Shown here piece after piece: positions 1 to 64,000 of a stretch of 64,000 nt of DNA. The notes below the pieces were generated by a model that saw only the letters and a list, made by a program, of their open reading frames with translations, ran no database searches and was not told the origin of the DNA. The stretch covers positions 4,610,850 through 4,674,849 of the forward strand of contig NZ_JACBZA010000001.1 of NCBI RefSeq assembly GCF_013408535.1, read 5' to 3'. The position numbers and the translations under genes were made by a program. How positions within the stretch are numbered: the first letter of the stretch is position 1; every line of letters begins with the position of its first letter. Source of the DNA: Actinopolymorpha cephalotaxi (GTDB lineage: Bacteria; Actinomycetota; Actinomycetes; Propionibacteriales; Actinopolymorphaceae).

Positions 1-172
1 CCCGGGGCACTGCTTTGAGCACTGCATCTGCCCTTCCGGCCAACTGGACGCGCATGGCACCCAGATCGAGGCCTCCGGGCAGGCGACCGAGAAGGGTGAC
101 CTCTGCCCCGACCACCCTGGCCACGTCGTCCAGGATCTCGGCCGGCAGCTCTCGGACCGACCACCCAACCAT
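1..172 (-). CDS. N-terminal fragment of a probable APH-like phosphotransferase (runs off window start)
   Basis: An open frame starts at the ATG complementary to 170-172 and continues through base 1, giving 57 residues with no stop. The fragment has the look of the N-lobe of aminoglycoside/choline-kinase-type enzymes: a glycine-rich turn (LLGRLPGGLDLGAMRV) followed by a VLK lysine that would contact ATP. It is divergent from the kinase gene at 268, with about 95 bp between the starts. The catalytic HGD and metal-binding motifs lie outside the window, so the family call rests on the N-lobe alone. Confidence 0.5.
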   Translation of the reverse strand, partial: MVGWSVRELPAEILDDVARVVGAEVTLLGRLPGGLDLGAMRVQLAGRADAVLKAVPR

Positions 173-267
173 GTCGCCAACCTACGCCCACCTCGCTCTT
201 TGCAGGTATTCAGTCTGCGCCGTGGGACAGTTCGATAAGAGGTTGACCGTCGTCCTACCGTGATCGC

Positions 268-1203
268 GTGGAGATGACGCCGGAACATCATCGGGCCGTC
301 GAGGTCGTCACCGAGTTCCTCGGTACGAAACCCACGTCCACGCGGGCGCTGCTGACGTTCGGACCGACGGTCGTCGTCGAGGCGCGCGTGGACGACGGGC
401 TGACGGTGTTCGTCAAGGCGGGCGCCAACCAGAACGTCCACACCGAGGCCGCGGTGATGGAGCGCGTTCGCGCCGCGGGCGTCCCCGCTGTCGACGTCTG
501 GGGCGTAGGGAACGACGACCTGCTCCCCGGCGGGCGCTGGATGATCACGCGCGCCGCGGCGGGCCGGACGTTGCAGGATGTCGGACGTACGGCACCGACG
601 ATCGGGCGGAGCCTCGACGAACTGGCGGAGTACTACACACTCCTCCACCAGATCGCGCTGCCCGGCTTCGGAGCCCTCACCGACGACGCTCGTGGCGGCA
701 GGCTCTCCTCGTGGTCGCGATGGCAGCAAGGAACGGTTGACGAGGCTCTCGGCTCACTGACCCGGATGGAAGCCGCCCCGCCGAAGTTCGTCTCCCGTGC
801 CCGTGAGCTGTGCCGTGCCTTCGCCGCCGAGCTCGACGCCGCGCCGGGTGTCCTCCTGCACGCCGACCTGGGTGACGGAGAGATCTACGTCGATCCGTCG
901 ACCGGCGCGGTCACCGCGATCGTCGACTGGGGCGGCGCGCTGGTCGGCGATCCGCTGTATGACCTCGTACGGTTCGTGGGTGGCGGCCCTGCCGACGACG
1001 AGCGGCCGGCGCAGCTGCACCCGACCATGCACGCGCGCTACTTCGCGCGGAACTCCTACGACACCGAGCATGTCCAGCGGATGCTGGCGTTCTACCGGTT
1101 CCACATCTGTGTCGTCGAGGCAGCGTGGGGCGCTGACCTCGCCGGCTGGACGGCGGGCCACGTCGCGTGGGCACAGCATCTGATGGACGAGCTTGGTGGA
1201 TAA
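268..1203 (+). CDS. APH-family phosphotransferase
   Basis: 311 residues with an aminoglycoside/homoserine-kinase-like fold. The N-lobe has the ATP-binding lysine in VFVKAG (about residue 50). The catalytic loop is HADLGDGE (H198, D200) and the metal-binding segment is IVDWGG about 20 residues later. The usual Asn of the HGDLHxxN loop is Glu here (E205), which may alter metal binding. The start is GTG 268; an in-frame ATG lies two codons downstream at 274. The GNAT gene follows after 12 bp, so the two are probably co-transcribed and may both modify small molecules. The substrate cannot be read from sequence. A 48-bp piece of this gene (788-835) recurs exactly at 3222-3269. Confidence 0.8.
   Translation: MEMTPEHHRAVEVVTEFLGTKPTSTRALLTFGPTVVVEARVDDGLTVFVKAGANQNVHTEAAVMERVRAAGVPAVDVWGVGNDDLLPGGRWMITRAAAGRTLQDVGRTAPTIGRSLDELAEYYTLLHQIALPGFGALTDDARGGRLSSWSRWQQGTVDEALGSLTRMEAAPPKFVSRARELCRAFAAELDAAPGVLLHADLGDGEIYVDPSTGAVTAIVDWGGALVGDPLYDLVRFVGGGPADDERPAQLHPTMHARYFARNSYDTEHVQRMLAFYRFHICVVEAAWGADLAGWTAGHVAWAQHLMDELGG
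788..835 (+). repeat. 48-bp exact direct repeat, copy A (inside phosphotransferase gene)
   Basis: These 48 bases are identical to 3222-3269, in the same orientation; the flanking bases differ on both sides. Copy A is part of the coding sequence of the kinase (just before the catalytic loop), so it is the probable source copy. Confidence 0.95.
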
Positions 1204-1215
1204 GGGACGGAGTCG

Positions 1216-2001
1216 ATGAGCATGACGGTCGGCAACAGCCTTCGCTGCGAGGGCTGCTCGGTCCTCGTGGAGGGTCCGGACCTAAACGCCTTCAGCGATG
1301 CGTACCTCGCACACGTGCGATCCCGGCACCCCGACTGGCCGTTCCCCGACCTGGCTGTCCGCAACGTCGCCGAGGCGACGCAACGTCTCACGGGTTCAAC
1401 CGAGCGCCTCGACACCATCGGCGCGGTGACCGTTCATCCGGTCTCGGCTGCCCGGATCCCCGACTGGCTCTCGTTCTTCGACCACGACGTGTTCGCCGGC
1501 AACCCCGTCGACGCGGTCTGCTACTGCACCGGCCCTCATGTGCTGGGGCGTAGTCAGACCGGAGGCGAGCTCCGCTCCTGGAGGAAGAACCGGGAGCTGA
1601 TGGTCGACCTGCTCACGAGTGGGCGGGCGTTCGGTTACCTTGCCTATGTCGACGGCAGGCCCGCCGGTTGGGTCAACGCCTCGAAGCGGGCCGAGTGCTC
1701 GATGTACCGGATCGGCGACGGGGCGGGTCCGGCCGATGGTGACGTGATCTCCGTTTCCTGCTTCGGGATCGCGCCGCCCTACCGCGGCCACGGGCTCGTG
1801 AGCACCCTGCTCCGTCGCGTGATCGCCGACGCCCCGGGCAGAGGGATCGCGTGGGTGGAGGCCTACCCGTTCAACGACCAGACGGACGTCGACCAGGACA
1901 ACTGGCGCGGCCCTCGTTCCCTGTACGACGCGTTCGGATTCGAGCTCGTGGAAGAACGCGAGACCTACACCGTGCTGCGCCACGGGCCGCCGGAGCTCTG
2001 A
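1216..2001 (+). CDS. GNAT acetyltransferase with N-terminal C2H2-like zinc knuckle
   Basis: 261 residues. The C-terminal half is a GNAT fold: the acetyl-CoA-binding segment is CFGIAPPYRGHGLVSTLL, followed by a strand and the YDAFGFE motif typical of the family end. Unusually, the first 40 residues carry C11-x2-C14 and H33-x4-H38, which could bind zinc like a small finger, ahead of a linker. GGGACGGAG precedes ATG 1216. It follows the kinase gene by 12 bp (likely operon). Its stop at 1999-2001 directly abuts the stop of the convergent antiporter gene. The acceptor substrate is unknown; GNATs of this type often acylate antibiotics or protein N-termini. Confidence 0.8.
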   Translation: MSMTVGNSLRCEGCSVLVEGPDLNAFSDAYLAHVRSRHPDWPFPDLAVRNVAEATQRLTGSTERLDTIGAVTVHPVSAARIPDWLSFFDHDVFAGNPVDAVCYCTGPHVLGRSQTGGELRSWRKNRELMVDLLTSGRAFGYLAYVDGRPAGWVNASKRAECSMYRIGDGAGPADGDVISVSCFGIAPPYRGHGLVSTLLRRVIADAPGRGIAWVEAYPFNDQTDVDQDNWRGPRSLYDAFGFELVEERETYTVLRHGPPEL

Positions 2002-3072
2002 TCAGCCGGCGCCGGCGACCGCGAACAGTCCGGCCACAGCGACGACGTAGAGAATCAGCACGGTCAACGAGTCCAGACCCATCCGGGCGATCCGTCGTTG
2101 CGGACGGAACAACAGGCCCGCTGCGTAAACCATGGTGAGCAGGATCGCGACCGCCGTCAGGTAGATGTCAGTGGACTGCGCCTGCGGCAGGACCGCCTTG
2201 CCGGACAGGAGGGTCGCCACGACGAACAGCACGGGCAGGAACGCGTTGCCGCCGAAGATGTCGCTCATCGCCAACTGGTAGTCCCCGTTGCGAACCGAGG
2301 TCAGGCCGGTCGACACCTCCGGGAGCGAGGTGGCTGCCGCCAGTACGGTCGCGCCGAAGAGTACGCCGGATAGGCCGATGTGGCCGGCGATGGCGTCCCC
2401 GCTGCGTTCGAGGAAGACGCCGGCCACAAGGGTGACCAGTGCGGCTGCACCGAAGATGGCGGCCGATCTGCCCGTGCTGATACCTCGCTTGGTGGCCTGC
2501 TGTTCACGCTTGTGCCTGCTGTGCCCGCGCGCCGGCTCCTGGTTGTCGGGCGCTTCACCGGACTCGTGCCAGGGCAATGACCGGCCGGCGCGCCGCAACA
2601 GCAGCAGCCCGACGACCCAGAGAATCAGGATCAGCACCGGAGCGGGCGTGAGGCGTAGCACGATCAGGTTGTCGGGCAGCTGGGAGCCGGCGACGACGAC
2701 GCTCAGCACGGCGACGACCAACCCGGCTTCCAGCACCAGCACCAGGGACGCCGCCCGGTAGGTCAGCGACTTGCCACCGCGTACTCCGAAAGCGTCCAGC
2801 ACAACCAGTACGACGGTCTGGATGGCGATGCCACCAAGGATGTTGCCCACGGCGACACCGATGTTGTCCGCGAGTGCCGCGCTGGCGACGATCGCGATCT
2901 CGGGCAGGTTGGTCGCGACGGCGAGCAGGATCAGGCCGCCGAGTGCCGAGCCGAGATGCAGGCGGGTCGACAGTACGTCGGTCTGGTTGGACAGCTGGAT
3001 TCCCGCCAGCCAGATCGCGGCCGCGGCACCGGCGAAGATCAACGCCAGCCACGGCAGGGCAAGTCCTGACAC
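2002..3072 (-). CDS. Ca2+/cation antiporter (CaCA family) membrane protein
   Basis: 356 residues, about ten hydrophobic segments, with the two inverted alpha repeats of the family. Repeat 1 has the signature around LAVATNLPE and GNILGGIAIQ; repeat 2 has LAAATSLPE and SDIFGGNAF. A charged cytoplasmic linker (about residues 175-200, HSRHKREQQ) separates the halves. It probably exchanges Ca2+ (or Na+) for protons across the membrane. The start is GTG 3072, chosen because GAGGAG sits five bases upstream. It is convergent with the GNAT gene, with no spacer between the stops. Confidence 0.85.
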   Translation of the reverse strand: MSGLALPWLALIFAGAAAAIWLAGIQLSNQTDVLSTRLHLGSALGGLILLAVATNLPEIAIVASAALADNIGVAVGNILGGIAIQTVVLVVLDAFGVRGGKSLTYRAASLVLVLEAGLVVAVLSVVVAGSQLPDNLIVLRLTPAPVLILILWVVGLLLLRRAGRSLPWHESGEAPDNQEPARGHSRHKREQQATKRGISTGRSAAIFGAAALVTLVAGVFLERSGDAIAGHIGLSGVLFGATVLAAATSLPEVSTGLTSVRNGDYQLAMSDIFGGNAFLPVLFVVATLLSGKAVLPQAQSTDIYLTAVAILLTMVYAAGLLFRPQRRIARMGLDSLTVLILYVVAVAGLFAVAGAG

Positions 3073-3221
3073 ATCAGCTCCTCAGGTCGGTCGTTCTCAG
3101 GGACAGCTCTGCTGCAACGCCGCGCCGGTCGTACCCCTTATGTAGCGCGGAATCCTGGGAGTGGCCGGATCAGGACGCCGGGTCATTGCCGTGTATCCGT
3201 TGATGCACGATCCGTAGCAGC

Positions 3222-3269
3222 TCGTCTCCCGTGCCCGTGAGCTGTGCCGTGCCTTCGCCGCCGAGCTCG
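3222..3269 (+). repeat. 48-bp exact direct repeat, copy B (abuts HtrA-gene stop codon)
   Basis: Exact copy of 788-835. It ends one base before the stop codon (3270-3272) of the convergent serine protease gene and lies in otherwise non-coding sequence between the antiporter and the protease. The position suggests that the 3' boundary of the protease gene is a rearrangement junction. Confidence 0.95.
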
Positions 3270-4586
3270 TCAGCTCGACCAGGGTGAGGGCTGCCGGCTC
3301 TGGCCCTGCTCGTCCTGGCCGGAGGGGTCCCCGGCCTGCTGGACGTTGCCGCCGTCGGTGCCCAGGGTCACTGTCGCGGTGTGGGTGGCGCCGTTGCGGA
3401 CGTACGTCAACGTCACCTTGTCACCGGGCCGGTACGACCGGATCGCCGCGACCAGCGCGTCCGCGTCCGCGACCGGCCGCTCGTCCACCTTCGTGACGAC
3501 ATCACCCTGCTGCAAGCCGGCCTTGGCAGCAGCGCCTCCAGCGGTGACGGTCCCGAGGGTCGCTCCGCCGGACACGCCATCGCTGCCGGTGGACGTGCCC
3601 GCCGCTACACCGAGTTGGGCGTGCTCGGCGTGCCCCTTGGCGATCAGCTGCTCCGCGATCGGCTTGGCCTCGTCGATCGGGATCGCGAACCCCAGGCCGA
3701 TCGATCCACCTTCCTGCTGGCCCGATCCGCTCAGAATCGCGGAGCTGTTGATTCCGACGACCTGACCGGCCATGTTGACGAGCGCACCACCGGAGTTGCC
3801 GGGGTTGATGGCGGCGTCGGTCTGGATCGCGTCGGTGACGGTGCTCTGGCTCTGGCCCGAGTCGCTGGAAGGCACGGGACGGTCGAGCGCGCTGACGATG
3901 CCCGAGGTCACGGTGCCGGACAGCCCGAGCGGCGACCCGATGGCAACGACGGCCTGCCCGACGCTCAGATCGGCGGAGCTGCCCAACGTCGCGGGGGTCA
4001 GCCCGGAGACTCCGCCGGCCTTGATGACCGCGAGGTCGGTCACCAGGTCCGCACCCACGACGGTCGCCTTGGCAGTCTTGCCGTTGCTGAAGGTCACGCT
4101 CAGGCCCTCGCCCTGAGCTGCCTCGGCGACGTGGTTGTTGGTGAGGATCAGGCCGTCCTTGCTGAGCACGATCCCGCTGCCGTTACCCGATTCCTGTGCG
4201 GTCGAGATCGTGATCAGTACGACGCTCGGAAGCACCTTGTTCGCGACCTGCTGGACGCTGCCCGCCGGCGCGTTGGATGCCGCCTTGATGGTCGCCGTCG
4301 ACTGGTCGAGCGCGGTGGCGCCGGCGCCGGAAGCGGCCTGGTCCCTGGTGGTGAAGTAGGTTGCCGCGCTGCCGGCCCCTCCGCCGACCAGGCCGGCGAC
4401 GAGCGCGAGGGCGGCGACGGCCGGCACGCCGCGCCGACGGGGGCGATGCGGCCTGGGCGGCTGGTCCGCGTATGGCGACGAAGGCCGCGAGGGCGGCGCC
4501 TGGCCGTAGGCGTAGTCGGATGGTGGCGGGAAGGCCTGGCCACCGGAGCGATCCGGCGCGGCGGGTGAAGGAGTGGTCTCAGTCAT
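3270..4586 (-). CDS. HtrA/DegP-like membrane-anchored serine protease with PDZ domain
   Basis: 438 residues. A proline-rich cytoplasmic tail (1-52) is followed by one transmembrane helix (53-78) and a trypsin-like domain with the complete triad: H152 in NNHV, D184 in TDLAVIK and S265 in GNSGG. A PDZ domain (about 325-410) follows, then a short Gln/Ser-rich tail. It is an extracytoplasmic quality-control or regulatory protease of the actinobacterial PepD type. The ATG at 4586 is chosen because the frame upstream of it lacks homology and overlaps the next gene antisense to nothing else. The C-terminus ends exactly at a 48-bp repeat copied from the phosphotransferase gene, so the last residues may have been altered. 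Confidence 0.88.
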   Translation of the reverse strand: MTETTPSPAAPDRSGGQAFPPPSDYAYGQAPPSRPSSPYADQPPRPHRPRRRGVPAVAALALVAGLVGGGAGSAATYFTTRDQAASGAGATALDQSTATIKAASNAPAGSVQQVANKVLPSVVLITISTAQESGNGSGIVLSKDGLILTNNHVAEAAQGEGLSVTFSNGKTAKATVVGADLVTDLAVIKAGGVSGLTPATLGSSADLSVGQAVVAIGSPLGLSGTVTSGIVSALDRPVPSSDSGQSQSTVTDAIQTDAAINPGNSGGALVNMAGQVVGINSSAILSGSGQQEGGSIGLGFAIPIDEAKPIAEQLIAKGHAEHAQLGVAAGTSTGSDGVSGGATLGTVTAGGAAAKAGLQQGDVVTKVDERPVADADALVAAIRSYRPGDKVTLTYVRNGATHTATVTLGTDGGNVQQAGDPSGQDEQGQSRQPSPWSS

Positions 4587-4684
4587 GCCTGAAGATTCCG
4601 CCCGGCGGCTGAAACCAGACTGAGAGCAGGCGCAGAGATTCCGGAGAAGTCGATCGCGCCCGCCGGACGCCCCCTCGTCACCCC

Positions 4685-6208
4685 TCAGCGACGAGGAGCG
4701 CCCATTGAGCTCAGCGGGCCGTTGTGCAGCGGGACGGTCGGCCAGGTCGCGGTGAACGTACGATCCGCGAGCGAGCACCTCACCGCCAGCCGGTGCGGCG
4801 TCTCCAGGAACACCACGTCGAACGTCAACGTGTCCTTGCCAGTCCATCCGCCACTGACAGCCGTGGGCACGGCCGAAGCCGCGGCCACGTCCGAATCGAC
4901 CGTCCAGCCCGACGAACTCTTCCCGCCCAGCCGGAGTTCGAGGCGTTCGCCGCCGTCGGTCAGGGAGATGGCCCAGCCGCCGTCCTCGGCAGACTCGACC
5001 GCGATCCCGGTCAGGCTCGGCTGATCGGCGCACGCGCCACCGGCCGGAGCGAACTCCGCGCCGGACCACGCCCCGGCGTCGGCGGGCGGGGCCGCGTCAC
5101 CGGGGACCGTCGGAAGCGCCAGCCGGGACAGGCGTTCCGCCAGCGCGGCGTCGTCGTCCTCCCGGCCGTCGAGCGGGGCCGACCCGAACGCCGGCAGCAG
5201 GTGGTCCCACATGGCGTCCAGCAAGGCCTGCATCTCCACGGTCGCCGCGGTCATCGCGATCACCGCGTCGTACTCCGGAAGCACCACACAGAACTGGCCG
5301 TACGCCCCGTCACCGCGGTAGCCGTTGCGGGACATCCAGAACTGGAAGCCGTACCCCTGTTGCCAGTCGGAGTTCACGCCATCCGGTGTGCCGTCCGCGT
5401 TCGAAACGTGCGACCGCGTCGCTTCCGCGACCCAGGCCGCGGGCAGCAACTGCTTGCCCTCCCAGCTCCCCTCCTGCAGGTAGAGCAGGCCGAGCCGGGC
5501 GATCGCGTCGGTGGTCGCGTGCAGCCCCGAGAAGCCGAGGTCGCGGCCGGCCGGACGTTGTTGCCATGCGACCTCACCGATACCGAGCGGCTCGAACAGC
5601 CGCGGGCGAAGGTAGTCGGTCAGCGACTGTCCGGTCACCTTCTGCACGATGGCGCCGAGCGTGTACGTGCAGGGCTGGTTGTACGCGAAGACCGTGCCCG
5701 GATCGCGATCCGGCGGGACCAACAGGAAGCCACGAACGATGTCGTCCGGGTCGGCCTCGATCGCCCGCTGCAGAGTCTCCTCGACGTGGCCGGAGGCCAT
5801 GGCCGCGATGTGGCGGACGAGCATCGAACGGCTTCGGGGCGAGGTGATGTCGGCCTCGAACTCCGGGAAGTAGGAGATCACCGGATCGTCGAGGCGTACG
5901 AGCCCCTCGGCAACCGCGAAGCCGGCCGCCGTCGACGTGAAGCTCTTGCTCAGCGAGTAGAGCAGGTGAAGCCGGTCGGGTGAGTACGGAGCCCACCAGC
6001 CCGAAGCGACGAGCTCGCCGTGCCGGATGATCATCAGGCTGTGCGGCTCGATCTGCGGCGCCTGCTCCACGGCATCCAGGAACGCGTGCACACCACGCGC
6101 GTCGACCCCTTGCGAAGCGGGAGGTCCTTCGGGCAACAGGTGAGTGCTCAGCGGAACATCCTCAGGGTCTCGGCGAGCTGTGCTCGCGTCCGGGTGCACG
6201 GTCTGCAT
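4685..6208 (-). CDS. Serine beta-lactamase-like hydrolase (class C / EstB type)
   Basis: About 507 residues from ATG 6208. The beta-lactamase fold is shown by the S-x-x-K nucleophile motif YSLSKS (S85, K88), a Y-N pair near 176-177 (FAYNQ) and a GDGAYGQ segment in place of the KTG box. The C-terminal 120 residues form an extra beta-rich domain. No signal peptide is visible, so it probably acts in the cytoplasm as an esterase or amide hydrolase rather than a true beta-lactamase. The true start is uncertain: conservation begins near LLPEGPPAS, and a TTG at 6226 is also in frame. It is 98 bp upstream of the protease on the same strand. Confidence 0.8.
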   Translation of the reverse strand: MQTVHPDASTARRDPEDVPLSTHLLPEGPPASQGVDARGVHAFLDAVEQAPQIEPHSLMIIRHGELVASGWWAPYSPDRLHLLYSLSKSFTSTAAGFAVAEGLVRLDDPVISYFPEFEADITSPRSRSMLVRHIAAMASGHVEETLQRAIEADPDDIVRGFLLVPPDRDPGTVFAYNQPCTYTLGAIVQKVTGQSLTDYLRPRLFEPLGIGEVAWQQRPAGRDLGFSGLHATTDAIARLGLLYLQEGSWEGKQLLPAAWVAEATRSHVSNADGTPDGVNSDWQQGYGFQFWMSRNGYRGDGAYGQFCVVLPEYDAVIAMTAATVEMQALLDAMWDHLLPAFGSAPLDGREDDDAALAERLSRLALPTVPGDAAPPADAGAWSGAEFAPAGGACADQPSLTGIAVESAEDGGWAISLTDGGERLELRLGGKSSSGWTVDSDVAAASAVPTAVSGGWTGKDTLTFDVVFLETPHRLAVRCSLADRTFTATWPTVPLHNGPLSSMGAPRR

Positions 6209-6318
6209 GCACGGTGCCAGGTGCAAACGGTGAAGGCTTTGTCATCCTTACCGACCTCCGCCCGAGTGTCCAGAAGCGCGGTACGCCGCTACCAGTCCCG
6301 GCCATCCACTCTCGGTCA

Positions 6319-6334
6319 TCGAAAATTTGTTCGA
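6319..6334. promoter_or_regulatory. Palindrome in divergent promoter region
   Basis: Inverted repeat TCGAA-N6-TTCGA within the only AT-rich patch of the 211-bp gap between the serine hydrolase (start 6208) and the unknown gene at 6420. It could be an operator or part of a promoter. No cognate regulator is evident. Confidence 0.35.
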
Positions 6335-6419
6335 CGCTGGTGTTGATCAAAGCTGTCCGCGCGCGCATCGTGGAGGGAGGGGCCGGCGTGCTCGCGCGGG
6401 CCCAGGACCTGGGGGTGCG

Positions 6420-7535
6420 ATGGGACAGGTTCGCTTCCGGCGGTTCGACGTCGTCCCGCGGCCCAAGGCGCGTTCGATTCGTGCCGACGACATCACTCTC
6501 CGGTCCGAGGACCTGCTGGAGGTGTCGCTCGCGGCGACCATCCGGAACAACGCGCTTGCCGTGCCCTACGGCGGCCACAAGCTGATGCGCCTGGTGACCC
6601 GTGAGCTCGCGCTCGTACTCAGCCTCTTCGAGCGCGACCGCGTGGGCGAGCCGCTCACCAGGCATGCGGCCTTCGCCGACAGCTCGTCCCACATCCGCCG
6701 GTTCACGACGGAGGTGGTGGCGCTCGGCGCCCTGGCGGCAGCCGTCGACAAGGTGCACGGGGCGACCCGCGGCATCGCCCACCTCGACGCGCTCCCCGCG
6801 GATCTCCAGTCCCTCTACGCCGGCGGCGGGCGGCGGATCCGCCCGGAGTTCCGGTTCGCTCTCCCGGCACGGGTGGTGGCGGGCGAGTGCCACGGACGGG
6901 ACGCCCGCGAGCCTCAGAGAGCCCTCGTCGCGGCGCTCGAGCGCAAACGGCTGGGCGAGCTCCTCACCTGGTCCCGTGCGCAGCGAACGGACCAGCTCTG
7001 CATGGCCTGGACGTGGGTCCAGTCCGCGGGCACGACGGTCGACCTGTTCAGCTTCCCGTCGCCGGGTCCGGCACCGTCGTCTCCCCGCCGGCTGGCCGAA
7101 CTGCGACGGGCGCTGACCGCCCATCCCGCCGAACTGTTCGAAGGGTCGCCGAGCCTGTCGCAGGAGGTTGCCGTACGGGCGGGCGAAGCAGGTCTGCGAG
7201 GAATCCTGCTGGAACGCTTCACCGGCGAGGTCGAACGGCAGTACCTCCAGACGGCTCCCGGCCCGGTGCCGGGACTCGGCGAACCCTGGCACGGTGAGTG
7301 GGTCGACGTACCGTCCCCGTACGGCGACGCCTTGTCCGCACGCATGCTGTTCGCGGTCAGTGAAGCCGGAAGCCGAAACTGGCGTACGGAAGAAGTGCGC
7401 CCGCGCATCGCACGCGCCGCTGCCGACGAGGCCCTCGACATCGATGCCGACGGACGGACGCTGGTCGCGATCGACTGGCGGCCGAGGGACCCGCACGAAG
7501 CCGGGGAACGGATCCGCGTCGTACTCGACAACTGA
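6420..7535 (+). CDS. Conserved hypothetical protein
   Basis: 371 residues from ATG 6420. I do not recognise a family. The protein is soluble, mixed alpha/beta and rich in Arg and Glu, without signal peptide, membrane segment or obvious nucleotide motif. Visible segments are a conserved-looking YGGHKLMRL near residue 45 and a C-terminal WRPRDPHEAGERIRVVLDN. The frame extends upstream to 6327, but that part is Gly/Arg-rich and looks non-coding. It is convergent with the FAD oxidoreductase; its stop ends at 7535, one base before that gene. Confidence 0.6.
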   Translation: MGQVRFRRFDVVPRPKARSIRADDITLRSEDLLEVSLAATIRNNALAVPYGGHKLMRLVTRELALVLSLFERDRVGEPLTRHAAFADSSSHIRRFTTEVVALGALAAAVDKVHGATRGIAHLDALPADLQSLYAGGGRRIRPEFRFALPARVVAGECHGRDAREPQRALVAALERKRLGELLTWSRAQRTDQLCMAWTWVQSAGTTVDLFSFPSPGPAPSSPRRLAELRRALTAHPAELFEGSPSLSQEVAVRAGEAGLRGILLERFTGEVERQYLQTAPGPVPGLGEPWHGEWVDVPSPYGDALSARMLFAVSEAGSRNWRTEEVRPRIARAAADEALDIDADGRTLVAIDWRPRDPHEAGERIRVVLDN

Positions 7536-8660
7536 TCAGGGCGTAGTAGGAAACGACCTGTCCCCGAAGAGGACCCGGCGGGCGGCTGCCTGGCCGAGAG
7601 TCGTCCGCAGCAAGGCGAGGGCCGCCGCCGCGACGGCAGGCGTACGGACCCTGTCCAGACCCCACCGCATCGCGAGCCTGCCGCGAAACCTGGAACGCAG
7701 CGCGGCCCCGTCGAAGTGTGTCAACGCGTCCTTGCGACCGGAACGCAGTGCTTCGTCGAGGACGTCGGCCGCGAGCTCCGACAGGCGCAGGCACGGGTCG
7801 AGGCCGCCGGCAGTGAGCGGGGAGACCGCACCCGCGGCGTCTCCGACGAGCACCCCGTCCGCACAGCTGATCCGGCGCAGCAGCCCACCGACCGGGATCG
7901 GCCCTCCGCGCCGCTCGATCGCATCGGAGCCATCGGGACGCTGCACACCCTCCAGCCCGGGTGCTGCGGAGGCGAACCGTTCGAGGGCCCGGCGAAGACC
8001 ATCGGGAAAGCGGTTGGCGTAGCCGGCCGTGCCGACGTGGGCGTGCCGGCCGTCGTTCACGACCCAGGCCAGGTAGCCGGGAGCGAGCGAGGGATCCAGC
8101 ACACAGTGGAAGGTCGGTGGCTCCTCACCACCCGGGATCTCGTACACCTCCTCAGCACCGATCAGCAGGTGCCGGTTGCGGTCCAGGCCGAGGTCGCGGG
8201 CGACCCGTGACCTCGCTCCGTCCGCACCGACGACGAACCGCGCCCGCACCCGGCTCGTCCCCGTTCTTCCAACCAGGGTGTGGATCTGGCCCTGCCGGCC
8301 GTTATAACGCGTACCAAGCATGATGCGTACGCCGACATCGGCTGCCGCAGCGGCCGCCTTCACGTAGATGGGCGCCATGTCTCCGACCCGGTACTCGTCC
8401 CGTTCACTGACCAGCGTCACCGGCCCGCCCAGACCGGGCGGATAGAGCACCACCCGTCTGATCGGCGGGCCAAGACACTCGGCGGGCAAGGGGAAATCGT
8501 CGAGGGTTCGGCGTACGAAGATGCCGGTGGTACGAATCGCACCCGCAAGACCGGGACGCCGCTCCGCGAGAAGCACGTCATGTCCCTGCTGGGCAAGCAG
8601 AGTGGCGGTCCGCAGGCCCGCCAGCCCCGCGCCGACGACCAGCACGTCGACGGTGTCCAC
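7536..8660 (-). CDS. FAD-dependent oxidoreductase of the geranylgeranyl-reductase-like family
   Basis: 374 residues. The N-terminal Rossmann motif is VVGAGLAGL (GxGxxG, residues about 8-16) with the acidic end of the second strand at LLAER. A central VGADGARSRVAR (the DG motif of flavin hydroxylases) and a late GDAAGAVSPLTAGGL (GD motif, binds FAD ribityl) follow. It probably reduces isoprenoid double bonds or hydroxylates an aromatic or polyketide substrate. The start is GTG 8660, one base after the XRE gene stop, so it is the last gene of a three-gene operon with DUF2975 and XRE. Confidence 0.75.
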   Translation of the reverse strand: MDTVDVLVVGAGLAGLRTATLLAQQGHDVLLAERRPGLAGAIRTTGIFVRRTLDDFPLPAECLGPPIRRVVLYPPGLGGPVTLVSERDEYRVGDMAPIYVKAAAAAADVGVRIMLGTRYNGRQGQIHTLVGRTGTSRVRARFVVGADGARSRVARDLGLDRNRHLLIGAEEVYEIPGGEEPPTFHCVLDPSLAPGYLAWVVNDGRHAHVGTAGYANRFPDGLRRALERFASAAPGLEGVQRPDGSDAIERRGGPIPVGGLLRRISCADGVLVGDAAGAVSPLTAGGLDPCLRLSELAADVLDEALRSGRKDALTHFDGAALRSRFRGRLAMRWGLDRVRTPAVAAAALALLRTTLGQAAARRVLFGDRSFPTTP

Positions 8661-8661
8661 G

Positions 8662-8880
8662 TCAGCCCGCCTCGCCGTCGTTCTCCCAGCGCAGCAGGTC
8701 TCCCGGCTGGCACTCGAGCACCTCGCAGAGGGCCTCGAGAGTGGTGAAGCGGACCGCCTTCGCGCGGCCGTTCTTGAGGACGGCCAGGTTGGCGGGAGTG
8801 ATTCCGACGCGATCCGCGAGTTCGCCCACGGACAGTTTCCGCTTGGCCAGCATCACGTCGATGTCGACAACGATCGGCAT
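8662..8880 (-). CDS. Small XRE/Cro-CI-type regulator (YozG-like)
   Basis: 72 residues, almost entirely one helix-turn-helix domain: LSVGELADRVGITPANLAVLKNG and FTTLEALCEVLECQPGDLL are the two hallmark segments. This short class is usually paired with a DUF2975 membrane protein, as here (ATGA 4-bp overlap with the upstream gene). It is a probable autorepressor acting on the palindrome at 9413-9429. The transmembrane partner may modulate it. Confidence 0.85.
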   Translation of the reverse strand: MPIVVDIDVMLAKRKLSVGELADRVGITPANLAVLKNGRAKAVRFTTLEALCEVLECQPGDLLRWENDGEAG

Positions 8881-9380
8881 CAGATCACCTCGTCCAGCTC
8901 CGACCGCAGCTGCGCCGCCTCGACGTCGCGGGCGACGGCCTGGGCGAGCAGCATCCGGAGTACGACCACGACGAGCGCGACCCCCAGGACCGCCACCGCG
9001 GCTCCACAGATCAGCAGGACCATGCCCGGTGGGACGGCCTCCCCCGGGGCAAGGACGACCGCGAGCGCGAACAGCAGAACCGCCGCCGCCACGACCGCAC
9101 CCGTCACGATGTAGACGTACCGGGAGGCGCCATGGGAGAACACTGTCCCGCGTCCCACCATCGTCACCAGGTGCCAGACACAGGCCAGCACCACCTCGAC
9201 CGCGACGAGACCCAGGACGAGGATCACCACGACGGAGGTGCGCTGGTACGCAGCGAGCTCGGCGTCCGCCTCCCCCAGGTCACCGGCCAGCAGCGGGATC
9301 ATCACCGCCTGCACGAACACCGAGCCGGCGAACAGCGCCACGAGTACCGCCCTCAGCGCAAGAACCGTCAGCTTTCCCAT
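8880..9380 (-). CDS. DUF2975 membrane protein
   Basis: 166 residues with four transmembrane helices (about 7-30, 45-70, 88-112, 118-142) and a short charged C-terminus, matching the DUF2975 layout. The start ATG 9380 has a strong GGGGGAGGGG site. The gene overlaps the XRE gene by 4 bp. DUF2975/XRE pairs are widespread; the biochemical role of the membrane protein is not known. Confidence 0.8.
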   Translation of the reverse strand: MGKLTVLALRAVLVALFAGSVFVQAVMIPLLAGDLGEADAELAAYQRTSVVVILVLGLVAVEVVLACVWHLVTMVGRGTVFSHGASRYVYIVTGAVVAAAVLLFALAVVLAPGEAVPPGMVLLICGAAVAVLGVALVVVVLRMLLAQAVARDVEAAQLRSELDEVI

Positions 9381-9393
9381 TACCCCTCCCCCA

Positions 9394-9429
9394 ATCGAAC
9401 GTCGATGGGAATCTATCGTTTTTCGATAG
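9394..9429. promoter_or_regulatory. Two palindromes upstream of the DUF2975-XRE operon
   Basis: ATCGA-ACG-TCGAT at 9394-9406 and CTATCG-TTTTT-CGATAG at 9413-9429, 14 to 49 bp upstream of the DUF2975 start. They share the ATCG/CGAT core. They are the likely operator of the XRE protein and may also influence the divergent nucleotidyltransferase gene at 9522. Confidence 0.55.
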
Positions 9430-9521
9430 GTGCGGCAACTGGATCCGAGTGGCTCGCGCCTGAAACACGACCTAAGGTGACGTGTTGATCTTCGGTCCCG
9501 ACGGGAGGGGAGCTGGCACCG

Positions 9522-10640
9522 GTGAGCAACGAGACGTCCATCAGCCGACGCATGGCCGAGGTCGCCCGCGAGGTGTTGGCGAAGCTTCCCGACGACGACG
9601 TACGGGCCGCGTTCGTGTTCGGCTCGGTGGCGTGGGGTGACGCCGACGAGGCCAGCGACATCGACCTCATGCTGTGTCTGAACCGTCCCGGGGACTACCG
9701 CGAGGTGACCCGGGTTCGGGTGGCCGACGTCCTGGGCCGCACCGCTCCGGAACTGCCGAGGTCACCGGTGTTCGCCGACATCGATCGGATCTCGGCCGCG
9801 CGCTTCGAGAACGCCGTCGCCGAAGGCAACTGGCACGCACGGGTCGCCCACTCGCTGGTCCTCGCCGACACCGACGGCTGGTTCGCCGGCCTGCGGGCCC
9901 GCGTCACCGGCACCTTCCACGACCCGGACACGTGCGCACGGCGAGCCCGGCCCTGGCACGACGCGAGCCTCACCCACTCCGACGGTGCCCGCCACGCGCT
10001 TGCCGAGGACGACCTCGCCCTGGCGACGTTGCATGCCCGCCTGGCCTTGGAGAACGTCGCCGTAGCGCTCATCGAGACCTGCGGGCTGCGTACCTCCGCC
10101 ACCCACTTCCTGGCCAGCGCACGTCGTGCGTTGGAAACGACCGGAAAGGGGCACCTTCACGAGCCGCTGCAGCGCGGGCTTGGCCTCGACGTCGACATCG
10201 TGGTCGCGGGGTACGGAGCGGAGTCCTTCGGCGTGCTCGCCGAGGCCCTACGTGGATGGATGACCGACGCGGAACTCGTACGCGAGATGGGACCGGAGCA
10301 CGTGGCGTGGGCCGCGTTCAGCTACGCCGACCAGACGTACGAGGAGATCGCGCACAAGGTGGCGGCCATGCGTGCCACCGGCCGGGCCGCCGACCTGGCG
10401 TCCTACCTCGACGGCCTGTTGAAGGTGCCGATCCGGATGAACCTGAGCAAGGTCGTCAACCTCCGGTTGCACGGTTCACTCGACGTGCTGGGAGTCGCGG
10501 AGTTCCATCAGGCCCTTCGCAGCGAGCCCGCGCTGTTCGAATCGTGGTGCCGCGGGCTGCGGCTGCCGGCCACCCGCGCAGATGTCACAGCCGCGTTGGA
10601 GGTGGCCGCCCAACTCCGCGATGGCATCGCGCTCCCCTGA
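9522..10640 (+). CDS. Nucleotidyltransferase-domain protein
   Basis: 372 residues. The N-terminal 100 residues form a minimal nucleotidyltransferase with the GSxxxG...SDIDL signature (FGSVAWGDADEASDIDLML), the metal-binding aspartates being in the DID. The C-terminal part is helical and resembles HEPN-like or KNTase C-terminal domains. It could nucleotidylate an antibiotic or a protein. Start GTG 9522 has GGGAGGGGAG upstream. It is divergent from the DUF2975 operon and convergent with the small gene at 10671. Confidence 0.75.
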   Translation: MSNETSISRRMAEVAREVLAKLPDDDVRAAFVFGSVAWGDADEASDIDLMLCLNRPGDYREVTRVRVADVLGRTAPELPRSPVFADIDRISAARFENAVAEGNWHARVAHSLVLADTDGWFAGLRARVTGTFHDPDTCARRARPWHDASLTHSDGARHALAEDDLALATLHARLALENVAVALIETCGLRTSATHFLASARRALETTGKGHLHEPLQRGLGLDVDIVVAGYGAESFGVLAEALRGWMTDAELVREMGPEHVAWAAFSYADQTYEEIAHKVAAMRATGRAADLASYLDGLLKVPIRMNLSKVVNLRLHGSLDVLGVAEFHQALRSEPALFESWCRGLRLPATRADVTAALEVAAQLRDGIALP

Positions 10641-10670
10641 GACGTTCAGGTGACGCCAGTCCGGTCGCCC

Positions 10671-11123
10671 TCACGAAACGTCGTCACCCGTACCTCCTTG
10701 CTCGCGGTGTTTCAGCTCGGCCTCGAACAGGTGCCGCGGCAGGTTGCCGGCGCGGTCCCGCGCGATCCGTTCGACATCGCGGAACACGCTCCAGTAGTGC
10801 TGGTCGTACGCCTCGACGAGCTGGAAGCTCCACATACCGTCGACGACATCGCGCCCCACCAGGCAGTCCTCGATCTCCTCGGCGAGCTCCCCGTGTCCTG
10901 CCGTGCGTAGCTCGGCAACCGCGTCCTGCAGGGTGAGGTCGGCCGAGCCGCACAGCCGATGGAACTCGAACAGCGCGCCGCGCGCGTGCTCGACAATCTC
11001 GAGCGCCTCGGACAGTTTTCCGAGCGCGGCGACGGTCGCGTCGCTCACCCCGTCCGGACGGCGATGAACGACCGAGCGGTCGGGACGCTTGGCGGACCCG
11101 TGGCGTTCGGGCAGCGAAGTCAT
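10671..11123 (-). CDS. Conserved hypothetical protein (actinobacterial type)
   Basis: 150 residues, helical and acidic, with a conserved-looking middle: ALEIVEHARGALFEFHRL, ELAEEIEDCLVGRDVVDGMW and VEAYDQHYW. I recognise it only as a small protein commonly seen in actinomycetes, with no assigned function. There is no signal peptide or membrane segment. The cytochrome P450 gene lies 54 bp upstream on the same strand. Confidence 0.6.
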   Translation of the reverse strand: MTSLPERHGSAKRPDRSVVHRRPDGVSDATVAALGKLSEALEIVEHARGALFEFHRLCGSADLTLQDAVAELRTAGHGELAEEIEDCLVGRDVVDGMWSFQLVEAYDQHYWSVFRDVERIARDRAGNLPRHLFEAELKHREQGGTGDDVS

Positions 11124-11177
11124 GACGAGCCGCTACCCCATGCCTCCGAGCGAAAACCTCAGCGACAGTGGCGTGTC

Positions 11178-12554
11178 CTACCTGGCGGTGAGGCGACAGC
11201 GCAGCGGACCGGCCGCCCGGAGCGTGATGCCCAGGGACAGCGATACGTCAGTGTCGATGGCGGCGAGTTCGTATGCCTGCAAGACGATGGCCACGGCCAG
11301 GACGGACTCGAGCATCGAGAACCGCTGCCCGATGCAGGCGCGCGGTCCACCACCGAACGGGAACCAGGCGTACCTCGGCCGGGCCGCCTCCGCCTCCGGC
11401 GAGAAGCGCTCGGGATCGAAGCGCTCGGGATCGTCCCAGTAGGCAGGGTTCCGGTGGGTGACCCAGGGGCTGACGAACACGTTCGCGCCCGCGGGAACGC
11501 GGTAGCCGTCGACCTCGGTGTCGGCGACAGCGCGCCGGCCGATCGCCGGCGCGGCCGGGTAGAGCCGCATGGCTTCCTTGAGGACCTTCGTGACGTACGG
11601 AAGCGCGTCGAGGTCGTCCGCGCCCGGTCGCCGGGTCCCCAGCACGCGGTCCACTTCCTCTCGGGCGGCGGCCTGTGCGTCCGGATGGCGCGCGAGGAGG
11701 TGAAGCGCGAAGGCCACCGACGTGGCGGTGGTCTCGTGGCCCGCAAGGAGGAAGAGGAGCACCTGGTCGCGGACCTCCCCGGCGGAGAGCCGGTCGCCGT
11801 CGCCGTCGGTCGCATCGGCCAACAGGCCAAGGAGATCGGCAATCCCGTCGTCACCCCTGACGGCAGTACCGCCGCCCGGCTGGTCGCGGCGCCGCGCGAT
11901 GATCTCGTCGCACAGGTCGTTCAGCTCGCGTTGGGCCGCCGCGGCCCGGCGGTTGCCGGGTGTCGGCCAGTGCCGTGGGAGGTTCGCCGGAGCGAATCCA
12001 CGCTGCCGGGTGTAGTCGGCGACCACCGGGAAGGATCGTCGTACCACGTCGACGGCTGCCTCCACGTCGGCGCCGAACAGGATGCGGGAAACGGTCCGCA
12101 GGGTCAGGCCGGTCGCCTCCGCGAGCAGGTCGACGACCTGGCCGGGCGCGGTGCGCCACCGCTCGACCGCGGCGGACGCCTCTTCGCACATGGTCGCGGC
12201 GTACGTGTCGACCCGGCGGCGGGTGAACAGCGGCTGCACGAGCCGCCGCTGCCGGACGTAGTCGTCGTCCTGACTGGTGAGCAGGCCGTCGCCGACCGAC
12301 TCTTGGACCTCGAGGTAGAACTTGTTGTCCTTGCGGAAGTTGACCGAGTCGGTGGCCAGGACCTGCTGGGTGCCCTCGGCGGAGAACACGCCGTAGAACT
12401 CGACCCGCAGACCGGGTGGTCCGGCCACGAAACGTACGACGTCGCCGTGGTCTCGCTGGGCACGCAGGAAGGCGTTCAGTGAATCTCGTTGCAGGTCGAG
12501 CAGCGATCCGATCACAGGTAGCCCAGCTGCGGACGGTGCGAGCACGGCAGTCAT
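11178..12554 (-). CDS. Cytochrome P450
   Basis: 458 residues with all P450 hallmarks: I-helix LLAGHETTATS, K-helix EAMRLYP (ExxR), and the haem loop FPFGGGPRACIGQRF with the proximal cysteine at C407. The start at 12554 is set by GGAGG five bases upstream. There is no membrane anchor, as is usual for soluble bacterial P450s. The GHETTA form and length resemble fatty-acid or terpene-hydroxylating bacterial classes, but the substrate is not predictable. No ferredoxin or reductase is adjacent, so electron partners must come from elsewhere. Confidence 0.92.
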   Translation of the reverse strand: MTAVLAPSAAGLPVIGSLLDLQRDSLNAFLRAQRDHGDVVRFVAGPPGLRVEFYGVFSAEGTQQVLATDSVNFRKDNKFYLEVQESVGDGLLTSQDDDYVRQRRLVQPLFTRRRVDTYAATMCEEASAAVERWRTAPGQVVDLLAEATGLTLRTVSRILFGADVEAAVDVVRRSFPVVADYTRQRGFAPANLPRHWPTPGNRRAAAAQRELNDLCDEIIARRRDQPGGGTAVRGDDGIADLLGLLADATDGDGDRLSAGEVRDQVLLFLLAGHETTATSVAFALHLLARHPDAQAAAREEVDRVLGTRRPGADDLDALPYVTKVLKEAMRLYPAAPAIGRRAVADTEVDGYRVPAGANVFVSPWVTHRNPAYWDDPERFDPERFSPEAEAARPRYAWFPFGGGPRACIGQRFSMLESVLAVAIVLQAYELAAIDTDVSLSLGITLRAAGPLRCRLTAR

Positions 12555-12657
12555 GCGTCCTCCGTGATGTGATCCGGACAGATACCGGGAGACCTCACTG
12601 TCGTCCAGTATCCGGCCGGTGTACGGAGTCGACAACACCGCCAGGTGCGGCCACGCG

Positions 12658-13059
12658 CTACTCGCCGGCGTAGGTGCCGAAGCTCCAGAGGTTGCCCTCG
12701 AGATCGCGAACGGTGAAGCCGCGGCTGCCGTAGCCCTCGTCGTTGACGCCCGCCACCACCTCGGCGCCGGCGGCGGTGGCGCGCTTGAACAGCGCGTCCG
12801 GGTCCTCGCACACGACGTACACCACGTCGTTTCCGGGGGCGCGGCTGCCGAACGGCCCGTCGTCCTTTCCGGCCGTGCCGAACATCACGCCGCCGCCGAG
12901 CGGCCAGCGCATCTCCGCGTGCTCGATGATCGACGGGTCGCCGTCGCGAGCGTAGGCGGCCCGCTCCTCGAAGCCGAAAGCGTCGGACAGAAACTTGATG
13001 GCGGCGCGGGCGTCGCGGTAGCTGAGGATTGGCCAGACGTGGGTACGGTGCTCGCTCAT
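12658..13059 (-). CDS. VOC-family (glyoxalase/bleomycin-resistance-like) protein
   Basis: 133 residues from ATG 13059. Two beta-alpha-beta-beta-beta modules of the VOC fold are visible, ending in the typical YGSRGFTVRDLEGNLWSFGTY. It probably binds a small molecule or metal. It lies 7 bp downstream of the AraC gene on the same strand, so regulator and VOC protein form an operon. That arrangement is common for self-contained stress or detoxification units. Confidence 0.8.
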   Translation of the reverse strand: MSEHRTHVWPILSYRDARAAIKFLSDAFGFEERAAYARDGDPSIIEHAEMRWPLGGGVMFGTAGKDDGPFGSRAPGNDVVYVVCEDPDALFKRATAAGAEVVAGVNDEGYGSRGFTVRDLEGNLWSFGTYAGE

Positions 13060-13066
13060 GCGGCCA

Positions 13067-13906
13067 TCATCGGGCCGCCGAGCCGTCGCCGTCTTGGAAG
13101 AATGGAAGCCCTTCCTCGGCCATCCACCGCCGGGGAGTACACCCCGCAAGCTCGCTGAAGTCGTTCGTGAGATGGGCCTGGTCGTAGTATCCGCACGCCG
13201 CCGCGACCTCCGCGATCGTGGCGTGGCGCGGCAGGTTCTGGATCATGTGCCGGGCACGGTCGAAGCGGACCACCCGGGCCGCCAGCTTCGGCGAGCAACC
13301 GAACTCGCTCCCGAACCTGCGGGCCAGGTGCTGCCGGCTCCAGCCGACGTCGCCCGCAAGCTCGGCCACCCCCACCGTGCCGCCGGAGGCGACGATCAGC
13401 TGCCACGCCCGGCGAAGCTCCGCGGAGAGCGGGTTGTCGATCACCAGCCGCCGGAGCACCGCGTCGCAGGCCGCGAACCGCTGGTCCCAGGTGGTGGCGT
13501 ACTGCAATCGTTCCCACAACTCGTCGCCGGTGCGCCCCACCACCTCGTTCAGCTCCAGCGACATGTCCCACAGCCCACCGGCCGGGAGCCCGAACAGCGC
13601 GCGGCATCCGTCGGCGGTGAGGTGGATCGCCACGCCCTCCTGGTCGCCACTGTGCGAGATCAGTGCCGGGGTGGCCTGGAGACCCGAGAGCACGGCGCGG
13701 TACGACCTTGGCGGGTGGGTGGGATCGGTGTGGACGGCGACGTCGATCGCCGGGCCGACCGACACGATGAACGTGAGTGAACTCGACGGCAGACCGCGAT
13801 GGATCCCGGGCGCGAAGCCGAGATAGCGGTAGCCGGTGTAGCCGTCGACGTACGGGGTCAGCGACAGGTGGGGCGTACCCACTGCCGACTCCGCGACCGT
13901 CTCCAT
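13067..13906 (-). CDS. AraC-family transcriptional regulator
   Basis: 279 residues from ATG 13906. The C-terminal 100 residues hold two helix-turn-helix motifs: VAELAGDVGWSRQHLARRFGSE and IAEVAAACGYYDQAHLTNDF. The N-terminal 160 residues form a sensing domain resembling the DUF6597-type N-terminus (YRYLGFAPGIHRGLPSSSLTFI). It is co-transcribed with the VOC protein and divergent from the ABC exporter pair, with a CRP-type site in the shared promoter region, so it may also control the exporter. Confidence 0.85.
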   Translation of the reverse strand: METVAESAVGTPHLSLTPYVDGYTGYRYLGFAPGIHRGLPSSSLTFIVSVGPAIDVAVHTDPTHPPRSYRAVLSGLQATPALISHSGDQEGVAIHLTADGCRALFGLPAGGLWDMSLELNEVVGRTGDELWERLQYATTWDQRFAACDAVLRRLVIDNPLSAELRRAWQLIVASGGTVGVAELAGDVGWSRQHLARRFGSEFGCSPKLAARVVRFDRARHMIQNLPRHATIAEVAAACGYYDQAHLTNDFSELAGCTPRRWMAEEGLPFFQDGDGSAAR

Positions 13907-14000
13907 GCCGACGACGCTACCCCGGGCCGGCCTGGCGGCGGGATCGGATGAGTTCGGACTCGCCGAGGTCGAGGTAGGTCGAGCGACCACAAGTAATCAG

Positions 14001-14016
14001 TGTGACGTGCATCACA
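14001..14016. promoter_or_regulatory. Perfect CRP-type binding site
   Basis: TGTGA-CGTGCA-TCACA matches the TGTGA-N6-TCACA consensus of cAMP receptor proteins (also used by actinobacterial CRP) at all ten half-site positions. It lies 95 bp upstream of the AraC start and 114 bp upstream of the ABC exporter start. Assignment is by consensus only. Confidence 0.6.
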
Positions 14017-14129
14017 AAAGTCGGGCGAAGCGGCCAGTAGCTGTGCTGCAATCGGAGGCCGTTGCGCGCGCACGGGTTTCGCTGTTCGTTCCTGGCTCTG
14101 TCGAAGGCTTCTTGAGGAGTGTCCGCGGT

Positions 14130-16037
14130 ATGCCTGTGCCCTTCTCTGCTTGGCGTTCTGTTCGGTGTGCGGCACGGAACCGGTACCTGCTGCACCTGCG
14201 GTTGTGGTGGCACGCGGCTCCCGGCCTGGCCATCGTCTGCGTTGCGCTCGCGGTGGTCCGGGCGGGTGCGATCACCGTGGCGATGGTCGCGTCCGGCCAC
14301 CTGGTCGCGTCGATCGATGAGGCGGTTCGTGCCGGGGTGGATTCGGCCGCGGCGCTGGGGTCGTGGCGATGGTTGATGCTCACGGTCGCGGCGTTCGTGG
14401 CGGCACCGGTCGCGGGCGCGGTGTCGCGCGGTGTTGAGGAGGTGGCCTCGGCGCGGTATCTGGCGGCGTACTACGACCTCGTTGTCGACACAGGGGTACG
14501 TCCGCACTCGGTGACCCACCTGGAGGACCCGGCCGGCGCACAGCAGCTCGGCTCGGCCGTGGAAGCCTCCCGGGACTGGCTGTTCCTGCGAGGGATCGGT
14601 GGCACCTGGGATGCGCTGTCGAACAAGCTGAACGGCGTCGGCGCGCTCGTCGTCGTGGCCACGTGGCGATGGTGGGCCGGGCCGGTCCTGCTGGTCGGCT
14701 GGCTGCTGCTGTCACGTGCGGTGGCGCACTGGCGGAGCGTCGTCTTCGACGACATGATCACCGAGACCGGCCTCGGCCGCCGTCGCGCGTCCTACCTGCA
14801 AGGGCTTCTGGTCGGGCGAGCCGCGGCGAAGGAGGTCCGGCTGTACGGGCTCGGCGGATGGCTGCTGGACGGCTTCGTGAACGCCTGGCAGGAAACCATG
14901 GCCGTCGTGTCCCGACGGCGGCTACGCGGAGTGGGGAGCACGCTGCCGCCGCTCGCGGTGCTGCTGGTGCTGAACGCGGCGGCGTTCGCCGTGCTGACCG
15001 CCGACACCGCCGCCGGGCGAGTGTCCACGGGAATGCTGGTCACGGTGGTTCAGGGAATTCTCGGGCTGTCGGCGTTCGGGCGCCAGGACGACGGCGAAAC
15101 CTCACTCGGGCGGACCGTCTCCTGTGTGGCCGCGCTCGCCTCGTTCCGGACGGCGCTGGGTCTGCCGTTCCTGCCCGGCCCACCGCAAGCCACGCTTGCC
15201 CCTGCTGCAGCGGGAACACCCACCGCGAGCAAGGTGGAGTTGCGTGATGTCACGTTCGGCTATCCCGGTGGAGATCGGCCGGTGGTGGAGCGTCTGCGGC
15301 TGACGATCCCGGCCGGCCAGTCGGTGGCCGTGGTAGGTGTCAACGGTGTCGGGAAGTCCACGATCGTCAAGCTGTTGTGCGGTTTGTGGCCCCCACAGGC
15401 CGGTGAGGTACGCATCGACGGGCTGGACCCGGCGGTCGATGCCGCCGCCCGGCACCGGGTGTCGGTGATCTTCCAGGAGTTCCTGCGTTTCGGGTTGCCG
15501 GCGCGGGCGAACGTCGAGGCGGGCGCGGGCTGGTGCCGGATCGGAGATCTCGACCGGATCGCCACCGATGCGGGTACTGACCACATCGTTGCCGGCCTGG
15601 AGTACGGCTGGGAAACCATCCTGTCGGCGGAGTTCACCGGCGGCACGGATCTGTCGGGCGGGCAGTGGCAGCGGATCGCGCTGGCCCGGGCACTCGCAGC
15701 GGTGCGGGCCGGTGCGGGCGTACTCGTCCTGGACGAGCCGACCGCCGCCCTGGACGTGCGGGCGGAGGTGGCACTGTTCGAGTCTCTGCTGCGGCTGCGG
15801 GAGGGGCTGACGACCATCCTGATCAGCCATCGGCTGTCCAGTGTCCGGCACGCCGACCGGATCGTGGTGCTCGGCGCAGTCGGCGGCGGTGTCGCCGGCG
15901 GTGTCGGCGGCGGTGTCGCCGGCGCGCGGGTGATCGAGGACGGCACCCACACCGAGCTCCTCGCCGCCGGAGGCGAGTACGCCCGGATGTTCAGGTTGCA
16001 GGCGTCCCGGTTCGCAGCCGCGGGAGGTGTCGCGTGA
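14130..16037 (+). CDS. ABC exporter half-transporter 1 (membrane domain fused to ATPase)
   Basis: 635 residues from ATG 14130. The first 330 residues hold about six transmembrane helices (type IV ABC exporter). The ATPase domain follows, with Walker A GVNGVGKST, signature LSGGQ, Walker B VLVLDEPTAALD and H-loop LISHRLSS, all intact. A 16-residue Gly/Val/Ala stretch encoded by a 24-bp tandem repeat is inserted after RIVVLG, where the family has a short turn. The next gene overlaps by one base (TGATG), so the two halves form a heterodimer. The cargo is unknown; neighbouring cell-wall resistance genes make an antibiotic or lipid plausible. Confidence 0.87.
   Translation: MPVPFSAWRSVRCAARNRYLLHLRLWWHAAPGLAIVCVALAVVRAGAITVAMVASGHLVASIDEAVRAGVDSAAALGSWRWLMLTVAAFVAAPVAGAVSRGVEEVASARYLAAYYDLVVDTGVRPHSVTHLEDPAGAQQLGSAVEASRDWLFLRGIGGTWDALSNKLNGVGALVVVATWRWWAGPVLLVGWLLLSRAVAHWRSVVFDDMITETGLGRRRASYLQGLLVGRAAAKEVRLYGLGGWLLDGFVNAWQETMAVVSRRRLRGVGSTLPPLAVLLVLNAAAFAVLTADTAAGRVSTGMLVTVVQGILGLSAFGRQDDGETSLGRTVSCVAALASFRTALGLPFLPGPPQATLAPAAAGTPTASKVELRDVTFGYPGGDRPVVERLRLTIPAGQSVAVVGVNGVGKSTIVKLLCGLWPPQAGEVRIDGLDPAVDAAARHRVSVIFQEFLRFGLPARANVEAGAGWCRIGDLDRIATDAGTDHIVAGLEYGWETILSAEFTGGTDLSGGQWQRIALARALAAVRAGAGVLVLDEPTAALDVRAEVALFESLLRLREGLTTILISHRLSSVRHADRIVVLGAVGGGVAGGVGGGVAGARVIEDGTHTELLAAGGEYARMFRLQASRFAAAGGVA
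15879..15926 (+). repeat. 24-bp in-frame tandem repeat, two copies
   Basis: Units 15879-15902 and 15903-15926, differing at the end of copy 2. They encode VGGGVAGG and VGGGVAGA. The unit is a multiple of three, so copy-number change alters length without frameshift. Confidence 0.85.
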
Positions 16038-17836
16038 TGGGCGTACTCACCGGTGTGCGGAATCTCTCGCGTACGTTGCGGTTGCTGGTCGGCACCTCGG
16101 TTCGGGTGGCGCCGTGGCAGGCGTTGCTGTGCCTGGGCGAGACCGGCGGAGTGATCCTCGGGCTGCTGCAGCCCTTGTATCTGGCATGGTTCGTCGCCGG
16201 CGCGGTCGGCCATGACACCCGGCAGATGGCCCTGGCCGCCGGTGCGTTCGTCGCGCAGATCGGTGTCGGCCGGGCCCTTGTGTGGCTGGGGATGAACGCG
16301 CGCTTCGGGCAACTGGAGCGGGTGGGTTACGAGTTCGACGCGCGGATCGCCGCGCTCACCGCGTCCGTTCCCACGATCGACCACCTCGACGACCCACACT
16401 TTCTCGACCAGCTGCAGATCATGCGTGAGGAACGCGGATCGCTCGGCCTGGCCCTCAACACCCTGCTGAACAACCTCAACGGCCTGGCGGGAGTGGTCGG
16501 CGTCGTCGCGCTTGCCGCCACTGCCGACCCACGGATGCTGCTGGCCGCTGTCGCCGGCATCCCTGGTGTCCTGGCAGGGCCCATCCTCGCCCGCTGGCAG
16601 GGACGGGCCGAAGCCGCCGCCGCGGAACCCGGCCGGCTCGCGGCACACCTGCTGCAGGTGGGGACGTCGCCTGCCGGCGGTGGCGAGGTCCGCGTCTTCG
16701 GCCTGGCCGACCCGCTCCGCGGACGGCTCGCCGACGCCACCCACGCCTGGTGGAAACCGAAGGTAGGCCTGGCGGTACGTGAGTCCGTGGTCAACGTGGT
16801 GGTCCAGGTGATCTTCTTCGGCGTCGCCGGTGCGATGCTGGCCTGGCTGGTTCACGACGCGGTCTCCGGAGCGGTCAGCGTCGCCTCGGTCACCCTGGCG
16901 CTCCTGCTGGTCGGCCGGCTTCAGGGCGTCAGCGGCACCCTGCGCGACATCATCCACAACGTTGCCGCGATGAGCCGTACGGCCGGACGGTACCTCTGGC
17001 TCGTCGACGAGACCGCGCGCATCCGGGCAGCGCATCACGGCGTCGGCACACCTCCGGATCGGCTTTCGCAGGGGCTCGTGCTGGAACAGGTCGGCTACCG
17101 CTATCCGGGGCACGACCGGCCCGCGCTGGACGGCGTTTCCCTCGTCCTCCCGGCGGGCAGCGTCGTCGCACTCGTGGGCGAGAACGGCGCCGGAAAGTCC
17201 ACCCTGGTCAACCTGATCACCGGCATGCTCCGGCCAACCAGCGGCGCCGTCCGGGTCGACGGTCGCGACCTGACCGGTCTCGACCCGGGATCCTGGCGAT
17301 CACGGCTGGCCGGAGCGTTCCAGGACCATCAGCGGTGGGAGCTCACCCTCGGGCAGTCCGTCGGGATCGGCGACCTGCCGAAGCGGGACGACGAGGAGGC
17401 GATCCGGCGCGCGCTCCACGAAGGCGCGGCCGAGGCCGTGCTCACCTCCGTACCGCGCGGCCTGCACACCCAGCTCGGCGTGAGCTGGCCGGACGGGGTC
17501 GATCTGTCCGGCGGTCAGTGGCAGCGTCTGGCCATCGCCCGCGGCATGATGCGCCGGCAGCCGTTGGTGCGCGTACTCGACGAGCCCACCGCGGCCCTGG
17601 ACGCGGCCACCGAACACCAACTGTTCGACCAGTACGCCCGGGCCGCTTCCGGCGGACGGCAGGCCGGCACCATCACCATCCTGGTGACCCATCGATTCTC
17701 CACTGTCGCCGCGGCTGACCAGGTGGTCGTGCTCGACCACGGACGCGTCGTCGAACACGGAACCCACGCGGAGCTGATCAGCCGCGGCGGGCACTACAGC
17801 GATCTCTACGAACTGCAGGCCCGCGGCTATCGGTGA
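16037..17836 (+). CDS. ABC exporter half-transporter 2 (membrane domain fused to ATPase)
   Basis: 599 residues, start ATG 16037 overlapping the previous stop. There are six membrane helices in the first 310 residues. The ATPase has Walker A GENGAGKST, signature DLSGGQWQR, Walker B VRVLDEPTAALD with the catalytic Glu present, and H-loop VTHRFST. Both ATP sites of the heterodimer therefore look competent, unlike many heterodimeric exporters with one degenerate site. It converges with vanX, leaving a 31-bp gap without a clear terminator. Confidence 0.87.
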   Translation: MGVLTGVRNLSRTLRLLVGTSVRVAPWQALLCLGETGGVILGLLQPLYLAWFVAGAVGHDTRQMALAAGAFVAQIGVGRALVWLGMNARFGQLERVGYEFDARIAALTASVPTIDHLDDPHFLDQLQIMREERGSLGLALNTLLNNLNGLAGVVGVVALAATADPRMLLAAVAGIPGVLAGPILARWQGRAEAAAAEPGRLAAHLLQVGTSPAGGGEVRVFGLADPLRGRLADATHAWWKPKVGLAVRESVVNVVVQVIFFGVAGAMLAWLVHDAVSGAVSVASVTLALLLVGRLQGVSGTLRDIIHNVAAMSRTAGRYLWLVDETARIRAAHHGVGTPPDRLSQGLVLEQVGYRYPGHDRPALDGVSLVLPAGSVVALVGENGAGKSTLVNLITGMLRPTSGAVRVDGRDLTGLDPGSWRSRLAGAFQDHQRWELTLGQSVGIGDLPKRDDEEAIRRALHEGAAEAVLTSVPRGLHTQLGVSWPDGVDLSGGQWQRLAIARGMMRRQPLVRVLDEPTAALDAATEHQLFDQYARAASGGRQAGTITILVTHRFSTVAAADQVVVLDHGRVVEHGTHAELISRGGHYSDLYELQARGYR

Positions 17837-17867
17837 GGATTCATCATGCGACGGTTCATGCGACCGT

Positions 17868-18476
17868 TCACGCGACGGGGAAGTCGAAGTACGTGTCCGG
17901 GTAGGGCTCCTCCTTCAGGGTGTAGTGCCACCACTCGACGTCGTACCGGACGAATCCGCAGTCCTCCATGATCGAGCAGAGGTGCTGCCGGTTCTTCGCT
18001 TCGGCCGGTGTGATCCCTCGTGCGCCGAGGTGTGAGATCGGGTCCATCAGATCGTGGTCACCGCCCATGGCTGCGAGCTCACCGGTGGCCAGGTGAAAGA
18101 GCGTCAGGTCGACGGTGCTGCCCCGGCTGTGACCGGACTTCGCGGCGACATAGCCCTTCGCGAACATCTCGGCCCTGTCGATGTTCGGATAGTGTCGTAG
18201 CTTCGTCCGGCCGTCCTCGGGTGACTTTGCCCACTGTGCAAAGGAGCTCACCGCGCGCTGCGGGCGGTAGCCGTCCCAGAGAAGCAGGCCGAAGCCGAGG
18301 GACGCGGCCCTGCCCTGTGCTCTGCGCAGCGCGGCGCACAAGGCCGTCGTACCGACCACTCGGTTCGCCACGTACCCGTCCACCGGTTTGCCGACGAAGT
18401 TGTCCCAGGTGGCGTACTTGGCGTCCCAGCGGATGCCGGGTACGAACTCGTCGACGAAGACGAAGTCCTCTCTCAC
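17868..18476 (-). CDS. vanX: VanX D-Ala-D-Ala dipeptidase
   Basis: 202 residues, the same length as enterococcal VanX, so numbering coincides: the zinc ligands H116 and D123 lie in SGHSRGSTVDLT and H184 in EWWHY, with the catalytic base E181 and R71 in WDGYRP. It hydrolyses D-Ala-D-Ala dipeptide so that cell-wall precursors cannot end in the vancomycin target. Start GTG 18476 overlaps the vanA stop (GTGA); the frame continues upstream inside vanA, but the family start is here. It is the last gene of the vanHAX operon, and lies in the cytoplasm. Confidence 0.95.
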   Translation of the reverse strand: MREDFVFVDEFVPGIRWDAKYATWDNFVGKPVDGYVANRVVGTTALCAALRRAQGRAASLGFGLLLWDGYRPQRAVSSFAQWAKSPEDGRTKLRHYPNIDRAEMFAKGYVAAKSGHSRGSTVDLTLFHLATGELAAMGGDHDLMDPISHLGARGITPAEAKNRQHLCSIMEDCGFVRYDVEWWHYTLKEEPYPDTYFDFPVA

Positions 18477-19513
18477 CGGATCCTCCCGGGCAGCGCCAGC
18501 GACACGATCCGGTCGATCACCTCGGCAAGCGGCAGCCCCGCGGCGGCCATCATGCGTGGATACCGGCTGTACGAGGTCATGCCGGGGAACGTGTTGACCT
18601 CGTTGAGGACCACCGTTCCGTCGTCTTTCAGGAACATGTCCACCCGCGCCAGACCTCTGCATCCCAGCGCACGGTAGATGACCTTGGCCGTCTCCTGCAC
18701 AGCGCGGCGCGACTCCGCCGAGATGTCCGCGGGCACGACCGGCGTGGAGTTCTCCGAACCACTCTCGGGCCGGCTCTCCTGATGGATCCGGAAGAAGCCG
18801 TGGGACAGCGCGATCCGGTCCGGCTCACCTGTCACCAACTCCAGGTCGTCCCCCAGCACGGCGCACCCGACCTCGCTGCCGGCGACCGCCTCCTCGATCA
18901 GCACCTTCGAGTCGTACTGCCTGGCGGTCTCCACCGCGGCCGACAACTCCTCTTCACAGGAGACCTTGCCGACGCCGAACGACGATCCCGAACGGGCCGG
19001 CTTCACGAACACGGGGTAGGTGAACTGACCGGGATCGGGCTTCTCGTTCGGCGTCACGGTCCAGAAGTTCGGCGTCGCGACCCCCGCGCTCGCGGCGACG
19101 ATGTAGGCAAGTGACTTGTCCATGCACACGGCGGAGCTCTGGACGTCACAGCCGACGTAGGGGATGCCGGACAGCTCCAGCAAACCCTGCATCGCACCGT
19201 CCTCGCCCTGCCTGCCGTGCAGAACGGGCAGGACGACATCCAGCCGGATCGCCTCGCACCGCCCCTGCTTCAGGACGAGCAGTCCGTGGATGCTTCTGTC
19301 CGGTGACAACATCGCCGGGCGCGAACGGTCGTTCTCCCAGCCGTCGTCGGGGCCGTCGCACAGCTTCCAGGCGCCCCCGGTCGTGATGCCGATCCAGAAC
19401 GGTTCGTACTTCCGGGGGTCGAGGTTCTTCGCGACCTCCCGCGCGGACTTGACCGAGACGGGGTGTTCCTCCGAAGCTCCGCCGAAGATGATCCCGATCC
19501 TGAGCCGGTTCAT
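18473..19513 (-). CDS. vanA: VanA-type D-Ala:D-lactate ligase
   Basis: 346 residues, an ATP-grasp ligase closely matching VanA: FGGASEEHPVSVKSA at the N-terminus, CMDKSLAYIV, VKPARSGSSFGV (ATP site), GCRGLARVDMFL and NEVNTFPGMTSYSRYPRM. The residue that favours lactate over alanine, His in FRIHQE, is H244, the same number as in the enterococcal enzyme. This supports D-Ala-D-Lac rather than D-Ala-D-Ala or D-Ala-D-Ser synthesis. It overlaps vanH by 4 bp (ATGA) and vanX by 4 bp. The exact allele name (vanA, vanM or actinomycete vanA-like) is not decided. Confidence 0.95.
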   Translation of the reverse strand: MNRLRIGIIFGGASEEHPVSVKSAREVAKNLDPRKYEPFWIGITTGGAWKLCDGPDDGWENDRSRPAMLSPDRSIHGLLVLKQGRCEAIRLDVVLPVLHGRQGEDGAMQGLLELSGIPYVGCDVQSSAVCMDKSLAYIVAASAGVATPNFWTVTPNEKPDPGQFTYPVFVKPARSGSSFGVGKVSCEEELSAAVETARQYDSKVLIEEAVAGSEVGCAVLGDDLELVTGEPDRIALSHGFFRIHQESRPESGSENSTPVVPADISAESRRAVQETAKVIYRALGCRGLARVDMFLKDDGTVVLNEVNTFPGMTSYSRYPRMMAAAGLPLAEVIDRIVSLALPGRIR

Positions 19514-20547
19514 GACGCTCCCCCACGTTCGAAGTTCAGGCAGTTGACGAGACTGTTCTCCACCGTGTCGCTCAGGGCGTGGTCGGTGTAGTAGGCGATG
19601 TGCGGACTGACGAACACGTTCGGCAGTTGCTGCAGGCGTGACAGGGGCAGGCTCTCGACGGGTCTGCCCCGGCAGTCGGCGTAGAAGATCCCTTCCTCAC
19701 CTTCGACGACGTCCAGTGCCGCGCCGCCCAGCGCGCCCTTCTCCAGCGCGGAGAGCAGGGCCTCGGTGTGCAGAAGCGATCCACGTCCGGTGTTGACGAC
19801 GACCGCGCCGGGTTTCATCCTCGCGATGCGTTCGGCGTCCAGGAGGTGGTGCGTGTCCGGGGTGAGTGGGGTGTGCAGCGTGACGATGTCGCTGCTCTGT
19901 AACAGGTCGTCGAGGGGTACGTAGTCGGCGGCGGCCACGGGCTGACTGTCATGGGCGAGGATCCGGCAACCGAAACCGCGCAACCTGTCCATGACAGCCC
20001 TGCCGATGCGCCCCGTTCCGACCACTCCGACGGTCAGGTCGCGCAGCTCTCTTCCGCGTACGTCGCCGAGCCGGTAGTCATGGGTGTCCACCCGGCGGAT
20101 GGTGGACTTCGCGTGGCGCACGGCCATCAGCATGAGCATCAACGTGTAGTCGGCCACGCTGTCCGGTGAGTAGACGACGTTCTCGACGGTGATGCCGATC
20201 CTGCGCGCGTAGTCCACGTCGAGATGGTTGTAGCCGATGCTTCTCGTGGAGATGTACTCCACGCCGACCTGGCTGAGTGCGAGCAGGGCGGAGTTCGTGA
20301 CCTGCGCCCGGTGGCCGATGCTGATGGAACGGTTTCCGGCTGCCAACTCGATGTTGACGTCGGACACCGCCGCCTCGGTGATGATCGGCAGTACGCCGAA
20401 ACGCGGCGCCAGCGCCCGGAACAACGCGGCCTCGTCCTGGCCGCATCCATAGATCGTGATCCCCCTTGCGGGAAGGGACGGTGAGGTGGAGGCGGCCGCG
20501 GACCGGGTGCGGTAGGCGGCCGTTCGTGCGGGTCCCCTGTAGGTCAT
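19510..20547 (-). CDS. vanH: VanH D-lactate dehydrogenase
   Basis: 345 residues from ATG 20547. Conserved VanH sequence begins near ITIYGCGQDEA, after a 30-residue Ser/Thr/Ala-rich N-terminal extension that may not be translated if a later start is used. It has the NAD-binding VGTGRIGR motif and the catalytic set of D-2-hydroxyacid dehydrogenases: Arg in NTGRGSLL, Glu in LDVVEGEE, His in SPHIAYYT. It reduces pyruvate to D-lactate for VanA. It is first in the operon. The 197-bp gap to the divergent gene at 20745 must hold the promoter; I see no vanR or vanS gene nearby. Confidence 0.95.
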   Translation of the reverse strand: MTYRGPARTAAYRTRSAAASTSPSLPARGITIYGCGQDEAALFRALAPRFGVLPIITEAAVSDVNIELAAGNRSISIGHRAQVTNSALLALSQVGVEYISTRSIGYNHLDVDYARRIGITVENVVYSPDSVADYTLMLMLMAVRHAKSTIRRVDTHDYRLGDVRGRELRDLTVGVVGTGRIGRAVMDRLRGFGCRILAHDSQPVAAADYVPLDDLLQSSDIVTLHTPLTPDTHHLLDAERIARMKPGAVVVNTGRGSLLHTEALLSALEKGALGGAALDVVEGEEGIFYADCRGRPVESLPLSRLQQLPNVFVSPHIAYYTDHALSDTVENSLVNCLNFERGGAS

Positions 20548-20744
20548 GACCCAAGTCAAGGCAGCCGGGCGTTGCCGGCCCGTATGCGGTTCTCGATACG
20601 CGGGCGATATGCCGGCGATGGGTTCGGGTGAGGGCACGGGGACACCGGGGCGTCACAGCGTTCGTCGTACCCTGTCGTGAGCTTGGGCAGGCCCGGGAGC
20701 CGCCGGCCAACTGCCAACGAGACCGGACATCAGGAGAGGTCAGG

Positions 20745-22358
20745 ATGCCTGAACTGAACGCGGACGTGCTCGTCGTCGGTGGCGGCCTGGGCGGGGTGGC
20801 CGCCGCGCTCGCAGCCTGTCGCGCCGGTCGGCGGGTCGTGCTCACCGAGGAGACCGACTGGATCGGCGGGCAGCTGACCAGCCAGGCTGTCCCGCCGGAC
20901 GAGAACCCCTGGATCGAGCAGTTCGGCGCCACCGCGATGTACCGCGAACTTCGTGAGGGCATCCGCGCCTACTACCGACGGCACTATCCGCTCCGCCACC
21001 GCGCCGCGGCAGACCCCCGACTGAACCCCGGTGCCGGTCGGGTCAGCAAGCTGTGCCACGAACCCCGGGTCGCGCTCGCGGTCCTGGATGCGATGCTCGC
21101 GCCACACCGGGCCGCGGGCCGGCTCACGGTGTTGCTGGAGACGGTGCCGGTGGCAGCGGAGACCGACGGCGACCACGTGCGTGCGGTCGAGTTGCTGGAC
21201 CGGCGTACGGGCCGACACCTCACCGCTTCGGCGCCGTACGTCATCGACGCCACCGAGTGTGGAGACCTGCTGGCGTTGACGAAAACGGAGTACGTCACCG
21301 GCGCGGAGTCGCGGGAGGAGTACGACGAGCCACACGCACCGGCCGAGGCGGCGCCCGGAAACCAGCAGGGCTTCACGTTCTGCTTCGCGATCGAGCATCG
21401 TGCCGGTGAGGACCACACCATCGACCGGCCGGAGACGTACTCCTTCTGGCGCGACTATCGGCCCGCCTTCTGGCCCGGCCCACTGCTCGGGCTGCTGGCC
21501 CCGCACCCGCGGACTCTCGAACCCGTCCCCCGCACCTTCGTGCCCAACCCGGCCGAGGATCCGCTGGACGTCACCGCCGACCAGAGCAAGGACGGCGGCG
21601 ACCTCGACCTGTGGCTCTTCCGGCGCATCCTCGCCCGCGGCATGCACGAGCCGGGCAGCTTCGACTCCGACATCACCTTGGTCAACTGGCCGATGAACGA
21701 CTACTGGCTGGGCAACGTGGTGGATGTGGACGAGGAGACTGTCAACGCCAGCCTGACAGCGGCTCGCCAGCTCAGTTTCTCGTTGCTGTACTGGCTGCAG
21801 ACCGAGGCGCCGCGCCCCGACGGCGGCACCGGCTGGCCGGGCCTGCGGCTGCGCGGCGACGTCACCGGCTCCGCCGACGGGCTGGCGAAGTCGCCGTACA
21901 TCCGCGAGTCCCGGCGTATCCGTGCCGTCACCACCGTCACCGAGAACGACGTGTCGCTGGACGTGCTCGGCGCGTACGGCCGGGTCTCCCACGCGGACTC
22001 GGTGGGCATCGGCAGCTACCACCTCGACCTGCACCCGAGCACCGGCGGGGACACCTACATCGACCTGGAGAGCGTGCCGTTCGAGATCCCACTCGGGGCG
22101 ATGGTGCCGAGGAGGATGCGCAACCTGTTGCCGGCGGCGAAGAACCTCGGCACCACCCACATCAGCAACGGTTCGTTCCGCCTACACCCGGTGGAGTGGA
22201 ACATCGGCGAGGTGGCCGGGCGGCTGGCCGCGCACTGCCTCGACACCGGGACCGAACCCCACCAGGTGCAGGGTGAGGAGTCCCGCTTCGCGGACTTCGC
22301 TCGGGTCCTCGACCGGGCCGGAGTCGAACGCCACTGGCCGGACGTGCGGGGGTACTGA
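20745..22358 (+). CDS. FAD-dependent oxidoreductase (FAD_oxidored family)
   Basis: 537 residues from ATG 20745, with AGGAGAGG upstream. The N-terminal dinucleotide motif is VLVVGGGLGGVAAALAACRAGRRVVLTEE, followed by TDWIGGQLTSQ, the signature of the FAD_oxidored family. A central IDATECGDLLAL and a C-terminal ISNGSFRLHPVEWNIGEVAG close the flavin site. Members are often found with sugar catabolism and act on unknown hydroxylated substrates. There is no signal peptide. The alpha/beta hydrolase follows after 51 bp and is probably co-transcribed. Confidence 0.85.
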   Translation: MPELNADVLVVGGGLGGVAAALAACRAGRRVVLTEETDWIGGQLTSQAVPPDENPWIEQFGATAMYRELREGIRAYYRRHYPLRHRAAADPRLNPGAGRVSKLCHEPRVALAVLDAMLAPHRAAGRLTVLLETVPVAAETDGDHVRAVELLDRRTGRHLTASAPYVIDATECGDLLALTKTEYVTGAESREEYDEPHAPAEAAPGNQQGFTFCFAIEHRAGEDHTIDRPETYSFWRDYRPAFWPGPLLGLLAPHPRTLEPVPRTFVPNPAEDPLDVTADQSKDGGDLDLWLFRRILARGMHEPGSFDSDITLVNWPMNDYWLGNVVDVDEETVNASLTAARQLSFSLLYWLQTEAPRPDGGTGWPGLRLRGDVTGSADGLAKSPYIRESRRIRAVTTVTENDVSLDVLGAYGRVSHADSVGIGSYHLDLHPSTGGDTYIDLESVPFEIPLGAMVPRRMRNLLPAAKNLGTTHISNGSFRLHPVEWNIGEVAGRLAAHCLDTGTEPHQVQGEESRFADFARVLDRAGVERHWPDVRGY

Positions 22359-22409
22359 CCTGACCAACCGCACGCTCAGTGCCGGCCGCCGCGGGTAGGG
22401 TGCTGAGGC

Positions 22410-23240
22410 ATGGCCCTCAACCTGACGCCGATCGACATCCGTGGACTCACCCTCGACGTGGCGGCCGGCGGACCGGAGGACGGTCCGGCGGTCCTGCTGC
22501 TGCACGGCTTCCCGCAGCACGCCGGCGAGTGGGATCAGGTGGTCCCGTCGCTGCACGCCGCCGGGCTGCGCACCTACGCGCTCAACCAGCGCGGCTACTC
22601 GCCCGGCGCCCGGCCGGCCGCGGTCGAGGACTACCGGGTGGCCGAGTGCGTCGCCGACGCATTGGCGGTGCTGGACGCGGTGAACGTCGACGTCGCGCAC
22701 GTCGTCGGCCACGACTGGGGTGCGATGGTCGCCTGGGTCCTGGCCGCCGGGCACCCCGACCGGGTACGCACCCTGACCGCGGTGTCCGTGCCGCACCCGG
22801 CAGCGTTCGCGCAGGCCCTCGCGACCGACGCGGACCAGCGGGAACGTTCGTCGTACATGCAGCTGTTCCGGCAGCCGGGCACGGCCGAGCAGATGTTGCT
22901 CGCCGACGACGCGGCGGCGCTGCGCGGGGTGTTCGCCGGTCTCGGCGCGGAGCGCATCAACTCCTATGTCGAGCCGATGCGCGAGCCGGGCGCGCTGACC
23001 GCGGCACTGAACTGGTACCGCGCGATGTCCCTCGACGAGGTGGCCGGTCCGGTCACCGTGCCGACCACGTACGTCTGGAGTGACGGCGACGTCGCGGTCG
23101 GCCGGACGGCCGCCGAGGCGTGCGCCGCCCACGTCACCGGCGACTACCGGTTCGTCGCCCTGGACGGGGTGACGCACTGGATCCCGGACGAGGCGCCGGA
23201 CGCGGTCGCCGAGGCGGTGCTGGCCCGCATCGCCGACTGA
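22410..23240 (+). CDS. Alpha/beta hydrolase (epoxide-hydrolase/haloalkane-dehalogenase-like)
   Basis: 276 residues. The oxyanion-hole motif is LLLHGFPQHAGEW, the nucleophile elbow is GHDWGAMV with Asp as nucleophile, and the catalytic His is in VTHWIPDEAPD. An aspartate nucleophile points to epoxide hydrolase or dehalogenase chemistry rather than esterase. A small hairpin (CCGGC, 7-nt loop, GCCGG at 23250-23266) lies just after the stop, between this gene and the convergent PBP gene, and may help termination. Confidence 0.8.
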   Translation: MALNLTPIDIRGLTLDVAAGGPEDGPAVLLLHGFPQHAGEWDQVVPSLHAAGLRTYALNQRGYSPGARPAAVEDYRVAECVADALAVLDAVNVDVAHVVGHDWGAMVAWVLAAGHPDRVRTLTAVSVPHPAAFAQALATDADQRERSSYMQLFRQPGTAEQMLLADDAAALRGVFAGLGAERINSYVEPMREPGALTAALNWYRAMSLDEVAGPVTVPTTYVWSDGDVAVGRTAAEACAAHVTGDYRFVALDGVTHWIPDEAPDAVAEAVLARIAD

Positions 23241-23266
23241 TCAGCGACGCCGGCACCACCAGCCGG

Positions 23267-24973
23267 TCAGGAGGTCCCGCCACCGGTGAGGTCCGAAAGG
23301 AACGCCCGCGCGATCGGCCCGGCGTCGGTGCCTCCGGATCCACCGCCCTCGAGGAGAACAGCCCACGCGATGTCACTGTCCTGCTGGTAGCCGATCATCC
23401 AGGCATGGGTGCGTGGCGGTGTCTCGTCGCCGTACTCCGCGGTCCCGGTCTTGGCGTGCGGCCGGCCGGGTAGCCCACGCAGTGCCTTGCCGGCGCCCTC
23501 GGTGACGACCGAACGCATCATGGATCGGAGGTCGGCGACGACGCTCGACTCAAGCGATTCCGTTGCCCGGTAGGGATGGCGGACCGCCTCGGGGACCAGC
23601 CGGGGCTGGACGAACTGTCCGTTCTTCACCGTGGCCGCGACCGATGCCATCACCAGTGGTGACGTGAGGACACGCCCCTGGCCGATCATCGAGGCGGCCT
23701 TGTCGTTGACGTCGCTGTTCGCCGGTACGGATCCGTCGTAGGTGCTCACACCCGTGTCCCAGGTGCCGCCGATGCCGAACGCGGCAGCGGTCTTCGCGAG
23801 CGCGTCGTCGTCGAGCCGATCGCGGGCTCGCACGAACGCCGTGTTGCAGGAGTGGGCGAACGAGTCCCGGAACGTCGACCCCGCGGGCAGTGTGAACTCG
23901 TCCTGGTTGGTGAAGCGGTAGCCGTTCACCCATTCGAACCTGGGACAGTCGAGGGGATCCGACGGGCTCAGGCCGGTCCGGAGCAGGGCGGCGGAGGTGA
24001 CCACCTTGAACGTGGAGCCAGGGGGATACTCCCCCACCAGTGCGCGGTTGTATCCGCCCGGCCGGTTCGCGATGGCCAGGATGTCGCCGGTGGACGGCTT
24101 GAGCGCGACCAGCGCCGCTGAGGTGGTGGCCCCTTCGAGCGCCCTGGCCGCCGCGCGCTGCACGTCGGGGTCGATCGTGGTGCGCACGTCCTCGCCGTGC
24201 CGAGTGGCGCCGGTCCGTTGGAGAGGCCTCACCGCATGGCCGGTCTGTCGGTCGGTGATCGCGATTGCGTACGCCTGGCCGGTCCCGCCGAGCCGTTCGT
24301 CGTAACGCTTCTGCAGTCCGGACACCCCCGCCCCGTTCTCGTCCACCCGGCCGACGAGTGAGGCCGCGCTGAGTACGTCGCCGTCGCGGTCGAGCACCGA
24401 TCCCCGGGTCGACATCTTCGCGACGGCCAGCGTCTGACCGGCCCTGAGCTGCGGGTGGACCGTCGACGACTCGAAATGGACGACCTCCCGGCCATCCGGG
24501 GCCTCCACGATCCGTGCCTTCGACCCGTACGTGAACGCACCGATCCGCGGCACCTTCATCCGTACGGTGAACGGCACGGTCACACCCTTTCCGGCGTCCC
24601 GGTCGCTCGCGCTCGTGCTCGGGCTCGGCCGGCCGACCTCGATCGTGAAACCTGTCGGCGCCAGGCTTCGGTGCACGGACGCGAGCAGCGACGCCGTGGC
24701 CGCGGGACTGTCGGTGAGCTTCCCCGCCGCCGTCCACCGGCCGTGCTCCCAGGCGGTCGCCAACGCGTTCATCCGGTGCTCGGCGCGCGCCGCCGATTCC
24801 TGGTCCGCGGCGGCCCGGCCGGGGGCGCCGAAGAGCATCAGGGCGCCTCCCGCTCCTCCAACGACCAGCAGTGTCCCGGCGACTACCCCCACGATGGCCC
24901 GGAACCGCCGCCGCCTGCGGCGCTGGTCCCGTTCCCACTCCGTCACAAGTTCCACTCGGTGATTGAACAGCAT
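23267..24973 (-). CDS. Penicillin-binding protein: transpeptidase with MecA_N-like domain
   Basis: 568 residues from ATG 24973. A basic cytoplasmic stretch and one membrane helix (26-50) are followed by an NTF2/MecA_N-like domain (about 58-170), a PBP dimerisation segment (about 180-260) and the transpeptidase domain with S320-x-x-K323, S375-C-N377 and K508-T-G. It is a class B (monofunctional) PBP acting outside the membrane. The MecA_N layout is shared with low-affinity PBPs such as MecA/PBP2a and with actinobacterial PbpA-type proteins. It is near vanHAX but on a separate transcription unit. Confidence 0.88.
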   Translation of the reverse strand: MLFNHRVELVTEWERDQRRRRRRFRAIVGVVAGTLLVVGGAGGALMLFGAPGRAAADQESAARAEHRMNALATAWEHGRWTAAGKLTDSPAATASLLASVHRSLAPTGFTIEVGRPSPSTSASDRDAGKGVTVPFTVRMKVPRIGAFTYGSKARIVEAPDGREVVHFESSTVHPQLRAGQTLAVAKMSTRGSVLDRDGDVLSAASLVGRVDENGAGVSGLQKRYDERLGGTGQAYAIAITDRQTGHAVRPLQRTGATRHGEDVRTTIDPDVQRAAARALEGATTSAALVALKPSTGDILAIANRPGGYNRALVGEYPPGSTFKVVTSAALLRTGLSPSDPLDCPRFEWVNGYRFTNQDEFTLPAGSTFRDSFAHSCNTAFVRARDRLDDDALAKTAAAFGIGGTWDTGVSTYDGSVPANSDVNDKAASMIGQGRVLTSPLVMASVAATVKNGQFVQPRLVPEAVRHPYRATESLESSVVADLRSMMRSVVTEGAGKALRGLPGRPHAKTGTAEYGDETPPRTHAWMIGYQQDSDIAWAVLLEGGGSGGTDAGPIARAFLSDLTGGGTS

Positions 24974-25179
24974 CGGGCGCGGCTCACACCAATATGAATA
25001 TGGCTCGGTCAACCCGCCCGATCCGGATATCTTCCCAGGCCAGGACAAGGTTCGGGCGACTCCCCAGCGACCCTCCGAGGCGTACTGGTCAGGCATCGGC
25101 CGCATCATGACCTTGACGCCGTGAAAGAGCGTGACAAGGCTGTCACAAACCGCACACGCGCCACGACGAGGACGACGAC

Positions 25180-26235
25180 ATGACGACTCCGTCCGACGCC
25201 ACGACTCCGGGCCGCCTCCCGCGCTGGGAGAACGCCGAGGTGGTGGACTGTGACGTCCGCGTGGCCGCCCCCTCCGTCGAGGCCGTCCAGCCCTTCCTCG
25301 CACCACGGTGGCAGGACTACCTGGCCGAAAGCGGTGTGCGGACGATCGGCTCGGAGCGCTACCCCAGGCTCCCCGGCACCTCGGGCGACCTCACGGCGCT
25401 CCGCGACCGTCTCCTCGACCGCTGGCAGACCCGTTACGCCGTACTGAACTGCGGGATCGAGATCTCCTCGATCCACAACGAGGACTGGGCTCTGGCCATG
25501 GCACGCGCTGTCAACGACTGGTTGGCAGCCGAACGGCTCGCCCACGACCCACGGCTGCGCGGGTCGATCGTGGTGCCACCGCAGAGTCCCGACGCGGCCG
25601 CCGAGGAGATCGACCGTCTGGCGCAGCACCCGGGCTTTGTCCAGGTCCTGCTGCCGGTACGCGCCGAGGCGCCGCTCGGCAAGCGACGGTACTGGCCGAT
25701 CTACGAGGCGGCCGAGCGGCACGGTCTGCCGGTCGGCATCTTCGCCGGCGGCACGAGCGGCAACCCGACGACTCCGGTCGGCTGGCCGTCGTACTACCTC
25801 GAGGACTACGTGTCGTACGCACAGGCGTTCCAGGCCCAGGTGGTCAGCCTGGTGAGCGAGGGCGTCTTCACGAAGTACCTCGCCCTCAAGGTGGTGCTCG
25901 TGGAGGCCGGCTTCACCTGGCTGCCCGGCCTGATGTGGCGGTTCGACAAGAACTGGAAGGGACTACGCCGCGAGGTGCCCTGGGTGGATCGGCCACCGTC
26001 GGAGGTCATCCGCGACCACCTGCGGCTCACCACCCAACCGCTCGACGAGCCGGAGGACCCTCAGCACCTGGTGGAGACGATCGCGCAACTCGGTTCGGAC
26101 GACATGCTGATGTTCGCCACCAACTATCCGCACCGGCAGTTCGACTCCGACGAGGGCGTGCTCCCGTCCGGCCTGCCACCCGAGGTCGAGCAAAGGATCC
26201 TCGCGGGCAATGCCCACGACACCTACAGGTTCTGA
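25180..26235 (+). CDS. Amidohydrolase-2 family protein lacking metal ligands (probable pseudoenzyme)
   Basis: 351 residues, plainly homologous to the next gene (shared segments near GWPSYYxED and RRYWxIYEAAERHGLPVGI). Every metal-site residue kept by that paralogue is changed here: the DxH histidine is R27, the HxGG histidine is F188, the FQAH histidine is Q220 and the STD aspartate is N315. It is therefore unlikely to decarboxylate or hydrolyse by itself and may be a structural or regulatory partner of the active enzyme. The start is ATG 25180, after a run of CGACGACGAGG-like repeats. Next gene 30 bp downstream. Confidence 0.8.
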   Translation: MTTPSDATTPGRLPRWENAEVVDCDVRVAAPSVEAVQPFLAPRWQDYLAESGVRTIGSERYPRLPGTSGDLTALRDRLLDRWQTRYAVLNCGIEISSIHNEDWALAMARAVNDWLAAERLAHDPRLRGSIVVPPQSPDAAAEEIDRLAQHPGFVQVLLPVRAEAPLGKRRYWPIYEAAERHGLPVGIFAGGTSGNPTTPVGWPSYYLEDYVSYAQAFQAQVVSLVSEGVFTKYLALKVVLVEAGFTWLPGLMWRFDKNWKGLRREVPWVDRPPSEVIRDHLRLTTQPLDEPEDPQHLVETIAQLGSDDMLMFATNYPHRQFDSDEGVLPSGLPPEVEQRILAGNAHDTYRF

Positions 26236-26265
26236 GCAAGTACGGCGACGAGGAGAGGACACGTC

Positions 26266-27339
26266 ATGGTCGCGACCGCCACACGAAACCGCGGCATGGT
26301 GGTCGACTGCGACATCCACAACTCGACCTGGCCGGGTGCCCTCGATCCGTACCTGTCCGCACGGTGGCGCAGGCACGGCGAGCTCTTCGGCTCGCGAACC
26401 CATCCCGGATCGCTGTACCCCAAGGGAAGTCCGGCCGCTGCCCGCCACGACGCCTGGCCGCCGTCGGGCAGACCACCGGGCGGCGACCTGGAGTTCATGC
26501 GCGAGCAGCACCTTGATCCGGAGGGCATCGAGTACGGCATCCTCAACTGCCTCGGAGCCGCCGGCACCCAGCTCAACGCCGACTACGCCTCGGCGCTGTG
26601 CCAGGCCACCAACGAGTGGCAGATCGCGGAGTGGCTGGAGAAGGAACCCCGCCTGCGGGCCGGGATCGCGGTGCCGTACGAGGACGCCGAACTCGCGGTC
26701 GAGCAGATCGACCGGTTCGCCGACCACCCGGGATTCGTCCAGGTGCTGCTGATCGCGCGGACGGCCGAGCCGCTCGGGCGGCGCAGGTACTGGAAGATCT
26801 ACGAGGCCGCCGAACGCCACGGCCTTCCGGTCGGCATCCACTTCGGCGGCGGCGCCCGCGGCGTACCCGTCACCGCCTCGGGCTGGCCGTCGTACTACAT
26901 CGAGGACCACACCGACATGGCGCAGGCGTTCCAGGCGCACGTCGTGAGCCTTGTCTGCGAAGGGGTTTTCGAGCGCTTCCCCGGCCTGCGGGTCGTCCTC
27001 ATCGAGGGCGGCTTCGCCTGGCTCCCGCCGCTGATGTGGCGGCTGGACAAGCACTGGCGCCGGCTCCGGGACGAGGTGCCGCACCTGACCAGGCGGCCGT
27101 CGGAGTACGTCCGCGAACACGTCTGGGTCACCACCCAGCCGATCGAGGAGCCGCACGACCCGAGCGACATCCGTACGGTGCTGGAACACCTCGGCGGCCC
27201 GGACCGGGTGATGTTCTCCACCGACTATCCGCACTGGGACTACGACGATCCCGACCGCGCTTTCCGGGTCCGGCTGCCGGAGCAGGACCGGCAGCGGATC
27301 TTCTCCCAGAACGCCAAGGAGCTGTACGGGCTCCGGTGA
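26266..27339 (+). CDS. Amidohydrolase-2 family metalloenzyme (decarboxylase or hydrolase)
   Basis: 357 residues, TIM barrel of the ACMSD / gamma-resorcylate decarboxylase class. The ligand set is intact: D16-x-H18 in VVDCDIHN, H192 in GIHFGG, H225 in FQAHVVS and D320 in STDYPHWD. It probably binds one divalent metal and acts on a carboxylated or cyclic substrate. It is 30 bp downstream of its degenerate paralogue and 27 bp upstream of the Rieske gene, so all three should be one operon. Confidence 0.85.
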   Translation: MVATATRNRGMVVDCDIHNSTWPGALDPYLSARWRRHGELFGSRTHPGSLYPKGSPAAARHDAWPPSGRPPGGDLEFMREQHLDPEGIEYGILNCLGAAGTQLNADYASALCQATNEWQIAEWLEKEPRLRAGIAVPYEDAELAVEQIDRFADHPGFVQVLLIARTAEPLGRRRYWKIYEAAERHGLPVGIHFGGGARGVPVTASGWPSYYIEDHTDMAQAFQAHVVSLVCEGVFERFPGLRVVLIEGGFAWLPPLMWRLDKHWRRLRDEVPHLTRRPSEYVREHVWVTTQPIEEPHDPSDIRTVLEHLGGPDRVMFSTDYPHWDYDDPDRAFRVRLPEQDRQRIFSQNAKELYGLR

Positions 27340-27366
27340 CCCCGTTGACTTCGAAAGGCTGGCACG

Positions 27367-27828
27367 ATGCCGAAACACGTGGTCGCGCGGGTGGACGACA
27401 TACCGCCGGGGCAGCGGAAGATCGTCACCGTCGCCGGGCGGTCGGTCGGCGTCTTCAACGTGGGCGGGGAGTTCTTCGCGATCCGCAACCAGTGCCCGCA
27501 CGAGGGCGGTCCGCTGTGCGAGGGTGTCGTGTCCGGGTTGGTGAGCTCGAAGATCCCCGGAGAGTACGACTACGTCCGGCGCGGTGAGATCGTGCGATGT
27601 CCCTGGCACCAGTGGGAGTTCGACCTCAGGTCCGGATGGTCGTGGTTCGACCCGGCGAGGACCAGGGTGCAGACGTACGAGACCACGATCGAGAGCTCGA
27701 CCGATACCGAGCGGAGCACCAGTGCGGGGGACGCCGATCTGGACGCGGCCGGCTACCGGAAGGGACCGTACGAGGCCGAGACGTACCGCGTCGAGGTCGA
27801 CCACCGGCTGGTGGTCCTGCACCTCTGA
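27367..27828 (+). CDS. Rieske [2Fe-2S] protein
   Basis: 153 residues. The cluster ligands are C43-x-H45 and C78-x2-H81 (RCPWHQWEF). The spacing between the two ligand pairs (32 residues) is longer than the usual 15-20 and holds an insertion SGLVSSKIPGEYDYVRRG; a similar insertion is known in Rieske proteins paired with amidohydrolases. After the cluster there is a polar C-terminal region. It may deliver electrons to an oxygenase or act as a structural subunit; no oxygenase is present in the window. It is the last gene of the three-gene unit and converges with the Opp operon. Confidence 0.85.
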   Translation: MPKHVVARVDDIPPGQRKIVTVAGRSVGVFNVGGEFFAIRNQCPHEGGPLCEGVVSGLVSSKIPGEYDYVRRGEIVRCPWHQWEFDLRSGWSWFDPARTRVQTYETTIESSTDTERSTSAGDADLDAAGYRKGPYEAETYRVEVDHRLVVLHL

Positions 27829-27850
27829 AGCTCGTCCCGGTCCGCGACGG

Positions 27851-28906
27851 TCAGCGCGACTCCCCCGCGTGCTCGGAGGCGACCCCGGCCAGGCGCAGCG
27901 CCTCGGAGTGGTGGCAGGCCGCCAGGTGGTCTCCGGCGACCGTACGCAGGGCAGGCGCCTCGGCCACGCAGCGTTCCTGGTCGGCGTACCGGCATCGGGT
28001 GTGGAAGTAGCACCCGTCCGGTGGGTTCGCCGAGTCCGGGAAGTTGTCCGCCAGCCGCACCCGTCGTCCGGTGCCGCGCAACCGCGGATCGGGCCGGGGC
28101 ACCGCGGACAGCAGCGCCTCGGTGTAGGGGTGCTCGGGCCTGCGATAGAGCTGGTCGGTGTCGGCGAGCTCGACGATCCTGCCGAGATACATCACGGCGA
28201 CGCGGTTGCAGATGCTCTCCACCACCGACATGTCGTGGGAGATGAACAGGTACGTCAGGTTGAGGTCGTCCTGCAGATCCCTGAGCAGGTTGAGGATCTG
28301 CGCCTGGACGGAGACGTCCAGGGCGGAGACCGCCTCGTCGGCGATGACAAGCTCCGGTTGCAGGATGAGTGCGCGGGCGATGTTGACTCGCTGCCGCTCT
28401 CCCCCGGAGAACGCGTGCGGATAGCGGCGCATGTGCCCCGGTGAAAGTCCCACCTTGGCGAGGATCTCCGCGACCCGGTCCTCCACCTCCGAACCACGTG
28501 CCAGGCCGTTGGCGACCAGCGGGTCACCGACGATCTGCAGGATCGTCATCCGGGGGTTCAGCGAGGAGAACGGATCCTGGAACACGACCCGGATCCGCTG
28601 CTGGTAGGGGCGCAACTCCCGGTTGCCCAGTGCGGCCAGGTCAACCGTGCCGCCACCCTCGGTGCGGTAGTGCAGCTGCCCGGCGGTGGGCTGCACACTG
28701 CGGACGATGCACCGGCCGAGGGTCGTCTTGCCACAGCCGGACTCACCGACCAGTCCGAGCACCTCGCCGGGGCGGATGGTGAAGTTGACGTCGTTGACGG
28801 CGTGCACGTGACCCCTCGTACGAGCGAACAACCCTCGTCCCCGGATGGGGAAATGCATCCGGAGGTTCTCCACCCGCAGCAGCGGCTCCTGTGGCGCAGA
28901 GGTCAT
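27851..28906 (-). CDS. Oligopeptide/dipeptide-type ABC transporter ATPase (OppF-like)
   Basis: 351 residues from ATG 28906. Walker A is GESGCGKTT, signature FSGGERQR, Walker [13 protein letters not shown] (Ala where ABC ATPases usually have Pro), H-loop ISHDMS. The C-terminal oligo_HPY region ([11 protein letters not shown] and a C-x6-C-type pair around CYFHTRCRY and ERC) is the hallmark of Opp/Dpp ATPases, and its cysteines may bind an Fe-S cluster. The start overlaps the upstream gene stop (ATGA). It is the last gene of the five-gene transporter operon. Confidence 0.9.
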
Positions 28907-29943
28907 CGAGGCTCCTCTCCGAACTCCTGAACGCCGGGGGCCTGGCCGGCCATCACGTCCGGGTCGTGGCGTACGCATCGGACCCGCCGGGCACCTTCGA
29001 GCTCCACCACCGGAGGATCGACCGTCTCGCACAGTCCCGGCACGGCGTAGTCGCAGCGCGGGTGGAAGGGACAGCCACCCGGCCGGTCGAGTGGGTGTGG
29101 GACCTGTCCGCGGATGGAGTTCAGCGGCTGGCGGGCACCCCGGCCCATGGTGGGTATGGAGGCGAGAAGCGCCTTGGTGTACGGGTGTTTCGGGTCGTGG
29201 AAGATGTCGTCGACACCGCCCTGCTCGACGACCGTTCCGAGATACATCACGACCACCTCGTCCGCGATCTCGGCGACCACCCCGAGGTCGTGGGTGATGA
29301 ACATCATCGACATTCCGGTGTCGGACTGGATGTCGACCAGCAGGTCGATGATCCGGGCCTGGGTGGTGACGTCGAGCGCGGTGGTGGGTTCGTCCGCGAT
29401 CAGCAGACTCGGCTCGCAGGACAGGGCCATGGCGATCATCACCCGCTGGCACATGCCGCCGGACAGCTGGAACGCGAAGCTGTTCATGGTCTGTGCCGGC
29501 CGCGGGATACCGACCCGCTCCAGCAACTGGATCCCACGCCTCCGCGCCTCGTCCCGGGTCATCGTCCGATGCGCGAGGATCGCCTCGGTCAGCTGGTTCG
29601 CGATCGTGTACGCCGGTGAGAGCGACGCCATCGGTTCCTGGAACACCATCGCGATCTGGCCGCCCCGCACCTGCCGCATGCGTTCGCCGTGGGAGTCCAG
29701 GGCCGCGAGGTCGGTGCCCTCCTTCCACCAGATGTGGCCGTCGACGATCCGCCCCGGCGGGTCGATCAGGCCCAGGATGGAGCGGGCGGTGATGCTCTTC
29801 CCACAGCCCGACTCCCCGACCACGCAGACCGTTCGTCCGGCCGGCAGGCTCAGGTTGACACCATCGACGGCTCGTACCACACCCTCGTCGGTGAAGAAGT
29901 GCGTCCTGAGTCCCTCGACGGTCAGCAGTGCGTCGGGCGCCAT
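28903..29943 (-). CDS. Oligopeptide/dipeptide-type ABC transporter ATPase (OppD-like)
   Basis: 346 residues from ATG 29943, preceded by AGGAG. Walker A is GESGCGKSI, signature LSGGMCQR, Walker B LLIADEPTTALD, H-loop ITHDLG, with the Opp-type C-terminal cysteine motif (CPFHPRCDYAVPGLC). It partners with OppF to power import. It is 10 bp downstream of the OppC-like permease. Confidence 0.9.
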   Translation of the reverse strand: MAPDALLTVEGLRTHFFTDEGVVRAVDGVNLSLPAGRTVCVVGESGCGKSITARSILGLIDPPGRIVDGHIWWKEGTDLAALDSHGERMRQVRGGQIAMVFQEPMASLSPAYTIANQLTEAILAHRTMTRDEARRRGIQLLERVGIPRPAQTMNSFAFQLSGGMCQRVMIAMALSCEPSLLIADEPTTALDVTTQARIIDLLVDIQSDTGMSMMFITHDLGVVAEIADEVVVMYLGTVVEQGGVDDIFHDPKHPYTKALLASIPTMGRGARQPLNSIRGQVPHPLDRPGGCPFHPRCDYAVPGLCETVDPPVVELEGARRVRCVRHDPDVMAGQAPGVQEFGEEPR

Positions 29944-29953
29944 CGGGTTTCTC

Positions 29954-31084
29954 CTACTGTCGGTAGGGATCTGCCGCGTCACGCAGGCCGTCCCCGACGA
30001 AGTTGAGTGAAAGTACGGCGAGGACCACGGCCAGGCCCGGCACCATCAACCACGGCGCGGTGGCAACCACCTGCACGTCCTGCGCGGCCTGCAGCAGCAC
30101 GCCCCAGCTGACGACCGGAGCCTGCAAACCCAGTCCCAGGAAGGACAGCGCGGTCTCGGCCAGGATCATGCCCGGGATCGACAGGGTGAGCGAGGCGATC
30201 AGGTGGCTGGTGAACAACGGGAGCATGTGCCGCAGGATCATCCTCGCCGGGCGGTTGCCGTCCAGCCTGGCCGAGCTGATGAAGTCCTCCATCCGCAGCG
30301 AGACGAAGCGACCCCGGGTGACCCGGGCGAGGTCGGTCCAGGCGAAGGTCGCCAGGATCACCGTGATCGCGAAGTAGCGTCGCAGTGGTCCCCAGGCGCT
30401 CGGGACCGCGGCGGCGAGCCCGAGCCACAGGGGCAGGGTGGGTACGGACATGAAGAACTCGACCGCACGCTGGATCAGGGTGTCCGTCCGGCCGCCCAGG
30501 TAGCCGGAGATCCCGCCGAGCACCACGCCCAGCACGAACGCCATGGTGACGCCGATCAGGCCGATCGTCATCGAGACCCGGGTGCCGTAGACCAGTCGGG
30601 AGAACAGATCGCGCCCACTCTGGTCCGAGCCGAGGAGATACATCGGCTCACGGTCGTCCACCGGTCCGATGAGGTGCGTCCGGCTCGGGATCAGCCCCCA
30701 CAGCCGATACTCCTCCCCGCGGTCGAACAACCGCACCTCGACCTTCTTCGACGGATCGACCCGGTAGACGCGGGCGAGGGTGTCCGGATCCCTGCCCGCG
30801 ACATAGCCGTTCACGTACAGCCCGAACTCCCACCCACCGTGGCTGGTGTCGATGACGTGCAGGCGCTGTGGCGGCGCGTAGGGGTGGCCCTGGTCGAACT
30901 TCGCCACCGAGAACGGCGCCAGGAACTCCGCGAAGGCCGCCACCAGGTAGAGCAGGAGCGTGACCACCGCCCCGATCATGGCCAGCCGGTGCTTCCGGAA
31001 CGCCCGCCACACCAGCCGGGACTGGCTCGCCGAACCGCGCGGCTGTGCCCGTTCCCGCGGCGGGTCCTCCGGCAGTGTGGTCAT
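29954..31084 (-). CDS. Oligopeptide/dipeptide-type ABC permease (OppC-like)
   Basis: 376 residues from ATG 31084, with GAGGAG seven bases upstream. There is an N-terminal OppC_N helix (about 38-60), a long extracytoplasmic insert (about 65-150), then five helices with the EAA-type loop around ARLDGNRPARMILRHMLP that docks to the ATPases. The insert is longer than in typical OppC, as seen in members of the family associated with large substrate-binding proteins and glycans. Confidence 0.88.
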   Translation of the reverse strand: MTTLPEDPPRERAQPRGSASQSRLVWRAFRKHRLAMIGAVVTLLLYLVAAFAEFLAPFSVAKFDQGHPYAPPQRLHVIDTSHGGWEFGLYVNGYVAGRDPDTLARVYRVDPSKKVEVRLFDRGEEYRLWGLIPSRTHLIGPVDDREPMYLLGSDQSGRDLFSRLVYGTRVSMTIGLIGVTMAFVLGVVLGGISGYLGGRTDTLIQRAVEFFMSVPTLPLWLGLAAAVPSAWGPLRRYFAITVILATFAWTDLARVTRGRFVSLRMEDFISSARLDGNRPARMILRHMLPLFTSHLIASLTLSIPGMILAETALSFLGLGLQAPVVSWGVLLQAAQDVQVVATAPWLMVPGLAVVLAVLSLNFVGDGLRDAADPYRQ

Positions 31085-31095
31085 GGTCGCTCTCC

Positions 31096-32088
31096 TCACC
31101 GATCGCCCAGTCGTACGCGCGGATCCAGCCAGGCAAGGGCGATGTCGGACAGCAGCGTGCCGATGACGGTGAGGACGCTGACGATGAGGATGAGCGACCC
31201 GGCGAGGTACATGTCCTGGCTGAGCAGCGCGCTCAGCAGCAACGGCCCCGTGGTGGGCAGCGACAGGACCTGCGCGACGATGACCTCACCGGACACCAGC
31301 AGCGGCAGGATCCACCCGATGGTCGAGACGAACGGGTTCATCGCGATCCGCAACGGATACTTCACCACGATCTTGCGTTCGCGGATGCCGCGAGCCCGGG
31401 CGGCCACGACGTAGGGCTTGCGCAACTCGTCCAGCAGGTTGTTCCGCAGGATCCGGATCAGCCCCGCGGTGCCGGCCGTACCCAGCACCACCACCGGCAC
31501 CCACAGGTGCCCCAGCAGGTCGACCACCTTGCCGAGGTTCCACCGCGCGTCGGCGAACGTCGGGGAGAACAACCCGCCCACGCTCAGGCCGAAGTAGCGG
31601 TAGCCGAGATACATGAGGACCAGGGCGATCAGGAAGTTCGGCACCGCCAGGCCGAGGAAGCCGATCGTGGTGAAGAGATAGTCGCCGAGGGAGTACTGCC
31701 GTACGGCGGAGTAGAGGCCGACCGGGAAGGCGATCACCCAGGTGAACACCAGCGTCGTCAGCGCCATCACGATGGTGAGCGGCAGCCGCTGCGCGAGCAG
31801 GTCCGCCACCGGACGGTTGTACTGGAACGACTGGCCGAAGTCCAGATGCAGGCCGATGGCGGAGATCCACTTGAGGTACTGCACGTAGAGAGGCTGTCCC
31901 AGCCCGTACCGGTGTTCGAGCGTCGCGAGCTGACCCGCGTCGACCTGCACACCCTGCGCCCGCATCTGCGCGACCAGCGTCGTCAGGTAGTCACCCGGCG
32001 GCAGGGAGATGATCGCGAACGTCACCACCGAGATCAGGAACACCGTGGGGACCATGTAGAGCACACGGCGCAGTACGAAGGTGAGCAT
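31096..32088 (-). CDS. Oligopeptide/dipeptide-type ABC permease (OppB-like)
   Basis: 330 residues from ATG 32088, which overlaps the binding-protein stop by one base (TGATG). An N-terminal membrane helix (MLTFVLRRVLYMVP) is followed by five more; the EAA-type loop is around ARARGIRERKIVVKYPLRIAMNP. It forms the channel with OppC. The frame is open far upstream inside the binding-protein gene, but that part is not this protein. Confidence 0.9.
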   Translation of the reverse strand: MLTFVLRRVLYMVPTVFLISVVTFAIISLPPGDYLTTLVAQMRAQGVQVDAGQLATLEHRYGLGQPLYVQYLKWISAIGLHLDFGQSFQYNRPVADLLAQRLPLTIVMALTTLVFTWVIAFPVGLYSAVRQYSLGDYLFTTIGFLGLAVPNFLIALVLMYLGYRYFGLSVGGLFSPTFADARWNLGKVVDLLGHLWVPVVVLGTAGTAGLIRILRNNLLDELRKPYVVAARARGIRERKIVVKYPLRIAMNPFVSTIGWILPLLVSGEVIVAQVLSLPTTGPLLLSALLSQDMYLAGSLILIVSVLTVIGTLLSDIALAWLDPRVRLGDR

Positions 32089-34055
32089 CACTCCCCTTCC
32101 AGGTAGTACTGGCTGATGTTCGTCACCGCCGGGTACGGGCACTTGAAGGCGAGCCACATCCTGTTGTCCCCGGGCACGTTGTGGATGCGGTCGCTGACGA
32201 TCGCGTAGGACTCGGCAGGGCGGCTGATCCCCATCGTCCAGAACTCGTCCCGCGCGATCTCGATGATCTCCTTGATGCCGGCGTACTGCGTGTCGACGTC
32301 GCTGGTGCCCACCACCTTCTGGCGGTAGAGCGCGGCCTGCCGGCGCATCGCCTCGGGCGGCTCCTCCTTCGGGGTTCCGCCCTCGTACCACCTCGACCAC
32401 AGGGGCGCGTACGACGAACCTCCGGTGGCGAACAGCCAGCGCGGGTCGGTGAGCATGTCGACGTAACCGATCTCGCCGACGTCGAGGGTGCAGTCGTACT
32501 TGTTGGCGTCCATGCGGGTGCCCACGAGCTCGGGGCTCGCGGTGTCGATGCGCAGCTCGACGCCGACCTTCGCCCAGGTCCCCTTGACGAACTCCATCGC
32601 GTCGATCATCACCGGGTAACGGCTTTGGATCAGCACGCTGACGACGATCGGTTTGCCGTCCGCGCCGAGCCGCCGGCCTCTCGCGTCGGTACGGGTGTAA
32701 CCGGCCTTCTCCAGATGCTGCCGGGCCAGCTTCAGGTCGTACACGGTGTACTGCGTGCCCATGTCGTCGGACTTGTAGAACGACACCTCGGGCCTGGGCG
32801 CGGTCTGCCACGGCACGCCCTGCCCCAGGAACACCAGGTCGATGATCTGCGGCCGGTTGATGGCGTGGGACAGGCCGATGCGGAAGTCCTTGTTCTGGAA
32901 CATCCTTCGCTTGTTCGGATCCTCGTGGGTGAGGTTGAGGCAGATGCCGATGGTGTTGTGGGTGGGGTCCTTCACCTTGACCAGCTTGTAGCCGCCGTTC
33001 TTCTGGCCCCGGGCCAGGACGGGACGGTTCTTCGGCGTGGTCACCTCCGCCCGCATGTACAGGTCGACGTCGCCGTTGGCCGCCTGGAGGATGAGCGGCC
33101 CCTGCTCCTGGAAGAACGTGAACACGACCTTGTCGATGTAGGGAAGCTGGCTGCCGTCGGGATCGACCTTGAAGTAGTAGGGGTTTCGCTCCCACACCTG
33201 GCGGTCGCCGTCTCCGTGCGGGTTCTTCGGCACCCATCCGGTGAGCACCGGCAGGTCGACGTTGTTGAGCTCGTCGATCTTCTCCAGGAACGTCTGCGCC
33301 CAGTCCTTGCCCAGGTTGGGATTGGAGTCCTTGTGGAACTGCTCGAGGTAGTGCCGTGGAAGCAGCCGGAACGGCGGGCCGTGAATGGCGAGGTTCTGCA
33401 GGAAGAGCGCGTTGGGCTCGGGAAACCTGAACGTCACCGTGTGGTCGTCCTGCTTCTCCACCACCAGCGGCTTGCCGTTGATCTGCAGAGTGGACGGGAG
33501 GACCGGCGTGATCTCCTTGTTCAGGTAGATCTTCTCGTACCAGAAGAGCAGGTCGTCGGCGGTGAAGAGTTTGCCGTCTGACCACTTCATGCCCGCACGA
33601 AGCTTGAAGACGTACTCCCGTCCGTCGCCCCTGATCTCGTACGACTCGGCGACGTTCGGGATGATCTTTCTCCAGGTCGGGTCCCACGAGATCAGATGGT
33701 CGTGGCACACGGTCATCCACAACCAGCTCGGGTCCGTGCTGGCCTCGACCGTGCGCCAGGTGCCGCCGTAGACCCCGGCGCGCTCCAGCGGCTGGATCAC
33801 TCGCGGGTTGGCCGGCAGTCGTTTCGCCACCGGGGGCAGGCTTCCCGCCTTCACCCGCGCCGCCAGCATCGGCGCCTCCTTGCCCTTGGCGGTGGTCGCT
33901 CCCGCCCTGCCACCGGACCTGGACCGGTCGGCGCTTTCGGGATCCATGGAGAACGCGCTGCAGGCGGGGAGCAGGCTGGTGCCGGCCAGCGCCGCGCCCA
34001 GCGCGAGAAAGTCCTTGCGTGAGATGTCGCGTCTCGAACCGAAGTTCCCAGGCAT
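32088..34055 (-). CDS. Extracytoplasmic substrate-binding lipoprotein (SBP_bac_5 family)
   Basis: 655 residues from ATG 34055. A twin-arginine-like signal (SRRDISRKDFLAL) ends in the lipobox LLPAC, so the mature protein is membrane-tethered. SBP_bac_5 features are present (LRAGMKWSDGKLFTADDLLFWY and HAINRPQIIDLVF). At 655 residues it is about 100 longer than classical OppA/DppA, as for members binding oligosaccharides or large peptides. It heads the transporter operon. With a probable glycosidase under the same candidate operator, a carbohydrate-derived ligand is a reasonable inference. Confidence 0.9.
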   Translation of the reverse strand: MPGNFGSRRDISRKDFLALGAALAGTSLLPACSAFSMDPESADRSRSGGRAGATTAKGKEAPMLAARVKAGSLPPVAKRLPANPRVIQPLERAGVYGGTWRTVEASTDPSWLWMTVCHDHLISWDPTWRKIIPNVAESYEIRGDGREYVFKLRAGMKWSDGKLFTADDLLFWYEKIYLNKEITPVLPSTLQINGKPLVVEKQDDHTVTFRFPEPNALFLQNLAIHGPPFRLLPRHYLEQFHKDSNPNLGKDWAQTFLEKIDELNNVDLPVLTGWVPKNPHGDGDRQVWERNPYYFKVDPDGSQLPYIDKVVFTFFQEQGPLILQAANGDVDLYMRAEVTTPKNRPVLARGQKNGGYKLVKVKDPTHNTIGICLNLTHEDPNKRRMFQNKDFRIGLSHAINRPQIIDLVFLGQGVPWQTAPRPEVSFYKSDDMGTQYTVYDLKLARQHLEKAGYTRTDARGRRLGADGKPIVVSVLIQSRYPVMIDAMEFVKGTWAKVGVELRIDTASPELVGTRMDANKYDCTLDVGEIGYVDMLTDPRWLFATGGSSYAPLWSRWYEGGTPKEEPPEAMRRQAALYRQKVVGTSDVDTQYAGIKEIIEIARDEFWTMGISRPAESYAIVSDRIHNVPGDNRMWLAFKCPYPAVTNISQYYLEGE

Positions 34056-34085
34056 CAACCAGACCCCCTTCGGGAGTCGCGTTGC

Positions 34086-34111
34086 GTGGAATACAGAATC
34101 CACATGGTGGA
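34086..34111. promoter_or_regulatory. Candidate IclR operator between transporter operon and iclR-type gene
   Basis: GTGGA-N8-TCCAC at 34086-34103 overlaps TCCAC-ATG-GTGGA at 34099-34111, giving three alternating half-sites about 30-55 bp upstream of the binding-protein start. A similar element, GTAGAACGCGAATTCCAC, is at 38808-38825 in front of the glycosidase gene (12 of 18 positions identical to the first element). Confidence 0.5.
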
Positions 34112-34251
34112 ACTACTGGTAGCGCAGACGTTACGAGGCGTGCCGCGGGGCGTCAACGAGATACTGAGGCCTCCGGTGACCGGATACGGGCACCGGTGAC
34201 ATCGGCCGACACCACGGGGTGAGGCCTGTCCACCATGCGGAGGTACCACTG

Positions 34252-35028
34252 ATGACAGGGGCAACTGGTCGGCGAACCGGTGGCGTGCAGTCGGTCGAGC
34301 GGTCGCTGGAGTTGCTCGAACTCCTCGCCGACGCGGGAGGAGACGTCACCCTGAGCCAGCTCGCCAGCTCCTCCGGACTGCCGGCGCCGACGATCCACCG
34401 CCTGCTGCGGACTCTCGCCTCCGGCGGGTACGTACGCCAGGAGGAGTCCCGACGGTACGCCCTCGGGCCACGGCTGATCCGGCTCGGCGAGGCCGCCAAC
34501 CGGATGCTCGGAACCTGGGCCGGACCACACCTGCGGAGTCTGACGAAAGCCCTCGGCGAGACCGCCAACCTCGCACTGCTCGACGGTGACGAGGCGGTGT
34601 ACGTCGCGCAGGTGCAGTCCCAGCACGCGATGCGGATCTTCACCGAGGTGGGGCGGCACGTCTCGCTGCACTCCACCGGCGTGGGCAAGGCGCTGTTGGC
34701 ACTGAAGAGCGACGAGGAGGTCAGAGCCATCCTGGACCGCACCGGCATGCCTGCCCGGACACCGCGCACCATCACCCGGCGGCGGAGGTTCTTCGAGGAG
34801 CTCGGCTCCATCCGCGCGCGTGGGTACGCGATCGACGACGGCGAGCAGGAGGTCGGGGTGCGCTGCGTCGCCCTGACCGTGCCCGGAACCCCCACACCCA
34901 CAGCGCTTTCGGTGTCGGGGCCCGAGGCACGCATCACCGACGACGTGGTGGCCAACGCCGTACCCATGCTGCGACAGGCGGCGACCGAGCTCGCGGCCGA
35001 GCTCAGCTACCAGGAACGGGAGAGCTGA
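34252..35028 (+). CDS. IclR-family transcriptional regulator
   Basis: 258 residues from ATG 34252, with GGAGGT seven bases upstream. An N-terminal winged helix (VQSVERSLELLELLADAGGDVTLSQL, LPAPTIHRLLRTL) is followed by the IclR effector domain (HSTGVGKALLAL, ARGYAIDDGEQEVGVRCVA). It is divergent from the transporter operon and overlaps the convergent beta-propeller gene by 26 bp at the 3' end. It is the likely regulator of both. Confidence 0.9.
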   Translation: MTGATGRRTGGVQSVERSLELLELLADAGGDVTLSQLASSSGLPAPTIHRLLRTLASGGYVRQEESRRYALGPRLIRLGEAANRMLGTWAGPHLRSLTKALGETANLALLDGDEAVYVAQVQSQHAMRIFTEVGRHVSLHSTGVGKALLALKSDEEVRAILDRTGMPARTPRTITRRRRFFEELGSIRARGYAIDDGEQEVGVRCVALTVPGTPTPTALSVSGPEARITDDVVANAVPMLRQAATELAAELSYQERES

Positions 35029-36076
35029 GCAGCTTCCCCGCGTTGTCGCGGGCTCGGTCTGCCGGGGTCTCCCACTGGCTCGCTTCCTGGGAACGTTCCC
35101 ATGCCTGCAGGTCCAGCAGTCCGAGCCCACGGCCGTAACCCGCCTCGTCCGAGCGCAGCGCCACCATGTAGGCCAGCCAGCGACCGTCCGGGCTGACGTT
35201 GGAGTTCGTCGCCTTCCAGGTGTGGTCCGCGGGCATCGACGTCATCCGGACGCGTTGCTGCGAACCGTCAAGCTTGAGTTTCCACAGGTCTCGCGGCGGA
35301 TACAGCGGCCATTCGGTGTCGCACGAGGACTCCAGGCAGATGTGGTCGCGGTCGGGGAAGATCCCTTCACACTCGTTGTGGACCATGGCCTCCTCGATGT
35401 AGGTCGTGACCTCCCCGGTGTCCACGCGGGCGCCCTTCACCACACAGCGGGGATGGGGAGGCTCCGCACCCGCGACGTACTCCGCGAACACCACTTCGCT
35501 GTCGTCGCGGCGGAAGTCCTGGGGCTCCGGGCGGAGCCGGCCTCGGGTGCGGTAGAAGACCGTGTCCCGGCCGAGCACGGGACCGTCGTCGCCGTAGGCG
35601 ATCTCGGTGACGTGACACTCGTACGCGTCGGCCGCCAGCCGGTCCGGGTCGTTGCGGCCGCCGACGGCGTAGGTGATCAGCGGGGTCCCGGCCGACACAC
35701 CACACCCTTCGAAGATGCGCCGGCCGAGCGGCTTCGGTGGCCGGTGGGCGTTCTTGTCCAGCACCCACAGCTCCGACTCCACATGCCGGCTGGTGTCGCG
35801 ATCCTTGAACGTACGTGGGCCGATCAGCAGATAGTCGCCGTTGGACAGGACCAGCACCCGCAGGAAGGAGTGATGCCCGCCCAGCCCCTGGGTGAGGTTG
35901 CGGACCTTGCCCGTCTCGACGTCCAGCTCGCAGACGTCGCCGTAGTTCGTCTCGACGAACGCGATCCGGGTCCCGTCCGCGGACCAGTACGGCCGCTCGC
36001 CGTAGTCCGACAACTTGCTGTGAAACGGTGGTGGGTCGTCCAGGACGTGCGGCACGTCCGCTCGCTCGTTGGGCAT
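35003..36076 (-). CDS. Beta-propeller protein (TolB / oligogalacturonate-lyase-like)
   Basis: 357 residues from ATG 36076 (AGGAG nine bases upstream; a GTG at 36085 is also possible). Repeated blades of the type PYWSADGTRIAFVET and NVSPDGRWLAYMV, with ELDVETGKVRNLTQG between them, indicate a WD40-like or TolB propeller. Overall length and the HHSFLR and HNECEG segments recall PL22 oligogalacturonate lyases, but the metal-site histidines cannot be confirmed. There is no signal peptide. It is the second gene after the probable glycosidase, 5 bp apart. Confidence 0.65.
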   Translation of the reverse strand: MPNERADVPHVLDDPPPFHSKLSDYGERPYWSADGTRIAFVETNYGDVCELDVETGKVRNLTQGLGGHHSFLRVLVLSNGDYLLIGPRTFKDRDTSRHVESELWVLDKNAHRPPKPLGRRIFEGCGVSAGTPLITYAVGGRNDPDRLAADAYECHVTEIAYGDDGPVLGRDTVFYRTRGRLRPEPQDFRRDDSEVVFAEYVAGAEPPHPRCVVKGARVDTGEVTTYIEEAMVHNECEGIFPDRDHICLESSCDTEWPLYPPRDLWKLKLDGSQQRVRMTSMPADHTWKATNSNVSPDGRWLAYMVALRSDEAGYGRGLGLLDLQAWERSQEASQWETPADRARDNAGKLLSSPVPGS

Positions 36077-36081
36077 CCGGA

Positions 36082-38679
36082 TCACTCCTGTCGCTGGCGG
36101 ATCACGTGGTACGGCTGGTTCGCCAGCGTCTGGTCCAGCCCGGGGAGAAGCCAGGCGTCCCCGCTCGGGTGGTGGACGGTGAAGTAGTAGACGAGGGCGT
36201 GGTCGGAGTCGGTGTAGTCGCCGCCGACGCTCGCGCGAAAGGCGCCGTCGTCCTCGCGGCTCAGGTCGACGGCCTGGAAGTCCTCACCCTGGTTGAGATG
36301 CCGGTAGTGGCAGACCACCGTCCCGTCGAACGCCTCGCTCGGGGTGAGCTCGATCCGTACCTCCTCGCCCCGCGCGAACGGCGGCGGTGGCGTGTGCTCG
36401 AACGGAACTCGTTCGGCCGAGGGCACCTGCGGAAGCTCGCGCTCCGCGGTGGCTTCCGCCGACCTCGCCTGTTCGAATCGGCGTTCGAGGTCGGCCAGGT
36501 CCTCCTCGATCGCCGGCAGCCGGTCGGCCCAGTGACCGTGCTCGGAACGCAGGTCGCCGAAGGTGAGGTCGGGCCGGTAGGCCCCGGTGGTCACCTCCGC
36601 CACGCCCGCCCAGGCGTCCCGCGCCGACCGGTAGGCCGTTACCGCGTCACCCAGGTGACGGGCGTCGCCGGTCCGCTCGTGCAGCGCGTACTCCACACCT
36701 GCCCGGAACTTCCCGGCGAAGAACCGGCCCAACCCGGCCTGTGCCGCCACGTCGATCGCCACCCGGCGGAAGTTCGGATCGTCCCCCTGCGCCGACTTCT
36801 CCCGCGCCGCCGCGAGGTTCTGTTCGGCCTCCTCGGCGAGCCGCTCCAGCCAGCCGGCCACGTCCACCGGTGAGTACCGGCCGTCGCGGCGGCCGGCGAC
36901 CACGTCGTCGGCGTACTCGTCCACCCGGTAGAACAGGCTCGGGTCGAACGAGCTCACTCCGCCGAAGGTCGGCGGGGTCGCGGTGTCGCCACGGTAGTGG
37001 TCGGCGTTGGGCCCGCCGGCGATCGGCATGTTGAGGTACATCTCCGGCCAGTAACCGTTGTTCGACGCGCCGATGCCGTGCACGACGGTCACCAACGGCA
37101 GGACCCGGCTCGCCGGCGCCAGCGCGTTCTCGACCGCCTCGGCCGCGTCGCCGAACTCCGCCCGCAGGAACCGTCGCCACTGCTCGGGATCGGCGTCCGG
37201 GTCGTACAGCAGCCGGCCCCACAGCCGGTAGGTGTAGCGGTACTTCCGCCAGTCCTGGCCGTCCAACCGCAACGCGGGATCGGCGTACGGATCCCTGCCG
37301 TTCTGCTCTCCGGTGTTCTTGCGGCCCTTGAAACTAAGGGGTTCACACCACTCGATGCCCAGTGCGCCGCCGATGGTGCCCAGCCGGCCGTACCCCGCCG
37401 CGAGCACCGGATCTCCCCACAGCAACACCTTCTGGGTGCCCGGCCAGATGCGGAACACCAGCCCGACGTCACTGCCCTCGCGCAGGAAGTCGCCGTAGCC
37501 GTAGCGGGTGAACCGGCGCTGGTGCGCGGTGATCGCCATCAGCCCGGTGCCGCGTTCCTTCGTGGCGCGTTCGCGTTCCCTGATCGTCGTCTGGTGGTAC
37601 GGCAGGCCCTGGTGCTCCGCCCAGTACTTCGCCGACACCACCACCCGGCAACCTGTTCCGCGGGCGATCTCCAGCAGCGCCTCGTCCACACCCTTGGCGT
37701 GCATGTCGATCTCGATCGGGCGGCCCACCGTGGCGACCCCGCCCATCACCGTCTGCCAGAACGTCTCGTGGTCGGGCTCCGGGATGCCGCCCTCGTAGTG
37801 CACCCGCATCGTCAGGCCATCGATCGACGGGCACTCCCGCAGCAGCAGGGCAAGCGCGGCCGCGCAGTAGTCCGCGTGGTTGTCCGGGGTGATGCCGCCG
37901 ACCGGATAGCGCGGCTCCGAGCCCTCGCCCTGGTCGTCGGCGTGGTTCCACAGCCCGAGCTGGAAGTGGATGCCACGCCGCTTCGCCTCGTCGCTGATGA
38001 ACCGCAGCGTGGCGAGGTTCGCGTCGCGTTCCTCGGCAGGGACGTTCCCCACGCTGACGTCGAAGCCGGGAACGTCGAGCAGGAAGGGATATGGGAAGCA
38101 GAAGTAGTTCTCCGTCGCCGGATGATGTCCGTAGTTGTACTGCATGCCGAACGCCAGCTGGAAACGGTTGACGCGGTTGACGGCGAGCTCGGTGAGGTAC
38201 GCGGACCAGAACTCCCGGTCGTCGAACCACGGCTTGTCCTCGACGTCGCTGGTGAACGTGCGCAGGATGCTGCGCACCGGCGTCGCCGGTTGCTTGCTCT
38301 CCGGCGTCGTGCTGCGAAGCTCGGCCACCGGGTCGTCGGCATAGCGCACCCGGTCGGCCAGCTCCAGCACGCCGTACGCCACACCGCGGGCGTCGGCACC
38401 GCTCACGCTCACCTGCCCGTCGGCTCCGTCCGGACGGCTCAGCTCGAACGACTCCGCGGGGCCGTCGGCGTTCCCGTCGGCCACCCGGATCACGACGTCG
38501 GCTCGAGCCGTCCGCGGGTCCGGCGCCGACGCCTGCCGCACGGCGAGGCCGGAAGCTTCCAGGGCCTCGGTCAGGTGGTCGACCGACCACCGCACCGGAG
38601 CCTCGTTCACCACCGAACTCGTGGGATCCACGACGACGAGGACCGTCGCGGCATGGTCAGGATCGGCTGAAGCACTCAT
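36082..38679 (-). CDS. Large probable glycoside hydrolase with GH20-like N-terminal domain
   Basis: 865 residues from ATG 38679. Residues about 15-125 resemble the alpha/beta domain that precedes GH20 and related catalytic barrels (VVIRVADG, SVSGADARGVAYGVLEL). The next 450 residues look like a TIM barrel with many Trp, Asp and His (FQLGLWNHADD, TMRVHYEGGI, IEIDMHAKG, RIWPGTQKVLLWGDP). A helical C-terminal part and a last 100-residue beta domain follow. The exact family is not one I can name. No signal peptide is visible, so it probably processes an imported glycan. Confidence 0.65.
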   Translation of the reverse strand: MSASADPDHAATVLVVVDPTSSVVNEAPVRWSVDHLTEALEASGLAVRQASAPDPRTARADVVIRVADGNADGPAESFELSRPDGADGQVSVSGADARGVAYGVLELADRVRYADDPVAELRSTTPESKQPATPVRSILRTFTSDVEDKPWFDDREFWSAYLTELAVNRVNRFQLAFGMQYNYGHHPATENYFCFPYPFLLDVPGFDVSVGNVPAEERDANLATLRFISDEAKRRGIHFQLGLWNHADDQGEGSEPRYPVGGITPDNHADYCAAALALLLRECPSIDGLTMRVHYEGGIPEPDHETFWQTVMGGVATVGRPIEIDMHAKGVDEALLEIARGTGCRVVVSAKYWAEHQGLPYHQTTIRERERATKERGTGLMAITAHQRRFTRYGYGDFLREGSDVGLVFRIWPGTQKVLLWGDPVLAAGYGRLGTIGGALGIEWCEPLSFKGRKNTGEQNGRDPYADPALRLDGQDWRKYRYTYRLWGRLLYDPDADPEQWRRFLRAEFGDAAEAVENALAPASRVLPLVTVVHGIGASNNGYWPEMYLNMPIAGGPNADHYRGDTATPPTFGGVSSFDPSLFYRVDEYADDVVAGRRDGRYSPVDVAGWLERLAEEAEQNLAAAREKSAQGDDPNFRRVAIDVAAQAGLGRFFAGKFRAGVEYALHERTGDARHLGDAVTAYRSARDAWAGVAEVTTGAYRPDLTFGDLRSEHGHWADRLPAIEEDLADLERRFEQARSAEATAERELPQVPSAERVPFEHTPPPPFARGEEVRIELTPSEAFDGTVVCHYRHLNQGEDFQAVDLSREDDGAFRASVGGDYTDSDHALVYYFTVHHPSGDAWLLPGLDQTLANQPYHVIRQRQE

Positions 38680-38807
38680 CCGTCGTCCCTCGTTCCTGGG
38701 TCGTCTGCGTGCACATCGCGTGGTGAGGCCGACAGGTGCTCCGCGGTACTCGGCGGAGACGCCGGACCTTGGTGACTCAAGATGCTGGTGAGGATTGATT
38801 TCGTATC

Positions 38808-38825
38808 GTAGAACGCGAATTCCAC
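38808..38825. promoter_or_regulatory. Candidate IclR operator upstream of glycosidase gene
   Basis: GTAGAACGCGAATTCCAC, about 130 bp upstream of the glycosidase start in an AT-richer patch of the 204-bp gap. It resembles the element at 34086-34103 at 12 of 18 positions. Confidence 0.45.
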
Positions 38826-38883
38826 TACAGACAGGCCAGCGCAGGACCACATGCGGTCACCGGACACGAGAATGGTCGTTGGT

Positions 38884-39678
38884 TCACGGGGTCGTTCGGA
38901 GGAACGCGTCCAGGGCGTCCAGCAGCTGTTCCCACCCGGGGCGAAGACCGGCGACGGCCGGCGCGGCATCCTCACGTACGGCCGAGATCTCGATGTCCAA
39001 CCTCACGTGGGCGCGGTCTTCCCCGGTGACGACGAGGTCGTGCCGGGCTTCGAAGAGTGGCTCGCCGGCCGGATCGACCGGTGCGAGAGAGAACACCAGT
39101 CGTCCGGCGCCGACGCGCTCGACGTGGCCGCGAGATTCGTACTCGGCGTCGCCCTCTGCCAGCACGATCCGGATCGACGCGCCGGCCCGCGGCTCGAAGT
39201 CGAAAACTCTCACGGAGAAATGCCGCGGCGCCCACCACTGCGCCGCGCGAGCGGGATTCGTCCACGCCTCCCACACCGAGCGCGCGTCGGCAGGAAGGTC
39301 GCGCTCGAACCGAAGCACGCGGGTGCTGTCCCCCTCCGCGAGGCGCGTCTCCTCCCGCGCGATCGCGCGCTGGTAGTCGTCGAGCGCCGCGTCGTCCTCA
39401 TCGGCACGTGCGAGACCGCCAAGGTACGCCGCCACCCGCGCCAGCGTCTCGCGGTCGAGCCGAGCGACCCGGCGACGACCAAGCCTGTGGACCCTGATCA
39501 CTCCCGCGGCCTCCAGGGCTTGGAGATGCTTCGTGATCTGCGGCTGGAGCGCGCCCAACGCGGTCGCCACCTCACCGACCGCGTGCGGTCGCGACGAGAG
39601 CAGCTCGATGATCCGGAAACGCGTCGGCTCACCGACCGTGTTGAGTACTTGTTGTACGTCGACTTCCTTGCTGCTCAT
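38884..39678 (-). CDS. ArsR-type regulator fused to SRPBCC (AHSA1-like) domain
   Basis: 264 residues from ATG 39678 (GTG 39684 is an alternative). Residues 1-90 form an ArsR winged helix (VLNTVGEPTRFRIIELLSS, HAVGEVATALGALQPQITKHLQALEAAGVIRVHR). Residues about 115-264 form an SRPBCC ligand-binding domain (SVWEAWTNPARAAQWWAPRHFS). The ArsR part has no metal cysteines, so sensing is probably through the SRPBCC pocket. It is 21 bp downstream of a stand-alone SRPBCC gene, and both lie behind a perfect palindrome. Confidence 0.85.
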   Translation of the reverse strand: MSSKEVDVQQVLNTVGEPTRFRIIELLSSRPHAVGEVATALGALQPQITKHLQALEAAGVIRVHRLGRRRVARLDRETLARVAAYLGGLARADEDDAALDDYQRAIAREETRLAEGDSTRVLRFERDLPADARSVWEAWTNPARAAQWWAPRHFSVRVFDFEPRAGASIRIVLAEGDAEYESRGHVERVGAGRLVFSLAPVDPAGEPLFEARHDLVVTGEDRAHVRLDIEISAVREDAAPAVAGLRPGWEQLLDALDAFLRTTP

Positions 39679-39699
39679 GGACACAGCATTCGCGACCGC

Positions 39700-40167
39700 C
39701 TACTCGCTCGCAACGAGCACGATCAGGTTGTCCAGCTCGTTCGCACGCCCGGCGAGCAGCCGCTGCGTCCACACCTCGTCGTGCAGCGGCTCCACCACCA
39801 TCTGCACGCGGGTGCCGCCCTCGACCGCCTCCAGCTCGACCTGCGTGAGCTGCTCGTACGGCTCGTGATCCGGCACGAAGTCGATCACGGACCGATAGCC
39901 CAGCCGGCTCGGTTCGGTCACCTCGGTGAAGCGCTTACGCGACTCGGTGGCCAGCGGCATCCCGTTCTGCTCCATGAAGGCGACCTGCTCGGCAGCGACA
40001 GCCGTCATGGTGTAGACGAGCTCGCCGCCAGCACGCAGGTCGAGCCGGGAAACGTCGGTCCGGAACCCCTTGGGCGCCCACCACCGGGAGATGCCTTCGG
40101 GGGTGGTCCACAGCTCCCAGACGCGGGAGGGAGAAGCGGGGACGGTGCGTTCGATGGTTTCTGTCAT
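39700..40167 (-). CDS. SRPBCC (AHSA1/START-like) protein
   Basis: 155 residues from ATG 40167. The typical pattern is RVWELWTTPEGISRWWAPKG with a long C-terminal helix (WTQRLLAGRANELDNL). It probably binds a hydrophobic ligand. Ten bases upstream of its start begins the palindrome at 40177-40198. It is first in the operon with the ArsR-SRPBCC gene. Confidence 0.85.
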   Translation of the reverse strand: MTETIERTVPASPSRVWELWTTPEGISRWWAPKGFRTDVSRLDLRAGGELVYTMTAVAAEQVAFMEQNGMPLATESRKRFTEVTEPSRLGYRSVIDFVPDHEPYEQLTQVELEAVEGGTRVQMVVEPLHDEVWTQRLLAGRANELDNLIVLVASE

Positions 40168-40176
40168 AGACGGCAT

Positions 40177-40198
40177 CATATTCGTCTCGACGAATATG
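40177..40198. promoter_or_regulatory. Perfect palindrome, probable ArsR operator
   Basis: Two 10-bp arms, CATATTCGTC and GACGAATATG, with a 2-bp spacer. It sits in the 35-bp gap between the binding-protein stop (40203) and the SRPBCC start (40167). AT-rich symmetric sites of this kind are typical of ArsR/SmtB repressors, and the ArsR fusion lies in the same operon, so autoregulation is likely. Confidence 0.65.
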
Positions 40199-40202
40199 TC
40201 AA

Positions 40203-41648
40203 TCAACCGCCGTAGTCGGCGCCCGGCTTCCAGTCGGCGAAGACGTAGTCGTCCTCGGACACCTTCGCCCCTGAGGACTTCGCCTTCGTCATGGCCTGCT
40301 CGCGGTCGGCCTCACTGGCGTCGCTGAGCTTCCTCAACTCGTTCCTCAGGTTCTTGATCGAGCCGCCGAGGTAGCCCTGGACGATGTTTCCGACGTGCGG
40401 AGTGATCGGCTTGCGCTGGGCGTCCACCTTCGCGACCTCGGGATTCTTCACGATCGCCTGCGGCATCAAGAAGACGTTGTCCTTGCAGAAGGTCACCGCC
40501 TTCTTGTACGCGTCGATGGCGTCGGAGCCGGCCACCAGGTCGAGGTTCAGCGGCGGCTGGTCCATCGCCGCGATCATGCCCTTCTGGTACTCCTCCGTCA
40601 TCAGCGACTCGATCAGCCTGGTCGCCTTCTCGGGGTCGCGGCTGTCGGGAGAGACGAACCAGGTGGCGCCGGGCCGCCCACGGTAGGTCCACGGCTTGGC
40701 ACCGGAGGTGGGCGTGAGGATCGGACCGAAGGCGATCTTGTCGACGAACGTCGGGACGAGCGCCTTGGACCCGCCCGCGCACCAGATGCCGTCGACGAAG
40801 ATGCCGACCGCGCCGGCGGCGTACCGCGTCCGCGCGTCCACCACACTGAGGTTGTTGGTGCCCGGCAGCATGTACTTCGAGTCGTACAGCTCCTTGAGAA
40901 ACTCCACGACCGTGACGTAGCTGTCGTCGTGGTAGGCGTACTCGCCGGTGGCGAACTTCAGGCCCTGGTAGCCCGGGAAGCCGGCCGCCTGTGCCAGGTC
41001 GTCGACCTGGTCCCGGACACGTCCGCCGTCGGCCCCCAGCGCCAGCGTCAACGGCTTGACCCCGGCTGCTGACAGCTTGCGACAGGCGTCCTTGAAGCCC
41101 GCGTAGTCGGTGGGCGGACTGTCCGGATCGAGCCCGGCCCTGTCGAGGTGGTCCTTGTTCATCCAGACCAGGGTCGAGCTCTGCCGGAAACTGAACAGCG
41201 GAAAGCCGTACAGCTTCTTGTCGAGCGTGGTGATTCCCTCCGTCAGGCCGTTCTGCGGGATCTTCGCCTTCGTCTCCGCGGACAACTTCAGCTCGTGCAC
41301 CCACTTGCCGCCGACCAGCGCGGCCAGCGGCAGACCGACGACGTTGGAGTAGACGTCCGGCATCTTCTTCGCCTGATGGGCCAGCTGGAACGCCTGTCCT
41401 GCCTTGGACGCGTCGTAGTACGTGTGCTTGACGCTCGCCCCCAGGGCCGAGGACTGCTCCGCCGCCCAGTCGTCGTTCAGCTTCTGGAACGAGCTGAAGT
41501 GGTCCGCCCACTCCAGCGTCCCGGACCCTCCGCCGCCCGACGACCCGCTCGAACCGCTGGTCTCCTCCGATCCCCCACAGCCGGCGGCCAACCCGGCCGC
41601 GGCCAGTGCCGAAGTGCCGAGGAAGCCACGGCGCGTAAGTCGAGTCAT
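40203..41648 (-). CDS. Sugar ABC transporter substrate-binding lipoprotein
   Basis: 481 residues from ATG 41648, with GGAG ten bases upstream. A twin-arginine signal (TRRGFLGTSALAAAGLAAGC) with lipobox LAAGC is followed by a Ser/Gly linker and the SBP_bac_1 fold, for example LIESLMTEEYQKGMI near the end. It is the fourth gene of the GH39-permease-permease-binding-protein operon, so it probably binds xylo-oligosaccharides or a related plant sugar. Confidence 0.9.
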   Translation of the reverse strand: MTRLTRRGFLGTSALAAAGLAAGCGGSEETSGSSGSSGGGGSGTLEWADHFSSFQKLNDDWAAEQSSALGASVKHTYYDASKAGQAFQLAHQAKKMPDVYSNVVGLPLAALVGGKWVHELKLSAETKAKIPQNGLTEGITTLDKKLYGFPLFSFRQSSTLVWMNKDHLDRAGLDPDSPPTDYAGFKDACRKLSAAGVKPLTLALGADGGRVRDQVDDLAQAAGFPGYQGLKFATGEYAYHDDSYVTVVEFLKELYDSKYMLPGTNNLSVVDARTRYAAGAVGIFVDGIWCAGGSKALVPTFVDKIAFGPILTPTSGAKPWTYRGRPGATWFVSPDSRDPEKATRLIESLMTEEYQKGMIAAMDQPPLNLDLVAGSDAIDAYKKAVTFCKDNVFLMPQAIVKNPEVAKVDAQRKPITPHVGNIVQGYLGGSIKNLRNELRKLSDASEADREQAMTKAKSSGAKVSEDDYVFADWKPGADYGG

Positions 41649-41691
41649 GGTGGATGCCACTCCTTTGTGTTCATCGGCTGATTGTGCGGGA

Positions 41692-42600
41692 TCAGGACTT
41701 CACGGCGCCTGAGATGCCCTCCACGAAGTAGCGCTGCAGAAAGAGGAAGACGGCGACCACGGGCAGGATCGAGATCACTCCGGCCGCGGCCATCCCGGAC
41801 CAGTCCGTCGCGGTCTCGCCGACGAAGGCCTGCATGCCCACGCTGACCGTCCGAAGCTCCGGGCGGCTGAACGAGAACACCAGCGGCAGGAAGAAGGAGT
41901 TCCACGTCGTGATGAACGTCAGCACGGCGACCGTCGCGGTGACCGGCATCGCCAGCGGGAGCATCACCGAGAAGAAGGTCCGCACGAACCCCGCGCCGTC
42001 GACAACCGCCGCCTCCTCGAGTTCACGCGGGATCTTCCGGAAGTAGCCGTAGTAGATGAGGATCGCCGACACGTACGCCCCACCGCTGAGAGCGAGAATC
42101 ATCCCGGTGAGCGAGTCGATCAGGCCGAGCTGCATGGAGATCTTGACGACCGGGATGATCGTGTAGCCGGTCGGTACGAACAGCGTCGCCACCAGGACGC
42201 CCATGAAGATTCGTGAGCCCCCGAACCGATAGCGGGCCAGCACGTAGCCACAGGTGGCACACCGGATCGTGACGATCGCGACGGTGACGACGGTGATGAC
42301 CACCGTGTTGATCAGGTAGCGGCCGAAGTGCGCGTCGTTCCAGGCACGGGCGTAGTTGCTCCAGACAACGTCCTTGGGGAACAGGTTGAGCCCACCGGAG
42401 AACATCTCCATGTTGTCCTTGAGCGACGCCGACACCATCCAGACGAACGGGAACACCCACAGCAGGGCCGTGCCCACCAGGAAGGCCGCGGCGATCCACC
42501 AGGGCAGGCGGCGGACGACGCGCCGCCCGCGCGAGTCGTGCGGGGTTTCGCTGCCGTGCGGGACGCCGGCTCGCGGCACCGCCGCTGCCTGCTGGGTCAT
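41692..42600 (-). CDS. Sugar ABC permease (MalG-like)
   Basis: 302 residues from ATG 42600, overlapping the upstream permease by 4 bp (ATGA). Six helices are present, with the EAA loop around RKIPRELEEAAVVDGAGFVRTF. Membrane component of the sugar importer. No ATPase is encoded here; actinomycetes often use one shared MsiK ATPase for such systems. Confidence 0.9.
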   Translation of the reverse strand: MTQQAAAVPRAGVPHGSETPHDSRGRRVVRRLPWWIAAAFLVGTALLWVFPFVWMVSASLKDNMEMFSGGLNLFPKDVVWSNYARAWNDAHFGRYLINTVVITVVTVAIVTIRCATCGYVLARYRFGGSRIFMGVLVATLFVPTGYTIIPVVKISMQLGLIDSLTGMILALSGGAYVSAILIYYGYFRKIPRELEEAAVVDGAGFVRTFFSVMLPLAMPVTATVAVLTFITTWNSFFLPLVFSFSRPELRTVSVGMQAFVGETATDWSGMAAAGVISILPVVAVFLFLQRYFVEGISGAVKS

Positions 42601-43517
42601 GGGTTCGACCTCCTCATCCGGCGGGCGGCGTAGACGCCCCAGAGCTGGACCGCGCCCACGACGGCCACGAGCAGGCCGAACAGCACCGCTGCCGCGGACG
42701 CGTGCCCGAGTTGGGGAATGGAGGCGGCGAAGGCCCAGCGATAGATGTAGATCTCGATGATCTCGGTGTGGAAGTAGGGCCCGCCACCGGTCAGCGTGTA
42801 CATCAGGTCGAAGTTGTGGAAGGTCTCCTCGACGGTCAGCACCGTGATGATGATCAGGAACGGCTTCAGCAATGGCAGCGTGATGTGGACGAAGATCTGC
42901 CGGACACTGGCTCCGTCGATCCGGGCAGCCTCGTAGATCTCGTGCGGGATCGTCTGCAGCGCGGCCAGCCAGTAGATCATCGTGACGCCGAAGAACTTCC
43001 AGATATAGAGCACCGCGGCGACGGGCAGCGCCGTGCTCTGGCTGCCGAGGAAGTCGACGCCATCTATCCCGAACGCCTGCAACACGCTGTTGACAGGGCC
43101 GGTCGCCGGGTCGAGCACGAACCGCATCACCACGCCGATGATCGCCGTCGTGGTGACCACCGGGATGAAGAACGCGGACCGCAGCACGCCGACCAGCGGA
43201 AGCCTCGGCGAGTTGAGGACGACGGCCAGCAGCAGGCTGAGCAGCACCCGGGCCGGCACCACCAGCACCATGAACAGCAGCGTGATCTTGAAGGAGTTCG
43301 CGAAGAACGGGTCCTTTAGCACCTGCTGGTAGTTGGCCAGCCCGACGAACCGCTGGTGGGAGTCGAAGCCGTTCCACTCCACCAGCGAGTACCAGTAGCT
43401 CGCGATGATCGGGTAGAGGGTGTAGACGCCGTAGAGGACCACGGTGGGGAGCAGGAAGAGCCAGATCCAGGCCGACCGCTTCCAGTCCCGGCCGGAGGGG
43501 ACGACGGATTGGCTCAT
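42597..43517 (-). CDS. Sugar ABC permease (MalF-like)
   Basis: 306 residues from ATG 43517, with AGGAG six bases upstream. Six membrane helices; the EAA loop is around TIPHEIYEAARIDGASVRQIF. It is 25 bp downstream of the GH39 gene on the same strand. Confidence 0.9.
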   Translation of the reverse strand: MSQSVVPSGRDWKRSAWIWLFLLPTVVLYGVYTLYPIIASYWYSLVEWNGFDSHQRFVGLANYQQVLKDPFFANSFKITLLFMVLVVPARVLLSLLLAVVLNSPRLPLVGVLRSAFFIPVVTTTAIIGVVMRFVLDPATGPVNSVLQAFGIDGVDFLGSQSTALPVAAVLYIWKFFGVTMIYWLAALQTIPHEIYEAARIDGASVRQIFVHITLPLLKPFLIIITVLTVEETFHNFDLMYTLTGGGPYFHTEIIEIYIYRWAFAASIPQLGHASAAAVLFGLLVAVVGAVQLWGVYAARRMRRSNP

Positions 43518-43542
43518 GTCGTACTCCTCGGTGAGGACGAAC

Positions 43543-45267
43543 TCAGTCGGTGGGCTCCAGGACCAGCAGTGAGGCGGCCGGGAGCGGAAGGGAGATGTCG
43601 AACGTGACCTGCCCGGAGTCGGCCTCGACCGTACGGGCGGGTTCGAACTCCTCCAGCCCCTGCCTGGCGGTGATCTCGGCAAGCTCCTTGTCGGTCGGGT
43701 CCTGCGGCGACCCGAGCGCCTTCCACACGGTGTGCGCGTTGCTGTGCTCGGCGTCCACCCGGTAGTGGCGTACCCGGAACGTCCGCCCCTCGAGGTTGCG
43801 CAAGGTCAGGTTGACGACGGTCTCCTGCTCGCTGGTGTGGTACTGGTCGTCGATGTGCCGCCACACCAGCGCCGTCAACGTCCCGTTGTCAGAACGGGAG
43901 GCGAGGACGTCGACCTCCTCGGGCATGCTGCTGCCGTCGGTGTCGTCCAGCGCACGGACGTTCCAGGCCGCGTCGGAGGTCGCGGCGATCCGCTCGCCGC
44001 CGAGCAGGGAGAGCATGCGGTAGGCGTTCAGGAACGGCTTCTCGATGCCACCCGCGGTGAGGAACGATCGCGTGCCCTCGAAGAACCGCTCCCCCTCGAA
44101 GTAGAAGCTCCACGAGGTGGCCTGCCGCACCTGCACGGCCTCACTGGCGTTGAGGTCCAGGATCTTCTTCATCAGCTTGACCTGGAAGACCGGGTAGTAC
44201 TCGGTGTTCTGGAACTCGTAGTTGCGGTTGTCGTAGCGGCCGAAGTGCGCCGGGACCGCGGCGTCGCACTCGTCCACGATGGCCGGCAGGTCGCGGTAGG
44301 GCTCGTACGCGGCGATGGCCCGGTTGAACTCACGCAGGTCGTACAGCATCTTCGTCGACGACGGGTTCAGTCGTTCGGTCGGCTGGCTGTCGACCGGGCG
44401 GTACTCCCGGGTCGGGAAGCGACATCCCTTGGTGTGGTAGGAGATGAAGTCCAGCGGCTCGTCGCGGCTGGAGGTGTAGTCCAGGAAGCCCTTGAGGAAC
44501 TGCAGCCCGCCGCTGGTGACCGTCGGGCCGCCGACCTTGGCGTTCGGCAGTACGGTGCGAACGGCCCGCGCGGTGACGGTGTAGAGCTCGTTGAACTGTT
44601 CCGGGGTGCCGCGCCAGTAGAAGATGTCGGGCTCGTTCCACAGTTCCCACAGCCAGGTGAGCACCTCGGCCTCGCCGTACCGCTCCACGCAGTGGCGTAC
44701 GAGCGCCTCGATCAGGCCGGCCCATCTGTCGTAGTCCCGCGGCGGGTAGCCCCAGGTGCCGGCCTCGTAGGAGGTGTAGACGGTCGGGCTCGGGGTGACG
44801 GTCAACTCGGCCGCCTCGGGCGGGACCAGGTCGCGCGGGGTGAAGCCGAGTTCGACGAGCACGTGGTGGCCGGCGCCGACGATCGCGTCGTAGGCCTGGT
44901 CGACGATCGTGAAGTCGTAGTACGGATTCCCGTCGTCGTCCTCGTGGTAGACGTTGCCCGAACCCCAGTGCGGAATGCCGAAACCGCTGCCGGAGCAGAA
45001 GACGTAGTGCGGACGGACGTGGTAGGCCGCGCCGCCGGAGAAGTCCGCGAACGTGCGGAGCAAGCGTTTGCCGGTCGGCGTGTAGGTCCAGTTGATCTCG
45101 TCGTAGCCGATGCTTTCCCAGACCCGGGTGAGTGGCCCCTCGACGGCGGCGGCGTCCACGTCGACGCGGGCTCGCAGCACGTGCGGTGCGTCGGGGTCGC
45201 TAGGTGCCGCGGGCGGGAAGGGTCCGAGCCGGACCCGGCTCACGTGGGCGGAGGTGTCGGTGCTCAT
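43543..45267 (-). CDS. GH39-like glycoside hydrolase (beta-xylosidase type)
   Basis: 574 residues from ATG 45267. The catalytic barrel has the acid/base motif WELWNEPDIFYW and a candidate nucleophile Glu in AIVDECDAAV, positioned as in GH39 beta-xylosidases. A beta-sandwich closes the C-terminus. There is no signal peptide, so it probably cleaves imported xylosides or iduronide-like sugars. It heads the ABC operon and is divergent from the GntR gene. Confidence 0.83.
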   Translation of the reverse strand: MSTDTSAHVSRVRLGPFPPAAPSDPDAPHVLRARVDVDAAAVEGPLTRVWESIGYDEINWTYTPTGKRLLRTFADFSGGAAYHVRPHYVFCSGSGFGIPHWGSGNVYHEDDDGNPYYDFTIVDQAYDAIVGAGHHVLVELGFTPRDLVPPEAAELTVTPSPTVYTSYEAGTWGYPPRDYDRWAGLIEALVRHCVERYGEAEVLTWLWELWNEPDIFYWRGTPEQFNELYTVTARAVRTVLPNAKVGGPTVTSGGLQFLKGFLDYTSSRDEPLDFISYHTKGCRFPTREYRPVDSQPTERLNPSSTKMLYDLREFNRAIAAYEPYRDLPAIVDECDAAVPAHFGRYDNRNYEFQNTEYYPVFQVKLMKKILDLNASEAVQVRQATSWSFYFEGERFFEGTRSFLTAGGIEKPFLNAYRMLSLLGGERIAATSDAAWNVRALDDTDGSSMPEEVDVLASRSDNGTLTALVWRHIDDQYHTSEQETVVNLTLRNLEGRTFRVRHYRVDAEHSNAHTVWKALGSPQDPTDKELAEITARQGLEEFEPARTVEADSGQVTFDISLPLPAASLLVLEPTD

Positions 45268-45424
45268 AACCCTGGATCAGCCTCACTTCTCGGTGGGGAG
45301 GCACTTCCTTGGCAGGCAGGGACTTCAGGAGCCGCAGCGCACCGCCTCCGAGAGAGAAGAACGAGGACGACCCTCGGACCACGACGCGGGATTGGGCACG
45401 AGTGTCCCCCGGTGATCCAAAAAG

Positions 45425-45447
45425 TGTCAATGACAAATTGTTTACAA
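45425..45447. promoter_or_regulatory. Adjacent palindromes, candidate GntR operator
   Basis: TGTCA-A-TGACA (45425-45435) and TTGT-TT-ACAA (45438-45447), within the only AT-rich stretch of the 287-bp gap between the GH39 operon and the GntR gene. The TTGT...ACAA form resembles FadR-type GntR sites. Either could be an operator for both promoters. Confidence 0.45.
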
Positions 45448-45538
45448 CCCATGTCCGATCTGCGACAGTGCCTGCGGAGTGGTTCTGCTGGAATGCCGGC
45501 TGAGGGACGCACTGCGAGCGCCCGGAAGGCCGGTCTCG

Positions 45539-45553
45539 AGGAGGTGGCCTCCT
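45539..45553 (+). promoter_or_regulatory. Ribosome site of the GntR gene enclosed in a hairpin
   Basis: AGGAGG (45539-45544), loop TGG, CCTCCT (45548-45553), followed one base later by ATG 45555. The 6-bp stem would hide the Shine-Dalgarno sequence itself, which decides the start and suggests low or regulated translation. Confidence 0.5.
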
Positions 45554-45554
45554 G

Positions 45555-46262
45555 ATGCCCGAGGGCATCGTCTCGCCGCTGCCGTCGCAGCGCGCGCTCG
45601 GCGACCTCGTGACCGACGTGCTCCGCGAGATGATCACCGAGGGAAAGTTCCAGCCTGGTGAGCATCTGCGGGAATCCCACCTGGCCGAAGCACTCCAGGT
45701 GAGCCGCGGCCCCATTCGGCAGGCGTTCGCGCGGCTGGAGGAAGAGGGTCACGTGGAGCTCCGCCGGCACAGGGGTGCGTTCGTGAGCACGTTGACCAAG
45801 GCGGACATCGAGGAAGTGCACACTCTCCGCGGCGCGATCGAGCGGCTGGCCGCAAGCCGGGCTTGCGCCCGGATGCAGGGCGAGGGCTTCGCGGAGATGG
45901 ACGCCGTGCTCGAGCAGATGAGGAACGTGCACACCAGGCCGGATCCCGAGGACGCCGCACAACTGGACCTGCGGTTCCACGACATCATCTACGCGTACTG
46001 CGGGCACAGCCGCGTGCAGCGGGTGTGGGCGTCCATCCGCGGACAGGTCACGGTCTTCCTCCGCGCCCGCAACGCCAGCTTTCCCGACTTCCTCGAGGTG
46101 GGCCATGTCGAACACCTCGAGCTACGTGACGCGCTGGCACTCGGTGACCCGCAGGCCGCGCAGGACGCGATCGACAAGCACATCAGCGGGGCGTACGAGA
46201 GGCTGAAGCGCCTCAACCTGCCGGACCGTGACCCCTCCCCGGCAGAAGACAGGACGAGCTGA
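45555..46262 (+). CDS. GntR-family regulator (FCD/FadR subfamily)
   Basis: 235 residues. The N-terminal winged helix (LGDLVTDVLREMITEGKFQPGEHLRESHLAEALQVSRGPIRQAFARL) is followed by the helical FCD effector domain (LDLRFHDIIYAYCGHSRV, HLELRDALALGDPQAAQDAI, with metal-site histidines). It probably controls the divergent GH39/sugar-ABC operon. It is followed directly by a strong terminator. Confidence 0.88.
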   Translation: MPEGIVSPLPSQRALGDLVTDVLREMITEGKFQPGEHLRESHLAEALQVSRGPIRQAFARLEEEGHVELRRHRGAFVSTLTKADIEEVHTLRGAIERLAASRACARMQGEGFAEMDAVLEQMRNVHTRPDPEDAAQLDLRFHDIIYAYCGHSRVQRVWASIRGQVTVFLRARNASFPDFLEVGHVEHLELRDALALGDPQAAQDAIDKHISGAYERLKRLNLPDRDPSPAEDRTS

Positions 46263-46264
46263 GA

Positions 46265-46302
46265 CGGGCCCGCCCTGCTCCGGTCGGAGCAGGGCGGGCC
46301 CG
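46265..46302. terminator. Very strong bidirectional hairpin terminator
   Basis: 18-bp arms (46265-46282 and 46285-46302) with only GT between them, in the 54-bp gap between the convergent GntR and binding-protein genes. There is no U-run, as is usual in actinomycetes. Confidence 0.85.
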
Positions 46303-46316
46303 GAGTCGGCCGGCGA

Positions 46317-48479
46317 TCAGACGTCGTGCTTGCCGGGGTCCTCCCAGTAGAAGCACTCCGGGTCGTAGACCGCGGGAGTCGGGTGTCCCCACGGGCCGGT
46401 CAGGCCCCCGAACGCGAGGTTGTCGTGCGTCGGCACGTTGTGCAGGTCCTTCTTGTGGACCTCCATCACCGGGTAGTTGCCGACGCTGCCCTGGAAGAAC
46501 GGCCCCTCGTTGATGTGGATCTTGAGCAGTTGCCAGATCAGGCTGCTCCGCTTGACCGGATCCGGCTCGACCTTCGCCTGGTCGTAGAACTTCCAGATCC
46601 GCTCGATCGGGCCGCCCTTCTCCGGCTCCATCCGCGGAGGGTGGCGCTTGTAGGGGTCGACGTCTCGTTCCTTGCTCTCCATGTCCGAGCCCCGCACGGC
46701 GTAGTACTGGCCTTCCAGCGGCGCCCAGCGAGAGCTCTCGATCGGCACGACCCAGTACGGCTGGACGAGGTTGCTGCCGACGTTGGACACCTCCCAGTTC
46801 GTGTGGCCCATCAGCTTTCCGGAGGTCCACTGGTCGTCGAAGGAGTTCGGCGGGATCGGGACCCGCTTGGCGTTCAGGCCGACCGCCCGCCAGTCCTTCT
46901 CCATGTACGCGTCGACCTTCTTCGCGTCCGGCCCCTCGTCGGCGGGAAAGTCGATCTCCAGCGCCAGCTTGGAGCCGTCGGGCAGCTCCCGCCACCCGTC
47001 GCCGTCGGTGTCCTTGACGTTCAGTTCGTCCAGCAGTTGCTTGGCCTTCGCCGGGTCGTACTTCAGGTAGCTGTCGCGCCAGCGCTGGTAGTCCTGCTTG
47101 CCCTGCTGGTCGGCGTTGAACTCCGTCGACATCGGGCTCGCCGTTCCGGTGGTCGGCGTGCCCTGGTTGAAGTAGATGGCCTTCTGGATCTTCGACCGAT
47201 CCACGGCGTGGGACAGGGCCTGCCGGAACTTCGGCTCGCGGAACAGCTTGCGCAGCTTCGGGTCCTGGAAGTCGTAGTTGAGGAAGAACATCTGCCCGGT
47301 ACCCGACCCGCTGTTCCACAGCTGGATGCTCGTGTTGGCCTTGGCCGAGGAGGCCTTGATGCCGGCGTACTCACCAAGACCGATGCCCATGAACGAACAG
47401 TGGGCGAAGTCGATCTTGCCCGTCTGGATCTGGAGCAGCGCGACCTGCTGGTCGGAGGTGAGGGTGACACGGACCTCGTCGACGTAGGGAAGCTGCTGCC
47501 CTTCCTTGTCGACCTCGTAGTAGAAGGGGTTGCGCTCCCACACCATGGAGCTGCCCTCTTTGAGGCTCTTCAGCTTCCAGCCGGTCATCGTCGGGCAGTC
47601 GGGGTTGGTGGCGAACAGATAGTTCTTGACGAAGGCGCCACCCGCGGAGGCCCAGTCCTCACCGACACTCGGGGTGTACTTGGGGTGGAACTGCTTGAGG
47701 TAGTGCTTGGGCATCGACCAGATCCGGCCGTTGCCACCGTCGCCGCCGTTGACGTAGGCGGCCATCTGCTGGGCGAGCAGCGGGGCCGGCTTGTCGAAGG
47801 TGATGACCAGCGTCTGCGCGTCCGGCGCCTCGAGCTTCGCGACCTTGCCGCTGCCCGACCGCAGCTCGTCCGGCGGCACCTGGCCGGTGCCCGGGTAGAG
47901 GGTCCAGTCCTGCCACCAGAACAGCACGTCGGCGGTCGTCCACGGCTGGCCGTCGGACCATTTCAGTCCCTTGCGGAAATGGAAGGTCCACTGGGTGGCT
48001 TCGGCGTTCGACTCGAAGCTCTCCGCCAGGCCGGGGCCGACGTCCTGCCCGTCGTTGAGCCAGCGCAGCGGTGAGAAGCCGTACATGTGTTCGCGGACCG
48101 AGCCGTAGGTGCCACCGGCGGTGGTCATGTCGACGAGGTTGAGCTGGCCACCGTACTTGCCGGAGGTCACCCAGTTGTGCGGCAGGACGTAGGGGTGGTC
48201 GGGCAGGCGGTCCTTGAGCGCCGGAAGCTTGCCCGCCTTGACCAGGGCGGCCAGGCTCGGTGCCTCGCTCAGCTTCGCGGGCGGCGTCAGTGGTCTGGTG
48301 GCCGACCCCTTCGCGTTCGACGGACTCTCGTTCTTGTCGGACGCTCCGCCGGACTTGCCGTTGCCGCCATCGGACGACTTCGAGTCGCCGCTGCTACAGC
48401 CGGCGAGCATCGCAGAGCCTGCCATGACGGCGGCTCCGTACAGCAGCGAGCGGCGGGACGGTCCCTGGACCTCGTTCAT
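46317..48479 (-). CDS. Orphan substrate-binding lipoprotein (SBP_bac_5-like)
   Basis: 720 residues from ATG 48479. A signal with SRRSLLYG and lipobox LAGC is followed by a Ser/Gly/Asp-rich linker and an SBP_bac_5 fold. It is a clear paralogue of the protein at 59790 (shared YGFSPLRWLNDG, WERNPFYYE, YFNQGTPTTGT and RWAPL segments). No permease or ATPase genes are next to it, so it must share a transporter encoded elsewhere. Its upstream region resembles that of the paralogue. Confidence 0.88.
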   Translation of the reverse strand: MNEVQGPSRRSLLYGAAVMAGSAMLAGCSSGDSKSSDGGNGKSGGASDKNESPSNAKGSATRPLTPPAKLSEAPSLAALVKAGKLPALKDRLPDHPYVLPHNWVTSGKYGGQLNLVDMTTAGGTYGSVREHMYGFSPLRWLNDGQDVGPGLAESFESNAEATQWTFHFRKGLKWSDGQPWTTADVLFWWQDWTLYPGTGQVPPDELRSGSGKVAKLEAPDAQTLVITFDKPAPLLAQQMAAYVNGGDGGNGRIWSMPKHYLKQFHPKYTPSVGEDWASAGGAFVKNYLFATNPDCPTMTGWKLKSLKEGSSMVWERNPFYYEVDKEGQQLPYVDEVRVTLTSDQQVALLQIQTGKIDFAHCSFMGIGLGEYAGIKASSAKANTSIQLWNSGSGTGQMFFLNYDFQDPKLRKLFREPKFRQALSHAVDRSKIQKAIYFNQGTPTTGTASPMSTEFNADQQGKQDYQRWRDSYLKYDPAKAKQLLDELNVKDTDGDGWRELPDGSKLALEIDFPADEGPDAKKVDAYMEKDWRAVGLNAKRVPIPPNSFDDQWTSGKLMGHTNWEVSNVGSNLVQPYWVVPIESSRWAPLEGQYYAVRGSDMESKERDVDPYKRHPPRMEPEKGGPIERIWKFYDQAKVEPDPVKRSSLIWQLLKIHINEGPFFQGSVGNYPVMEVHKKDLHNVPTHDNLAFGGLTGPWGHPTPAVYDPECFYWEDPGKHDV

Positions 48480-48821
48480 CGCGTCTTCCCCTCTCCCCCG
48501 TCGGCAGTTGCGCGCCGACGACCCGCGCCAGGCGACCTCATTCGATGCGCTTCGACTTTGATCACGACGCAAGCACACCGACCGCGGAGACGCCACCCAA
48601 CGTCTGGCACTGGCCGTGGCCACAGTCGGCCGTCGCGCCTTGACTTCCACCAGAAGCTCAAGATCGCGGCCGGGCGGAGTTTCACTGTCACACCCCACCA
48701 TCGCGACGGCCCCGATGACGCGGTCGAGTACTCGTGGATGCCGCCTTCTGTGGTTGAACTCCGGCATCATGGATGCGACCGGGCTCGACTCGACTCCCCG
48801 TTCGACCGGAGGTCATACAGC
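48480..48821. other. Non-coding gap with divergent promoters
   Basis: 342 bp between the divergent binding-protein and nitroreductase genes. I see no gene in it. At about 48570-48618 it shares a motif (CAAGCACACCG, CGCCACC, ACGTC-N-GGCAC) with 61921-61969, upstream of the paralogous binding-protein gene. Confidence 0.6.
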
Positions 48822-49337
48822 ATGGAAACCTGGGATGCGATTCGCGCTCGCCGTAACGTCCGTTCGTATCGTCCTGATCCGGTCAGCGACGCCGACCTGG
48901 ATCGCATCGTGGAGGCCGCCCGGCGGGCGCCGTCCGCGTCCAACCGCCAGCACTGGGACTTCGTGATTGTCACCGCCCGGGACCAGTTCGCCGAGCTCTC
49001 GACGGTGTGGCAGGGCGCCCGGCACATCGCCGACGCACCTGCCGCGATCGCGATGGTGGTCCCCCAGCCGCCCGACGAGCGGAACAGCCAGATCGACCAG
49101 TACGACCTTGGCCAGGCGACCTACGCGATGGCGCTCGCCGCCGCCGACCTGGGCATCGGCACCGGTCACTCCTCGGTCAGCGAGCAGGCCAAGGCGCGCG
49201 GCATTCTCGGCGTGCCGGACGACCACCTCGTCGCCTACCTGCTCGGTGTCGGCTATCCGTCCGACCGGCCGCTGCGCCCCATCGCCAAGCCGAACCGCCG
49301 CCCCTTCGACGAGGTCGTTCACCGCGGCACCTGGTAG
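48822..49337 (+). CDS. Nitroreductase-family FMN protein
   Basis: 171 residues from ATG 48822, with GGAGG upstream. The nitroreductase signature is at the N-terminus (WDAIRARRNVRSY and APSASNRQHWDFVI), with the glycine-rich end LGIGTGHSS and the C-terminal LLGVGYPSDRP. It binds FMN and probably reduces a nitro, quinone or flavin-like substrate with NAD(P)H. It is 54 bp upstream of the kinase gene. Confidence 0.85.
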   Translation: METWDAIRARRNVRSYRPDPVSDADLDRIVEAARRAPSASNRQHWDFVIVTARDQFAELSTVWQGARHIADAPAAIAMVVPQPPDERNSQIDQYDLGQATYAMALAAADLGIGTGHSSVSEQAKARGILGVPDDHLVAYLLGVGYPSDRPLRPIAKPNRRPFDEVVHRGTW

Positions 49338-49391
49338 TCCGTCCGCGTCGCCGGGACGGTCCAGTGAACCGATGGGTGCGACACTTCGTAG

Positions 49392-50393
49392 GTGTGTGAG
49401 CAGGCAAGACCGTCCGTCGACGATCCGGCCACCGATCCGGCGCTGCTGAGGACGCTGGCAGCCGCGGGTCTGCCGGCAACCGGCCGCTTTCGCCAGAAGG
49501 CCGGCTGGGTCAGCCGCGCGTGGGTCGGCGACGAATACGTCGTACGACTGAATACCGACGAACGGCACCGCGACGCGTATCGCCACGAAGCAAGAGTCAT
49601 CGACCTGATTGCCGGCAGCGAGGTTCCACACGCTCGGCACCTTGCCCACGGCGATGGCCCGGACGGGCCGTGGTACGTCTCCGAACGTCTACCCGGCCAG
49701 ACCCTGTATGAGGCATGGCCGACGGCGGACTCGCCCACGCGCCAGGCAATCATCGAGAGCCTTGGGCTTGCGTTGCGCGCCCTCCACCGGGTTCCTGTCC
49801 CGGCGGGCCTGCTGCCGCCCTGGCTGGCCGACGCGCTCGCCGGCAAGTCGTGGGCCGCGTTCCATCCGCCCGTGGTGGGTGCGGCGCTCGAGCAGGTCGA
49901 GGCTGCCCGGCGGCTGCCCGGTCATGACGCGTGCCTGGTCGCGGACGTGGCCAATTGGATCCAGGAGCGGCTGGCGTTGTTCGCCACCGACGAACCCGTC
50001 CTTGTCCACGGCGATCTGCATGGATCCAACGTGGTCGTCGACCAAGGACGTGTCACCGGTCTCATCGACTTCGCGGAGGCGTTGGCTCAGCCGGCGGATG
50101 TCGAGCTCGACACCATCCTGCGCTGGTGCGCGAAGGCGCGAGAGTTCCCACCCACACCCGATGAACAGGGGCTCGACGAGACCACCCTCACAGAGGTTCC
50201 CGGATGGCTGCACGGCGCGTATCCGGAGCTGTTCGAGCGCGAGCAGCTGCGCGAGCGGTTGAACTTCTACGACATGTACGGGCAGCTCGTGCTGTACGCA
50301 CGCCACCCCCAGCCCGACGAACGCGAAGCGGCGAAGGACCGCATCGCTCGCCTGCTCTGCGGCCACAACCATCTCGATGGACTCGCCTGGTAG
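49392..50393 (+). CDS. APH-family phosphotransferase
   Basis: 333 residues. The complete catalytic loop LVHGDLHGSNVVV and the metal-binding LIDFAEA mark the aminoglycoside/choline kinase fold. GTG start at 49392. The C-terminal quarter is helical and long enough to form a substrate lid. It could phosphorylate an aminoglycoside, macrolide or sugar; the sequence does not decide. It may be co-transcribed with the nitroreductase. Confidence 0.82.
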   Translation: MCEQARPSVDDPATDPALLRTLAAAGLPATGRFRQKAGWVSRAWVGDEYVVRLNTDERHRDAYRHEARVIDLIAGSEVPHARHLAHGDGPDGPWYVSERLPGQTLYEAWPTADSPTRQAIIESLGLALRALHRVPVPAGLLPPWLADALAGKSWAAFHPPVVGAALEQVEAARRLPGHDACLVADVANWIQERLALFATDEPVLVHGDLHGSNVVVDQGRVTGLIDFAEALAQPADVELDTILRWCAKAREFPPTPDEQGLDETTLTEVPGWLHGAYPELFEREQLRERLNFYDMYGQLVLYARHPQPDEREAAKDRIARLLCGHNHLDGLAW

Positions 50394-50481
50394 GTCGTCG
50401 TCTTTTGCGCCTACCTACGCCGGCCCTTGTAGCGTTGCCACCTCACGCACCAACGAAGCGACCTACGCGGAGGTGACGAGC

Positions 50482-51351
50482 GTGCCGGTGAGAGTGGGCA
50501 TCCAGCTGTACTCCGTCAGGCAGTCCATGGCCCGGGACACGTACGGAACCCTGGAACGGCTGGCCGAGCTCGGCTACCGAAACTTCGAGGGAGCCAATCA
50601 CGACGCCGGAACCGACGACGGGATCGGATTCGGCGTACCGGCGAAGGAACTCCGCACCACCCTGGACCGGCTCGGCATGCAGGTGGTCGGCTGCCACATC
50701 AACCCTCTCGACCCGCAGCGACTACCGGCGATCCTCGACTACCACCGCGAGCTGGGCAACGCCCGGATCGGCTGCGACATCGAGTTCTATCCGTACGACG
50801 ATCTGGACTACGTGCTGCGTCGCGCGGAGTTCTTCAACCACGTCGGGGAACTGTGCCGAGAGCGTGGGATGCTGTTCTACTACCACAACCACTACCAGGA
50901 GTTTCAGCTCGTCGACGGCCGTACGGTCTACGACCTGATCATGGCGAACACCGACCCGGAGCTCGTGTTCGTGGAGATGGACACGTACTGGATGATGCGG
51001 GGCGGGCAGGACCCGGTCGCGATGATCGAGAAGTACGGCGACCGGCTGGTCCTCCTTCACCAGAAGGACTTTCCCCGCGACGCGCCGCAACCGATGGTGA
51101 TGTTCGACGGGACCGTCGACCGGGACGCCGAGATCACCCTCGAGTCGTTCCTGGAGACGAAGGACCCGGTCTGCTTCACCGAGATCGGGACCGGCGTGAT
51201 GCCCATCCAGGCCATCATCGACGCCGCCGGCAGATGCCCGAACTTCGAGTACCTCCTCCTCGAACAGGACCACACCCAGCTGTACGAGCTCGACTCGGTG
51301 AGGCGCAGCCGCGAGGAGTTCGACCACTACACCGGAATCTCCTGGGAGTAA
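50482..51351 (+). CDS. Sugar phosphate isomerase/epimerase family protein (AP_endonuc_2)
   Basis: 289 residues from GTG 50482, chosen because GGAGGTGA lies five bases upstream; the frame reads further up inside the previous gene. TIM-barrel features are IGCDIEFYP, HNHYQEF, VFVEMDTYWMM (metal Glu), LLHQKDF (metal His) and CFTEIGTG (metal Glu). It probably isomerises or epimerises an uncommon sugar such as an inositol or keto-sugar; no inositol gene is adjacent. Confidence 0.82.
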   Translation: MPVRVGIQLYSVRQSMARDTYGTLERLAELGYRNFEGANHDAGTDDGIGFGVPAKELRTTLDRLGMQVVGCHINPLDPQRLPAILDYHRELGNARIGCDIEFYPYDDLDYVLRRAEFFNHVGELCRERGMLFYYHNHYQEFQLVDGRTVYDLIMANTDPELVFVEMDTYWMMRGGQDPVAMIEKYGDRLVLLHQKDFPRDAPQPMVMFDGTVDRDAEITLESFLETKDPVCFTEIGTGVMPIQAIIDAAGRCPNFEYLLLEQDHTQLYELDSVRRSREEFDHYTGISWE

Positions 51352-51425
51352 GTGCATCCTTGCCTAGCAATATGGCAAGATTCGCCCACCGCATGTGGCG
51401 GTGAGGTTCTGTTCCAGGGGGATCC

Positions 51426-52547
51426 TTGAGATCTGTGCGCAACGCCGCCCTGCTCGCGGCAGGGGCGGTCGTCGGTTGTCTGCTGTTGGCGCCACCGGCC
51501 GGCGCCGAGCCCTATGACACCAAGATCACCAGCACCACCATCAACAACGCCAAGCCCATCGTGATGGGCACCAGCGGCTCGATCACCCGCACCGTCCCGG
51601 TCACCGTCGAGGTCTCCGAGGACTCTGGCGGGCTGGGCACGGTCGACGCCCATCTCCGCAGCTTCGGCGGCCTCTTCTTCCAGTACCTGGAGGGGCCGGA
51701 CAGCGCGAACATGACCTGCGTGCCACGGACGTCCACCACCGTGACCTGCACCGGCACCGCGATCGTCGCCCAGTACAGCCTGGACAACGGCTCCGCCGGC
51801 CGCCCGGTCATGCTGCGGATGAGTGGCTACACCTACGACGGCGTCCAGTACAACCTCTACAGCGATCCCGCCGACAGCGTGCTCCTCCTCAAGGAGACCA
51901 AGCTGGCGACGGCGAACGCCACCCCCGAGCCTGTCCGCAAGAACGGCACCCTCACCGTCACCGGACGGCTCACCCAGCCCAACTGGAACTCCTGGGACGT
52001 CGACGGCAACAAGGTGTCCGTCGGTTACGGCGGACAGTCGGTGCGGTTGCAGTTCAGGCCGGCCGGCGCGACGTCCTACGCCACCGTCAAGACGATCACC
52101 TCCGCGTCGGACGGCACGCTCAGGACGACCACCCCGGCCACCACGTCGGGCGCCTGGCGGTGGTCGTTCGGCGGAAGCAGCACGACCGCCGGCTCGGTCT
52201 CCGCCGGCGACAACGTCACCCTCTACAAGGTCGCCAAGCTCAGCGTGAACGCCTCCCCCGAGCCGGTCGCCAAGGGCGGCAAACTGACCGTGACCGGGCG
52301 GCTCACCCGCGCCACGACTGACGCGGCCACGACGTTCGTCGGTTACGCGAGCCAGCCGGTCAAGCTGCAGTTCCGTAAGGCAGGCAGCAGCACCTACGGC
52401 ACGATCAAGACTTCCTACACCGATGCGAACGGCTACCTGAAGACCACCACGACGGCAGGCGCCACCGGCTACTGGCGTTGGTCGTACCCGGGCAGTTCCA
52501 CCGTCGCATCCGTCTCGGCCGCCGGTGACTACGTCGCCTTGAAGTGA
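51426..52547 (+). CDS. Secreted protein with two Ig-like repeats
   Basis: 373 residues. TTG start 51426 with GGGGG upstream (GTG 51435 is possible). A signal peptide (ALLAAGAVVGCLLLAPPAGA) is followed by a beta-rich N-domain with one likely disulphide (C97-type pair near MTCVPRTSTTVTC), then two repeats of about 100 residues with the shared pattern TPEPVRKNGTLTVTGRL / SPEPVAKGGKLTVTGRL and QLQF / KLQF. Probably a cell-surface or matrix protein. Function unknown. Confidence 0.75.
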   Translation: MRSVRNAALLAAGAVVGCLLLAPPAGAEPYDTKITSTTINNAKPIVMGTSGSITRTVPVTVEVSEDSGGLGTVDAHLRSFGGLFFQYLEGPDSANMTCVPRTSTTVTCTGTAIVAQYSLDNGSAGRPVMLRMSGYTYDGVQYNLYSDPADSVLLLKETKLATANATPEPVRKNGTLTVTGRLTQPNWNSWDVDGNKVSVGYGGQSVRLQFRPAGATSYATVKTITSASDGTLRTTTPATTSGAWRWSFGGSSTTAGSVSAGDNVTLYKVAKLSVNASPEPVAKGGKLTVTGRLTRATTDAATTFVGYASQPVKLQFRKAGSSTYGTIKTSYTDANGYLKTTTTAGATGYWRWSYPGSSTVASVSAAGDYVALK

Positions 52548-52565
52548 CGGACGCGGTCTGTCGCA

Positions 52566-55019
52566 CTATCCCCACCGTTCGGCGGCCGCGCTGAGCTCAG
52601 CCGGCGGGACATCGTCGATGTCGGCAGAGCTCGGACGGTGCCGGGTGTACCGCAGACGTTCGGCCGCGAGGCATGCTCTGCCCAGCGCTGCCCGGACGTC
52701 GGCGGCGCTGTTCCCACTGCACTTCACGCCGTAGAAGAGCACCGCGTTCGTCAGCGTCACGGCTGCCGCGTAGACGGGGAGGTCCGTCGCGACCCCGACG
52801 TGCATGCACACCAGGATGACCGCGACCGTGAACGTGTAGAACGTCGACGACGGCGCCCACCGGCAGAACTCCTCCAACTCGGCGATCCGGCCGACCGGCA
52901 CCGTGGACAGGCCCGACCTTCTGGCCTCGGTCACGGCCGCCCGCGCGAACTTCCGGCAGGTCCAGTTGCACAAGGACGTGACCACCATCCCGACCGTCGT
53001 ACACACCGGCCACCATGCCTGCTGGATCAAGGTGGTCGGCACGACGAGCACGAACCCCACGACCGACGACAGGCGCATGTGCACTTCGGCGAGGACGGCG
53101 AGCCTGCTCAACCGGCCCTGCCCGAGCCCTGCGACCAATGGAGTGAGGCCGGCGAACAGGTTCTGGTAGTAGCGCGCGCAGACCAACAGGAAGCTCAGGC
53201 ACACCATTCGAGCCGGCAGGTTGGTCACCGGATCGGGGATGCGATAGTCCGAATGTCGCAGGTCGTCGAGGTACGGAAAGGTGTCCGGCGACGCGCCGGT
53301 GACTCGGCTCAGTGCGGTGACGGCCTGGTTGCCCCAGTCCCAGCCGAGATCCCGCGCCCACCACCAGAGGACGACCGTGGCCGCGAGATACCACGCCGCA
53401 CCCGACAGCCAGGCCCAGAACACAAGCCAGCGTACGTGCATCCCTCGAGCCGGATCCCGGTAGAGACCCTGGCCCCTACGGACCTTCCACAGCCGCCACT
53501 GCCTGCCGGGTGCGCCCGACAGCGGCCGGAACAACCCGAGCAGATCCGCCAGCGGGCCCGGGGCCGTCGAGCGATCGCTCCGCGCCGCCTGTACCCCGGC
53601 GAGTTCCTCGTCCAGCAGAGTGCGCAGCTGCGGGTAGAGCGGCTCGGCCGGATCGGGCCTGAACAGTGACAGCCGATGCGCCGGGTCACCGTCGACGAGA
53701 TCCTCGACGAACCTCGCCAGGATCGGGGTTTCCGCGTACAACGAGTCCGGCACGTAGCCGTCCTGGTGGCGTCTCGGCGCCGCGGCGGTGACGAGAAGCC
53801 GGCCGAGGGAGAACAGATCCGAGGACTGCGTGCCGTTGCCGCTGCGGCGTACCTCGGGTGCGACGTAACCCGCGTCGGGCCCACCCTGTCCGGCGACCGC
53901 GTGCACGTACAGGTAGTTGACGCCGAGATCTATCAGTACGTACTGACCGCTGTCCGCGTTCACGATGATGTTCGACGGCGACAGGTCGCAGTGCCGCAGG
54001 CCGACTCTTTCCAGGTCGGCCAACGCTGCCAGGAGTTCTCGTCCGACCTCCTCGAGCAGGTCGACGCGGACCACCCGCTCCTCCGACGCCTTCCGCCGTT
54101 CGAGCGCGCGGTCCCTGTACCGCTTCGGCACCAGGCGAAGCGGCCCCGACCGCCGGGTGGGTGCTTCCTCCGCACGGCGAGCCAGGTGTTCGGCGAGCGT
54201 CTCCCCTTCCACGAAGTCCATCAGGATCCAGCTCGGGCTGCTGGCCCACACCCGCACCACGTGCCTCAACATCTCGGTGGGCTGGCCGTACCGGGCCATG
54301 TAGTCGTCGGTCGAACGGACCACGCTCGCCGAACGCAGGAAGGGATGGAGCAGGCACTTCAGCGCGTACTTGCTGGCCCGGCCGTGCACCTCCTCCGCGG
54401 TCCCGGAGAGGATGAACGACGTGGTGCCGTGCCGATGAAACGCGAGCTCGTCGAACCTCGCCTTCTCCCACTCCTTCCAGGTCGGCCGCTCGTTCGCCGC
54501 TGTCCGGCTGTAGCCCGAGTCCCCAGAGTCTCCTGAGTCCCCAGAGTCGCCGGCACGCCCCCCTTGCGGGCCGTACAACGTGCGGATCGCCGCGCGCACG
54601 ACAGGCTCGGCCACCAGCGACTTGCAGAGTGCGTCGCAACCATGGGTTGACGTCGCCGAGGCAGCGTCGATCGGCGTACGCGCGTGCCGAACCTCGTCGG
54701 AGTGACGCAGTGAGACCAGCGTCAGCAACGTGAAGCCGACGTGGCCGAGCACCGAGCCCAGGTGCTCCTCCGGCCGGGTCGTCAGGTCACGAGCCGCCGT
54801 CCACCACCGCTGGAGGTCCTCGATGACGTCGGACCAGGGACGCTCGAACCGAACGAGGAAACTGGACGCGTCGGTCGGGAGGTCCATGAGCAACCGTCTC
54901 CACTCGTGGCTGCTCCACGAACCCAACTCGGCCTCCGCCGCACGGCCTTCGCTCGGATCCGCGTGAACGAGCCGGAGAACGGTGGAGAACCGCTCCTCGG
55001 CCGTGGTGCCGACGGTCAT
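52566..55019 (-). CDS. Membrane-anchored Ser/Thr protein kinase-like protein
   Basis: 817 residues from ATG 55019. Residues 1-155 are helical; a GDS tandem repeat (157-169) is a linker. A kinase domain (about 190-450) follows, with K221 in YALK, catalytic loop HCDLSPSN (D345), DLG in place of DFG (364-366) and APE (387-389). About six hydrophobic segments lie between residues 530 and 770. The catalytic Asp, Asn and Lys are present, so activity is plausible. It is not a classical PknB type: no PASTA domains, and the kinase precedes a multi-pass membrane part. Function unknown. Confidence 0.75.
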   Translation of the reverse strand: MTVGTTAEERFSTVLRLVHADPSEGRAAEAELGSWSSHEWRRLLMDLPTDASSFLVRFERPWSDVIEDLQRWWTAARDLTTRPEEHLGSVLGHVGFTLLTLVSLRHSDEVRHARTPIDAASATSTHGCDALCKSLVAEPVVRAAIRTLYGPQGGRAGDSGDSGDSGDSGYSRTAANERPTWKEWEKARFDELAFHRHGTTSFILSGTAEEVHGRASKYALKCLLHPFLRSASVVRSTDDYMARYGQPTEMLRHVVRVWASSPSWILMDFVEGETLAEHLARRAEEAPTRRSGPLRLVPKRYRDRALERRKASEERVVRVDLLEEVGRELLAALADLERVGLRHCDLSPSNIIVNADSGQYVLIDLGVNYLYVHAVAGQGGPDAGYVAPEVRRSGNGTQSSDLFSLGRLLVTAAAPRRHQDGYVPDSLYAETPILARFVEDLVDGDPAHRLSLFRPDPAEPLYPQLRTLLDEELAGVQAARSDRSTAPGPLADLLGLFRPLSGAPGRQWRLWKVRRGQGLYRDPARGMHVRWLVFWAWLSGAAWYLAATVVLWWWARDLGWDWGNQAVTALSRVTGASPDTFPYLDDLRHSDYRIPDPVTNLPARMVCLSFLLVCARYYQNLFAGLTPLVAGLGQGRLSRLAVLAEVHMRLSSVVGFVLVVPTTLIQQAWWPVCTTVGMVVTSLCNWTCRKFARAAVTEARRSGLSTVPVGRIAELEEFCRWAPSSTFYTFTVAVILVCMHVGVATDLPVYAAAVTLTNAVLFYGVKCSGNSAADVRAALGRACLAAERLRYTRHRPSSADIDDVPPAELSAAAERWG
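54517..54552 (-). repeat. 18-bp tandem repeat coding for GDS units
   Basis: Two nearly identical 18-bp units (54517-54534 and 54535-54552), themselves made of 9-bp halves, encode a Gly-Asp-Ser repeat in the kinase linker. Copy-number change would stay in frame. Confidence 0.8.
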
Positions 55020-55164
55020 GACCTGACCGCCACCGTGAGCCGAGGCGCCGTACGGACATCCCCCACCGTCGAACCTCCCCATGAGGTGGCGTCGTGGCTG
55101 CAGGAGCTTACTGATCTTGGCGGTGCGCCTGCAAGCACGCGACGACAGCCGGTGACCGTGCGAG

Positions 55165-55969
55165 CTACCCGTGCAGTGCGTCGATGGAGGTGGACGGAAG
55201 GGCGATCCAGCCCTCGGTCCTGGCGACGGAGGCGTGCTCTTCGGGCACCGGCTCGACCAGACCCTTGCCGACGGCACGCGCGGTCATGGCTGCGATCACC
55301 GCGTCGAAGGCGTCGTCCGAACGCCGGCAGAGGTCCTCGCACTTGCCGAGGCTCAGCCACGGTGCCGCGGTCAGGAGCGCGTCCACCGAGGCGCGGAGGT
55401 TGTCGACGTTCTGCGCACGCTTGTAGCCGCGGGAGGGAAGGCCCCACTTCTTCAGGGATGCCGCCGGATAGACCTCGGCCACAGCTCCCGCCCCGGAGCG
55501 ATCCACCGACTGCCCGTCCCGGGCCAGTTGCGCGAGCAGCCCCGCGCATCGCATCGCGGTGTGCCCGATGCGATCCGCGGCGACGCTCAGCGGCAACAGG
55601 CCGGTCGTGTCGTGCGTGACGATGTCTGTCGTACGCAGCGCCAGCCGGCGGCGCCCGTCCCGGCCGGCGAACTCGTGCGGGTCGGCCACGTCGCCGCGCC
55701 AGCCGGCGGCGCCCGTCCCGGCCGGCGAACTCGTGCGGGTCGGCCACGTCGCCGGCCTGATGCGCGGTGACGAACGCGACGAACGGCTCCGGCCAGCCGA
55801 ACGGGCAGTCGATGCCGGCCTTCTCCGCCTCTCGAAGACCTTCGAGGACCAGGACGTCGTCGGCGCCGAGTTCGACTCGGCGGACCGAAGCTGCCTCCGG
55901 TGACCAGTCGATCCACGCCACAGCCGTCTTCGCCGGCTCCGCAGCCAGGTCGATCCCTACGGTGAGCAC
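55165..55969 (-). pseudogene. DUF429 (RNase H-like fold, predicted nuclease) gene broken by 58-bp tandem duplication
   Basis: From GTG 55969 the frame encodes a DUF429 N-terminus (TVGIDLAAEPAKTAVAWIDW, AGIDCPFGWPEPF) up to DGRRRLA, then shifts. The rest of the family (HDTTGLLPLSVAADRIGHTAMR, AAVPAASLKKWGLP-like, RRSDDAFDAVIAAM) continues in another frame down to 55165. The shift lies exactly in the 58-bp duplication at 55638-55753. Removing one copy leaves 747 bp, a continuous 248-residue protein. The gene is therefore recently inactivated, reversibly switched, or an assembly error. Confidence 0.85.
55638..55753 (-). repeat. 58-bp perfect tandem duplication
   Basis: Copies 55638-55695 and 55696-55753 are identical. 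Because 58 is not a multiple of three, the second copy frameshifts the DUF429 gene. Confidence 0.95.
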
Positions 55970-56048
55970 CCGCCCATGCTACGGATGGCCGGCAGCGAAA
56001 GAAGACCACGCTGTCGTGCAGTCCGCCCCTGGACGCCTTAGCTCGTGG

Positions 56049-57053
56049 TCATGACCGCTTGCTCGTGGTGCGCTCCTCGGCCCACTGGCGCAGGTGGGAG
56101 GGCTCACCCGGACGCATCGCCTGGTCGATGTGGTCGATGACGTCACCGAGTTGCCCGCAGGCGCGTTCGAGTTCGGCCTGCATCCTCATGCGTTCGGTGA
56201 CGGCGACCGAGAGCAGGAGAGCGGTCAGGGCGATCGACCCGTTGAACAACTGCAGGATCGTCATCGTTTCGGACTGGTTCTTGCCGTCGAAGGCGCCGTA
56301 TCCCACCACCGCGGCGTGGATGGCCATCGCCGAAGCGAGGAGTCCCACCGGCGCCGCACCGGGTAGCTGGAAGCGCCAGGCGGCCCACACGAGCAGAGGG
56401 AATGCCACGAAGAGGACGCCCAGTGACTTCTCGGTGAACAGCATCAGCCCGAACGTGGCCACCATCAACATCACGAACTCCGCAAGCCGGGCAGCGTCGA
56501 CATAGCGGTACCGGCGCCACGAAAGCTTGACCATGGTCAGCAACAGCGGCGCGACGACCAGAACACCCATGGCATCTCCGGTCCACCAGGTCAGCCAGGT
56601 GGGGAGGAAGGTGCCGAGTGACACCACGCCGGTGGACAGCAGAAGCGTGGTCCCCACCGTGGAACTGATCAGCATGGCGGAGAGCGCGCCGAGGAACACC
56701 AGCGCCAGTGCGTCCTTCAGCCGGTCCAACTCGTTCCGGAAACCGACCCTTCGCAGCATCCAGAACGCACACAGACATGCCAGTGTCGTACCGAAAGCGG
56801 TGGGTATCGCCGCGATCAACGGTCCGGTGAACACGTTGACGATCGTGGACCCCAGCAGGATCCCCGGCCACATGTCGACCCCGAGGGTGAGCAGCGCAAC
56901 CACCGCGACCCCGGTGGGCGGCCAGAAAGGACTGGTTCCTCCCCGATCGAGCCCGATCACCAACCCGAGCTGCGATGTGAGGCAGATGGCGGCCGCCAGG
57001 GCGAGGTTCTGGAGAACGACGAGCACGTCTCGTCGAGGCTTGCGGAACTTCAT
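56049..57053 (-). CDS. MASE1-domain integral membrane sensor protein, without effector domain
   Basis: 334 residues from ATG 57053. About eight membrane helices match the MASE1 sensor (SQLGLVIGLDRGGTSPFWPPTGVAVVALLTLG, TWLTWWTGDAMGVLVVAPLLL). Usual MASE1 proteins continue into GGDEF, EAL or histidine kinase domains, but this one ends after a short helix (VAVTERMRMQAELERACGQLGDVIDHIDQAM). It may sense or transport by itself, or signal through a partner. Confidence 0.82.
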   Translation of the reverse strand: MKFRKPRRDVLVVLQNLALAAAICLTSQLGLVIGLDRGGTSPFWPPTGVAVVALLTLGVDMWPGILLGSTIVNVFTGPLIAAIPTAFGTTLACLCAFWMLRRVGFRNELDRLKDALALVFLGALSAMLISSTVGTTLLLSTGVVSLGTFLPTWLTWWTGDAMGVLVVAPLLLTMVKLSWRRYRYVDAARLAEFVMLMVATFGLMLFTEKSLGVLFVAFPLLVWAAWRFQLPGAAPVGLLASAMAIHAAVVGYGAFDGKNQSETMTILQLFNGSIALTALLLSVAVTERMRMQAELERACGQLGDVIDHIDQAMRPGEPSHLRQWAEERTTSKRS

Positions 57054-57162
57054 CGCCGTTTCACGGTACTCCTCGGTGAAGGCGGGCCCGTCAGACCACC
57101 GGTTCGGGGCCACCGGATGGGTAGGTCGGATGGCAACGCAACCGCCCGATGAAAGGGGCACT

Positions 57163-58428
57163 ATGGCGGGTACGTCGGCTGTGCGGTCCGTCCTTGCCGG
57201 GCTGAGTGACACCCGGGACTGGCAGCAGGATCTCTACCGGGATCTTCATCGACACCCCGAGCTGTCCCACCAGGAGAGGCGGACTGCCGGGAAGGTCGCC
57301 GAGCGGCTCGGCAGAGCAGGATTCGACGTACACGAAGGCGTCGGAGGAACCGGTGTCGTGGGCGTGCTGCGCAACGGCGACGGCCCGACGGTGCTGTTGC
57401 GCGCGGACATGGACGCCCTGCCGGTACGCGAAACCACCGGGCTGTCGTACGCCAGCACCGCTACGGTCGCCGACGACGGACGCGGCGAGGTACCGGTCGC
57501 CCATGCCTGCGGACACGACCTGCACGTGGCCTGCCTGCTCGGCGCCGCGACACTGCTGGCCGACGGCGCCGGGCAGTGGAACGGGACGCTGATCGCGCTG
57601 TTCCAGCCTGCCGAGGAGGCCGGAGACGGCGCCAAGGGCATGGTCGACGCCGGTCTGACACAGCTGATCCCGACACCGGACGTGGCGTTGGCCCAGCACG
57701 TGTTGCCGGCGCCGGCCGGCGTCATCGGCACCCGCTCCGGGCCCGTGCTGTCGGCCGCCGACAACGTCCGGGTCACCGTGCACGGCCACGGCGGCCACGG
57801 TTCGATGCCGCAGGCGACGGTGGATCCGGTGGTGCTGGCCGCGATGATCGTGGTCCGGCTCCAGACCGTCGTCTCTCGCGAGACGCCGCCGGACGAGACA
57901 GCGGTCCTGACGGTCGGCAGCATCCAGGCGGGGACGAAGAGCAACATCATCCCCGACTCGGCCGAACTGCTGCTCAACGTGCGCACCTACAGCGAGCAGA
58001 CCAGGCGGCGAATTCTGGACGCCGTACGCCGCATCGTCACCGCCGAGTGCGTTGCGTCCGGGTGCCCGCGGGAGCCCGACTTCGAACTGTTCGACCGCTA
58101 TCCGGTGACCAGCAACGATCCCACCGCGACCGACCGGGTGACGCGCGCCTTCACGGAGGTCTTCGGCGAGAAGGTGCAGACGATCAAGCCGCAGACCGCG
58201 AGCGAGGACTTCAGCGACATCCCTTCTGCAATGGGAGTTCCGTACACCTACTGGGGGCTCGGCGGGATCGACGAGGACAGCTACCAGCGGGCGGCCGCCG
58301 CGGGGCGCGTCAGCCAGGACATCCCGGTGAACCACTCGCCGAAGTTCGCCCCCGTCATCCAGCCCACGCTCGATGTCGGAACGTCGGCACTGGTCGTGGC
58401 CGCCATGGCCTGGCTGGCGACCGGCTGA
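57163..58428 (+). CDS. M20-family amidohydrolase (amino-acid/peptide deacylase type)
   Basis: 421 residues from ATG 57163, with AAAGGGG upstream. M20D features are present: LLRADMDALPV, HACGHDLHVA (metal site), FQPAEEAGDGAKGM, HGHGGHGSMPQATVDPV and the late TASEDFSD. It probably uses two divalent metals to deacylate N-acyl amino acids or hydrolyse a small amide. Cytoplasmic. It is 37 bp upstream of the FMN reductase gene. Confidence 0.88.
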   Translation: MAGTSAVRSVLAGLSDTRDWQQDLYRDLHRHPELSHQERRTAGKVAERLGRAGFDVHEGVGGTGVVGVLRNGDGPTVLLRADMDALPVRETTGLSYASTATVADDGRGEVPVAHACGHDLHVACLLGAATLLADGAGQWNGTLIALFQPAEEAGDGAKGMVDAGLTQLIPTPDVALAQHVLPAPAGVIGTRSGPVLSAADNVRVTVHGHGGHGSMPQATVDPVVLAAMIVVRLQTVVSRETPPDETAVLTVGSIQAGTKSNIIPDSAELLLNVRTYSEQTRRRILDAVRRIVTAECVASGCPREPDFELFDRYPVTSNDPTATDRVTRAFTEVFGEKVQTIKPQTASEDFSDIPSAMGVPYTYWGLGGIDEDSYQRAAAAGRVSQDIPVNHSPKFAPVIQPTLDVGTSALVVAAMAWLATG

Positions 58429-58465
58429 GGCCACCGGCTCACCTGCCGTCGGAAAGGAGATCAGC

Positions 58466-59035
58466 GTGAGGACGTACAGGGTCGGGTACTTCGTCGGCAG
58501 CCTCTCGTCCGCCTCCATCAACCGGATCCTCAGCAAGGCGCTGATCCGGCTGGCTCCGCGAGACCTCGAGTTCCACGAGATCCCGATCGGCAACCTGCCG
58601 CTCTACAGCCCCGACTTCGACAGTGACTTCCCGCCCGAACCGAGGGCCCTCAAGAGCGCGATCGCCGCCTCGGACGCGATCTTGTTCGTGACGCCGGAGT
58701 ACAACCGATCCATCCCGGGGCCGCTGAAGAACGCGATCGACTGGGCCTCGCGGCCCAGTGGGAACAACTCGTTCGACCACCTGCCCGCGGCCGTCATCGG
58801 GGCCTCGCCCGGCAAGATCGGGACAGCCCTGGCCCAACAGGGCCTGCGCGCTGTCCTGGGTTTCTGCAACGCCAGGCAGATGACCGCCCCGGAGGCCTAC
58901 ATCACCTTCCAGCCCGACATGTTCAGCGCCGACGGTGACGTCTCCGACGAGACCACAGCCACCTTCCTCGCCGACTACATGCGCGAGTTCCGGGTCCACA
59001 TCGAGCGTGTGCTGACCGTGATCCCGCGTCCCTGA
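58466..59035 (+). CDS. NADPH-dependent FMN reductase-like flavoprotein
   Basis: 189 residues from GTG 58466, with AAGGAGAT five bases upstream. A flavodoxin-like fold is shown by GSLSSASINRIL (FMN phosphate loop) and TPEYNRSIPGPLKNAIDW (flavin-ring loop). It probably supplies reduced flavin or reduces quinones. It follows the M20 gene on the same strand and converges with the TRIC gene (7 bp). Confidence 0.85.
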   Translation: MRTYRVGYFVGSLSSASINRILSKALIRLAPRDLEFHEIPIGNLPLYSPDFDSDFPPEPRALKSAIAASDAILFVTPEYNRSIPGPLKNAIDWASRPSGNNSFDHLPAAVIGASPGKIGTALAQQGLRAVLGFCNARQMTAPEAYITFQPDMFSADGDVSDETTATFLADYMREFRVHIERVLTVIPRP

Positions 59036-59042
59036 ACGAACC

Positions 59043-59687
59043 TCATCGTTCCGGTTCGTCGTCGGTCTGTCCTGGTGGCCGGGGCGCGTTCAGGCCGTAC
59101 CGAACACCGACCATGCGGATGGCGAAGCAGGCGACGGCCGCGCCCACGGCCGCGGGTATGCCGTAGACGCCGAAGCGGATGGTGAGAACGGTGATGGTCG
59201 CCGCCACCAGGGCCGGAATCGCGTACAGCTCACTACGAAGCACCGTCGGGATCCGCTGCAGCAGGACGTCGCGCAGCGTCCCACCCCCGACCCCGGTGAT
59301 CGCGCCCAGGATGACCGCCTGGGCAGGACCCAACCCCATGTCGAGGGCCTTGCTGGCACCGGTGACCGCGAACAGGCTGAGCCCGGCCGCATCGAAGACC
59401 ACGATCAGCCCGGACAGCCGGTGCATCCGATGGCCGAACCCGAAGGCGATCAGGCTGCCCGCGGCGGCGACGGCCAGGTAACGCCAGTCGCTGAAGGTGG
59501 CCGGCGGCAGGTAGTCGATGAGGACGTCGCGGATGATGCCGCCACCGAGTGCGGTGATCATGCCGAGGGTGACGATCCCGACAATGTCCAGCCGGGCGAC
59601 CCGTACCGCGGTCAGGGCCCCGTTGAGCGCGAACGCGAACGTTCCCGCCAGGTCCAGGGCCAGCAGCAGCGGATTCTCGGTGGTCAC
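59043..59687 (-). CDS. TRIC-type cation channel (UPF0126/YadS family)
   Basis: 214 residues with two repeats of a three-helix unit, each ending in a glycine-rich kink: TALGGGIIRDVL and TGVGGGTLRDVL. The RD that follows each kink is the family mark. Prokaryotic TRIC channels conduct K+/Na+. The start ATG is at 59687. Confidence 0.85.
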   Translation of the reverse strand: MTTENPLLLALDLAGTFAFALNGALTAVRVARLDIVGIVTLGMITALGGGIIRDVLIDYLPPATFSDWRYLAVAAAGSLIAFGFGHRMHRLSGLIVVFDAAGLSLFAVTGASKALDMGLGPAQAVILGAITGVGGGTLRDVLLQRIPTVLRSELYAIPALVAATITVLTIRFGVYGIPAAVGAAVACFAIRMVGVRYGLNAPRPPGQTDDEPER

Positions 59688-59789
59688 CGAAGAGTTCTAC
59701 ACCGGCCCGGGGGTGCCTCACGCGCGCTCGGTCGCCGCGTACGGTGAGCACCCGCCAATGCTGGGAGTCTGCCCTCGCCGGGAAGACCG

Positions 59790-61910
59790 TCAGGACGACT
59801 TCCGTTTGGCAGGGTCGGACCAGTACCACGACTCGGGGTCGTAGACCGCGGGCAGTGGGTGGGCCCAGGTGAAGGGTCCGCCGCCCTGCGCGAGCTCGGT
59901 TCGCAAGGGCACGTTGGCCAGGTCGGCGTTCTGGTAGACGATGATCGGATAGTTGGCGACCGTGCCCTGGTAGAAGAGCCCGTCGCTCAGGTGGATCTTG
60001 ATCATCTCCCACACGGCCCGGTACCGCTTCATCGTGTCCGGCTCGGTCCGCGCCGTGGCGAACAACTTCCACAGCCGGTCGATCGGTCCGCCGGATTCGG
60101 GTTTCACCCGTGGCGGGGTGCGTTTCCACGGATCGAGGTCGGCCTGCTTGCGTTCCTGCGGAGTGCCCTGGAGCTGCCACCACTGCCCGTGCAGGGGCGC
60201 CCAACGACTCGTCTCGATGGGGACGAACCACCAGGGTCCGGTGAGGTGGTCGGGGCCGTCGCCGACGTCCCACGCCGACTGGCTCATCAGCTTCCCCGTG
60301 GCCCACTGGTCCTGGAAACTGGTGGGCGGCACCGGGTTGAGGGCGACGTGGATGCCGATCTTCTCCCAGTCCCGCTTGAGCAGGTTGTTCTTGCGCTGAT
60401 GTTCTTCGGAGGCGCCCGCGGGGAAGTCGATGCTCAGCTTCAGCGGCCGGCCGTCGGGGCGTTCCCGCCAGCCGTCGCCGTCGGCGTCCACGACCCCGAG
60501 TTCGTCGAGGAGCTTCTTGGCCTTGGCCGGGTCATGAGCGACGTAGCTGTCCCGCCAACGCTCGTAGAAGCTCTGCCCCTCCTTGTTCACCTGGTACTCG
60601 ATCGCCATCGGACTGTAGGTGCCGGTGGTCTTCTCGCCGGTGTTGAAATAGATCGACTTCTGCGCCTCGGCACGATCGAAGGCATGCGACAACGCCTGTC
60701 GAAACCTGGGCTCCCGGATCAGCTTGCGGACCTGCGGATCCTGGTAGTCGTAGTTGAGGAAGAACACCGAACCCGACGCCGAACCGCTGTCCCAGAAATG
60801 AAGTTTGGTGCCGCTTCTGGACTGTGCCTGCTTCAGCCCGGCGGCGTCTCCCATCGTCAGGCCCAGGAAGTACCCGTAGGTGAAGTCGCACTCGCCCTGC
60901 TGCAACTTCAGCTTCGCAACCTGAGGATCCTGTACGGCGGTCATCGTCAGCGTGTCCACGTAGGGGAGCTGGTTGCCCGCCCGGTCCACACACCAGTAGT
61001 AGGGGTTGCGTTCCCACCGCACCGCCTGACCCTCGTCGTAGGTGCGGACCCTCCACCCGGTCAGCGTGGGGCAGTCGGGGTTGGTCAGGAAGTTCGACTT
61101 CTGGTCGTGCGCGGTCGGCCACGTCTGGCCTTTGATGCTCTTGTTGTACGCCGGATGCCAGCGCTTGAGGTAGTGCTTGGGCAGGAACCAGTCCACGCCC
61201 TGCTCGGGCGCGTTGACCAGGTTGGCGAGGTAGAGCGGCAGCAGCGGAGTCGGCGCGTCGAAGCGGAGTACGAGCGTCAGGTCGTCCGGTGCCGTGAGGC
61301 TCATGGGTGTCCCGTTCCCCGACCGCGCGGAGTCCGGGACCATGGACGGATGGTCCTTGTTCTGCACGAGGTCGTGCCACCAGTACACCGCGTCGGCGCT
61401 GGTGACCGGCTGACCGTCGGACCACCGCAGGCCCTCGCGCACGTGCAGCGTCCACTCCGAGGCGTCGTCGTTGGACGACCAGCTCTCCACCAGGCCCGGC
61501 GCGATGTCCAGGCCGTCGTTGAGCCATCGAAGCGGCGAACGTCCGTACATGTACTCGAAGCTGGACCCGTCGGTGGTGGCGGTCGTGATCAGCCGCATGT
61601 TCCCACCGTAGGAACCGGTCTGGGTCCACCGGTGCGGAATGACGTACGGGTGCTTCGGCAGCCGCTGCGCGACCGGCGGCAGCTGACCGGCACGCATCTT
61701 CTCCCGAAGCGACGGCGCCTCGTGCAGTTGCTTCGGTGGACTCAGCGGCTTCCGCACCGACCCCTTGGCCACCCGCTTCGGCGTCGGACTCGGCGCGCCG
61801 GCCTCACCGCGGTCGGTGGTGGAACAGGCTCCGAGGCTCACGCTTCCGGCCAGCACCGCGCATCCGTACAGGAAGCGGCGCCGGGCAGGGCCGGTACTCC
61901 TTGCAGACAT
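59790..61910 (-). CDS. Orphan substrate-binding lipoprotein (SBP_bac_5-like)
   Basis: 706 residues from ATG 61910. The signal ARRRFLYG ends in lipobox LGAC, followed by a linker and the SBP_bac_5 fold. Closely related to the protein at 46317 (for example LPKHPYVIPHRW against LPDHPYVLPHNW, and YFNTGEKTTGT against YFNQGTPTTGT). No permease genes are nearby. It probably feeds the same or a similar transporter. Confidence 0.88.
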   Translation of the reverse strand: MSARSTGPARRRFLYGCAVLAGSVSLGACSTTDRGEAGAPSPTPKRVAKGSVRKPLSPPKQLHEAPSLREKMRAGQLPPVAQRLPKHPYVIPHRWTQTGSYGGNMRLITTATTDGSSFEYMYGRSPLRWLNDGLDIAPGLVESWSSNDDASEWTLHVREGLRWSDGQPVTSADAVYWWHDLVQNKDHPSMVPDSARSGNGTPMSLTAPDDLTLVLRFDAPTPLLPLYLANLVNAPEQGVDWFLPKHYLKRWHPAYNKSIKGQTWPTAHDQKSNFLTNPDCPTLTGWRVRTYDEGQAVRWERNPYYWCVDRAGNQLPYVDTLTMTAVQDPQVAKLKLQQGECDFTYGYFLGLTMGDAAGLKQAQSRSGTKLHFWDSGSASGSVFFLNYDYQDPQVRKLIREPRFRQALSHAFDRAEAQKSIYFNTGEKTTGTYSPMAIEYQVNKEGQSFYERWRDSYVAHDPAKAKKLLDELGVVDADGDGWRERPDGRPLKLSIDFPAGASEEHQRKNNLLKRDWEKIGIHVALNPVPPTSFQDQWATGKLMSQSAWDVGDGPDHLTGPWWFVPIETSRWAPLHGQWWQLQGTPQERKQADLDPWKRTPPRVKPESGGPIDRLWKLFATARTEPDTMKRYRAVWEMIKIHLSDGLFYQGTVANYPIIVYQNADLANVPLRTELAQGGGPFTWAHPLPAVYDPESWYWSDPAKRKSS

Positions 61911-62055
61911 GCTGCGAACACAAGCACACCGGCCGCGACCACCGCCACCTCACGTCGGGCACCGGTCGCGGCCGGTCCCGGCCTCATCTCACCTGGACGC
62001 GGCGATCCCAGATCCGTCTCGGTGCGGATGGTGGAACAGCGCAGGACGGAGTTGG

Positions 62056-62862
62056 TCAGTAGCGGAGGAAGACCGCGCGCTCGCGGAGGCCGTCGACGAT
62101 CGGCGCCGGCAGGCTGGTGTAGGCGCCGAGCTCGGCCACTCCACCGAACCCGCCCGCCGCTTCGCGGGCACGGACGATCTCCTCGGCGTACTCCGGAAGC
62201 AGCTCCAGCATGTCAACCATCGCTTGCGCGCTCGCGTGGTTGACATCGACCAGGCCGCCGTCGTCGTACGCACGGTTCGGCAGGTCGGGGCGCCCGATCC
62301 GAAGCTCACGTGCCATCCCGGGATCCTTCTCCACCAACGTGCGGGCCTCCGCCCGCCGAGCCCGCGCGTGCTCCACCTGCGCGACGGCCGCCATGGAGTG
62401 CCAGTCGGACGCGCCGACCTGGCCGCGGCGGCCGGTGTCCCCGAACACCTCACGCCGCAGCCGGAACGACTGGATGGAACCCGCGATCATCGCGGCCAGC
62501 AGGAGCGTGAAGGCCGGTCCGTAGAAGTACGAGTCGGTCGAGTCCGAGTCGGGCCCTGCCGGGGCGAGCATGATCAGGAGGAACGCCAGTGTCGTCGCGG
62601 CACCGGTGGCGAGCGTCCAGTACAGCAACGCCTTCCGCCGCAGGTTTGTCCAGGCATGCAGCACTGGTACCCAGCTGAGGAGGCCGAACAGGTAGATCGG
62701 CAGCAGTGCCCACAGCCAGCTACCCACGACCACGTACCACGCGGTCCTGGCCGGCAGCGCCGGCTCCTGGCCGGGGGCCGGTGAGTCAGTCGAGTACACC
62801 GAACTTCCTGTCGTGTTGATGTGGCCCAGCGGCTGCGGCCGGGCAGAGGTCGATCTCGGCAC
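62056..62862 (-). CDS. Membrane protein with C-terminal helix-hairpin-helix domain
   Basis: 268 residues (GTG 62862, start uncertain). Three membrane helices (about 42-65, 75-100, 112-135) are followed by a cytoplasmic coiled region (VEHARARRAEARTL) and a helix-hairpin-helix segment (LVDVNHASAQAMVDMLELLPEYAEEIVRAREAAGGF) like that of ComEA. The HhH part could bind DNA at the membrane or mediate protein contacts. Confidence 0.7.
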   Translation of the reverse strand: MPRSTSARPQPLGHINTTGSSVYSTDSPAPGQEPALPARTAWYVVVGSWLWALLPIYLFGLLSWVPVLHAWTNLRRKALLYWTLATGAATTLAFLLIMLAPAGPDSDSTDSYFYGPAFTLLLAAMIAGSIQSFRLRREVFGDTGRRGQVGASDWHSMAAVAQVEHARARRAEARTLVEKDPGMARELRIGRPDLPNRAYDDGGLVDVNHASAQAMVDMLELLPEYAEEIVRAREAAGGFGGVAELGAYTSLPAPIVDGLRERAVFLRY

Positions 62863-62927
62863 AGTATGACGTCGACGCCAGGTCAGCGCATCCGCATCAA
62901 CCTGCCGTGAAACCGGGGCCGAGGGCG

Positions 62928-63380
62928 TCAGTTCGCCGCGCCGGGTCCGGGAAGCAGGTCGATGTCGTCTGCGTGCATCGGCTCGCCGCAGTGTGCGCAG
63001 CGCAGGTCGACGTGGCTGATCTCACCGCACGCGTGGTGGCGGTAGAGCACCGGCGGTCCGGCCTTTCCGGCAAGCCACTTGTCGCCCCAGCCCACCATCA
63101 CCATCAGCAGGTCGAAGAGTTCGGCGCCCTTCTCGGTCAGGACGTACTCGTACCGCGGTCGCGCGTCGTAGGGCCGGCGCTCGAGTACGCCATGGTCGAC
63201 GAGGTGGTTCAGTCGTTCGGTCAGGACCTTGCGCGAGATCCCGAGGTCGGCCTGGATCTGCTCGAATCTGGTGAACCCGACGTAGACGTCCCGCAGCACC
63301 AGTGGCGACCAGGGCTCGCCGATGACGTCGAGCGTGCGCGCGATCGAGCACGCCATCTCACCGAAGTCCGTCCGTTGCAT
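62928..63380 (-). CDS. HxlR-family transcriptional regulator
   Basis: 150 residues from ATG 63380. A winged-helix HxlR domain is seen (CSIARTLDVIGEPWSPLVLRDVYVGFTRFEQIQADLGISRKVLTERLNHLVDHGVLERRPY). The C-terminus adds two CxxC-like pairs, HHACGEISHVDLRCAHCGEPM, that could bind zinc. It is divergent from the reductase gene at 63472 and probably regulates it. Confidence 0.85.
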   Translation of the reverse strand: MQRTDFGEMACSIARTLDVIGEPWSPLVLRDVYVGFTRFEQIQADLGISRKVLTERLNHLVDHGVLERRPYDARPRYEYVLTEKGAELFDLLMVMVGWGDKWLAGKAGPPVLYRHHACGEISHVDLRCAHCGEPMHADDIDLLPGPGAAN

Positions 63381-63402
63381 GACGACAATCTAGCACTTCG
63401 GG

Positions 63403-63417
63403 GTTCCCTCAGGGAAC
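63403..63417. promoter_or_regulatory. Palindrome in HxlR/reductase promoter region
   Basis: GTTCCC-TCA-GGGAAC, a perfect 6-bp-arm palindrome in the 91-bp gap between the divergent genes. Likely HxlR operator. Confidence 0.5.
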
Positions 63418-63471
63418 TCTGAGCTGCTATGGTCCTCTGAGTCTCCTGAAGGAACCGAGGAAGGAAACACC

Positions 63472-64000
63472 ATGAGCAAGGTCATCGTCGCGCTGTCGGT
63501 GTCGGTCGACGGGTACATCACCGGTCGCGATCCCGGAGCCGGCCGCGGGCTCGGGGACGCAACGATGTTGTTCGACTGGTACTTCAACGGTGACACCCCG
63601 AGCCAGGTGTTCGACGGGTTCAAGCTGAGCGAGGCCAGTGCCCGCGTCTTCGACGCCGCCGCCGGACGGGTCGGCGCCACCCTCGCCGGCCGCAACACCT
63701 ACGACGACTCCGGGTGGATCAACGGCGGTACGCCGCACCCGGACGCGCCGCTGGTCGTACTCAGCCATCGGCCGATAGCCGACCTGCCCGAGCGCCAGAC
63801 GCTGGTCACGACCGGGATCGAGGACGCGGTCGCGGCCGCGAAGGACGCGGCCGGCGGCAAGGACGTCGGCCTCATGGGCGGCGGCGTCGCGACCGCGGCC
63901 CTGGCGGCCGGCCTGGTCGACGAGGTGATCCTGCACCAGATCCCGATCCTGCTCGGCGGTGGCCGGCCCTTCTTCCAGTCGCTCCCCCAGCACGTACGCC
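63472..64000 (+). CDS. RibD_C/dihydrofolate-reductase-like protein (runs off window end)
   Basis: The first 176 residues are present, from ATG 63472 with AGGAAGGA upstream. The RibD C-terminal fold is shown by VIVALSVSVDGYITG, NTYDDSGWINGG, VVLSHRP, LMGGGVATAALAAGLVDEVILHQIP and LLGGGRPFF. It probably reduces a pteridine-, riboflavin- or other carbonyl-type substrate with NADPH. Divergent from the HxlR regulator; the C-terminus is beyond the window. Confidence 0.85.
   Translation, partial: MSKVIVALSVSVDGYITGRDPGAGRGLGDATMLFDWYFNGDTPSQVFDGFKLSEASARVFDAAAGRVGATLAGRNTYDDSGWINGGTPHPDAPLVVLSHRPIADLPERQTLVTTGIEDAVAAAKDAAGGKDVGLMGGGVATAALAAGLVDEVILHQIPILLGGGRPFFQSLPQHVR

Follow-up and report, generated by a model that had tools for sequence, protein, structure and literature searches.

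What might an amidohydrolase-fold protein that has lost metal ligands do when it is encoded beside an intact paralog and a Rieske protein? This question was raised by three genes located in a 64,000-nucleotide stretch of the Actinopolymorpha cephalotaxi genome (hereafter the window), which encode the following products:

25180..26235, + strand: protein A, an AibH1-type (alpha') amidohydrolase-fold subunit, probably non-catalytic (351 aa; Pfam Amidohydro_2, 9.2e-38)
26266..27339, + strand: protein B, the predicted AibH2-type (alpha) catalytic subunit (357 aa; Pfam Amidohydro_2, 1.2e-56)
27367..27828, + strand: protein R, an AibG-like Rieske [2Fe-2S] ferredoxin (153 aa; Pfam Rieske, 5.3e-16)

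All three are open frames read in one direction, with a GC3 of 0.89-0.92. The gap between the A and B genes was measured as 30 bp, and the two proteins are 50% identical in a two-row alignment, so that both the spacing and the similar scaffold described in an earlier note on this DNA were borne out. The PF04909 fold of A and B was confirmed by Pfam matches and by Foldseek searches with predicted structures, while R carries the motif C43-x-H45 ... C78-x2-H81. Among its nearest named relatives, A is 86% identical to its counterpart in Actinopolymorpha rutila, 72% in A. alba and 69% in A. pittospori.

The best match of B among PDB sequences was AibH2 (6m1w_B; 3.5e-95), closely followed by 8sm7 (7.5e-94). 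PtmU3 matched at 1.6e-22, and the first decarboxylase (3s4t; 4.1e-20) appeared far below AibH2 and 8sm7. The best match of A was also 8sm7, a dinuclear oxygenase (4e-82), ahead of AibH1 (2e-71). Single-chain models of A and B, built from 28-row and 26-row alignments (mean pLDDT of 86.6 and 85.1, respectively), gave 8ful_G (TM 0.87, with 8sm7 second) and 8ful_F (TM 0.90) as top Foldseek matches; from their length and identity, chain G of 8ful was taken for AibH1 and chain F for AibH2, beside 8ful_A and 6m1w_B, the sequences of which were identified. AibH1H2, together with AibG and AibF, is published as a three-component monooxygenase that hydroxylates 2-aminoisobutyrate (PMC7782822), with Mn/Fe reported as its cofactor (PMC10401708), and Rieske-linked PF04909 oxygenases are described as a group whose members were found with the help of the adjacent Rieske gene (PMC10811679). 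The trio thus looks like a system of the AibH1/AibH2/AibG monooxygenase type, i.e. an "amidohydrolase-related dinuclear oxygenase" (ARO), which is a known kind of system, and the view of the earlier note that such chemistry and the role of an Fe-S protein beside it had not been described fails in the face of these publications. We propose, with a probability of roughly 0.86, that the trio is a monooxygenase of the AibH1H2 kind in which B would act as the oxygenase, R as its electron carrier and A as a structural partner. This reading builds on observed homology, clade membership, ligand states, conservation, gene linkage and purifying selection, from which we infer the complex, its metal content and activity, the electron flow, the bracing contact and the substrate.

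Homologs were searched for at three taxonomic levels: 6 of 8 genomes of the family held a match at 1e-60 and 17 of 293 genomes of the order at 1e-70, while at class level (1e-80) a match occurred only in the own genome among 394, with at most five candidates scored in the genomes shown. Matches with fewer than 250 aligned residues were removed before alignment. Of the 115 rows aligned, 98 went into the tree, for which the eight columns under study were left out. The 17 rows left off the tree comprise the fragments L025_20120 and L096_9010, both L055 rows, L060 and twelve more, which come from L047, L049, L052, L053, L056, L057, L059 and L061-L065. Two clades were recovered: an H1 clade of 39 rows that includes AibH1 and A (support 100/99) and an H2 clade of 41 rows that includes AibH2 and B (99/93), with long branches flagged by the tree program in several places, among them the L029, L100 and L103 rows inside these clades. 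Hence, the window encodes an H1-clade and an H2-clade subunit side by side, as expected of an AibH1H2-type pair.

The dinuclear center of AibH2 is described as being coordinated by D25, H27, H211, E265, D337 and H340, and as having a second-sphere residue, D342 (PMC7782822, PMC12141560). When these published numbers were checked on the alignment, all equivalents were found to be kept in B (D16, H18, H192, E247, D320, H323 and the second-sphere D325), as they are in 41 of 41 H2 rows; in its six ligands, its acidic second-sphere residue and the adjoining small Rieske protein, the locus has the features of an ARO. The site-0 ligands of AibH1 (D24, H26, H201, E255 and D328) correspond to D25, R27, F188, E242 and N315 in A, which therefore lacks three of the five (R, F and N for H, H and D), or three of the six residues of the dinuclear set; D25, E242 and H318 are kept, and the second-sphere Asp is replaced by Q320. 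The earlier note had claimed that all four metal ligands of B, namely H18, H192, H225 and D320, are replaced in A by R27, F188, Q220 and N315. These residues do align in pairs (F188 is one column off H192 in the two-row alignment and in register in a 93-row alignment), but only three of the substitutions concern ligands. The column of H225 holds Gln in AibH2 and is variable in the H2 clade (H in 19 rows, Q in 17, T in 2, V in 2 and N in 1), so that H225 is not a dinuclear ligand, and Q220 is uninformative since Gln occupies its column in all 39 H1 rows, including AibH1 with its intact site.

The mononuclear site 0 of AibH1 (D, H, H, E, D) is thus not preserved in A. As at least one of its ligands is lost in 20 of the 39 H1 rows, compared with none of the 41 H2 rows, site 0 does not define the H1 clade and is a feature of AibH1 itself. 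At the columns of D16, H18, H192, E247 and D320 of B, the H1 rows show eight combinations: DHHED, the intact set, in 19, DHQED in 10, DRFEN in 3, DQYED and DHYED in 2 each, and DQQED, DRQDE and QHYEG in 1 each. The R/F/N set was found only in the H1 proteins of three Actinopolymorpha genomes (the window, L021 and L101), the other 36 rows being spread over seven other combinations, and the idea that R/F/Q/N is a conserved signature, which the earlier note had offered for checking, was rejected, although the loss as such proved common. The variation among homologs that the earlier note had named as evidence against its reading is thus seen in part.

The recurrence of R/F/N in three genomes and the contrast between H1 and H2 point to more than chance, but the H1 and H2 rows are related by descent and hence are not independent, so changes were also counted on the tree. 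Parsimony required three changes between the intact and the lost state, with four letter changes at H18, five at H192 and three at D320. An intact row (L028), read from the tree as lying among lost ones, would imply more separate losses if regain is disallowed. Within H1, the six ligand columns and the one second-sphere column changed 1-6 times each (mean 3.3), while the 47 columns invariant in H2 changed on average 3.5 times. Since these seven columns change about as often as other H2-invariant columns, the changes look like relaxed constraint on an already non-catalytic site and not like a specially selected removal. A link between site loss in H1 and His at the B 225 column may exist: His is present in the H2 proteins of Actinopolymorpha, L031, L100 and the DHQ-type loci, but Gln in those of L027 and L030 (whose H1 is of the DHY type) and Asn in that of L103, and the distribution follows the tree.

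Two further observations were made on degenerate partners. The L103 locus (8407-11465; genome G002 of the window's genus) encodes the H1 protein with the QHYEG state, which forms a long separate branch within the H1 clade and has an intact H2 as well as a Rieske match beside it. Tandem amidohydrolase pairs of a second kind are present in L051, L054, L055, L058 and L067 (Chloroflexi, Thermomicrobiales), in which the downstream protein has N or A in place of D320 and often H323 replaced too; single degenerate rows also occur in L050 and L060. On the tree, the degenerate rows of L050, L051, L054, L058 and L067 group together (100/100) and apart from H1, so that a degenerate partner may have arisen twice, with long branches flagged in this region and L055 and L060 being off the tree.

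Site 0 of AibH1 is described as sterically occluded and has been proposed to be structural on the grounds that the protein became insoluble when its disruption was attempted (PMC10401708); by this token, A would need to be stabilized in another way. A is under purifying selection: in ten pairwise comparisons per gene by simple counting among five Actinopolymorpha loci, dN/dS was 0.14-0.28 for A, 0.07-0.17 for B and 0.10-0.32 for R. Furthermore, Lys257 and Trp268 of A are invariant in all 39 H1 rows, though Lys is not unique to H1 at its column, as it is found in 14 of 41 H2 rows including B (K262). According to a review, AibH1 K282 hydrogen-bonds D342 of AibH2 and AibH1 Y287 stacks on F341 (PMC12141560); replacement of this Asp (D342A) is reported to lower AibH2 activity (PMC10401708). 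We equated K282/Y287 with K270/Y275 in the 2021 numbering of AibH1, as these are the only Lys-Tyr pair five residues apart in the aligned part, which makes K257 of A the probable counterpart of the AibH1 Lys that touches the active-site Asp of AibH2, while Leu takes the place of the stacking Tyr in A, as it does in 36 of the 39 H1 rows.

These data also bear on the possibility that A is an active enzyme itself, carrying out metal-free or differently liganded chemistry through D25, E242 and H318. The retention of these residues, the purifying selection on the gene and the existence of characterized PF04909 enzymes reported to work without a cofactor (PMC10811679) would fit such a role, but the center of the H1 barrel varies while K257 and W268 do not, and the corresponding site in AibH1 is described as occluded, so we consider it improbable.

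Gene linkage was in line with a partnership of the three proteins. An H2 gene lies within 400 bp on the same strand in 35 of the 38 H1 rows with a locus, the exceptions being L040 and L068, where it is about 2.7 kb away, and L096 (1.2 kb), and a Rieske match was obtained with two queries within 4 kb in 33 of the 38; no such match was seen at L032, L034, L035, L038 and L031, the last lying close to a contig end. The view of the earlier note, in which A partners B without catalysis of its own and the Rieske protein completes the set, is therefore supported, the complex itself being postulated by analogy with AibH1H2. The same linkage speaks against a metal-dependent decarboxylase or hydrolase pair beside which the Rieske gene would be incidental. 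Decarboxylases such as gamma-resorcylate decarboxylase belong to the same Pfam family and do match B, but oxygenases match it better by a wide margin in both sequence and fold, and B possesses E247, H323 and D325 of the dinuclear set. The classification of B among PF04909 decarboxylases (gamma-resorcylate decarboxylase, ACMSD), as presumed in the earlier note, was accordingly rejected, and we regard this explanation as very improbable. A decaying A gene heading for loss is just as hard to credit and was likewise rejected: A has lost ligands and changes faster than B (86.0% versus 96.9% identity between the window and L021), but none of the five Actinopolymorpha loci compared shows a broken frame, its dN/dS resembles that of R in staying well under 1, and it keeps the H1-invariant residues.

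We thus return to the AibH1H2-kind monooxygenase. By analogy with AibH1H2, A and B would form an alpha2-alpha'2 complex with A in the structural alpha' role, in which B would bind a dinuclear metal center (Mn/Fe or Fe/Fe), activate O2 and hydroxylate a C-H bond of a small molecule, with electrons handed over by R from a reductase presumably encoded elsewhere in the genome. The metal bound by AibH1 is probably absent from the barrel of A, but A would still brace the metal-site loop of B, probably through contact of Lys257 with D325. As for the reductase, a related locus, L090, also holds a protein with Fer2 and NAD-binding domains, along with an enolase-superfamily protein (found in L093, too), an IclR regulator and a transport system. 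When the L090 reductase was used as the only query, the own genome yielded three partial matches, all of them outside the window (the best with 34% identity over residues 12-148 of 327), and by this test the electron chain is incomplete.

In the neighborhood, genes were chosen by GC3, as shadow frames dominated a clustering of all open frames. Two genes may belong to the system:

34219..35028, + strand: possible regulator, which shares 50% identity over 246 aa with an IclR-family regulator of L090, where a related trio is present
36082..38850, - strand: possible pathway neighbor (922 aa), with weak similarity to an alpha-galacturonidase model and BPa0997 from PDB

A - strand frame at 34131-34967 gave no match when scanned and is probably a shadow of the putative regulator gene. 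The 922-aa protein matched BPa0997 (6hzf), which we take to be a GH138 enzyme, at 2.1e-05, and the alpha-galacturonidase model far below its cut-off. A match to it is no more than about 9 kb away from an H1H2 pair in 6 of the 9 genomes that were chosen (G000, G001, G003, G004, G005 and G603, the pair in G005 being of the DHQ type) and not near such a pair in G002, G428 and G443; the nine genomes are a non-random set, six of them from the window's own genus. In G003, G004 and G005, one or two TGA occur inside the match, and in G603 it is split in two. Taken together, this weakly suggests that the trio is linked to the breakdown of a sugar compound derived from pectin or of a similar one, and nothing pointing to 2-aminoisobutyrate as a substrate was seen.

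The trio is also adjoined by a transport region, which comprises 27851-34103 (- strand), with a family-5 solute-binding protein (32088-34103, - strand) and ABC-type genes beside it that were recognized by eye, and 40203-48770 (- strand), with a family-1-type binding protein, a GH39-like gene and a protein 91% identical to a family-5 binding protein of L021. Upstream of the trio (20628-23240, + strand) are genes for an FAD-dependent oxidoreductase (PF12831, 2e-104) and then an alpha/beta hydrolase; among 11 other loci, the former was matched only in L101 and the latter only in L021. Genes at 17868-20637 (- strand) resemble a glycopeptide-resistance cluster and include a VanH-like D-lactate dehydrogenase (19510-20637, - strand; top NCBIfam model vanH-Amyco with 567.9 bits, below the cut-off of 625) and a D-Ala-D-Ala ligase family protein (18473-19513, - strand).

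If these pieces are combined, A might be a natural metal-free subunit of the AibH1 type in which the guanidinium of R27 replaces the structural metal between D25 and E242, giving a barrel devoid of a metal thought necessary for folding; the remaining task of H1 would be to hold the active-site loop of B by Lys257, and the oxygenase may serve a new class of substrates tied to a galacturonidase-like pathway, e.g. a sugar acid or an O-methyl sugar. This combined reading is tentative, and we think it unlikely that all of it will hold. The recurrent loss of site 0 among AibH1-type partners may be new, as we found no description of it in the passages of open-licence papers that were consulted. Naturally occurring losses of different degree (DHHED, DHYED, DHQED, DQYED, DQQED, DRFEN and others) make the role of this second metal site in AibH1 directly testable without engineering: one may ask whether the pair folds and oxidizes without site 0, and which helper contacts the catalytic subunit really needs.

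Among known systems, the closest is AibH1H2-AibG-AibF of Rhodococcus wratislaviensis, with which the window shares two neighboring PF04909 subunits and a small Rieske ferredoxin, the placement of A and B in the AibH1 and AibH2 clades and a complete dinuclear ligand set in B. It differs in that A lacks three of the five ligands used by AibH1 at site 0, in that the L090 reductase query revealed no AibF-like reductase in the window, and in that the scanned neighbors fall into families other than those listed for the aib cluster; moreover, A and B are 50% identical, whereas 28% is reported for AibH1 and AibH2 (PMC7782822). SfbO and other amidohydrolase-related dinuclear oxygenases (8sm6-8sm9) similarly combine a PF04909 dinuclear oxygenase gene with a neighboring Rieske gene, as described in PMC10811679, but 8sm7, the one solved member on the tree, falls outside both the H1 and H2 clades. 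PtmU3, finally, is a PF04909 dinuclear hydroxylase as well, yet it is only distantly similar to B and reportedly works in the absence of an AibH1-like subunit (PMC10401708).
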